A program made the translations under genes and the position numbers. The notes beneath the pieces were generated by a model, which saw only the letters and a list, made by a program, of their open reading frames with translations, was not told the origin of the DNA and made no database searches. From positions 1 through 35,338 of the IMG/VR virus record IMGVR_UViG_3300032282_000045: 35,338 nucleotides of DNA; one strand, given 5' to 3'. The stretch comes from a virus. Positions 1 to 35,338 of this stretch are shown in pieces; within the stretch, counting starts at the first letter, position 1, and the number at the start of each line of letters is the position of its first letter.

Positions 1-40
1 GCACATCGCAAAACTCTGGGTTTATTCTTTGAGCAGGGGA

Positions 41-3000
41 TCATTGGCCCCGTCTGACCTCTTCGTTGTACGCCTTCATTAGGGCATCACGCTTTTCCTT
101 TTTAGCTTTGATGTCCTTCTCAGGAGCTTCCTTCTTGGCCAGCGCACGAATTTCTCTGTTCATCTTGGACACTTCATTTTCAACATAGTTAGCGCGGTTA
201 ATAAGCCTTACTGTCGCTTCTTTGTTTTCCTTGCGATAGTCATTCACATCACCCTTACGCTCTTTGATCCGTTTGATGGCACCCTCATGCTCAGCCATAG
301 CCTTGACGTTCTTGTAGAAGCTGTCAGCAATAGCAGAGGAAGAGCCGGTTTCTCCATACAGCTTGCCGGCTATTGGGATTTGATAAGGTTCAATCTTATC
401 TTCCGTACCAAGCTTGCCAACAAAACGCACAGCTTTTGTAATTTCACGGCCAACACCACCAGCATACTCGCGCGCGATGTAATCCAGCTGGTCAGCCGTG
501 GGGCTTACATAACCAATGCCATCCTCACCGCCACCAGTGATGTAGTTCAGGCCGTAAGCCAGAGCTTTACTCAGCTTAGTGGCTGTATCTCGGCTGCGCT
601 CCCAACCTGGAGTAGGAGTAGTTTCGCGGTTCTCGCGTGAGATTGGACGGCCAAACGCATCCTTATTAACATACAACGACACGATAGGATCGGCAATCGT
701 AGGTGTAAAGAAGTTAGCTGGGCTACCAGCACCCAAAGGATTGAACATATCAAACACTTGGCCAATAATGCTTGTCATTGTCTTGGTCAGACTGCGGCGG
801 CCCTTCATGCCACCATTGTTGATCAACACATATTCAGTCAACTCACGGCCAATGTTGGGGAACAAGTTCCAGCCCAAAGGCATAGGCACGATCAAGTACT
901 TACCGCCGCCAGTTGGGATGATGATGTTCTTTTCTTTGAGGAAGTCTGGTGGTTCATCTCCGTCAAACCCAGCCATGGCCAACACAGCGGCCTGAATTGC
1001 ACCAAGCAACATACCGCCAGCAATAATCTTCTTGCCAACGCCAGTCATTGTGATTTTGCCGTCTTTGTCTTGGAACATGACTTCCATCATGCGAGCTGTA
1101 CCTTGGACGCGAGCATTGAAGAACGCAAACAAAGCATTTGCATTGGCTGTCATCTGACCTTTACGATTAAAGTTAACAGTCAGGTTCTTGGCCAAAGCGG
1201 CGGCACGTTGTGGGCTCATGCCTTTTTCTAAGCCAGCCTTGAATGCTGACAGACGCACGGCATTTTCCATGGTGTCGTTGTAGTCAGATAACCAGTTCAT
1301 GGTTACATCAACAGCTTTACGCACGTTGCCGTGATCAAGTCTTTCTAATTCACGCTGAACCAATGTCTCTTTATCCTTGGCACGGCTGAACTGTTCACCA
1401 TATCCAGTAGTACCACCGATCTCTCTAAATTGCTTCCACAAGTCAATCCACATCTGTTGTTCAGGTGAACTAACCTTGTTGTTACGCAAGTCGGTATAGA
1501 TTGCTCGCATCGCTGGCATTGAACCCGACAAGACTTGTAACTTGCGGTCTGCAATCTCAGTACTAGACAAGTTGATCGTGCCACCAACAACGTCACGCGC
1601 AAAGTTCCATGCACCAAACACAGGGTTGTACTGGGTGTTCATGGCCGCAATCAGGCGAGTCACTTCAGCAACCGTGCTCAAAGCATCGCTCAGTTGGTTA
1701 GCATCCATGTTCTTCAAAGCTTCAGCCATACGCAAAGCGCTTGGATTACCAGCGTTAAAGAACACATATCGGTCTTTGCCATTGATACGCACAGGGAAGA
1801 CGTTAGGAGAGTTACGCAACGCTGGGTTAACTCTGTAACGGATCAAGCCCGTAGTCTCGTCAATCATCGCAGTGCGAGGCTCTGCAAAGATGGCGTTAGC
1901 TTGCTCAATGGTCAGGCCAAAGCCTTCCATCTCTTCTTTAAGCTTTTTCTTGTTGCGGATAGCGTCAGGGTTAACAACCTTCCAGAAGTTTGGATTGGGG
2001 TTCTGGATGGCCAAAGCGTACAGAGCACGGCCAACCTTGGCCTTCTCGCCACGGATGATTGCCGCCTCACGCTGGAGAGCAACGTTATTAACAATGTCAA
2101 CCACAGTCTTATATGAGCCTGCTGCCAACTTGCTGAATGATCCACGCACACCAAAGCCTTGGCCAAGGCCGGAGCTTGGGTTGACGTAGTCCAGCTCATC
2201 TGGGTCACGCTTCAAAGGCACATAGCCGGGAAGCTTGTCTCTCCAAGCCTGAATAGTCTCAGGAGTCTCAAGGCCGTAGTCAACTAACAGATCTTGAGTG
2301 CCCTCAACCCATCCATCAATGGTCTTGGCCAGCTCTTCAAACTGCTTTTTCTTCTCTGGGTATTTATTCAGATCATCAAAGAATTCTTTGATTTCGTCAT
2401 CAAACATACCGGAGCCGCCGTCTGGAATGCTGGGGTTACGATCTGCAATCAGTTTGTTCCGAACACCAGCATGACGGGCGTGGAGGTAGGCTTCAAACTC
2501 ACCCATGGAAACGCCCATCTCATCCATCTTCTTGATGAACGGACGCATTTCATTTTTGATAAAGTCCTCAGTCTTCGTGGACTTAGAGCTGTGGAACAGA
2601 GTTTCCTGCAAAGATGGATCGTGCTCATCTTGCAATGAGTCAATCTGGTTTTCAATCTGTTTGACCACCATCCGCATATCGGTGTGCTTGTCAACCACGC
2701 GATACTGGAAGTCTCTCAGCGTAGACTCAGGTGCGGCATCCCATGTGGCCAAAGAGCCAGGACCGCCCTTGTAGTTCAAGACCATGTTCCTCAAAGGCAT
2801 GGTCATTTGGCTAACGTAGTTTGCAAGTACGTTATGACGAATGCGCTCACCCCTAGCGTTCATAAGATCGTTAAACACTTTGTGAACAACGCGCTTATTG
2901 TCAAAGCCAAAGATGTACTTTAGGCCTTCAAACAAACGCCTTGCCATCAAGACAAACTTATCCCAACCAGTGCCCAGCTTGCGAGCCATCAAAGGCTCAG

Positions 3001-6000
3001 CGTTAACCGCCCAGTACTCTGATGGGTTTACATACTGGTAGTAGTCCATGCTCGGCATGGCCTTAATCATGGCGTCATAAGCTTCCTGACTTGGGGATGC
3101 GTGGAAGTTCAGGACTGCCTCAAAGAATTCCTTACCTTTTGTGGTCTTCTCAGCTTTAATGGCCGCGCTGACGTTCTTTCTCCAGTCCTCAACCAAGGCA
3201 GTGATTGCCTCAAGAGACATCATTTGCTCAAGAGAGTGGGTGATCTCATGGCGAATTGTTTCTGGATTTGAGGTTCCTGTAGTGCCCTTGTACAAACGCA
3301 CAATACGGGGCAGTGCAAAGAATTCTCCAGCAGCCATACTGTTCTGTGGTTGCTGTTTGACAGAGAACCGCAAGCCTTCCAAAACCTCTGGGAATTTTTT
3401 GTACAGGCGGTCAATGACGTCATACACATCATCAGTAATAACTCCAGCATCCCACGCTTTGGTAGCATCAGTGAAGAAGTTACCAGCTGTTGTACGCTTT
3501 GGCTTGGTGTCCTTAATAGCGTCCTTCAGATCTTTGGCAATCTCATCAATCTCATTGATCATCTGTTGCTCAGTCAGGCCAGCCTGACCCTTGGCAAACT
3601 TCTCAGTGATATAAGCCCGCTTCTGACGCAGTCTTGCGTACTCTTCAATCATTGCATCACGGTCTGTGTATGCGTTAATAGAAGTCTCAAGGCCGGGGCT
3701 AAAGAGGAAGTTCTCTTTTGAGCCGTAAGTAACGTTTTTACCCAACACCATGTTGCCAATCTGGATCACTTCTTGAGCGGCCACCACCGGTTGTGTGGTG
3801 TTCTTGTCGTAGAAATAAGAGTGGCGTGTTGGGTCTACACCGATCTGCACCCACTGAGGATCATTGAAAGCCTCTTGTGCTTCCTCAAATGCCTTCTCAG
3901 GGGTAGTCTCAACGTACTTACCTTCGATAGTCTGCAAAGCATCCTTGGCCGCACCGCCTGCGATCTTTAAGGCGCTACGCTCGTTTCCAAGGCCAAATGT
4001 GACATCACGCACCTTGGCCACGTTGGAGTAGCCAATAACCTTACCTGGGCCCGATTTGGTGCCTTTGCTGTGGATGCTAACAACATACACACCCTTGCGG
4101 TTAAACGCAGGGATGTCTAGACGCAGGCCAATCTCAACACCGGGCATGATCTCAGGGTCAATCTTCTCGCGCTTGACCTTGTCCAAAGCATCATAGACTT
4201 GCTCTTCTGTCGCTGGCGCTAGTGGTTTCTCAAGAGGCTTGATGGGCTTGTAGAAGTTAACCAGCGCATCGTATTCCTCTTTGGTCATCTCACCGGCCTG
4301 AACCAGTTGGGCGGCCATGGTCAACTCAGGCGAGCGTCCGGGAGGAAGCTTAGCAACATTGGCCAAAGGAGCAACAAACGGCTCTTTAGGCGCAAGCATT
4401 TCACGAGCTTTGTCTTTGTTGTTGAACGCAATCAAAGGCTCTTGACGCTCTTGCATCAGGTACTTGATAGCCTTATCTGACTTCATCTCATCATAGACAG
4501 TCGCATTCATCAGCGAACCAGTCTTGTAGAAGTCGCCTGTGAACTCTGTTAAACCCCTGTCTAAGAAGTAAGTACCGCCCTGACGCTTGGAGCTCGATGT
4601 CGTGTAAGTGAAGCGGCCGTTGCCATCGCTACGAATCTTCAGAGCACCATCGGTTGTGGAGATCATCGCGCCACGACCAAACTCCCTAAAGAACTGGTCA
4701 ATCTCAGCCATGCTCTTGAATCTGACTGGAGCGTTCTTCTGCTCTTTCTCAAAGTCAAATGTGCGTGGCATCAAGATACCTTGGCCAGTCGTGCCATCGT
4801 CCTTTGTGTAGGAGATGATCTGACCCATGTTGTTAACTTCAGCAAAGCCAGCCAAGATGTTGCCAGTCACCATCCATCGCTTCTCACGGCGAACAGTAGC
4901 TCCCTTGTCGAACAGATCGAGCATGGGCATCCACTCGCCCTGCATAGTGTCTGGGTTCAACCAGTTAACATCGCGTCTTTCAGAGATCTCATAGACGCCA
5001 CCGATCTGAGAGAAGCTCAGAGAAGTAGACTTGTCTTCGCCATCAGCCAATGCAATAGTCATCTTCCAGTCAGAGCCGGCCACAGGGTTCTTAGTCCTAC
5101 CCTTGTTCTGCAAGTCAGTCACGACACCATTGAACAATGCACCCTTCTTGTTCTTCACCTGAACAGGTGAACCAACTGGGTAGTTGTCTAGGATTGTCTT
5201 GACTTGTAAATACTGGCTGTTAAGTTGGTTGCGGATTGTTTCAACCTTGGCATTGTCTGCCCCAGCGGCCACAGCGTCAGCAACCTTCTCAGTGCCGTAT
5301 GCCTTGTACTTGTCAAAGATCTTCTGGAACAAATCCTTGGACAGCTGAGACGCTGTCATGCCGGCTTTGTCTAAACGTTCTTTGACTTGCTCTTGGACTT
5401 CTTGCTTAGAGTAAGGCTTGACCCTACGCTTAACGTCCACGCGCTCCATGAATGCTGGCTGTGCGAACACAGACGGGTCATCCTTGGCCTCAGTAATGGG
5501 CTTGGAGCTCAGTGTAATGGCGTCTAAGTCTTCAGCCTTGGCTTCCAACTTGTTGGAGCCCATGCTGTCTTCACGTTCAATCAGGTCGTTATAGCGGTCA
5601 ACAATATCCTTGTACACCTCTTCCTGCACTTTGATCGGCAGGATTGGAATGTAGCCAGACACTTTGCGGATGTCTTCTTCATCAGCTTCGGACGGGTCTT
5701 CCATGATGTCAATCACTGCTTTACCACCCAGCTGTTCATAGACCTCTGGGTTATCACGCAAGTACTCTTGCATTACTTGGCCGCCGTAGTCGTTCATGAA
5801 GTCAACAGCACCTTCAGCTGTCACCGCAGACTTACGGGAAGCTGTGGTGTTAGCGTTCAGGGATGCCATCTTCTTAAGCAAGTTGGCAGCAGGGCGCATC
5901 TCAGCAGGGATGTCAGCCATCATCTGTGAGTACGCTGGCGGGATAACCTGGCCTGTGCGGTGTACACGGCCAAGCATCTGCATATGGGTGTCAATGTTCT

Positions 6001-9000
6001 TCTCAGCCTGAACAATGATCATGTGACGCTTGCGCTGGTCAATGAACTTCTTGTTGGCGTGTAAAGACAAACCAGTAGATCCGGCTTGGTTCAAGATCAA
6101 CACATCAACTGAGCCGTTGTTAAAGCCTTTAACAGCTTTAATGCGGTCAGATGTCTTGGAGCTTCTGGACGCCAGCAAAGGCTTACCAGTTGAGTAGTTC
6201 AGGGTTACTGTACGGCCAGTGATCTCATCGGTCTTAAATCCAGCCTTACGCAACTCATTGTGCATATAGTCAATTGGAGAGATAGGAGCCGAGCCAAAGC
6301 CGGCATTCTCTACAAAGTCACGAATAGAAGCGTACTGATCAACCAATTCTGGACCCAGATCTTCGTCAGTCAGGCGGTACTCTTCTACTGTTCCATCAGG
6401 TTTCTTAATCTTAATAACACGTTGCTTTTCCAAATAACGCAGATACAAGTCGCTGAACGACAGGTTCATTGGATCACCAACGTTGATACCCATCTCGTCA
6501 GCGTAACTCTGCAAGAATGAGCCCATGGTATTGGAGACAGTCATCACAACCTTCTCACCAGCCTTCAGGCGCTCGATGGCGTGGTTGACAGAGTCTTGTG
6601 CCTTCAATGACAACAGCATCTGGTCAATCAAGTTGTGCATGATCGAGCCAAAGTTTGCACTCTGGATCTGCGTCTTTTCGCCAGCCACACTGACCTTGCC
6701 GCCCTTGCGGTCCAAGTCCTTCTGCATATCCTTGACAACAACCTCTTTAGCGCGTGAGAACTTCAGGATTTCACGCATGGACTCAGCCATGTTCTCGGCT
6801 GTTTGCTTGTCTACTTTGGTCAGCTGAGTGTCGTATGACACCCCTGCAAAGGTACGCTCACGGCGAATGTACTGGCCAGCCTTGGTCAGCATATTGGCCA
6901 CAGTCTGCTGCATTGGGATGCCGCCTGACTTGATGGCTTCTGCCAATTCAGAAATGCTCTTGACGGCCAGCTTCATATCTGTGCTTGAGTACAGGTCCAT
7001 GACGTCTGGACGCTTGGCGTATGTGGCAGATGAGAAGAAAGTACCTCCGGCATTCTTCACCAGATTGCGGATAAATCCTGCGCGGCCTTGGATTTCCTGT
7101 TGTTCTTCACCACTCTTACGTCCACCACCAGATCCACCAGCGTTATGGCTCTCGTCAAAGATCATGTAGTTACCAGCACCGAAGTGCCTTACGAACTTCT
7201 GACGCTCAACTTCCTTACCCTTTTTACTCTGCATTTGATGGTAAGTTGTGAAGATAACCTTGTAGTGGCCAAGATCGTTACTGACCATCATTTCCTTCAT
7301 CAACTTAGCCACTTTTTGAACATCAGATGCTGGCGCGCGTAATGTCAGCTCAGTGGTAACAGTCTCACCCTTAACATTGCGAGACAGCTCATAAGGAACT
7401 TTCTCGGTTGCGTTGGTCATCAAGATCTTAGGTCTGGCTGTATCGAGCCCCAGCTCTTGCGTCATGCCAATATCATCCAAGTCTCGGATCATGTCAGCGA
7501 AAAGGTTAGGACGCTCAGTCAGGAAGATCGGGGTCTTGCCGTTAATCAAGGCGTACTTGATCATGGCGGCTACTACACGGCCTTTACCTACACCAGTCTG
7601 GTCGCCAATGATGAAACCTTTGCCAGTTTCAGCATTGCGAATGGCCATGGCCAAAGCATCTACTTGCTCAGCTGAGAAGCTATCACGCAGATCGTCAACG
7701 TCCATCTCTAGTGATTCAGCTACATAATCATCAATGTCACCAACTTCACTCTTGATCTTGTCAAGGGATTCTTTAATCGACTGATACATCGCACGGGGAG
7801 CCAATGTTCCCACTGCGTTAGCTTTAGACTCTGGCTCGTATGTAGCTTGGCCAGCAGTCTCTTGTTCTTGGTCAGCGCGTTTCTCTAGACTAGATCCGAG
7901 ACGCTCACCTGAGACGAGGCCAACTCCACCCACTCCGCTAGGCTGACGCTCTCCAGCGCCTCCTTTGCCGGCTGGCTTTCCTCCCTCACCCTTGCCGGAA
8001 ACTGGTTTTTCCTCTGGGCCACGTTTAGATTCGTCAGTAGGTCTAGGTTTCCCGTCACCAGTGACTCCCCCACTTGGTTCGCGTTGTCCACCTCCGGAAG
8101 TCCCAGCTTCCGACACGCTTGGTTTGCCGCCTCCAGAGGGTCTTCCTCCTTCAGTGCCAGCCACATCACTCGGTCTGCCAGCGCGTTCACCCAGTCCCGG
8201 CGCAGTAGGTCGCCCTTGGGCACCTTTACCGCTGTCAACTCCGGCGGCGCTACCATCTCCTGTGGATACCATGCGATCATTTAGTTTCTCCTTCAATTGT
8301 TCGTAAGATGTGATCAACTGAGGCAGATCAGCTGCCGGTAAATCACGCTTAGATTTGCCTACGCCATCAATGACAATGACGTCTACAGGGTACGTTGTGC
8401 CCTGCTTTGCATACATATTGCCGCCAGCTGTGAAGTGGTCAACAACGTTGTATTTGTTGTAGAGGTTGTAGTAGAACTCACGTTTAGCCTTACCGCGATA
8501 ACCCTCACGGCGGCCTTCCTCTGTATTAGCCTGTACACCACCCAAGATCAAGACAGCTTTGCCGTCATCTTTCATACCCTCAAGGGAGTGCATTGCAATA
8601 GCGTGGTCGATGTCGCTGATGTTGCCAGCCTTACCAAAAGGCGGGTTCTCAATCACAACGTCAAAGTCAGCACCCTTTACATTAGAGTCAAGCGCGTTCT
8701 CGTTGCCAATCTCAGAGCCTTCCAAGATACGGCTAAGCATCTCAAAGCGGTCTGCGTTCAGCTCATTGGCAATGATGTTGTCTTCGGACGCACCAATCAA
8801 CAGCATCCCGTTACCAGCTGTAGGCTCGTACACGACTGTGCTGTTATCAATACCGGCCAGCTCAGAGGCAATGAAAGCCAATGGTGCAGGGGTAGAGTAG
8901 GCTTGCTCAGCTACGCTTGTAGAACTGCGGCTACTGAGGTTTGGCTGGCGGTCATAGAGGTCTACCAACTGGTCAAAGATCTGTGCGCTTGTTAGCTCAT

Positions 9001-12000
9001 CTTTACGGCCTGCATCAACGATACTGCGAGCGGCCATGACTACACCAGACTCGATAGCCTCATCAGCCATCTTAGATTCGCGGGTGCCTGGCTTAATGTC
9101 TTGGCCAGTCATCTCGGAAATCATCTTGCGAGCTTGCGTGATGTCTCGGAAGTCACCATTGTTAAGGAAGAAATCAGAGATGTTCAGAGCAACCTCAAAC
9201 CTGTCGGACGCTCTGTTAATGTCCATGCCACCGGCTTCTTCGGGAGCCTCTTCTACAGCTTCCTCTGCTACAGCTTCTTCAGCAATATCTTCAATCTCTT
9301 CCATCGACTCAATGGCAATAACTTCCTTCTTGGAGCTCGCGCCTTGGTCTTGGTACTTGCCGGCCATACCGATGTAAGCACCTTGGAGCTGGTCGATATT
9401 GATCTCATCAGCAAAGTCATGTCCCAGCTTTGTGCGGATCAAGTCCATCACATAACGGGCGGCTTCTTTGAACTTGTAGTAACCCTTGCGGAATGCCGCA
9501 TCCATCAATGTGGTCAGGATAGGCATGAGCTTTTGCTCATCCTCTGGCATCATGTTCAAGCGTGTGCCTTTTGTGATCAGCATAGACAGATCACCCAAGG
9601 CTTGCTCAATGTCCTGATCTGCCTGTTCTATCTTGGCCTTATCAATGTTCTGAGCCTCAAGCGCTTTTTGCTTGTCAGCTATAGCCTTTTCACGCTCTTT
9701 GTTTGTGATGGCGTTGGCTTTGTCTACAGCGGCCTGAAGGATACGGGCATCCTCAGAACCAGAAGCGCGTTGCTCGTCTGTTAACTTCTGGTTAAGTTTG
9801 TACAGCTCCGACACAAAACGCTTACCCATACGGGTGAATTGAGGCTTCTTGTTGGGGGTGTAAATAATCCCCTGACCTTTCATCCACCCTTCAGCTCGGG
9901 GGTCAGTCTTGTTACCCTTTTTGAGCTTGTCAATAGTCTCCATCGCTGTGGCAAGCGAAGGCATTGGCGAGTAAATGCCAATCTTGTTCTTCTTCATGTG
10001 CTGATTGATCTCGTCCAACAGCTCATTTCTAGCTTTACTTCTTTCATCAGACTCAGCAAACTCTTTTGCTAAACGCTCTTTATCTGCGGCAGCTTCTGCG
10101 TCTTTACGCTTCTTGCGCTCTTCAGGAGTCAAGCTTTTTTCAGCCTTGGCTTTCTCTTTGGCAATCTCAAGAGGGCGGTCAGCTGTGTTGCTACGCACTA
10201 CGCGCTCAACAAAGTCTTTGAACTCTTTAGTGCCGGGTTTGCCGTCAAAGCGAACACCCAACGCTGAACGGAAACCAGTATCGCTGGCACCGGGGCCATA
10301 CATACTGAACTGCCATTCATTATCATAATCAAGCCAACGGTCCACATTGACATTGATCTCACCATAGCCAAAGTCAAAGCTATAGTCGTAATCAATAGGC
10401 TCTTTGCTGACGTTTTCTATTTTTCTAGATCCACCATCGCCGGTGTTTTGGTCAATTAGTTGGACATTGTTTTTACCAACACTAATTGCAATTTTAGGTT
10501 CTGGATCACCCTTCTCATAAACCAAGTCACCAATCTTGATGCCTTTACTGTTAGCTACCTCTTCAACTGGGTGTCGATAATTAGGGTTCTGTAATTCTTT
10601 TTCAACATCAGCTTCAGGGTTAGCCGCTTTAATCTTTTTGTAGATCTCAATGGCCTTTTTATCCAGCTCATCAGGTACAAATGGTTTGCCCCGTAACGCT
10701 TCTCCGGTCTTGGAGATATTAACTGTGGTAGATGGAGCTGTTATCTCAGCATCACGCTCTAGTCGGCTTCTGGCCTCTTCAACCATCCTCTTCGCGGATG
10801 TGTCAAAGTCACCAAACTCCATGTCATTTTCAACATCCTGATTGATCATCTTGAGCGCTTGCTCATAAGTCAATGGCTTTTGTTTTCTGTTTTCGCGGCT
10901 CTGGTTCTCCAGTACCAAGAACTCTTGGACTTTAGGATTGACAGCTGGCGCGGCAGGCGTAACGGGTGCGGCTGGAGTAACAACTGGTTTGGGAGCAACC
11001 TTGGGCTTATTGGCTTCAAGGAACTTATCAACGACTTCGTCTACCTGATCCATGCTCATGGACTTACGAGCTGGCATTGGCTCACCGCGCTGCATAGCTT
11101 CAAGAATATCCATGCCTTGAGAGTTCTTGTATGCTTCTTCGGCCTGCTTAATAGTGTCCATCAGACGCTGGCCCAGAGGTGTCGTGTTCTTACCTTGGAT
11201 AAGACCGTTCTCTGTCATCCATGTACGGGTTGCCTCTGGCAGTTTATCGGCAACACCTTGCCATCCATCAACGATGGCGTTGGCGATCTCAGGCGTACTT
11301 GGGCGCGTCTTGGCCGCTGGAGCTTCTGGCAGGGTTTCTTCAACTAACGCAGTAGATGGGGGTTGCTCTGTCGGAGCTTCAGCTACAGCAGGCTCTAAGG
11401 GTTTACCCACATTAACAGTGTTAATGTCAGCTTGGGTTGCGCCAAGTGCTTCATCAAGCATAGCTTGCAAATCTTGGGCTGGCGCTTCTTCGTCAATAGG
11501 TGCGGCAGGAGCTACCTCTTGGACAGGTTTTAAACTAGCTATGCCAGCTTCTGGAGCGGCAGGAGATACGGGTGCTACAGGGGTAGCTCCCTCGGCTGTA
11601 GCTGGTGGTTCTTGTGGATATATTGTCTTAAGAAGATCATCAAGCTCAGACATCTTTGCCTGAAGTTCTTGACGCTGTACATCCTGCTTTTCTTTTGTCC
11701 TGATGGCTTTATCTGCACCATAGACACGGCCAGCAGTAGTAGCCGCACCACCACCAATAGCACCAGCCGCTTCAGCTGCGGCGGCATTAAGGATTTTCTT
11801 AGCGTTTTCTTCAGTGAAATACTTATCAATCTCACCTTCACCAAAAGCGCCGGCAAGTTGAGTAGCTTCTTGAGCTCCACCAGTAATAAACTCTTCACCC
11901 ATGCCTTTGGGTATTTCTTTAATGCCGGCTTTGAGTGCTTGCTTACGAGTTTCGCCTTTGACAACTTCACCCAATCCACGTTTGGCCAATGTAGCGGCTG

Positions 12001-12865
12001 GGCCTAAGACTGAGTCCAAAGCACCGCTAACAATACCAACGGCCAATGATGTATCGCCAGTCTTTTTAACGTAGTCAATAACCATAGCCGCACGTTCATT
12101 AGGCGTGAGCTCTGGTGCATTCTTAATTTTCTCTTGGAGGAACTCTAGTCGGTTGCCTATAGCTTCTCCAGTTCCCATGCCTATACCAAGCGCGGCAACA
12201 CCAGCACCACCAGTTGTCGCGGCGGCAATCATGATTGGTGCTAGCTGTACGGCACCAGAGCCTACGTTGTAAGACAGCCAGTTGGCAAAGTCTTTAGCAC
12301 CTTCAACATCTGTTAAGTCTGTTGTGCGGCCTTTGTATTTTTGAGCATCCTTTTGGTACTGATCAACAGTGGTCATAGCCGCTTTGACAAAGTCAGTACG
12401 GCGGCCAATCTCACCAACATTACGCTCGCGCATCTTTTCGCGCATAGCCGGGTCTGACGCAAAGTAGGCGCGTCCTAGACCACTGGTTTCATCTAAACCA
12501 CGCAGTTGATCTGGGTTTGTTATTTGGCCAGTTTCAATCTTGTTAAATAGATCTTGACGCTGTTGAACAGTGCTCATGGCACCGATGTCTTTCATCAGGC
12601 CAGCATTTTCCCACATGGACTTCAAACCAATGACGCCAGCGCCAACGCCTTTGCTGAGCTCTTCGCCCATGGCTAACTCTGATGGAGGTTTTGGAATGCC
12701 GGGCTTTTGAAGCGATGCAATACCTTCTGATGGGGCACCAATGGCTCCCATAACTTGCTCTTCAGGGGAGAGCGTAGGCTCTGCTGGGGGCTTTGTCTTT
12801 AAGTATTCATCTGGGTTAAATGATGATGGTTTTTTAGCCAAATACGCATCAGGATCAAAAGCCAT
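41..12865 (-). CDS. Giant polyvalent phage protein: DNA methyltransferase + Strawberry-notch helicase + metallopeptidase + LPD38-like
   Basis: This 4274-aa protein is probably ejected with the DNA. Residues 3-10 and 16-23 repeat an F(D/N)PDxYL motif. Weakly hydrophobic stretches follow (about 205-240, 360-383), then a Pro/Ala linker (about 415-520) and charged helical segments. A class I methyltransferase core has motif I EPTAGNG at 1347 and NPPF at 1407-1410, typical of N6-adenine enzymes. A Gly/Pro-rich linker spans about 1532-1652. A superfamily 2 helicase of Strawberry-notch type has GVGKG around K1761, DESH at 1904-1907 and GRVHRTGQ around 2299. HEITH at 3206-3210 with E3283 in an EYWA context looks like a gluzincin zinc site. 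NFNRKG at about 3898 followed by a hydrophobic segment (about 3945-3970) resembles LPD38; the end is a charged coiled coil. The order methyltransferase-helicase recalls P1 DarB. The ATG follows the previous stop by one base, with AGGG upstream. The anti-restriction role is inferred; the motifs are seen. Confidence 0.9.
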   Translation of the reverse strand: MAFDPDAYLAKKPSSFNPDEYLKTKPPAEPTLSPEEQVMGAIGAPSEGIASLQKPGIPKPPSELAMGEELSKGVGAGVIGLKSMWENAGLMKDIGAMSTVQQRQDLFNKIETGQITNPDQLRGLDETSGLGRAYFASDPAMREKMRERNVGEIGRRTDFVKAAMTTVDQYQKDAQKYKGRTTDLTDVEGAKDFANWLSYNVGSGAVQLAPIMIAAATTGGAGVAALGIGMGTGEAIGNRLEFLQEKIKNAPELTPNERAAMVIDYVKKTGDTSLAVGIVSGALDSVLGPAATLAKRGLGEVVKGETRKQALKAGIKEIPKGMGEEFITGGAQEATQLAGAFGEGEIDKYFTEENAKKILNAAAAEAAGAIGGGAATTAGRVYGADKAIRTKEKQDVQRQELQAKMSELDDLLKTIYPQEPPATAEGATPVAPVSPAAPEAGIASLKPVQEVAPAAPIDEEAPAQDLQAMLDEALGATQADINTVNVGKPLEPAVAEAPTEQPPSTALVEETLPEAPAAKTRPSTPEIANAIVDGWQGVADKLPEATRTWMTENGLIQGKNTTPLGQRLMDTIKQAEEAYKNSQGMDILEAMQRGEPMPARKSMSMDQVDEVVDKFLEANKPKVAPKPVVTPAAPVTPAAPAVNPKVQEFLVLENQSRENRKQKPLTYEQALKMINQDVENDMEFGDFDTSAKRMVEEARSRLERDAEITAPSTTVNISKTGEALRGKPFVPDELDKKAIEIYKKIKAANPEADVEKELQNPNYRHPVEEVANSKGIKIGDLVYEKGDPEPKIAISVGKNNVQLIDQNTGDGGSRKIENVSKEPIDYDYSFDFGYGEINVNVDRWLDYDNEWQFSMYGPGASDTGFRSALGVRFDGKPGTKEFKDFVERVVRSNTADRPLEIAKEKAKAEKSLTPEERKKRKDAEAAADKERLAKEFAESDERSKARNELLDEINQHMKKNKIGIYSPMPSLATAMETIDKLKKGNKTDPRAEGWMKGQGIIYTPNKKPQFTRMGKRFVSELYKLNQKLTDEQRASGSEDARILQAAVDKANAITNKEREKAIADKQKALEAQNIDKAKIEQADQDIEQALGDLSMLITKGTRLNMMPEDEQKLMPILTTLMDAAFRKGYYKFKEAARYVMDLIRTKLGHDFADEINIDQLQGAYIGMAGKYQDQGASSKKEVIAIESMEEIEDIAEEAVAEEAVEEAPEEAGGMDINRASDRFEVALNISDFFLNNGDFRDITQARKMISEMTGQDIKPGTRESKMADEAIESGVVMAARSIVDAGRKDELTSAQIFDQLVDLYDRQPNLSSRSSTSVAEQAYSTPAPLAFIASELAGIDNSTVVYEPTAGNGMLLIGASEDNIIANELNADRFEMLSRILEGSEIGNENALDSNVKGADFDVVIENPPFGKAGNISDIDHAIAMHSLEGMKDDGKAVLILGGVQANTEEGRREGYRGKAKREFYYNLYNKYNVVDHFTAGGNMYAKQGTTYPVDVIVIDGVGKSKRDLPAADLPQLITSYEQLKEKLNDRMVSTGDGSAAGVDSGKGAQGRPTAPGLGERAGRPSDVAGTEGGRPSGGGKPSVSEAGTSGGGQREPSGGVTGDGKPRPTDESKRGPEEKPVSGKGEGGKPAGKGGAGERQPSGVGGVGLVSGERLGSSLEKRADQEQETAGQATYEPESKANAVGTLAPRAMYQSIKESLDKIKSEVGDIDDYVAESLEMDVDDLRDSFSAEQVDALAMAIRNAETGKGFIIGDQTGVGKGRVVAAMIKYALINGKTPIFLTERPNLFADMIRDLDDIGMTQELGLDTARPKILMTNATEKVPYELSRNVKGETVTTELTLRAPASDVQKVAKLMKEMMVSNDLGHYKVIFTTYHQMQSKKGKEVERQKFVRHFGAGNYMIFDESHNAGGSGGGRKSGEEQQEIQGRAGFIRNLVKNAGGTFFSSATYAKRPDVMDLYSSTDMKLAVKSISELAEAIKSGGIPMQQTVANMLTKAGQYIRRERTFAGVSYDTQLTKVDKQTAENMAESMREILKFSRAKEVVVKDMQKDLDRKGGKVSVAGEKTQIQSANFGSIMHNLIDQMLLSLKAQDSVNHAIERLKAGEKVVMTVSNTMGSFLQSYADEMGINVGDPMNLSFSDLYLRYLEKQRVIKIKKPDGTVEEYRLTDEDLGPELVDQYASIRDFVENAGFGSAPISPIDYMHNELRKAGFKTDEITGRTVTLNYSTGKPLLASRSSKTSDRIKAVKGFNNGSVDVLILNQAGSTGLSLHANKKFIDQRKRHMIIVQAEKNIDTHMQMLGRVHRTGQVIPPAYSQMMADIPAEMRPAANLLKKMASLNANTTASRKSAVTAEGAVDFMNDYGGQVMQEYLRDNPEVYEQLGGKAVIDIMEDPSEADEEDIRKVSGYIPILPIKVQEEVYKDIVDRYNDLIEREDSMGSNKLEAKAEDLDAITLSSKPITEAKDDPSVFAQPAFMERVDVKRRVKPYSKQEVQEQVKERLDKAGMTASQLSKDLFQKIFDKYKAYGTEKVADAVAAGADNAKVETIRNQLNSQYLQVKTILDNYPVGSPVQVKNKKGALFNGVVTDLQNKGRTKNPVAGSDWKMTIALADGEDKSTSLSFSQIGGVYEISERRDVNWLNPDTMQGEWMPMLDLFDKGATVRREKRWMVTGNILAGFAEVNNMGQIISYTKDDGTTGQGILMPRTFDFEKEQKNAPVRFKSMAEIDQFFREFGRGAMISTTDGALKIRSDGNGRFTYTTSSSKRQGGTYFLDRGLTEFTGDFYKTGSLMNATVYDEMKSDKAIKYLMQERQEPLIAFNNKDKAREMLAPKEPFVAPLANVAKLPPGRSPELTMAAQLVQAGEMTKEEYDALVNFYKPIKPLEKPLAPATEEQVYDALDKVKREKIDPEIMPGVEIGLRLDIPAFNRKGVYVVSIHSKGTKSGPGKVIGYSNVAKVRDVTFGLGNERSALKIAGGAAKDALQTIEGKYVETTPEKAFEEAQEAFNDPQWVQIGVDPTRHSYFYDKNTTQPVVAAQEVIQIGNMVLGKNVTYGSKENFLFSPGLETSINAYTDRDAMIEEYARLRQKRAYITEKFAKGQAGLTEQQMINEIDEIAKDLKDAIKDTKPKRTTAGNFFTDATKAWDAGVITDDVYDVIDRLYKKFPEVLEGLRFSVKQQPQNSMAAGEFFALPRIVRLYKGTTGTSNPETIRHEITHSLEQMMSLEAITALVEDWRKNVSAAIKAEKTTKGKEFFEAVLNFHASPSQEAYDAMIKAMPSMDYYQYVNPSEYWAVNAEPLMARKLGTGWDKFVLMARRLFEGLKYIFGFDNKRVVHKVFNDLMNARGERIRHNVLANYVSQMTMPLRNMVLNYKGGPGSLATWDAAPESTLRDFQYRVVDKHTDMRMVVKQIENQIDSLQDEHDPSLQETLFHSSKSTKTEDFIKNEMRPFIKKMDEMGVSMGEFEAYLHARHAGVRNKLIADRNPSIPDGGSGMFDDEIKEFFDDLNKYPEKKKQFEELAKTIDGWVEGTQDLLVDYGLETPETIQAWRDKLPGYVPLKRDPDELDYVNPSSGLGQGFGVRGSFSKLAAGSYKTVVDIVNNVALQREAAIIRGEKAKVGRALYALAIQNPNPNFWKVVNPDAIRNKKKLKEEMEGFGLTIEQANAIFAEPRTAMIDETTGLIRYRVNPALRNSPNVFPVRINGKDRYVFFNAGNPSALRMAEALKNMDANQLSDALSTVAEVTRLIAAMNTQYNPVFGAWNFARDVVGGTINLSSTEIADRKLQVLSGSMPAMRAIYTDLRNNKVSSPEQQMWIDLWKQFREIGGTTGYGEQFSRAKDKETLVQRELERLDHGNVRKAVDVTMNWLSDYNDTMENAVRLSAFKAGLEKGMSPQRAAALAKNLTVNFNRKGQMTANANALFAFFNARVQGTARMMEVMFQDKDGKITMTGVGKKIIAGGMLLGAIQAAVLAMAGFDGDEPPDFLKEKNIIIPTGGGKYLIVPMPLGWNLFPNIGRELTEYVLINNGGMKGRRSLTKTMTSIIGQVFDMFNPLGAGSPANFFTPTIADPIVSLYVNKDAFGRPISRENRETTPTPGWERSRDTATKLSKALAYGLNYITGGGEDGIGYVSPTADQLDYIAREYAGGVGREITKAVRFVGKLGTEDKIEPYQIPIAGKLYGETGSSSAIADSFYKNVKAMAEHEGAIKRIKERKGDVNDYRKENKEATVRLINRANYVENEVSKMNREIRALAKKEAPEKDIKAKKEKRDALMKAYNEEVRRGQ

Positions 12866-12866
12866 A

Positions 12867-14447
12867 TTAGAACCCTAGTTTTGATTTAATTTCTTTAGAT
12901 CTTGGATCTTTTGGATTAGCGTTAGCCCACTCAAGCGCTTCTTTGTCCTCGGAAGACATTCCTAATTTTTTCAAGAATCCGGGCTCAGTTGGCTTGTCCA
13001 CTGCCTGTAATCTATCACGCTTTGTGGGTTTTGTGAGCTTTAAATCTGTAAACGCTGCATCTCTAATAGAGTCAAGAACATCCTGAATAGCATTAAATTC
13101 GGGATCTCCCGGATTAAAGTTTTCGCGTTTCTTCAATAGGCTCATGTATTCTGGATCTTTATTAAGGCGACCCATCACTGCAAGAATGTTTTTTTCTTCA
13201 CCAGTAGGCCTGTTCTCACGCTCATACTTGGCACGTTCAGCGGCAATCGCTTGTTGCTCTCTCTGGTATTTTTCCACCGCTTTGTTGTGGCGCTCTTGCT
13301 CTGCACGTTGTCTTTGTGTAGCTTCCTGAGTAAGAACTTCTTTAGCACCCGTACCTTGCATCTCCACAATCTTGGCCTGACGAGCATTGACCTGTTCTTT
13401 TAGCTTCATTGCTTTATCAATATCACCTTCAGCATAGGCGCGTTGCATCTGCTCAATGTCTGATTGGAGCTTCATTGTCTCAATAGTCTGAGCGCGTTCC
13501 AGAGCTTGCTGTTTAGCCGCACGATCTTCAGACGCCATAGTCGCAGCGTTATAGGACTTACCAAATCCACCAAACGCCGCACCAAGACCCATGCCCTTTT
13601 GGCCACGGGTAGCTTCACCAGCGGCAATCAAAGCCTGTGACAAAGCGGCAAGACCTTGCCGGCCTTCACCCTCTTGGAACCGGCTACGCTGAGCTGTATT
13701 TTGAGCTTCAAGTTCAGTTGCCAGTTTGCCTAAAGCCTCACCGGGTAACTTATTAAGGATGCCAGCAAGCTCTGGTCGCTTAGCCAATACTTCAGCTCTA
13801 ATTTCATCTCTGTTAATTGGCTGTGGCAAATTAGATTTACCCAACAGTTGATCTCTTAATATCTTATTGGCTAGTCCTACAGGTAACTTATCAGGACCAA
13901 CATCTGCATCTGAATAAGTGCCAGACTCTTCAGAACTATATGGAGTACCTGGGGGTAACACTAACTGGTTGTTGTCTTCATCAGCAAATGCAACAATGCC
14001 ACCGGGCGCGTAGTTGAACATATCAGGATCAACAGGCAAAGTAGCCAGTCCACCATCAGCCATGCCGGGAGCAGGAATACCGCCGGGCTGAGCCATTTGT
14101 TGTGGAGGCATCTTCTGAGCCATCGGAGGGTTCTGCATCTTAGGCATCTGAGGAGCCATCTGGGGCTGTGCGGCAGGCACTGGTTGAGGCATTCCTTCAG
14201 GGTTAATCCTCATGTTCATGCCCTGACCAATACCCGGCAAAGCCACTTGTTGGTTTAGTTCACTTTCAAGCTTTTCTTTCACAGAAGCATTAGGAGCCTG
14301 CGCCGCGCGTTGCTCCATGTTCTTTCGTCTGTTCATTTCACCCAAAGCCATGTACGGAGGTACCTCTGGGTTTTGCCCGTTAGCATAGGACATGATTGCC
14401 TGTGTAGGCAAATCCTTCAGATGTTCTTGAATTTGGATGAGGTTCAT
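12867..14447 (-). CDS. Probable internal virion/ejection-type structural protein with coiled coil
   Basis: A 526-aa protein whose function I do not recognise with certainty. The N-terminal 45 residues are helical and include a PPYMALGEMNRR segment. Residues about 85-130 are Pro/Met/Gln-rich and likely disordered. Next comes MADGGLATLPVD with YAPGGIVAFAD, a motif I recall from uncharacterised virion proteins of many phages. Residues about 250-310 are Gly/Ala-rich helices, and about 310-425 form a strongly charged Gln/Glu/Lys/Arg coiled coil. The C-terminus is charged and Lys-rich. Its stop lies one base before the giant protein's ATG, so the two are probably translationally coupled. The start is an ATG shortly after the previous gene's TAA, with only a weak GAG upstream. 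Large helical proteins just before a giant ejected protein resemble the arrangement of T7 internal core proteins gp14-gp16. That comparison is inference from position and composition. Confidence 0.75.
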   Translation of the reverse strand: MNLIQIQEHLKDLPTQAIMSYANGQNPEVPPYMALGEMNRRKNMEQRAAQAPNASVKEKLESELNQQVALPGIGQGMNMRINPEGMPQPVPAAQPQMAPQMPKMQNPPMAQKMPPQQMAQPGGIPAPGMADGGLATLPVDPDMFNYAPGGIVAFADEDNNQLVLPPGTPYSSEESGTYSDADVGPDKLPVGLANKILRDQLLGKSNLPQPINRDEIRAEVLAKRPELAGILNKLPGEALGKLATELEAQNTAQRSRFQEGEGRQGLAALSQALIAAGEATRGQKGMGLGAAFGGFGKSYNAATMASEDRAAKQQALERAQTIETMKLQSDIEQMQRAYAEGDIDKAMKLKEQVNARQAKIVEMQGTGAKEVLTQEATQRQRAEQERHNKAVEKYQREQQAIAAERAKYERENRPTGEEKNILAVMGRLNKDPEYMSLLKKRENFNPGDPEFNAIQDVLDSIRDAAFTDLKLTKPTKRDRLQAVDKPTEPGFLKKLGMSSEDKEALEWANANPKDPRSKEIKSKLGF

Positions 14448-14452
14448 TTTAT

Positions 14453-16093
14453 TTACTCAGGTACTTTCTGACCCACATTAAGGCCAAGAGCGCTTAACAA
14501 TTCACCAACGTTTTTATATCCCAAAGCAGAAGCGGCGGCAGTACCACCTCCTAAAGCAGATAACAGAGCGCCTACACCAGTGATATTGGCGGGCGTATTT
14601 GTTACTGATCCTGTAGGCAATCCAGAAATCATGTCACGCTGGAACTGAACTTGTTGGAATGGATACTGACGCTGTTGGTTAAACTCAGCCAGATCAGCCG
14701 CAATACCTTCAGAAGTAATGCCGCGCTGTTGAGCACCAGCACCAAGTTGGGCATTAATATTGGCAAGATTGGTCTGGTTCTGAGTAGCACCCAAGTTACC
14801 TTGAGCTTGAGCCGCGCTAAGAGCTGTACTTAAACCAGCCAAACCTTGCTGCGCTCCAAACTGTTTAGACTGCTCAGAAGCCGCTTGTGCTGCTTGGCCA
14901 TACTGCGCCGCTTGCTGTGCCGCAGTCATGCCCTGCTGAGCACCAAACTGGCGTGAAGCCTCACCCTGACGAGCCGCTTCCAAAGCCGCATTAATATTTC
15001 CCTGACCGGCAGTAAGTCCAGCAGATTGGTTAGCCAATGCCGCCTGAAGACCTTGTGCACCAGCTGTAGTAGCCGATTGCAATCCAAGGTTTGCACCAAA
15101 TTGACGAGAAGCCTCACCAGCTTGTTGGCCGGCAAGACCGTACTGAGCCGCAGACTGAGCTCCGGTCATGGCTTGTTGTTGGTTGAACTGACGAGCGGCT
15201 TCTTGAGCTTGCTGTGCAGACATACCGTACTTGGCCATCATGTCTGCCGCAGTCATACTTTGGTTAGCACCGAACTGCTTAGACTGTTCTGTAGCCTGCT
15301 GAGCCTGCATATTGCGGGCTTGATCTTGGTTGTACTGACTCATAGCGTTTGTGTACGCTGTGTCGTAACCTTTGCCTGTTATATTAGCTAGGTTTGTACC
15401 AAGGTTACGCTGGTTCTCAGCGGCAAGAATAGCCGACCTACCACCACCATAAGCGCCAGCTCTTGTCATGGCCGCTTTGTTTGCTTGCTCAGAGATCTGG
15501 GATTGACGGCGGGCTTCTTCCAGTTGAGGGTTAAGAGATGCCTGCAAGTACGGGTTCATGTACTGCTGAGCTTGCTCTCCACCAAACGTGCCAGAGCTAA
15601 ACGCCGTGTTCTGATACTGACCCGGAGCGTTAAATTGATTTGTGAAGTTAGTCGTGGCCGACTGTGTTGGTGCTTGAAACTGATTACCAAACGTGCCGGC
15701 TTGATATGCGCTAGGAGCATTGAACTGAGAAGATACAGTATTGGCGTTTAACTGGTTATATTGAGGACCACCAGAAGGCGTATACGCACCGGGCGCATTA
15801 AACTGGCTTGTAAACTGAGTTGGGGTATACCCCATGTTCTGAGCTTTGTTTGCAATATCACCAGCCGTGGTGGCCGCTTGACCAATACTAGCCGGAACTG
15901 TTAATGAGCCAATACCTTTGAACGCCTGATTTTGCAGATCAGAAGCGCCAGCAGTTAGCGGTCCTTTATATGCCTGATAGGGTGTCTCAGATAGGGCTTG
16001 AGCCTTGCCAAGGTAATTGGTAATGTAAGGAGCCGCCCAATCGGCTAGGCCTTGGGTGTTTGTCGATCCTGTGGGTAGAACTTCTCCGGCCAT
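14453..16093 (-). CDS. Ala/Gln-rich repetitive virion protein, possible ejection protein
   Basis: A 546-aa protein very rich in Ala, Gln and Gly. The first 60 residues contain YKGPLTAGASDLQNQAF. Residues about 90-180 hold several QF(N/Q)AP units spaced by Tyr/Thr-rich linkers. Then comes a helical MNPYLQASLNPQLEEARR segment with a Gly-rich AGAYGGGR turn. From about 265 to 450 imperfect repeats of a pattern like (A/S)xQFGAxxGMTAAxxAAQYG suggest a long Ala/Gln helical or coiled-coil array. The C-terminal part has an EFNQQRQYPFQQVQFQRDM segment followed by GLPTG and a Gly/Ala-rich hydrophobic stretch that could contact membrane. The ATG has a strong AAGGAG ribosome binding site eight bases upstream. 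It sits between two other large virion proteins in an unbroken operon. An internal virion or ejection role is inferred. Confidence 0.75.
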   Translation of the reverse strand: MAGEVLPTGSTNTQGLADWAAPYITNYLGKAQALSETPYQAYKGPLTAGASDLQNQAFKGIGSLTVPASIGQAATTAGDIANKAQNMGYTPTQFTSQFNAPGAYTPSGGPQYNQLNANTVSSQFNAPSAYQAGTFGNQFQAPTQSATTNFTNQFNAPGQYQNTAFSSGTFGGEQAQQYMNPYLQASLNPQLEEARRQSQISEQANKAAMTRAGAYGGGRSAILAAENQRNLGTNLANITGKGYDTAYTNAMSQYNQDQARNMQAQQATEQSKQFGANQSMTAADMMAKYGMSAQQAQEAARQFNQQQAMTGAQSAAQYGLAGQQAGEASRQFGANLGLQSATTAGAQGLQAALANQSAGLTAGQGNINAALEAARQGEASRQFGAQQGMTAAQQAAQYGQAAQAASEQSKQFGAQQGLAGLSTALSAAQAQGNLGATQNQTNLANINAQLGAGAQQRGITSEGIAADLAEFNQQRQYPFQQVQFQRDMISGLPTGSVTNTPANITGVGALLSALGGGTAAASALGYKNVGELLSALGLNVGQKVPE

Positions 16094-16102
16094 AACAGCT
16101 CC

Positions 16103-18988
16103 TTATGCGGGTAAATATTTGTGTGCTTTTGTGTCAGCAGCTACGTTCTTTGTTTTGCGGCGGGCTTTCTGGACACGATCCATCATCCCGTACAGTTTGT
16201 CAGCGCCAGACTTTGTGTCGCCGTTACCTAGTTCAGACACAATGCGCGCTGGTACAACAAACTCACCTGTGGCCAAGCGGGCTGGTTGTTTACCACCGAT
16301 TGTCGCAGGAATTGAGTCAGATACACCATCGCCGGGACCACGCAATAGACGGCCACCATCTGAATAACCACCCAGATTAGACATACCACCACCGGCCAGT
16401 CCCATCAAACCACCTTCGGCCGCTTTGGCTGTGTAAGTTGTTGGTGAGAAGTAGTTAACACCACCAGCTCCGGGACGCGCCGCAGGAGCACCACCAACTG
16501 GAGCATATGGAAGTTGTGAGCGGTTAGCTTGCAAAGAAGGAATAGTCGCTCCAGATGAGCCACCTCCGCCTTTGTTATTCATCATTGCCATCATTGCCAT
16601 CAAAGCCATGATCATGCCGGTGTTATTTGTTCCGGGTGATGTGCCTGGTTTGGCGGCGGCTTTGGTGGTAGATGCTTTTGCACCACTTCCGGCCGTAGCA
16701 CCAGCCTTTTTCATGATCTCGGCGCCAGTCATTGTTTTTTGCGTATTGGGCAAATAACTTAAGTCAATTTCTTCACCTTTGTCATTAGTCCAAACGTTGG
16801 GTTTTGTTTGGCTATATTCCCACTTTGAGTTGGGGTCTAAGTTGCCAACATCAGCACCAAGAGGATTTGACAAACCACCAAGTTTATTTTGGACAAACTC
16901 ACCAGTAAGTTCATTGTAATAACCTTGACTATTATCACCTTGACTGTCATCAAGAGGATTTAGTAAACCACCAAGTGGGTTTTGCACAAATTCACCAGTT
17001 ATTTCATCATAGTAACCTTGATTATTTTTATCAGAGGTAAGTGAATTTATAGTATCTTGAATGTTTCCAGTTGTGCCGTCATCATTAATACTGGATGACA
17101 ATGCTGATAAGTCAATGCCACCATCACCAGAAAACAAAGATGAAGCGTTACCAGAGGTTCCAGCATTTGCAATTTCATCGGCTATATTAATTCCATAGTC
17201 GCCAAAAATCTGGCTGTAGTCAATGTCATCCATGGCTTTATCCTTTCCAGTAGCGGGCTCAGCCGCAGTTTCGGTTTTAGTTCCCAGTGTATCTGTGACA
17301 GCCTTGTTTATCAAGTTATCAGTTGCTTGGGTTGATGTTTCTGTGGTAGACGTATCTTGTCCACCAGCACTTATTAAGTTCATTAGATTTTGGCTATCTA
17401 ACTCACTTTTAGACAAGTCTTGTTTCCCATAATCTACTGTTGGACCAGTTTGACTTAATAGATTGGTAATGTCGGATTCATCACCACCAGCGCTAAGTAA
17501 ATTCAAAACCTTTTGGCTAGTTAAATCTTCTTCAGACGCAGGCTTCTCATAACCAATCTGGTTTAAAATTTCATCGTTACTTGGGCCTACATCTGGTGTT
17601 GCTGGGCTAGACATCTTTGGCTCAATACCGGACATCATCTCTTCATATGTCTGTGGAGCTGGCTCTGCATTGCGCGCTTCAGCTATGGCACCACTGGCCA
17701 CAGATGATGCTTTGCCTACTAAGGCATTCTGAATTGCCTGCTCAATAGGTGTGCCGGTAGCAACGGCCGAAATTAAGTTTGAAGCCATGTTCCTGTCTGA
17801 TTTGGAAAGATCTTCCAATCCTGGAATATCACCAATTGCACTATTAACACCAGACCCTACAACATTACCTAGCAAGGCTTGGCCAAGGTCAGCTTTACCG
17901 CCGCTACCTACAAACTGCTGAGCAGTCTTAGCCGCAATGTCTGATCCCGTCTTACCAAGTAAGTCTGTAATACCACTTGACCCAGAGATCAAGTTACCGG
18001 CCTGTCCACCCAAATAAGACAGGGCTGTACCTTTGACAATATCGCCAAGGTTGCCACCGGCCAGTAATTGGATGCCAGCATTGGCCGCTAGTTGGGCAGG
18101 CAAAGACAATCCACCAGTAGCCGCCGCAATAGCAATCTGACCAAGCGGCCCAAGATCTTTCATGATATTGGCTAGGTCATTAGAAGACGCACCTTGCGTA
18201 TAGAAAATTGGATTACCCTGAGAATCAAACTGAACGCCATAGCCAGTATTACCTTTGCCGGAGAACGTTCCTCCAAAGAAGTTACCAGTCTGGCGTTCGC
18301 TGTAAGTATTGGGTACTTCTTGACCAGTTACTTTATTGCCATACGTTGTAACTGTTTGCTCTGGAACATTTACTGTTCCTTGCTCAGTTTCGTAGGAATA
18401 ACCGGGGATTGTTTTTGTGATTTTCCCAAACTCTTTAATGTCTGTAATGCCAATGCCGGCCAGAATCTTTGCCATGTCTTCGGCGTTCTTTTCGGCTGAG
18501 CCAAAACCCTCACCAGACCATTTGCTAGACAAACCTTGGCCAAGGATTTGCTGAGACAAAGCATTAATAGTCTCAGGAGATGGACCTGTGGGTTGAACTG
18601 GTTGAGGCGTTGGTTGAGGAGTTTGTTGAGCAATTGCTTGTTGTTGAGCTAAAGACGGTAAACCAAACACACCGGCCGGCTCAACAGCTTGTTGCTCAAT
18701 AACAGGAGCTGGCGAGACTGGTTCAATAGGCTGTACAGGCTGAACGATTGGCTGAGTAGACTCTTGAATTGCTGGCTGAACAATAGGCTGTACAACCTGT
18801 TCCGGAGCAACGGGCTGGACTACCGGTTGAGCTGTTGGTTGAATAGGTTGAACTATAGGCTGAGCTATTGGTTGCTGAAAAGGTAAAGACGTAATTCCAG
18901 AAGGAATGAAGTTATCAAATTCATCCCCACCAAAACCACCAGTGTCCTCATAGTTCATGAGGTAGTTTTTGTCTCTTCGGATTGCCAT
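16103..18988 (-). CDS. Large low-complexity phage structural protein, Gln/Pro-rich N-terminus
   Basis: A 961-aa protein. I chose the ATG at 18988, which forms a TAATG overlap with the previous stop and has GGAAGG about eight bases upstream; a TTG 15 bases further up is less likely. Residues about 30-130 are a run of Q-P-(I/V)-(V/A) units, probably an extended polyproline-like arm. About residues 255-450 are Gly/Ala/Leu-rich and hydrophobic in patches (IAIAAATGGLSLPAQLAAN). The middle is acidic Ser/Asp/Asn-rich and includes a tandem duplication of 31 residues (GYY(D/N)E(I/L)TGEFVQN). The C-terminus has a Gly-rich region, a short Met-rich helix (MIMALMAMMAMM), then GPGDGVSDSIPA...RLATGEFVVPA...LGNGDT. 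I recall that last motif from the ends of many uncharacterised phage virion proteins. Function is unknown; position suggests a tail or ejection component. Confidence 0.8.
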   Translation of the reverse strand: MAIRRDKNYLMNYEDTGGFGGDEFDNFIPSGITSLPFQQPIAQPIVQPIQPTAQPVVQPVAPEQVVQPIVQPAIQESTQPIVQPVQPIEPVSPAPVIEQQAVEPAGVFGLPSLAQQQAIAQQTPQPTPQPVQPTGPSPETINALSQQILGQGLSSKWSGEGFGSAEKNAEDMAKILAGIGITDIKEFGKITKTIPGYSYETEQGTVNVPEQTVTTYGNKVTGQEVPNTYSERQTGNFFGGTFSGKGNTGYGVQFDSQGNPIFYTQGASSNDLANIMKDLGPLGQIAIAAATGGLSLPAQLAANAGIQLLAGGNLGDIVKGTALSYLGGQAGNLISGSSGITDLLGKTGSDIAAKTAQQFVGSGGKADLGQALLGNVVGSGVNSAIGDIPGLEDLSKSDRNMASNLISAVATGTPIEQAIQNALVGKASSVASGAIAEARNAEPAPQTYEEMMSGIEPKMSSPATPDVGPSNDEILNQIGYEKPASEEDLTSQKVLNLLSAGGDESDITNLLSQTGPTVDYGKQDLSKSELDSQNLMNLISAGGQDTSTTETSTQATDNLINKAVTDTLGTKTETAAEPATGKDKAMDDIDYSQIFGDYGINIADEIANAGTSGNASSLFSGDGGIDLSALSSSINDDGTTGNIQDTINSLTSDKNNQGYYDEITGEFVQNPLGGLLNPLDDSQGDNSQGYYNELTGEFVQNKLGGLSNPLGADVGNLDPNSKWEYSQTKPNVWTNDKGEEIDLSYLPNTQKTMTGAEIMKKAGATAGSGAKASTTKAAAKPGTSPGTNNTGMIMALMAMMAMMNNKGGGGSSGATIPSLQANRSQLPYAPVGGAPAARPGAGGVNYFSPTTYTAKAAEGGLMGLAGGGMSNLGGYSDGGRLLRGPGDGVSDSIPATIGGKQPARLATGEFVVPARIVSELGNGDTKSGADKLYGMMDRVQKARRKTKNVAADTKAHKYLPA
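16859..17040 (-). repeat. Tandem 93-bp duplication inside the 961-aa protein gene
   Basis: Two in-frame copies, 93 bases (31 codons) apart, encode GYYDEITGEFVQN and GYYNELTGEFVQN followed by (P/K)LGGL(L/S)NPL. The copies differ at several bases, so the duplication is not brand-new. Confidence 0.75.
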
Positions 18989-19335
18989 TATCCAACCTTC
19001 CAATTCGTGCCATCTGAATATACAGGCACAGCAACTGCACCGCCAGTCACAACGGTTGCACCAAACACGGGAGCCAAAGCATCAGTAACAAAAGACCTAG
19101 CGCCCTTACCAGCAACAGACGCAAATGGTAGGGTGGCTACTGTGTAATTAGTTAATGGTGGTTGAATAGCGCCCGAATCAAGCTGGTCAATTATGTTCTG
19201 TAACCGGTTAAAGTACAGACGCAAAATGTTATTCAGCTGATTCTGGTACTGCTCATTGTATGCTGGCGTTGCAAATGGCAAAGCAGGCGGCGTGACCTTC
19301 TGAAGCTCGTACTCGGACGTAATAATAACGCTCAT
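18988..19335 (-). CDS. Small phage structural-operon protein of unknown function
   Basis: A 115-aa protein. The N-terminal half contains a predicted helix with NNILRLYFNRLQNIIDQL, which may drive oligomerisation. The C-terminal half is Gly/Ala/Val-rich and ends VPVYSDGTNWKVG, a sequence style seen at the ends of many small phage tail-associated proteins, where it is likely a compact beta unit. The ATG overlaps the stop of the P22 gp10-like gene as ATGA, and its own TAA overlaps the next ATG as TAATG, so all three genes are probably made in coupled amounts. Function is not recognised. A role as partner or cap of the preceding tail protein is a guess from position. Confidence 0.75.
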   Translation of the reverse strand: MSVIITSEYELQKVTPPALPFATPAYNEQYQNQLNNILRLYFNRLQNIIDQLDSGAIQPPLTNYTVATLPFASVAGKGARSFVTDALAPVFGATVVTGGAVAVPVYSDGTNWKVG

Positions 19336-21215
19336 GAGTTACCCCTACGGCCATCTTGGCGGATGTCTAAACGAGGAGAACCCAACTGCCATGTGCACCC
19401 AATCTGGTTTGACTCCAGCTTAAGAATCATCTGGCGGCCACGCACCCGAATGTAGACCTGACCCGTAAATTTCTCAATTGGAACTGTAGCCGTGCGAACA
19501 ATCGTGGCGTCAGAGTTGCCTCCCAAAGAGATGGGATTGTTGTACCCAGAGCCAGAGTTCTGCATGGGGATTAGCGTCATGGTGACTTGAGGAGACTCAA
19601 TATTAGATCCTCGGAACGTAATGTCAGGCAATATACGCCAGACAAACCCAAACTTATCGCCGTCATCAATGTCAAATTCTGCGGTTTCAATAATGGCATT
19701 AATTGGCAGAGTGGTGCCAGTAGCATTATCGTCAACCCCATTTTCATGGTAAACAATGTTTCCTGTAGTGTTTGGCTGATACGTAGCCGCCATCGGATAA
19801 TTACGCAAACCTGAATCAAGCCAAGCCGTGCGGGCCATTGTGCCATACGCCCAAACATCTTCTGCGTAGTTATACGTAACGTACCGATCAATGGTAAATG
19901 AATTTGCTGAACAGTAGAAGAACCAGACTTCGTTAAAGCCTTCGTTGGTAGACGCAAATATTTGAGCAGCCTGATCTAAGTTAATGTCTTCGTAGATGAA
20001 CTGACGCAGATCACATCGCAAAGTCTGTGTACGGCCATCGTATTTGTAGAACTTATCAATACCCATCCAGTACGTTACGCCAGAAGCAATAGCCGCCGCA
20101 TTTGGCCCAGCAATAGACAAGTTATCACCCAATAGTTGGCTACCCCACACAGCTGGTGGGCCTTGGTATTGCATTGAATAAAGGGATGAGTCCGTCCAAA
20201 CCAATATCTCTTGGCGGGACTGTAGTGCGGTAACAATCTTAGAACCATGCGAAAGCTGTAAGCTACCCGCTTGATTTGTAGAGGCTGGAAACCATTCAAG
20301 GTAATCTTCTTGGTCAGACCAACGGATTAACATTGGGTTTTGTGTAGCGGTTGCGTAATCATTGCACCCAAACGCAAACGTAAACCTTGAGGCGTCAGAG
20401 ATAAGGATGAAGTTCTGAACTGTCGGAACATAGCTAGCTCCGGACAAACTGGAAATTAAAACACCCCGTGTAGTTAAAGACGTATTGGCTTTCCAGATAT
20501 AGATGCCGCCGCCGTTTGGTGCAAAGATTAAATCCTCACCAAAGTTGGCTTGACTCCAGATACGCATAAAGTTGGTAGACGCTGTACCAATACCCCATGT
20601 GCCAGAACCCCAAGCACCAGCCCCCCATCCGACCAAAGGAATAGCGTAAGCAGTTCCAACGTTAATTTGATATGCCGCCACCACAGAAGCGCCACCGCCA
20701 GTTGCAGTAGAAGTTGCAGCTGTTGCCGCAGTAATTGTGTAGGTTGTCGTGGACGTACCGATTGTTGTGAGCTGATACTCACCGTTTAAAGTAAGCCCAC
20801 CTACAGCTGTAGCACCGCTAAACGTTACAAAGTCGCCATTAACATAGCCGCCAGCCGCATCAGTAACGGTAACTGTAGTAGATAGATTGGTTGTGGCAAA
20901 GGGGTTGTTTGCAAGGGTAGCCGGTGGCACTACACGCAAGGGGGTAATGTCGTTATATGCACCACCAGACTCAATGTAAAACTTAAGGTTAGTACCTACA
21001 CCAAGCAAATTCTGGCCGCCCAGAGTTACCCAGTTCCACAGAGATCTGCACACGCCCAAAAATGTTGTTGCAGAAATGCGTTGCCAGCCGCCAATCTTCT
21101 CTGGCGTACCCTGACGAAACCGAACCTTATCGGATACATACCAGCCATTCTCGTTGGTATAGCGGGTGTTTTCTTTGTTTACACCAGCTTTGAGAGTTAG
21201 TTTTTTGAGCGGCAT
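19332..21215 (-). CDS. P22 gp10-like packaged-DNA stabilisation / tail hub protein (putative)
   Basis: A 627-aa protein opening with a Leu/Lys segment, then RYTNENGWYVSDKVRFRQG and PEKIGGW. I associate this N-terminus with podovirus tail or stabilisation proteins of the P22 gp10 type, which close the tail after packaging. The rest is rich in beta strands, Trp, Tyr and Gly with recurring short blocks, consistent with a beta-propeller or beta-barrel fold. Residues about 112-180 look like an inserted beta module (NGDFVTF, LNGEY, TTTYTIT) similar to modules elsewhere in this window. The C-terminus has RVRGRQMILKLES, usual for this group. The ATG is preceded by AAAAGGTAG. It lies after the lysis genes rather than beside the connectors. 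The family call is from recall of sequence style and is moderate. Confidence 0.65.
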   Translation of the reverse strand: MPLKKLTLKAGVNKENTRYTNENGWYVSDKVRFRQGTPEKIGGWQRISATTFLGVCRSLWNWVTLGGQNLLGVGTNLKFYIESGGAYNDITPLRVVPPATLANNPFATTNLSTTVTVTDAAGGYVNGDFVTFSGATAVGGLTLNGEYQLTTIGTSTTTYTITAATAATSTATGGGASVVAAYQINVGTAYAIPLVGWGAGAWGSGTWGIGTASTNFMRIWSQANFGEDLIFAPNGGGIYIWKANTSLTTRGVLISSLSGASYVPTVQNFILISDASRFTFAFGCNDYATATQNPMLIRWSDQEDYLEWFPASTNQAGSLQLSHGSKIVTALQSRQEILVWTDSSLYSMQYQGPPAVWGSQLLGDNLSIAGPNAAAIASGVTYWMGIDKFYKYDGRTQTLRCDLRQFIYEDINLDQAAQIFASTNEGFNEVWFFYCSANSFTIDRYVTYNYAEDVWAYGTMARTAWLDSGLRNYPMAATYQPNTTGNIVYHENGVDDNATGTTLPINAIIETAEFDIDDGDKFGFVWRILPDITFRGSNIESPQVTMTLIPMQNSGSGYNNPISLGGNSDATIVRTATVPIEKFTGQVYIRVRGRQMILKLESNQIGCTWQLGSPRLDIRQDGRRGNS

Positions 21216-21225
21216 GGGCTACCTT

Positions 21226-21663
21226 TTATTTACTGGCAACGCCTTTGGTCTTCTCAAAAGAACGCATACCGGCAATGCCCAAGATACCTGATAATATCAC
21301 CCAAAGTTGGTCTGCGTCTAGTACTGGCGGAGGATCCATACCAACAGGAACCCAGCCCATAGCTTGCAAGTATTTCCATGCCCACTGGAACAGCGGATAG
21401 AGCAGGAACTGATACCCCATAGCCGCTACGCCAATCCATCCAATAGCTGGTCGCCAGCCAGAAACAAACACACTGGATGATGCAGCTTCAATCTTGTTGA
21501 CCTCAATCTGAGCTAGGTTTGTAGCTTGATCTATTTTCTTTTCTTCAAGATCAAGCTTACGCTGCTCAACCTCCATCTCCATGCGTTCTTTGTCGGTGGT
21601 AATCAGGTCGCCCGCAACCTTGCCTACAGCTTCAATAATTGATCCAACGCCTAGTAAGCTCAT
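21226..21663 (-). CDS. Holin of the GTA 3TM family (putative)
   Basis: A 145-aa membrane protein. Residues 1-20 are mildly hydrophobic (LLGVGSIIEAVGKVAGDLI). Residues 24-60 form a charged helix (ERMEMEVEQRKLDLEEKK). The hallmark GWRPAIGWI at 69-77 starts a transmembrane segment to about 96, and a second lies at about 121-134, ending in a Lys-rich tail. This arrangement matches the three-transmembrane holin family known from gene transfer agents and many phages, which make membrane lesions that release the endolysin. It follows the endolysin gene directly with an ATGA overlap, supporting a lysis role. The family assignment rests on the layout and the WRP motif. Confidence 0.82.
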   Translation of the reverse strand: MSLLGVGSIIEAVGKVAGDLITTDKERMEMEVEQRKLDLEEKKIDQATNLAQIEVNKIEAASSSVFVSGWRPAIGWIGVAAMGYQFLLYPLFQWAWKYLQAMGWVPVGMDPPPVLDADQLWVILSGILGIAGMRSFEKTKGVASK

Positions 21664-22175
21664 GCTAGACCTTTCAAAGTGCGGTTAATCCAGCCCTTGA
21701 GGAACTTAACCTGTACGGGATTCTTGTTGCATATCTCAACATAACGGGCAATCTTTGCCAAGGCGTAGGACTCTTTGAACCGCTGGCCGTCTGTGATTTG
21801 ATTGAGTTTCTCTACAGTCTTAGCACCAATACCGCCATCTGGCGTAGCGCCAATTACAAGCTGAGCGAGCTTCACAGCCATGCCCATGCCTGCGTTTACA
21901 CCAAAATTAAAGATGGTGTTGGCTACCTCTTGGTTTGAAATCTCGTTACCACGCATCTTGTCCCAGAACTCCACACGGTAGAACTCACGCACCATAGGGG
22001 TCAGGGAGCCACCAAATTCCTTCTTGTCTACAAGCGCCCAGCCATTCCACTGCGGGTTCTTGTTACGGGCAATACCAGCATAGGTCATGCCTCCGGTATC
22101 TCCGGGTACTTCGTGAAGAACGTAGCCGCCCTCATCTTTAATCATTTGTTCAAAAGCTGGTTCAAACTGTGCCAT
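21660..22175 (-). CDS. Endolysin, glycoside hydrolase family 108 type
   Basis: A 171-aa peptidoglycan-degrading enzyme. The N-terminus has DEGGY at residues 14-18, with E15 the likely catalytic acid, followed by PGDTGGMTYAGI at 24-35. This pattern is characteristic of GH108 lysozyme-like muramidases. The later NTIFNFGVNAG and GATPDGGIGAKTVEKLN segments fit the helical domain and the C-terminal peptidoglycan-binding part found in the family. Length is normal for the family. There is no signal peptide, so export should depend on the holin encoded next. Its ATG forms a TAATG overlap with the upstream membrane-protein gene, and its stop overlaps the holin start as ATGA. Confidence 0.9.
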   Translation of the reverse strand: MAQFEPAFEQMIKDEGGYVLHEVPGDTGGMTYAGIARNKNPQWNGWALVDKKEFGGSLTPMVREFYRVEFWDKMRGNEISNQEVANTIFNFGVNAGMGMAVKLAQLVIGATPDGGIGAKTVEKLNQITDGQRFKESYALAKIARYVEICNKNPVQVKFLKGWINRTLKGLA

Positions 22176-22786
22176 TACTGTTTACTCCTTGAAAGCATGG
22201 TTGCTGCAATTTCCATCATGGTTCTTGCCACCTCAATATCGGCGGGTTCATTATCCCACCCCACAGTAATCTGGCCTACGAATCTGCTCGGATCAGGTGG
22301 AACGCTGATTCGGCAAGTATATGTAACTCCCTTAGCGATGTACCACAATCCCATCTCGGATTGCGCTGCACGGTAATGCCCGCAAGGTATCTCACTAGCC
22401 ATCAACTTGACCACATCTGCGTTGTTGAGTGCGTTCTGGGTAAACAGCCCCACATCCAGTCCATCGTTAGTTTTGTCTCGGCCTTCTTTGGTGTAAGCAC
22501 GGTACAGCACTCTGGTTCCAAACATGGGGTTCACTTTAAACACAGCAACAATGGTAGCGTTGGTGGTTTTGAACAGGTGGGAAGCCGCGTCTTCTACCCT
22601 GTCCTCAACAATGCTTGGCATTCGTTTGGACTCTTTGTACGCGCCCATCAGCAGTTCTTGGTTTTGCCAAACAAAGTACCCACAGAAGGCAAACACCGCC
22701 ATAAGGATTAGCGCGAACAGCTTGAACGGGCTATCCACATAGGACAGCACCTTGCTCAATACGTCTGATGGCTTTTCTTCACTCAT
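22175..22786 (-). CDS. N-terminally anchored membrane protein of the lysis cassette
   Basis: A 203-aa protein. A short charged N-terminus is followed by one transmembrane helix at about 22-40 (FALILMAVFAFCGYFVW), then a 160-residue soluble domain. That domain alternates helices and strands (ATIVAVFKVNP, TRVLYRAY, GVTYTCRISVPP, FVGQITVGWD) and ends in an amphipathic helix, which could be a small alpha/beta sensor-like fold; I cannot name the family. It overlaps the endolysin start by one base and the upstream 45-aa gene by ATGA. It could be a lysis regulator, a spanin-like or superinfection-exclusion protein. None of these is shown by motif. Confidence 0.75.
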   Translation of the reverse strand: MSEEKPSDVLSKVLSYVDSPFKLFALILMAVFAFCGYFVWQNQELLMGAYKESKRMPSIVEDRVEDAASHLFKTTNATIVAVFKVNPMFGTRVLYRAYTKEGRDKTNDGLDVGLFTQNALNNADVVKLMASEIPCGHYRAAQSEMGLWYIAKGVTYTCRISVPPDPSRFVGQITVGWDNEPADIEVARTMMEIAATMLSRSKQ

Positions 22787-22920
22787 AGTCCAAACATCCC
22801 TAGTAATTTCTTGGCAACATCGTCAGGTAGGAACCGGAGCAGTCCAAGCACCCACCAAGCAATACACAGCCTAATGAAGACTTTAAAGAACAGTTCAGCT
22901 TGTTTTTGGTACTCATTCAC
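22783..22920 (-). CDS. 45-aa single-pass membrane protein, GTG start
   Basis: A short gene fitting exactly between two neighbours: its GTG overlaps the upstream TGA as GTGA, and its TGA overlaps the downstream ATG as ATGA. The product begins MNEYQKQAELFFKV, then has a hydrophobic Trp-rich helix (FIRLCIAWWVLGLLRFL, about 15-31) and an amphipathic tail (PDDVAKKLLGMF). Without it the two flanking genes would leave an odd 130-base gap in an otherwise tightly overlapped operon. The size and single helix suit a small lysis modulator such as an antiholin, pinholin-like or anchoring peptide, but no motif decides. The competing ATG frame gives a 39-residue peptide without such coupling. Confidence 0.7.
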   Translation of the reverse strand: MNEYQKQAELFFKVFIRLCIAWWVLGLLRFLPDDVAKKLLGMFGL

Positions 22921-23411
22921 CGCCCACACCTTGTCTTAGCGCACAGATCGGTAATCTCAGTAATCCCCCAACCAATAGCACCAACGAGCATCACAAGCAC
23001 CACAATACCAACTGCCCATTCCATCTGTTCTTGCTGGGCTTCCTGCTGGCGCTTCTCTTCTTCCTTGGCCTTGCGAACCGCTACCGCATCGTCCCTGTCC
23101 ATCTCAGCGGCTCTGGCCTTAATCTTGTTCCATACGTCCACGTTGCCAGACTGCATATAGAGCAGTTGAAGCTCAGCCTCCAGTTTGGCCGTTTGCATCA
23201 ACGCTGTCTCAATCTGCAATGACAAAGCAAAGTTGGACTTATTGCCCGACCGCTTAGCCTCAACCATCGCTTTGGTGGCTTGGCTCTTTGCATCAAAAAG
23301 CTTGCCCAGCATGGGCGCTAGGCCACCTAGATCGTTAGCCACCTTTGCGGCTTTACGAACTAATCCTATTGCGCTCTGTAGCCCTTCAAGAGCCGTGATC
23401 GGATCCAACAT
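22917..23411 (-). CDS. Tail-anchored membrane protein with helical cytoplasmic domain
   Basis: A 164-aa protein that begins MLDPITALEGLQSAIGLVRK, an N-terminus typical of a small helical family found in phage lysis or tail regions. Residues about 40-130 are long, highly charged helices (Ala/Glu/Lys/Gln-rich, coiled-coil prone). A single transmembrane helix at about 132-151 (WAVGIVVLVMLVGAIGWGI) is followed by a short tail with Cys157 and Cys162. The topology is a coiled coil with a C-terminal anchor. The start forms a TAATG overlap with the 46-aa gene. I do not recognise a function; lysis control or membrane docking are possible. Confidence 0.75.
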   Translation of the reverse strand: MLDPITALEGLQSAIGLVRKAAKVANDLGGLAPMLGKLFDAKSQATKAMVEAKRSGNKSNFALSLQIETALMQTAKLEAELQLLYMQSGNVDVWNKIKARAAEMDRDDAVAVRKAKEEEKRQQEAQQEQMEWAVGIVVLVMLVGAIGWGITEITDLCAKTRCGR

Positions 23412-23551
23412 TATTTGCGTTCAACTTTCCGCCACTCTAGGCAAACAACCTTTCGGTTGTAAACATCACCTGTCCATGCCCAACGGACGCAACGATACTC
23501 AGACTCCGCACCCGATACAAACACCAGCGACAGCAATAGAAGGAAACGCAT
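23411..23551 (-). CDS. 46-aa secreted peptide with signal sequence and two cysteines
   Basis: A short gene ending in TAA that overlaps the next ATG (TAATG). The product starts MRFLLLLSLVFVSGA, a clear signal peptide with probable cleavage after residue 15. The mature part is about 31 residues, Trp- and Arg-rich, with Cys21 and Cys37 that could form one disulfide in the periplasm (YRCVRWAWTGDV...VVCLEWRK). It lacks a lipobox, so it is not an obvious Rz1-type o-spanin. A GC-rich hairpin ends one base before the ATG. Translational coupling to the downstream membrane protein and the clean signal peptide make it credible despite its size. Confidence 0.7.
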   Translation of the reverse strand: MRFLLLLSLVFVSGAESEYRCVRWAWTGDVYNRKVVCLEWRKVERK

Positions 23552-23552
23552 A

Positions 23553-23571
23553 GGGCGGGCTTTCACCGCCC
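23553..23571 (-). promoter_or_regulatory. GC-rich hairpin next to the start of the 46-aa gene
   Basis: A perfect 6-bp inverted repeat, GGGCGG and CCGCCC, encloses a 7-base loop. In the RNA the stem ends one base before the ATG at 23551, and no U-run follows, so it is not a standard terminator. The loop contains GAAAG, the only purine-rich sequence near the start, so folding could alter ribosome access. A regulatory role is inferred. Confidence 0.5.
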
Positions 23572-23578
23572 CAGACCA

Positions 23579-23815
23579 TTACTTTGGCTCTACGTCAGAC
23601 ACGGCCTCTTCAGGCTGTGCGGCTAACGCTTGCTTCAGTAACTCAAAGAAGGCGTTGCGGCCTACTTGGAGCTGATCTACATTGAATCGTGCTGAGTCCA
23701 ATTTGCGATCCAAATCTGCGACATGATTCAGTAGCGTCTGCTGCTGGGGTGTCAGGTCTTCAAACTGGTGCTCAACGCCATCGATTGTCACAGGGGTCTT
23801 TTCATTTTTTCCCAT
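23579..23815 (-). CDS. Small acidic helical phage protein, DUF6447-like
   Basis: A 78-aa protein beginning with a Lys-rich stretch, then VTIDGVEHQFEDLTPQQQTLL, and continuing as amphipathic helices (HVADLDRKLDSARFNVDQLQ, FFELLKQAL) to an acidic end. The DGVEYxxxxLs-type opening and length match a family of unknown function (DUF6447 as I recall it) common near phage lysis and tail genes. The ATG has AAAGGAAA upstream. It is separated from the preceding gene by the longest intergenic gap in the window. Function unknown. Confidence 0.8.
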   Translation of the reverse strand: MGKNEKTPVTIDGVEHQFEDLTPQQQTLLNHVADLDRKLDSARFNVDQLQVGRNAFFELLKQALAAQPEEAVSDVEPK

Positions 23816-23832
23816 GATGTTTCCTTTAATGT

Positions 23833-23854
23833 GCTGCCAAGGTCGGGTGGCAGC
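23833..23854 (-). terminator. Inverted repeat in the 50-base intergenic gap, possible attenuator or processing site
   Basis: GCTGCCA and TGGCAGC form a perfect 7-bp stem around an 8-base loop. This lies between the stop of the 106-aa gene and the start of the 78-aa gene. In the RNA it is followed by ACAUUAAAGG rather than a U-tract, so it is a weak candidate for intrinsic termination. It may instead separate fiber and lysis gene expression or protect an RNA end. Confidence 0.45.
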
Positions 23855-23865
23855 TTCCCGTTAAC

Positions 23866-24186
23866 TTAGGGTGTGGCCCAAGGCAAAGCTGTATCGGCAG
23901 GGCTGACAGGTGGTGTAATCATGCTGTCGATTTGTCCCTGCACACAGGCTTGTGCGCTTGCAATCTGCTCGGCAGGAATCCAACCAATGACGGTGGCTTC
24001 TGTCAGGCTGGCGTAGGGGATAAATGCACCCTCTTGGTCAGCAGAGTTAAACTGCGTGTTGCCACCGATAGAGGCGGTGTTAGCGCCATCTACGCCTGTG
24101 ACTTCCCACACAGCATTGACCACATAGTTAGGGTCAGGCTGTTGCAGGGTGTACATTGCTGTGATGCGGGTTGTAAAAGTGGTCAT
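23866..24186 (-). CDS. Small protein downstream of the tail fiber, unknown function
   Basis: A 106-aa protein. The N-terminal half looks like a short beta sheet (TTFTTRITAMYTLQQPDP, NAVWEVTGVDG, IGGNTQF), followed by a helix-rich segment (IGWIPAEQIASAQACVQGQI) and a Pro-rich end with PWATP. Such small proteins often follow fiber genes in phage genomes and may help fiber assembly or simply be virion components. I do not recognise a characterised homologue. The ATG is preceded by GAAAGGTAA, and it lies 15 bases after the fiber gene's stop, so it is in the same transcript. Confidence 0.72.
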   Translation of the reverse strand: MTTFTTRITAMYTLQQPDPNYVVNAVWEVTGVDGANTASIGGNTQFNSADQEGAFIPYASLTEATVIGWIPAEQIASAQACVQGQIDSMITPPVSPADTALPWATP

Positions 24187-24201
24187 GATTTACCTTTCAG
24201 T

Positions 24202-27200
24202 TTAAAGATTAGCGGCATCCAAACGTGCCTTGAGGGATTCAATGATTACTTGTTGTTCTTGGATGGCTTTGATGCACAAAGAAACCATATTTCCATAAGC
24301 CAAAGCGTCTGGTGTTCCATCGTCAGCATATTGAACAAACTCAGTCAATCCTGCTGCGTGTACTTCTTCAGCAATCAAGCCGCCATAAACAATGCCAGCC
24401 TCATTTTCGTTTTTGCTTTCGTAAGTAACAGGACGCAACTGAAGAACATCAGCAAGTCCATGCACAGCAACTTGAACATTTTGTTTGTATTTCAACGATG
24501 AAGTTGAACGATAGAAGCCGCCATCTGAACCAACAACCATATTGGCAGAAGCGCCGCCTGTTATGTTGTAAACGCCTTGACTATAAATGCGTTGGTTGTT
24601 GTCGGCTTGTTGAACAATATTCCCAGTATTATCTATGTAAACCCGTGGATTCCCATCCCCATCAGACAGCACGATGTAGTTGCTTGATGTGCGAATGTCT
24701 AGGCCACCTATGTTGCCGTTGTACGCACCAATGATGGTGTTCTTTGCGCCTGTGGTGACTTGTGCGCCAGCGGCATAAGATTGACCAGCACCAATAAAAG
24801 TATTGCTATGTCCAGTTGTTAAACTGTATCCAGTTTGGTAGCCCACACAAGTATTAGCCGCAGTAGCCGCAGATACAGCAGATGTATAACCAGCTTGATA
24901 TCCAATAAAGGTGTTGTAAGCACCAGTCGTGTTTGTATACCCCGCCTGAAAACCTAAAGCAGTATTGTTAGATGCTGTGGTGTTGGAGCGAAGCGATTGA
25001 TGTCCGACAGCCGTATTGTAAGACGCTGTGGTATTGAGTAGTAGTGCCTCGCGACCAATCGCCGTATTAGAACTTCCTGTTGTGGTCTCCTGTGCGGCGG
25101 ATGTACCAAACGCAGAGTTTGAAGCACCTGTGCTGTTGTAGTACAGAGTGTTTTCGCCAGTTCCTGTGTTACCCGAACCCGTTGTATTCGATTTTAGTGA
25201 ACTAGTCCCAACTGCAACAAGACTTGAACCTGTTGTATTACTGTACGCCGCCTGATAACCCACAGCCACGTTGTTGGATGCCGTGGTATTGGAAGCTAAA
25301 GCCGCCTCGCCAACAGCGGTGTTTTGATTGCCAGTTGTGTTTGTTGTAAGAGCGCCATTACCAATAGCAACGCCAGATACACCAGTTGATGTATTTCTAG
25401 CGGCTTGATGTCCAACAGCAACCAAATAACCGCCAGTAGAAGCATAACCAGCTTGATAGCCAATAAGCGTTAATTGAGTGGCAACAGTATTGTTATACCC
25501 CGCCTGATAACCTACAGCAGTGTTGTTTGATGCTGTGGTGTTGCTTTGCAAAGCACGATTGCCGTAAGCAGTGTTGTTATTGCCGGTGGTATTGCTCAAC
25601 AAAGTCAAAAATCCAACCGCAGAGTTTTCACTGCCTGTTGTGTTTGAAGCCAAAGCCGATGAGCCAAAAGCGTTGTTTTGTGCGCCAGTGGTGTTTGAGT
25701 ACATCGTTGAACTTGCAAATCCAAGGGTAGAAGAACCCATTGCCGTGTTGTTTGCACCTGTAGTATTCAAGTACAAAACCTGAGTACCAACAGCAGTGTT
25801 AGTGCTTGCTGTCGTATTGTTGTAAAGCGCCGCAACACCTACTGCGGTGTTAGCGCCTCCAGTTGTATTTGTCGCCAAAGCACCAATGCCAAAAGCGGCG
25901 TTGTCAGTTCCTGTCGTGTTTGCAGACAGTGCGGCGTTGTAGTTGGTGTCATCACCACCGCCCACGGCTGTATTTCGAGCGCCTGTATTTACAGCAAGCG
26001 CACGATAACCAACGGCTGTAATACCAATTGCGGTTGTACTTGCGGCGGCGGCATTGACGCCTATGGCGGTGTTTTTAGACGCCGTGGTGTTGGCAGTAAG
26101 AGCGCCGTACCCAATAGCGACATTGCTTGCGCCAGTCGTATTTGCGTATAGAGCCGTAACACCTACCGCAGTGTTGGTAGAGCCAGTCGTATTGCTATAC
26201 CCAGCCTGATAACCTACAGCAGTGTTGTAGGATGCTGTGGTGTTGGCTTGTAGCGTTTCATGGCCGATAGCCACGTTGTAACTTCCAGTTGAATTGGCAT
26301 ACAAAGCCGCAACACCGCCAGCAAAGTTTCTTGTGCCAGTCGTGTTGCTATATGCGGCTTGATAACCAATAGCGGTATTTTGTGATGCTGTGGTGTTGGC
26401 GTTAAGCGCTTGACGACCAATAGCTGTGTTGTTTGAGCCAGTGGTGTTTGTATATAGCGTGTTGTCCCCCACAGCAACGTTTAGTGTGCCAGTTGTGTTG
26501 CTATAAGCAGCGGCAGTTCCTACGGCAGTATTAGAAGCGCCAGTAGTGTTGCTGTATAAAGATAAAGAGCCAATTGCTGTTGTCTGTGCCGCAGTATTGG
26601 CATAAGCCGATTGATACCCAACAGCCACATTGTTTGATGCTGTGGTGTTGGCTCTTAATGCTTCTGAACCAATAGCCGTATTGGATGAACCAGTAGTATT
26701 TAGCTGTAGAGCGCCATAAACAGCGCCCCCACCACTGCCTAATGCCACATTGTTATTACCGGTTGTGTTTGCATACAGGGCCAAACCACCAACAGCCGCA
26801 TTGTATTGACCGCCAGCAGAACTATATAAAGCCCTGTCACCAATAGCAGTTAAAGCTATTCCTGTTGTATTGGTATAAGCCGCTTGATAGCCTATTGCAG
26901 TATTAGCAGATGCCGCACCCCCAGCCGTAGTGTTTGAATAAGCGGCTTGGTATCCAACGGCTGTGTTGTTAGAGGCTGTGGTGTTGTTTTGAAGCGAACC
27001 ATAACCCAAGCCAGTATTGTTAGCGCCTGTGGTATTGGTGTACAGGGCATTGATGCCAAGCGCCAAATTGTTTGCGCCAGTAGTGTTGCTATACAAAGCG
27101 TAATTACCAACAGCAATACCACCAGATGCTGTTGTGTTTGAACGCAAAGTATCGCGACCAATTGCGGTGTTATCTGTGCCGCTGGTGTTTACTAGCAGTG

Positions 27201-27849
27201 CGTTATATCCAATTGCAGTATGGCTTGTGCCAGTATTTGATCCAGCTAAAGCGGCATTACCAACCGCAGTATTGGTAGACACAGCACCTGCGCCACGACC
27301 TACTGTAATACCGTAAACAGTCAGGTCAGTACCAGAGTACAGAAGGTTGGCAGAGTCAGTCTCAAGACCGCCAGTGGTGGAATACACCACACGACCAGAT
27401 GTCAGGCCGGTATTGGTAATAGACGTAAACACGCCCGCACCAGAGGTATTACTCACCTTCACAAAGTCAGAGCCGTTCCATGCACAAACAGCAGACTCAC
27501 CAGCGACAATCGTCACGCCAGTCGTTGGGCCAGCACCGACCAACTTGACAGAGTAGCCGCCTGTGGTGGCGTTGATAACCGTATAAACCTTTGACTGCGC
27601 AGGAGCTGTAACCGTACGCAATGCCGTACGCGCACCGGAGAAGAGCAGAATGGCTTCACGGGCCGTATTAGCCGCGCCTGTGGTTGTGGTCAGTGTGACA
27701 TCAGTATCAGTGCTGACGTTAGTCGTACCGGCAATAGAAGAGTCAAGCAGCGATGTAATGCTGTTGTTGACAATATCACCCCATGTACCGCTCAGTTCGC
27801 CTGTGACTGGGAGGGCTAACCCCAAGAGTGATGTGTATGCTGTAGTCAT
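24202..27849 (-). CDS. Tail fiber/spike with YadA-like repeats and S74 self-cleaving chaperone domain
   Basis: A 1215-aa protein, likely the receptor-binding fiber. Residues 1-150 are a beta-rich virion-attachment-type head (WGDIVNNSITSLLDSSIAG, KVYTVINATTGGYSVKL). Residues about 193-1045 are about fifty copies of a 17-residue unit, NTT(G/A)xxNxA(I/V)Gxx(A/S)Lxx, the pattern of trimeric YadA-like head repeats, often with GYQAAYS or GYQAGY in alternate units. A short beta linker follows. From S1117 (SSLKYK) to the end is a Peptidase_S74-type intramolecular chaperone, with YGGLIAEEV and a final coiled coil with IQEQQ. In this family a Ser/Lys pair cuts the chaperone off after trimerisation; S1117 or S1118 and the nearby Lys are the candidates. 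AGGAG overlaps the previous stop, six bases from the ATG. Confidence 0.9.
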   Translation of the reverse strand: MTTAYTSLLGLALPVTGELSGTWGDIVNNSITSLLDSSIAGTTNVSTDTDVTLTTTTGAANTAREAILLFSGARTALRTVTAPAQSKVYTVINATTGGYSVKLVGAGPTTGVTIVAGESAVCAWNGSDFVKVSNTSGAGVFTSITNTGLTSGRVVYSTTGGLETDSANLLYSGTDLTVYGITVGRGAGAVSTNTAVGNAALAGSNTGTSHTAIGYNALLVNTSGTDNTAIGRDTLRSNTTASGGIAVGNYALYSNTTGANNLALGINALYTNTTGANNTGLGYGSLQNNTTASNNTAVGYQAAYSNTTAGGAASANTAIGYQAAYTNTTGIALTAIGDRALYSSAGGQYNAAVGGLALYANTTGNNNVALGSGGGAVYGALQLNTTGSSNTAIGSEALRANTTASNNVAVGYQSAYANTAAQTTAIGSLSLYSNTTGASNTAVGTAAAYSNTTGTLNVAVGDNTLYTNTTGSNNTAIGRQALNANTTASQNTAIGYQAAYSNTTGTRNFAGGVAALYANSTGSYNVAIGHETLQANTTASYNTAVGYQAGYSNTTGSTNTAVGVTALYANTTGASNVAIGYGALTANTTASKNTAIGVNAAAASTTAIGITAVGYRALAVNTGARNTAVGGGDDTNYNAALSANTTGTDNAAFGIGALATNTTGGANTAVGVAALYNNTTASTNTAVGTQVLYLNTTGANNTAMGSSTLGFASSTMYSNTTGAQNNAFGSSALASNTTGSENSAVGFLTLLSNTTGNNNTAYGNRALQSNTTASNNTAVGYQAGYNNTVATQLTLIGYQAGYASTGGYLVAVGHQAARNTSTGVSGVAIGNGALTTNTTGNQNTAVGEAALASNTTASNNVAVGYQAAYSNTTGSSLVAVGTSSLKSNTTGSGNTGTGENTLYYNSTGASNSAFGTSAAQETTTGSSNTAIGREALLLNTTASYNTAVGHQSLRSNTTASNNTALGFQAGYTNTTGAYNTFIGYQAGYTSAVSAATAANTCVGYQTGYSLTTGHSNTFIGAGQSYAAGAQVTTGAKNTIIGAYNGNIGGLDIRTSSNYIVLSDGDGNPRVYIDNTGNIVQQADNNQRIYSQGVYNITGGASANMVVGSDGGFYRSTSSLKYKQNVQVAVHGLADVLQLRPVTYESKNENEAGIVYGGLIAEEVHAAGLTEFVQYADDGTPDALAYGNMVSLCIKAIQEQQVIIESLKARLDAANL
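24715..27273 (-). repeat. Array of about fifty 51-bp coding repeats (17 aa each)
   Basis: The fiber gene is built here from in-frame 51-base direct repeats, each coding the NTTGxxNTAIGxxAL-type unit. Units often alternate, with every second or third carrying GYQ(A/S)(A/G)Y. Copies differ at the DNA level, mainly at variable positions, so the array is old rather than a recent expansion, but blocks are similar enough to recombine. Confidence 0.9.
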
Positions 27850-27858
27850 TTAATGCTC

Positions 27859-28641
27859 CTAATTCGTGTCGATCTGTGTCCATCCAGCACTCTGGACGTC
27901 ATTAATCTGTGTCCAGCCTGGAGACTGAACGTTGTTGATATTTTGCCAGTTTGCAGTCTGCGTGTCATCAATAATTTCCCACAAAGGCCGTCCCATTACT
28001 AAATCAGATATTGTCGCCAATTCAACCACAGAAGCCATGAATTGCGCTACCGCCGCATCAACATCTGACACCGTAGCAGACTCTGAAATAACACCGCTAA
28101 ATGTAACCCCAGCACTCACAGTCTCACTGCCTGTCGCTGTCTCGCTAACAGAAGCATTGACCGATGTATTTGCGTCTACGCTGTCAGTTCCTGTCGCTGT
28201 TTCAACAATAAACGCTAAGAACGTAAACGCTGAACTTGTTGCATCCGTGCCAGTTGCTGACTCAAGTATCTGACCCAAGAAATTAGCAAATGCCGCAGTG
28301 GAATCTGACCCAGTAGCAATCTCGCTAACTGATACCCCATATGTTGGGATGGCACTAATCGCATCACTACCTGTCGCTGACTCACTAACCGCAGTTCCAA
28401 ACGTTGCCGTTGCACTTATTGCGTCTGTACCTGTACTTGTCTCACTAACCGCCGCACCGAACGTAGACAGTGCACTAATAGCATCCGATCCTGTGGCAGT
28501 CTCACTGACCGCCGCCAGAACACTAACAACTGAAGAAGGGGCATCTGTCCCTGTCGCAGTTTCAGCAACACTCCGGTCATAGACTGAATCACCCCAGCCA
28601 GCCTGACCCCATGCGCCAGAACTCCAGCCGCCTTCAGCCAT
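27859..28641 (-). CDS. Repeat-built tail/fiber-associated protein
   Basis: A 260-aa protein made almost wholly of three kinds of repeat. Residues 6, 11 and 16 are Trp in a GxW five-residue pattern. From residue 25 to about 216 there are ten units of exactly 20 residues, consensus (V/I)SE(T/S)ATG(S/T)DAxSAxxTFxxA. Residues 221-257 hold Trp every 11 residues (221, 232, 243, 254) in W(T/Q)xI(N/D)(N/D)VQSxG. It has no Cys and few Lys. The design suggests a beta-solenoid or fibrous shaft piece, probably acting with the neighbouring fiber. The ATG has GAGG seven to ten bases upstream. I do not know a characterised family. Confidence 0.8.
   Translation of the reverse strand: MAEGGWSSGAWGQAGWGDSVYDRSVAETATGTDAPSSVVSVLAAVSETATGSDAISALSTFGAAVSETSTGTDAISATATFGTAVSESATGSDAISAIPTYGVSVSEIATGSDSTAAFANFLGQILESATGTDATSSAFTFLAFIVETATGTDSVDANTSVNASVSETATGSETVSAGVTFSGVISESATVSDVDAAVAQFMASVVELATISDLVMGRPLWEIIDDTQTANWQNINNVQSPGWTQINDVQSAGWTQIDTN
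27994..28569 (-). repeat. Ten tandem 60-bp coding repeats (20 aa each)
   Basis: The repeat positions are in exact register: Val or Ile at residues 25, 45, 65, 85, 105, 125, 145, 165, 185 and 205, each followed by (S/A/L/E/V)E(T/S/I/L)(A/S)T. Central copies are closest; the last two copies diverge. No indels break the 60-base period. Confidence 0.88.
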
Positions 28642-28648
28642 TTAGACC

Positions 28649-29227
28649 TCAAGCAGCCAAACTGAACGTATACGTTACAGAGATAATGTCGCCAGATACC
28701 ACTGAGCGATCACCGGGCGAACTAAAGTCAGACGCAGAGAACAACGTGCCAGTCGTACCACTCTTAGCACTACCGCTCGTCAGAAACGCACCGCCAACAG
28801 TTGATGTAGCATTGATGTTAAACGTAGCAGGCGAGGCCGCATTTGTCACCACAGAAGGATTCGCAGTAGTTGCTGTTACAAAAGTAGCGGCTACACGAGT
28901 TGAATTGCTGTACGGCACAACCTCAGTCCAGCCAGCGTGAGAAGACATAGTGTCACCAGCCGCAGGCGTATTAGAAGCGCCAGCACCGTACAAACCAATG
29001 TACCAAGTGGTAATCTGGGCTACTGAAGTCAAAGCAGTTCCGGCCATGTAAGCCAGACCAGCGTTAACTACCAAGTTCTTTGACTCAGCAGACCACTTCA
29101 AATTGCCGTCTTTATCATGGCATTTAACGTGGTAAACACCGGTAGCTTTGGCTTGCTCGCCTGACTGGGTGCCAGCAATAAGACCGCTAGAAATATGGTC
29201 AGTTACTTTAAGTTTCTCTGTGGTCAT
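28649..29227 (-). CDS. Beta-rich virion protein, probable tail/fiber component
   Basis: A 192-aa protein. It starts with a polar segment, then YHVKCHDKDGNLKWSAESKNLVVNAGL and WYIGLYGAG, a pattern I recall from small structural proteins near phage fibers. The remainder is Ser/Thr/Ala-rich beta strands ending in DIISVTYTFSL, which is typical of jelly-roll or immunoglobulin-like decoration proteins. A near-perfect AAGGAG lies before the ATG. It is in the run of fiber genes, ten bases from the preceding gene. Role in the virion is inferred. Confidence 0.75.
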   Translation of the reverse strand: MTTEKLKVTDHISSGLIAGTQSGEQAKATGVYHVKCHDKDGNLKWSAESKNLVVNAGLAYMAGTALTSVAQITTWYIGLYGAGASNTPAAGDTMSSHAGWTEVVPYSNSTRVAATFVTATTANPSVVTNAASPATFNINATSTVGGAFLTSGSAKSGTTGTLFSASDFSSPGDRSVVSGDIISVTYTFSLAA

Positions 29228-29236
29228 ATTGACTCC

Positions 29237-29653
29237 TTAATTAGAAGAACGAATTAACGCCGCCGATGCCGTATTGGCTGGCATTGTGATTGTGAAAGTG
29301 GTTGTTGATGTCTTATCAGATCCAAAGTCCAACACGGCAATAGCTTTATTACCCTGCGTCACGTTATAAATCAAAGCACACCTAGCTGTTAATGCCGCCG
29401 TCCACGATATATTGGGAAACCCAACATAAGCCGTAAACCCAGAGGAATTAACAGTAACAGGCGTCAATATAGATCCACCAGCTGTATATCCAGTAGCCAC
29501 AACTTCATTCGTAGAAGAGTAAACAGTAGTCGCCTCATTTAAATTGGCGCTGGCCGTATACAAGGCAATTTTGATTACATCAGTTGTAAGATCATGAATG
29601 CCCTGATACAGCTCGGCTTTAAAACTGGTTGTTTGGGTTTGAACAATACTCAT
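29237..29653 (-). CDS. Small beta-rich structural protein of the tail region
   Basis: A 138-aa protein beginning with a polar segment and FKAELYQGIHDLTTDVIKIALYTASANL, then TNEVVATGYTAGGSIL and a series of beta strands. The line (D)VIKIALYTxxAxLxxxTTxY with xGYxxGG is a recurrent pattern in small phage structural proteins of unknown role that sit between connector and fiber genes. Its ATG overlaps the adaptor gene's stop as ATGA, so it is made in step with the adaptor. No enzyme motif is present. Confidence 0.75.
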   Translation of the reverse strand: MSIVQTQTTSFKAELYQGIHDLTTDVIKIALYTASANLNEATTVYSSTNEVVATGYTAGGSILTPVTVNSSGFTAYVGFPNISWTAALTARCALIYNVTQGNKAIAVLDFGSDKTSTTTFTITMPANTASAALIRSSN

Positions 29654-30489
29654 GATACAGACAACCTAACTTGTCCATCCCTGTACGCATCAGCACGTTG
29701 CTTACCGTCCGATAGATTTTTGTACAAAGCAATAGCTTGAACGTAACGACTTTGAGCAAGTTGAACCATATCTGTCTCACCCTTCATGTACATATACGCT
29801 TCGCAAATCGTACCGTACAAGAGCACAGAATCAAAGTTATCACCCAACCATGTAGTACCAGCAGTAACAATAGACTCAGGATAGTAGTTGTAATGAAGCT
29901 CTGCGTTGTAGGCGGCGGCAGGCGTAGGACCAACAATAAACGTTAACTCGTTTACATCGTCCGAGCGGGGACCAAAGATTGCATAGTGTTTAGGCTCACT
30001 TAACTGAGCTGTCAAAGGATATGCTTCACGAATGAAGTTCACATCTTTGTTAAGCAAATACAAATAGTCGCCTTGGAACACCACAGAGCCAGATACAGTT
30101 CCGACATTAACAGTTGTTAATGTGACCGTTGTTCCTGAAATGCTACGCACTTGAGCGTTAGTACCAATACCAGTACCTGTAACCTGTTGGTTTACAGCAA
30201 TACCTGTAGTACTTGCTACAACAATTGTTTTTTGACCGGCCGTACCAGTCGCAGTCGTAGTATTGTATGGATACACAGCAAGGCTATATACCGACAAGAA
30301 ATCAGATGGGCACTGAAGATACTTGTTGGCCGTAGTCAAAAAACCTGTCACATTCTTCCGCAAATTAGCAGGCTGCGCACTGTTATAAATGCGTTGCTCC
30401 GCTTGACGGATGAACGTATTCATGTCGTCAGTTGGGAATGAGTTCTCGCAGTAGTTGCTTACCTCAGTGACAAGCTGGGTGTAGTTCAT
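29650..30489 (-). CDS. Head-tail adaptor protein (SU10-adaptor-like) with inserted beta module
   Basis: A 279-aa protein. The N-terminal helical region (MNYTQLVTEVSNYCEN, FIRQAEQRIYN) and the C-terminal helices (LLYGTICEAYMYMKGETDM, AQSRYVQAIALYKNL) match the adaptor proteins that form the ring beneath the portal in podovirus-like phages. PSDFLSVYSL, FIREAYP, PKHYAIFGP and HYNYYPES are characteristic segments between. Residues about 77-139 (GQKTIVVASTTGIAVNQQV, GTTVTLTT) look like a separate beta module inserted into the adaptor core; most adaptors of this kind are shorter. ATGA overlaps link it on both sides. Family call is moderately sure. Confidence 0.75.
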   Translation of the reverse strand: MNYTQLVTEVSNYCENSFPTDDMNTFIRQAEQRIYNSAQPANLRKNVTGFLTTANKYLQCPSDFLSVYSLAVYPYNTTTATGTAGQKTIVVASTTGIAVNQQVTGTGIGTNAQVRSISGTTVTLTTVNVGTVSGSVVFQGDYLYLLNKDVNFIREAYPLTAQLSEPKHYAIFGPRSDDVNELTFIVGPTPAAAYNAELHYNYYPESIVTAGTTWLGDNFDSVLLYGTICEAYMYMKGETDMVQLAQSRYVQAIALYKNLSDGKQRADAYRDGQVRLSVS

Positions 30490-30749
30490 GCCATTGGGCC
30501 CCTTGACATAACACCTTTAGTAGCCGCACCAGTACCGCGCATCTTAATTCCAGACGTTTTAGGCTCACCACCAGAAGATTTATTGATGTTACCTACAGTC
30601 ATTTCAACTGTATCAGCACGGCTCATGTTTTTACCAGAGCCAGGATTCTCTTTAGGAGCAACCTTCTCGCCCTTCATAGTGTGTGGAGGAGCATAAACGC
30701 TGGCATTACCAACTTCTTTACCCATCATCATTTTGCTGTATTTAGCCAT
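30486..30749 (-). CDS. Small basic phage protein of unknown function
   Basis: An 87-aa Lys/Met/Gly-rich protein starting MAKYSKMMMGKEVGNASVYA, with SGKNMSRADTVEMT and a C-terminus KMRGTGAATKGVMSRGPMA. I chose the ATG at 30749, which has GAGG eight to eleven bases upstream; a GTG 39 bases earlier would overlap the previous gene heavily and is less likely. It is predicted to be largely disordered. The RGTGAATKG ending faintly recalls the GDGIA..GKT module of its neighbours. Its stop overlaps the adaptor ATG. Confidence 0.7.
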   Translation of the reverse strand: MAKYSKMMMGKEVGNASVYAPPHTMKGEKVAPKENPGSGKNMSRADTVEMTVGNINKSSGGEPKTSGIKMRGTGAATKGVMSRGPMA

Positions 30750-30750
30750 T

Positions 30751-30939
30751 TTAGCCTCGCTTTTGTGCTGCAATTTTTGCCAAACCACGGCCCATTTTCT
30801 TCATGTCAGCATTGGTTTTGCCAACATTACCATGTATGGGTCCAGTCTGAGTTTTTGCTTTGGGTCCGCTATTGCCCAAATTCTTGCCTTCGGTCTTGCC
30901 TTTTTTAGCGATGCCGTCTGCTGATCGTGTGTATGCCAT
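30751..30939 (-). CDS. 62-aa basic protein with N-terminal DGIA/GKT module
   Basis: A strongly basic Gly/Lys-rich 62-aa protein. Residues 6-18 read SADGIAKKGKTEG, the same module that ends three larger proteins encoded 2-3 kb upstream. The rest is Lys/Asn/Gly-rich, with MKKMGRGLAKIAAQKRG at the end, possibly nucleic-acid binding. The start has AGGAG overlapping the previous stop. No known family; disordered. Confidence 0.7.
   Translation of the reverse strand: MAYTRSADGIAKKGKTEGKNLGNSGPKAKTQTGPIHGNVGKTNADMKKMGRGLAKIAAQKRG
30886..30924 (-). repeat. GDGIA/GKT module, copy D (N-terminal)
   Basis: Encodes SADGIAKKGKTEG at residues 6-18 of the 62-aa protein, the only copy at an N-terminus. Confidence 0.75.
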
Positions 30940-30948
30940 GTTTAGCTC

Positions 30949-31338
30949 CTATGAAACTGTAATCGTTACTGTACCAACTTCTGCCGTTCCTACCAAGTAG
31001 TTTGGTGTTAAATATGTATCATATTCACTAGCACCACCAACTGGAAACCAACCCCATTGAATGTCCCGTGAGCCACCTGTTAAATTACCCGCCGTATTCA
31101 AACCAGCCGTCACATACGTTGTGTCTGGCCGTGGCTGATACAAAGCCTGTGGATCATTAACAGGATACATTCCCAATTGCAACTGCGGTTGATCTGGGTC
31201 CCAACAAGCATCACAAACTTTAAGCTGATAAAGCTTGGTCTTAATGACCTCCATCTTTAACTGCTTTAACTTGTAACGCTGGCCACACCGATCACATTCG
31301 GCAATAGCATATTTACCGGATGCAAACGGTGTTGTCAT
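30949..31338 (-). CDS. Zinc-ribbon-containing structural-operon protein
   Basis: A 129-aa protein with CDRC at residues 15-18 and CDAC at 42-45, the four-cysteine layout of a zinc ribbon. Between and around them are YKLKQLKMEVIKTKLYQLK basic strands. The C-terminal half is Pro/Gly/Thr-rich, with MYPVNDPQALYQPRPDTTYV and IQWGWFPVGG, and ends in short strands (EVGTVTITVS). Its start forms a TAATG overlap with the preceding connector-type gene. A zinc-binding module in this tail region could bind DNA or brace a connector ring; no function is known to me. Confidence 0.78.
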   Translation of the reverse strand: MTTPFASGKYAIAECDRCGQRYKLKQLKMEVIKTKLYQLKVCDACWDPDQPQLQLGMYPVNDPQALYQPRPDTTYVTAGLNTAGNLTGGSRDIQWGWFPVGGASEYDTYLTPNYLVGTAEVGTVTITVS

Positions 31339-32267
31339 TAAGAACCACCACCAATAAACGCTATACGAGGCACCAGCCTCAATGTAGCCTTCTCTCTATC
31401 TTCTTGAGCCGCCAAAGCATATTGCTCTTCATAGACGCTCTTTAACATATCCAAACGAGCCTGCAACTCAGGAACCTTCATCGCAATGTAGTACGCCAAC
31501 CCAGCCGCTACGGCAGGCAGGAAACGAAAATTCATGTCAGATGTCTGTACACCAGCGCCAGTGTCTTGAATACGGCGCATTCTGTAGTACACAAACTGGT
31601 AGGGCTGCGAGCCGTCTGGTGTTGGCCACACTGTAATAGCCGGCAACTGGGGCACAAACACAGCTGTACCATCAGCTTGAGCCGCCGCTGTTGTGTTGTT
31701 CTGGCCACGGAATACACCACCAAGTGTTAAACCGCTGATATAGGTGTAATAAATATCTTCTGTACCAAGACGAATAAAGCCTGATCCGGCTAATCCATCC
31801 ACCGCATTAAGCGTTATTGTTGTGGCCGTGGAGGTAATGGCTCCATCAAGAACTAAATCTGTTGGATTGGTTTCACCGGACAAACGCTGAATCCACACTT
31901 GGATTGGCCGGCCTTGAACCAATTTGTTAGGAATCGTGGCATAGGTGGAAACACTAATTCTCGTGATACTTAAGTCAGCCTGAGTAGATGCGTTGTTGGC
32001 TTGCGTCCGAATCACATGATCCAGTAAGTCAATCGTATCTGTAGGCAGTGCATAAGTAGCCAGACCCTGAACTAAGTTAATAGTCCCAGTCTCAATCGTC
32101 CACATATTGATGCCACGATTAGCCCACTCAATGGTCATCAGGTTGAGAGAGCGGCGAGCTGTGCGTAGGTCATAACCAGTACGCATCTCACGGCCAGCTC
32201 TCTCCCAAGCTTCTTCAGCAAGCTCAGTGAACTCAAGATTGAAGGAGCTAGTTCCTGTTGTGGTCAT
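31338..32267 (-). CDS. Head-tail connector/tail structural protein (putative)
   Basis: A 309-aa protein. The N-terminus (FTELAEEAWERAGREM, TARRSLNLMTIEWANRGINMWTIE) is a helical motif common in phage connector and tail proteins, followed by YALPTDTIDLLDHVIR. Residues about 140-205 form a beta module (TATTITLNAVDGL, EDIYYTYISG, GVFRGQNNTTAAAQ). The C-terminus, with PYQFVYYRMRRIQD and FRFLPAVAAGLAYYIAMKVPE then charged helices, resembles the ends of podovirus tubular or adaptor proteins. It lies two genes before the SU10-like adaptor, so it is probably a neck component. Overlaps the next start as TAATG. Confidence 0.72.
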   Translation of the reverse strand: MTTTGTSSFNLEFTELAEEAWERAGREMRTGYDLRTARRSLNLMTIEWANRGINMWTIETGTINLVQGLATYALPTDTIDLLDHVIRTQANNASTQADLSITRISVSTYATIPNKLVQGRPIQVWIQRLSGETNPTDLVLDGAITSTATTITLNAVDGLAGSGFIRLGTEDIYYTYISGLTLGGVFRGQNNTTAAAQADGTAVFVPQLPAITVWPTPDGSQPYQFVYYRMRRIQDTGAGVQTSDMNFRFLPAVAAGLAYYIAMKVPELQARLDMLKSVYEEQYALAAQEDREKATLRLVPRIAFIGGGS

Positions 32268-32512
32268 TTCTTAGCCGTCTTTGCAGAGTTAATAAACGCC
32301 TGTGCTGTAGGCGCACCTTTAGAACCAGGCTTACGCATTTTCTCTTTTGATCCAGCTGCGATACGTTTACGTTTGGCGTTAATGTTGGCATACAAACCAA
32401 CAGGACCGCCTTCTGCGTATTCAGTAAAGTCTGTGTCATCACGCCGTGCTTTACGGACACCCTTGGGCATCTTTGTAGCACGGATGGCTCCCATTCCACG
32501 GCTTGCCATCAT
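32264..32512 (-). CDS. Small Lys-rich phage protein, GSKE(K/R)MRKPG motif
   Basis: An 82-aa basic protein. The N-terminal half (MASRGMGAIRATKMPKG) is Met/Arg/Lys-rich; then YAEGGPVGLYANINAKRKRIAAGSKE leads to MRKPGSKGAPTAQAF, a pattern I recall from many small phage proteins in structural operons. Two adjacent ATG codons can start it; no strong ribosome binding site is visible, so reinitiation after the upstream stop three bases away is likely. Its stop overlaps the next ATG as ATGA. Function unknown. Confidence 0.75.
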   Translation of the reverse strand: MMASRGMGAIRATKMPKGVRKARRDDTDFTEYAEGGPVGLYANINAKRKRIAAGSKEKMRKPGSKGAPTAQAFINSAKTAKK

Positions 32513-32515
32513 GAT

Positions 32516-32827
32516 TTAACACATCTTTCCGCGCGTTTTACCACGCTGAGCAATACCATCACCACGGCTAGAAGCAGTCATACCGCCACCGGCTTTCTTA
32601 ACAACCTTCTTCTTAGGAGCAGCTGAACCGCCGTCTACATCTTGAGGTGGCTTACCCATCTCAGCTGTAAAAATGCCACGATTCATTTTGCGTTCATAGT
32701 CAGCCAGCTCTTTTGCCGTAGGGCCGCCTTGACCACCACGGCCGGCGCCAGCTTTTTCACGCTCTCTGTCTTCAAGCTCAAGCTCCATGTCAGTGGAACC
32801 TTTGTATGGGTAATCAATTTCAGGCAT
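32516..32827 (-). CDS. Charged protein with C-terminal GDGIAQRGKTRG module
   Basis: A 103-aa protein: an acidic N-terminal half (ELELEDREREKAGAGRGG), a middle Lys-rich stretch with KKKVVKKAGGG, and a final 16 residues RGDGIAQRGKTRGKMC. The same ending occurs in the 187-aa protein encoded upstream. The switch from an acidic body to a basic tail suggests a removable or docking tail. A strong AAGGAG precedes the ATG. No known family. Confidence 0.72.
   Translation of the reverse strand: MPEIDYPYKGSTDMELELEDREREKAGAGRGGQGGPTAKELADYERKMNRGIFTAEMGKPPQDVDGGSAAPKKKVVKKAGGGMTASSRGDGIAQRGKTRGKMC
32519..32566 (-). repeat. GDGIA/GKT module, copy A (C-terminal)
   Basis: Encodes RGDGIAQRGKTRGKMC at the end of the 103-aa protein. 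It is 14 of 16 residues identical to copy C at 33205-33252; the DNA copies differ at many third positions. Confidence 0.85.
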
Positions 32828-32836
32828 ATCAGCTCC

Positions 32837-33202
32837 TTAACACATTCCGCCGCGCTTCATTACAATTTGAGTGCCTTTGGTTTTGCCTTTAGTAGCAATA
32901 CCATCGGCCGATTTTGTGAAGCCACCTTTAGCAAGCTTAGTCATTGGCTGACCTTTGTGCAAACGGCCTTCGTGTTTGTTTACAGCCTTCTGCATCATGG
33001 ACTTATCCTGCTTCATGTCCATCTTCATGTCTGCTTTTGCGTCATCATGTTTCATATCGCCACCTTTAGAAAATTTACGGCCTTTGTCGGCCTCATTAAA
33101 ATCTTTGCCCACAGACATGGGCACTCCAACTTTCTTAGCAAACGATGGCGAATGTGCAATCGCAGCCATGAAATTGTGTTGAGCTTTACTCTTGCTTGGC
33201 AT
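32837..33202 (-). CDS. Basic phage protein with DGIA/GKTKG module near C-terminus
   Basis: A 121-aa protein. The N-terminus MPSKSKAQHNFMAAIAHSP with FAKKVGVPMSVGKDFNEADKG is a recurring one in small phage proteins, possibly a conserved unnamed family. The middle is an alternating Asp/Lys/Met segment (KADMKMDMKQDKSMMQK). Near the end is KSADGIATKGKTKG, then KRGGMC. The ATG overlaps the previous TAA as TAATG. Internal virion or DNA-associated roles are possible from its charge, but not shown. Confidence 0.75.
   Translation of the reverse strand: MPSKSKAQHNFMAAIAHSPSFAKKVGVPMSVGKDFNEADKGRKFSKGGDMKHDDAKADMKMDMKQDKSMMQKAVNKHEGRLHKGQPMTKLAKGGFTKSADGIATKGKTKGTQIVMKRGGMC
32873..32911 (-). repeat. 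GDGIA/GKT module, copy B (near C-terminus)
   Basis: Encodes SADGIATKGKTKG in the 121-aa protein, preceded by KGGFTK and followed at the end by RGGMC. Confidence 0.8.
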
Positions 33203-33765
33203 TACACCATTCTCCCACGAGTTTTGCCACGTTGGGCAATTCCATCACCACGGTTAGAAGCAGATTTAACTGTACCACCTCTTTTAAAAGTTTTAGGGCT
33301 TTCTTCTTCAGAATCCCTTCTAGCTTTATCCACTTCCATTTCTGATAACCTAGCTTTAGAATTTGGAGACAATTCAACTTTATCTCTTGTATTTACAAAT
33401 TTATCAACTAAATCACCAAGTCCTGATTTATCTACTATTTTTTTGCCGGCACCAGTTTTTTCATCAATGTAACGCCCAACTTCTGAGCCTATACCAAAAG
33501 CATTTCCCGCCAATCCTGCACGGCCCATAGAACGCAACATAGCACGACCAGCTGCATCACGTTGAGAAACATTTCCCATATAAGACTTACGGCGAGCTTC
33601 AGTTTGTGCCGGACTTTCATTGTTACTTCTTACAATACGATCAAGATCCGAATTTTGAGAAGCAACAACATCTTCCAATAAATTTGGTGTTATATCTTGA
33701 GCATTTGTTTGATTTGGAGAACGGTAGTTGTAACCTTCTTTAGCTGGCTTATTTAGGCGTCCCAT
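33202..33765 (-). CDS. Helical basic protein with C-terminal GDGIAQRGKTRG module
   Basis: A 187-aa protein. A polar N-terminus is followed by helical and Gly-rich segments (RKSYMGNVSQRDAAGRAMLR, GRAGLAGNAFGIGSEVGRYI) and a charged region with LSEMEVDKARRDSEEES. It closes with KRGGTVKSASNRGDGIA then QRGKTRGRMV. That tail is nearly identical to the one of the 103-aa protein two genes downstream. GGGAG overlaps the previous stop codon and serves the ATG. No known function. Confidence 0.72.
   Translation of the reverse strand: MGRLNKPAKEGYNYRSPNQTNAQDITPNLLEDVVASQNSDLDRIVRSNNESPAQTEARRKSYMGNVSQRDAAGRAMLRSMGRAGLAGNAFGIGSEVGRYIDEKTGAGKKIVDKSGLGDLVDKFVNTRDKVELSPNSKARLSEMEVDKARRDSEEESPKTFKRGGTVKSASNRGDGIAQRGKTRGRMV
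33205..33252 (-). repeat. GDGIA/GKT module, copy C (C-terminal)
   Basis: Encodes RGDGIAQRGKTRGRMV at the end of the 187-aa protein, preceded by a KRGGTVKSAS lead shared in style with the other copies. Confidence 0.85.
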
Positions 33766-33767
33766 TT

Positions 33768-34010
33768 TTATCTCCCTTGGCGAATAAGTTGGTCAATCTT
33801 TTCTTCAAGCTTGTTAAAGCGTTGGTCAATGTGACTTGAAATGCGATCAATTTCTGCTTGAGTAACGTTATCACGGGCAACCTCCTCACGGGTTTTGTTG
33901 AGCAATATGGTAATCCGAGCCAGCTCCCTGAACTTCTCATTCATCATGTACCCTAACAGCGATATTAACAGTGTTAATATGGCCGACCAAACAATGTTCA
34001 AATCTAGCAT
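33768..34010 (-). CDS. Small membrane protein with cytoplasmic or periplasmic coiled coil
   Basis: An 80-aa protein (ATG at 34010; a GTG at 34016 would add two residues). A transmembrane helix spans about residues 4-22 (LNIVWSAILTLLISLLGYM), followed by a long charged helix (EKFRELARITILLNKTREE, then IDRISSHIDQRFNKLEEKI) that is coiled-coil prone. This layout is found in small phage membrane proteins sometimes linked to lysis or spanin-like functions, but it is far from the lysis cassette here. The start overlaps the previous stop by seven bases. Confidence 0.72.
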   Translation of the reverse strand: MLDLNIVWSAILTLLISLLGYMMNEKFRELARITILLNKTREEVARDNVTQAEIDRISSHIDQRFNKLEEKIDQLIRQGR

Positions 34011-34249
34011 TTCCACTTCTTCAATGCTTTATTGATGCGTGAGTCTGGATCTTTTGCCGTTTTTTCGCTGGTTAACTTCTTCTTCATGCCGCCCATCCTC
34101 GCACAGAATGAGTCTTTGCGAGAGCCTCCTTCCGGCTGGGGAGGTTTCAAATTCATGCCTTGCTTTTTCGCGGAGGCGCGTCCCTTGGCATTCAAGCCAC
34201 CAGTCGGACTTTTTCCTTCTTTCCTTTGCCATGCTGGACTCTTAGCCAT
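34004..34249 (-). CDS. Small basic phage protein, DUF6321-like
   Basis: An 81-aa Lys-rich protein. It starts MAKSPAWQRKEGKSPTGGLN, then AKGRASAKKQG, and later has SFCARMGGMKKKLTSEKTAKDPDSRINKALKKWKC in one run of conserved character. This matches a small family of unknown function seen in many aquatic and T4-like phages, labelled DUF6321 as I recall. It overlaps the glycosyltransferase stop by eight bases. Its two Cys (49 and 81) are kept in the family I recall, but no fold is known to me. Confidence 0.8.
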   Translation of the reverse strand: MAKSPAWQRKEGKSPTGGLNAKGRASAKKQGMNLKPPQPEGGSRKDSFCARMGGMKKKLTSEKTAKDPDSRINKALKKWKC

Positions 34250-34979
34250 TTGCTACTTTCAGTTTGGACTTACGAACCATCTCTAACAATGGAATAACAA
34301 CTTCTTCTCTAAAGTTGTTTTCAAACGTATCCGTTCCAACGTGCGGCAAACTAATGTCCACATCAATGTAAATCTTGTATCCGTGCTCGCGAGCTCTGTC
34401 GCAGAACAAGTAATCTTCGCCTACATACTTTCCGTCTTTTAACGCAAAGTCAAACAGCGCGGTGATCTGTTCACCCTTGAATTCATACGTCCAGTCTGAA
34501 TGGGCTTTTACCATATCTTCTAAGACATGACGCTGGATCAACATGAACCCAGTTCCTACACGCTCTACGCGCATGAGAGAGCCATCAAACTCTAGGTCTT
34601 GGTTCTCATCAAAATAGAGATCGGCAAAGAAGTAACGGTCTTTTGCTCTACGTGGGTAGGCTCCGGCCGTAATGTCTTTGCCTGAACTCTGAGCCATCAA
34701 ACGAAGAATATCGTCTGGTGTGGCAATAACATCGGAATCAACAAACAACATCTCTGTGCAATCTGACTTAAGGAACTCATGCACCAATTGGTTTCTGGCC
34801 ATAGTGATAATTGAGCACCCAGACACATCGCCCATATTAACGGCAACACCAAACTGCATAGCCTTGGGCATTAAAGCCGCAAGGTTGTACGCAGTCTTGA
34901 TATTGATCTTGCCGTCATAGGCTGGGATCGCAATAAATAATTTGCGGCCAGACAGAACTGCTTGTTTAGCTTCAGCCAT
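34242..34979 (-). CDS. GT-A glycosyltransferase
   Basis: A 245-aa nucleotide-sugar-dependent glycosyltransferase. KLFIAIPAYDGKI at 13-25 is the N-terminal strand and loop that binds nucleotide; MLFVDSDV at 77-84 carries the D81-S-D83 metal-binding motif; GEDYLF at 187-192 supplies the typical acidic catalytic-region residues; and LPHVG at 211-215 has the conserved His. No membrane segment is visible, so it is soluble. I chose the ATG at 34979; a TTG 21 bases earlier also fits and neither has a clear ribosome site. It overlaps both neighbours, placing it inside the structural operon, so it may glycosylate a virion protein or host surface. Substrate cannot be read. Confidence 0.85.
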   Translation of the reverse strand: MAEAKQAVLSGRKLFIAIPAYDGKINIKTAYNLAALMPKAMQFGVAVNMGDVSGCSIITMARNQLVHEFLKSDCTEMLFVDSDVIATPDDILRLMAQSSGKDITAGAYPRRAKDRYFFADLYFDENQDLEFDGSLMRVERVGTGFMLIQRHVLEDMVKAHSDWTYEFKGEQITALFDFALKDGKYVGEDYLFCDRAREHGYKIYIDVDISLPHVGTDTFENNFREEVVIPLLEMVRKSKLKVANG

Positions 34980-35337
34980 AGTAAATCTGCGTTGAATCAA
35001 TATTGGTCATCAGTGCATAAATGCCTTGAGTAGCTAATACTCCTTCGCCCGGAATAATGGGTGCATTACTAAAGGTATCAGTACTGTCTATTTCGTAAGT
35101 CATTAGCCACCGACCACCGCCACTTACATACGAAGCCGCAGTAGAAGTGATAGTGCCAGTGTTAATGTCTGTTAGCGTAAATGTACTTGACGAAGCAACA
35201 GTAATAACATAGTTGCCGTCTGTTGCCGACTGACTTGTGTTGCTGTCAAAGTGAATACCAACAACATTGCCCGTAGACAGGCCGTGAGCAGTTTTTGTTA
35301 CCGTTACAGTTGTACCAGAACGAGCGTAGGTAACGCT
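34972..35337 (-). CDS. C-terminal part of a beta-rich virion protein (cut by window edge)
   Basis: The open frame enters from the right edge and gives 121 residues before a TGA. It contains TVTVTKTAHGLSTGNVVGI, GNYVITVASSSTFTLTD and GGGRWLMTYEIDST, then PIIPGEGVLATQGIYALM. The first part is a beta module with HGL, DGNY and STFTL landmarks, similar to the insert in the gp10-like protein. The true start is outside the window. It overlaps the glycosyltransferase by eight bases. Structural role is inferred from style and position. Confidence 0.7.
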   Translation of the reverse strand, partial: SVTYARSGTTVTVTKTAHGLSTGNVVGIHFDSNTSQSATDGNYVITVASSSTFTLTDINTGTITSTAASYVSGGGRWLMTYEIDSTDTFSNAPIIPGEGVLATQGIYALMTNIDSTQIYYG

Positions 35338-35338
35338 A

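Follow-up and report, generated by a model that had tools for sequence, protein, structure and literature searches.

What does one short peptide do at the ends of four otherwise dissimilar small proteins encoded close together in a single viral genome? The window analysed here, a stretch of 35,338 nucleotides (positions 1 to 35,338 of IMG/VR record IMGVR_UViG_3300032282_000045), had been described in a sequence-only reading as carrying four copies of a glycine-rich module containing GKT, fused to unrelated protein bodies and resembling a transferable tag, for which capsid loading, DNA binding and recognition by a phage protease were put forward as functions. Here we address the distribution, conservation and genomic context of this module and weigh the roles that it may have.

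Tag copies and tagged genes in the window

All four copies lie where they were first reported, on the minus strand, and no further module copies were found in the window. The first tagged gene, T187 (33202..33765; 187 aa), encodes a body of unknown function with no PHROG or Pfam match, occupies a variable slot between a one-TM gene and S82/adaptor, and ends in SNRGDGIAQRGKTRGRMV; its C-terminal tag, RGDGIAQRGKTRGRMV (33205..33252), is of the form designated dialect A and runs up to the stop codon. T121 (32837..33202; 121 aa) combines an N-terminal domain, MPSKSKAQHNFM, with a near-C-terminal tag, SADGIATKGKTKG (32873..32911), followed by the extension TQIVMKRGGMC; the protein ends in SADGIATKGKTKGTQIVMKRGGMC, and this copy is one of an extended class, in which 10-14 residues remain before the stop. 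T103 (32516..32827; 103 aa) ends in SSRGDGIAQRGKTRGKMC, with its dialect A C-terminal tag, RGDGIAQRGKTRGKMC, at 32519..32566. T62 (30751..30939; 62 aa), a small, recurrent gene between a CxxC protein and the gene S100, starts with MAYTRSADGIAKKGKTEG and carries an N-terminal copy of the module, SADGIAKKGKTEG (30886..30924), with 41 relatives in 41 loci. The finer features described before also hold: a glycine pair precedes each of the three C-terminal copies (KGG, AGG and RGG), two copies end in GRMV and GKMC, and the bodies, which share no sequence by eye, have relatives in separate body clusters.

The tagged cluster is bordered within the head module by a gene for an SU10-type head-tail adaptor (31338..32267, minus strand; PF24175, E 5e-6). 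A second landmark, the DUF6321 gene (34004..34249, minus strand), is untagged here and tagged in relatives at loci L061, L113, L214 and L219. The N-terminal domain of T121 is related to phiKZ gp165.1 and to the N-termini of jumbo-phage proteins labelled virion structural by record annotation. An AlphaFold2 model of T121 places helices at residues 6-39 and has low confidence over the remainder and the tag, which lies at the chain end without secondary structure (pLDDT about 55). A fold search with this low-confidence model gave no significant match, and a similarity between the domain and the scaffold C-terminus, with an hhalign probability of 52% over only 13 columns, was not accepted.

Sequence, spread and conservation of the tag

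Dialect A reads KKGG-x-V-x-SAS-x-RADG(I/C)A-xx-GKT(K/R)G(K/R)-h-(V/C)-stop, with near-invariant D, I/C, A and T positions, and normally forms the C-terminal ~25 residues of its protein. Its DNA pattern matches at least 120 IMG/VR viral contigs and 3 contigs in the 257 Gb of cellular genomes searched, and a codon-permuted control pattern of the same degeneracy has no matches, so the pattern does not arise by chance. Absence from other phages, which would have refuted the original observation, is therefore not borne out. The last glycine stands exactly three residues from the stop in 164 of 262 copies (62%), and only about 6% of copies are N-terminal. A tblastn search of annotated phages with the tag peptide alone returned nothing; this counts for little, as short, divergent tags or masked stretches of low complexity get lost (one search recovered only 41% of its own source), and no tag of this kind was found described in open-licence papers.

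The contention that the peptide has been kept while its DNA diverged is borne out on this larger set. From copy to copy, synonymous sites are close to random: identical residues share a codon in 47% of cases inside a locus and in 43% across genomes, and the tag DNA is therefore not conserved. Across orthologous families, tag identity is 73-97% against a body identity of 26-68%, and the tags that one genome places on different bodies have a similarity of 0.742, compared to 0.691 (sd 0.012) after permutation.

Modularity, dialects and head-module context

Grouped by body, the 403 tagged proteins form 126 clusters, with 1 to 6 tagged genes per genome. Body sequences are hypervariable, with no domain detected in most of them; the proteins are small, basic (median pI 10.2 for whole proteins, with 98% of bodies net positive), rich in lysine and glycine and probably disordered. 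Scans of the bodies in Pfam, PHROGs and PADLOC returned only body families or marginal matches, and PADLOC assigned none of the bodies to a known anti-defence family, so that a cargo role is unsupported. The tag's neighbours and bodies comprise DUF6321 (PF19846), the MPSKSKAQ domain (phrog_16759) and further families of small genes in these slots, of which some are tagged and others untagged; these are body families, whose library models leave the tag uncovered.

A second form of the tag, dialect B, reads RGxGAAxRGxxFxGxx-stop, lacks GKT and is found in phages related to these, Pelagibacter phage HTVC023P among them, in genes that occupy slots of the same head module. In HTVC023P, gp32, gp51 and gp53 bear dialect B or a weak form of it, and in Planktothrix phage Pag-Yong1 the protein UMO75986.1 bears dialect A. 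The dialect A profile has no match in PHROGs or PDB, and that of dialect B none in PDB. Over whole records the two profiles are almost mutually exclusive; among B-pattern loci, none has both dialects on its C-terminally tagged genes, and a strict B tag occurs in no A locus. Related bodies, re-tagged according to the host genome, are found with either dialect, and at locus L241 the MCP, DUF6321 and T121 genes are of A type and both tags are B. Together with the number of body clusters, the fixed stop distance and the presence of DUF6321 with and without the tag, these exchanges strongly support the view that the module is a transferable tag. It is synteny and shared bodies, and not the profile score, that suggest common descent of the two dialects, the profile comparison aligning only 11 columns (E 0.0013, probability 18%). 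Neither profile matches in the related isolates DSL-LC04, CRP-901, 023Pt and HTVC027P, and the tagged proteins are therefore dispensable.

The lineage that bears the tag consists of freshwater and marine phages with a PF25209 capsid protein and shows, in 14 genomes, the gene order TerL-portal-GroES-scaffold-MCP-cement-[tagged]-S82-adaptor. Tagged genes are held in accessory slots within this head module, between the cement and adaptor genes and also beside the portal and adaptor genes, with S100 and T62 as recurrent small genes between the adaptor and a second adaptor, and the A tags of any genome form a single cluster spanning at most about 5 kb. Among the matches listed, head-module markers of this one lineage accompany 119 of the 123 loci found by DNA pattern alone, and the genome of L079, one of the four remaining loci, has them as well. 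No protease gene was recognised on gene-order maps from portal to adaptor, a region with several unassigned small genes.

A putative address tag and its alternatives

Of the functions proposed at the outset, capsid loading agrees best with the restriction of the tag to one head-gene lineage and to slots of its head module. The case for a maturation protease site is weaker: with three residues left between a copy and the stop codon, a protease would have next to nothing to remove, unless it took off the tag as a whole. We hold with about even confidence that the module is a modular, genome-matched C-terminal address tag of this phage lineage, which would load small basic proteins into the procapsid or virion. 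On this reading, a lineage of tailed phages would append a short linear tag to a changing set of small proteins, and the tag would most likely dock on a conserved procapsid component, such as the scaffold, the capsid lattice or the portal, thereby carrying proteins with unrelated bodies into the particle. We infer this procapsid partner and the arrival of the proteins inside virions, as well as the roles of the bodies, which might neutralise or condense DNA or pass to the next host. More tentatively, the tag may form part of a previously undescribed, virus-specific C-terminal sorting code, with whose genome-specific dialects a head lineage including HTVC023P-type pelagiphages loads virions with an open-ended, horizontally exchanged set of small proteins, those acquired from relatives being re-tagged to the recipient's dialect.

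Parallels for such an address tag exist in other systems. The capsid-targeting sequence of phage T4 is N-terminal and is cut off by the prohead protease, whereas the tag is C-terminal (164 of 262 copies end three residues after the last glycine), stands at a fixed distance from the stop codon, lacks a recognised protease partner and comes in two genome-specific dialects. The tag has in common with the T4 sequence that several small proteins of one phage, with unrelated and variable bodies, carry the same element; IPI, IPII and IPIII of T4, like the tagged set, are diverse small basic proteins sharing a short targeting sequence alone. The T4 internal proteins, which are basic, enter the prohead core and get injected, have only this capsid-targeting sequence in common (PMC3012670). 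For P1 DarB, 30 N-terminal residues suffice for capsid loading, and the Dar N-termini show no consensus (PMC9024508). The DarB signal is, like the tag, a short terminal sequence that loads an unrelated protein into the capsid, as proposed for the tag, but Dar signals are N-terminal and the tag is C-terminal with a near-invariant consensus. By analogy, the tag would most likely work as the capsid-targeting sequences at the N-termini of T4 and P1 proteins do, without homology to them. To our knowledge, known capsid-targeting sequences are N-terminal. The cargo-loading peptide of encapsulins is C-terminal, is transferable from one cargo to another and docks on the inside of a shell with the HK97 fold; it is likened to the tag here by description, both being C-terminal, although encapsulins, unlike phage heads, are cellular compartments without DNA.

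Should the tag prove to be a capsid-loading signal, it would be one of very few recognisable by sequence alone, would offer a short C-terminal element for loading proteins into phage heads and would make injected proteins findable in metagenomes. Even under another mechanism, a C-terminal code that is specific to one lineage and has two exchangeable dialects constitutes a clear, testable phenomenon, and the searches of PHROGs, Pfam and PDB found no match to it.

The strongly basic, R/K/G-rich composition of the tag, the high pI and positive charge of the tagged proteins and the low model confidence at the tag would also suit a nucleic-acid-binding tail, with which late DNA-condensing or packaging-aid proteins would bind phage DNA or RNA without a protein receptor. 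We consider this unlikely, as a generic tail needs neither near-invariant D, I/C, A and T positions nor a fixed stop distance, nor dialects matched to genomes within a single head-gene lineage. The slots between cement and adaptor and beside the portal and adaptor genes, together with the recurrence of S100 and T62 between the two adaptors, would suit a structural attachment motif of minor outer head or neck proteins (decoration, head-tail joint) rather than a signal for internal cargo; with hypervariable and mostly domain-free bodies, a tagged set of 1 to 6 per genome and related isolates matching neither profile, this appears rather more doubtful.

It is improbable that gene shuffling produced the shared end as a by-product, with a conserved 3' segment promoting cassette recombination. 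Accessory cassettes do have only their ends in common and tags are slightly more alike within a genome, but the codon comparison (47% within a locus, 43% between genomes) already weakened this explanation by showing that the DNA is not conserved, orthologues keep the tag more than the body, and the N-terminal copy in T62 misfits. Degradation or sorting signals are typically C-terminal, a placement that would accord with a signal directed at a host protease, ribosome or membrane in late host-takeover proteins. Such a role is likewise improbable for a tag bound to a phage head-gene lineage, in genes located inside the head block and not among replication genes, and no single host factor is obvious, because a Planktothrix phage and a Pelagibacter phage are among the records carrying one or other dialect, as are contigs binned with MAGs of Chitinophagales and Gammaproteobacteria. 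A Walker A reading of GxxxxGKT, making the proteins nucleotide-binding P-loop proteins, was rejected as scarcely credible: GIAQRGKT formally matches [AG]-x(4)-G-K-[ST], but the AlphaFold2 model of T121 has no beta-loop-helix or other sign of a P-loop fold, its tag being of low confidence, unstructured and at the chain end, there is no Pfam or PDB match, and dialect B lacks GKT.

The N-terminal position of the module in T62 counts against an address tag, as do the N-terminal placement of known capsid-targeting sequences and the lack of a match to either profile in some related isolates. Its neighbour S100 (ORF 30486-30788, minus strand) ends in a variant tag, TSGIKMRGTGAATKGVMSRGPMA, whose C-terminal element, GIKMRGTGAATKG (30513..30563, minus strand), is a fifth related element in the window, overlooked in the sequence-only reading and intermediate between dialects A and B.

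The tag in the window and on other bodies

All four copies of the DGIA...GKT module were recovered where the sequence-only reading had placed them in the viral record (35,338 bases), on the minus strand in small, closely spaced genes. The 187-, 121- and 103-aa proteins each have theirs at or near the C-terminus; a 62-aa protein has it at the N-terminus. That reading missed a fifth, related element, GIKMRGTGAATKGVMSRGPMA, at the end of S100, a small head-module gene adjoining the 62-aa gene (30486-30788, minus strand). We refer to the complete tag, KKGG-x-V-x-SAS-x-RADG(I/C)A-xx-GKT(K/R)G(K/R)-h-(V/C)-stop, as dialect A; its upstream consensus includes GG and SAS-x-R(A/G). Across 262 copies, the D, G, A, G, K, T and G positions are each 97-100% conserved and K/R stands ahead of GKT; exactly three residues separate the last G from the stop codon in 164 copies, and a second class carries a 10-14 residue extension, often with a GG-x-C end.

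Copies agree in codon choice at identical residues in 47% of cases when compared inside one locus and in 43% when compared across genomes, so it is the peptide and not the DNA that is conserved, as had been claimed. Within orthologous families, tag identity is 73-97% versus 26-68% for the body (the protein minus its tag). The proposed fusion to unrelated bodies likewise holds, with 403 tagged proteins forming 126 body clusters when the tag was masked before clustering, and DUF6321, which lacks the tag in the window, carries it in four other loci (L061, L113, L214 and L219). With a median pI of 10.2 the tagged proteins are basic, and K, G and A are abundant in them. For the 121-aa protein (32837-33202, minus strand), AlphaFold2 predicts helices spanning residues 6-39 and one more, at lower confidence, at 56-81, leaving the tag region without secondary structure (pLDDT ~55). 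Searches of PDB with either dialect and of PHROGs with dialect A returned no match; 70 body representatives yielded only DUF6321 and marginal Pfam matches, and nothing in PADLOC.

Association with a head-gene lineage

A degenerate DNA pattern for DGIAx(K/R)GKTxG, a search of the kind that the sequence-only reading had put forward, matched at least 120 IMG/VR stretches, this count and that for the second dialect being lower bounds, and its codon-permuted control matched none. Bacterial and archaeal genomes (257 Gb) gave three matches, two of them on contigs with the same phage head module. Many collected contigs are short, and gene starts were called mechanically. Head-module markers were profiles built here from the annotated relatives DSL-LC04, 023Pt, CRP-901, HTVC023P, Pag-Yong1, HTVC027P and ct7L0027. 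Since at least one of eight strict markers is present in 119 of the 123 loci gathered by DNA pattern alone (among the matches listed), the tag is tied to one head-gene lineage. The four marker-free loci are two fragments below 2 kb, L079, whose genome does have the head module, and L124, a Myxococcales MAG contig that probably matches by chance.

In whole records, the dialect A tags of each genome form a single cluster of ~5 kb or less. Gene order in 14 diverse genomes runs TerL, portal, GroES, scaffold, two genes, major capsid protein, cement, (glycosyltransferase), DUF6321, one-TM protein, tagged variable genes, S82 (a small gene), SU10-type adaptor, CxxC protein, 62-aa gene, S100, second adaptor and tail, with small genes missing from some genomes and some records spanning only part of the block. 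The Planktothrix phage isolate Pag-Yong1 has one dialect A tag, beside its portal-adaptor gene. In the window, the CxxC protein (30949-31338, minus strand; 129 aa, with pairs CDRC and CDAC) has the adaptor on one side and the 62-aa tagged gene on the other; it is found in nearly all relatives, and a Pfam search gave no clear family. A glycosyltransferase-like gene (34242-35000, minus strand; phrog_1574, weakly phrog_34859) sits inside the head block, with relatives between cement and tagged genes elsewhere (e.g. L211, L215, L220). A 260-aa protein of mostly imperfect SE(T/S)ATG(T/S)DA repeats (27859-28641, minus strand) is encoded between structural genes. Polyvalent proteins are thought to travel into the host with phage DNA; the 4274-aa polyvalent protein of the window (41-12865, minus strand; LPD38, AAA_34 and Strawberry-notch-type helicase C-terminal domains) holds no copy of the tag.

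A second dialect and re-tagging

Scanning isolates for looser tag forms identified two proteins of Pelagibacter phage HTVC023P, ending in RGGGAAVRGMGFKGVF and RGVGAAIRGHKFIGVK. The corresponding pattern, RGxGAAxRGxxFxGxx-stop (dialect B), matched at least 120 stretches, and its permuted control none. Dialect B loci are of the same head-gene lineage: among the 120 matches listed, markers comprise portal (92), GroES (59), scaffold (54), TerL (51), capsid protein (40) and adaptor (29), and tagged genes occupy slots between TerL and portal, portal and GroES, cement and adaptor, and CxxC protein and second adaptor. Among the matches listed, no B-pattern locus has both dialects and no A-pattern locus a strict B tag. 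A dialect A profile gave one weak match in total against 14 whole-record B genomes; a dialect B profile gave one weak match per A genome (none in two records), nearly always S100, whose end is intermediate between the dialects. The S100-type motif occurs once in nearly every dialect A genome searched, and its slot is tagged in some dialect B genomes. On the capsid-protein tree dialect changes are few (4 for A versus a shuffled mean of ~25). In L346, a neighbour of a dialect B gene (2955-3317) ends in AVRGSGCCTKVKKCKMY, possibly a further or decayed tag form.

Related body segments that accompany either dialect are the MPSxSKxQ domain, DLTGDGKVTRKDIL, KLPxxVRNKMGY, VTNPKQAIAIG and VTKEELEKSGMSLRDFL. 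In locus L241 the capsid protein, scaffold, DUF6321 and 121-aa-type gene are all A-type, and both tagged proteins end in dialect B. Within genomes, tags on different bodies have a likeness of 0.742 versus 0.691 when permuted (sd 0.012; 0/500). These three observations match the expectation for an address that a genome-specific partner recognises, and L241, a 6.1-kb contig with only partly comparable partner genes, suggests that dialect is set by more than the capsid protein. An EF-hand-like segment, DLTGDGK(V/I)T(R/K)xD(I/V)L, occurs in tagged proteins of both dialects (L287, L305, L007, L036).

Proposed role in head loading

Given the head-module slots, lineage restriction, variable basic bodies and fixed C-terminal register, the tag is probably a docking peptide by which a varying assortment of small proteins would enter the procapsid; packaging itself we infer. 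Precedents for head loading by a short sequence are the T4 internal proteins, which share only their capsid-targeting sequence (PMC3012670), as well as P1 DarB, in which the first 30 residues take a reporter into the head (PMC9024508). The commonest body domain, MPSKSKAQHNFM, shows in the 121-aa protein 77% identity over 43 residues to phiKZ gp165.1 (NC_004629 171676-171804). Its relatives at the N-termini of GAP32 and RaK2 proteins, 'virion structural' by record annotation, and its presence in BUCT555 upstream of the capsid gene give indirect support to procapsid loading.
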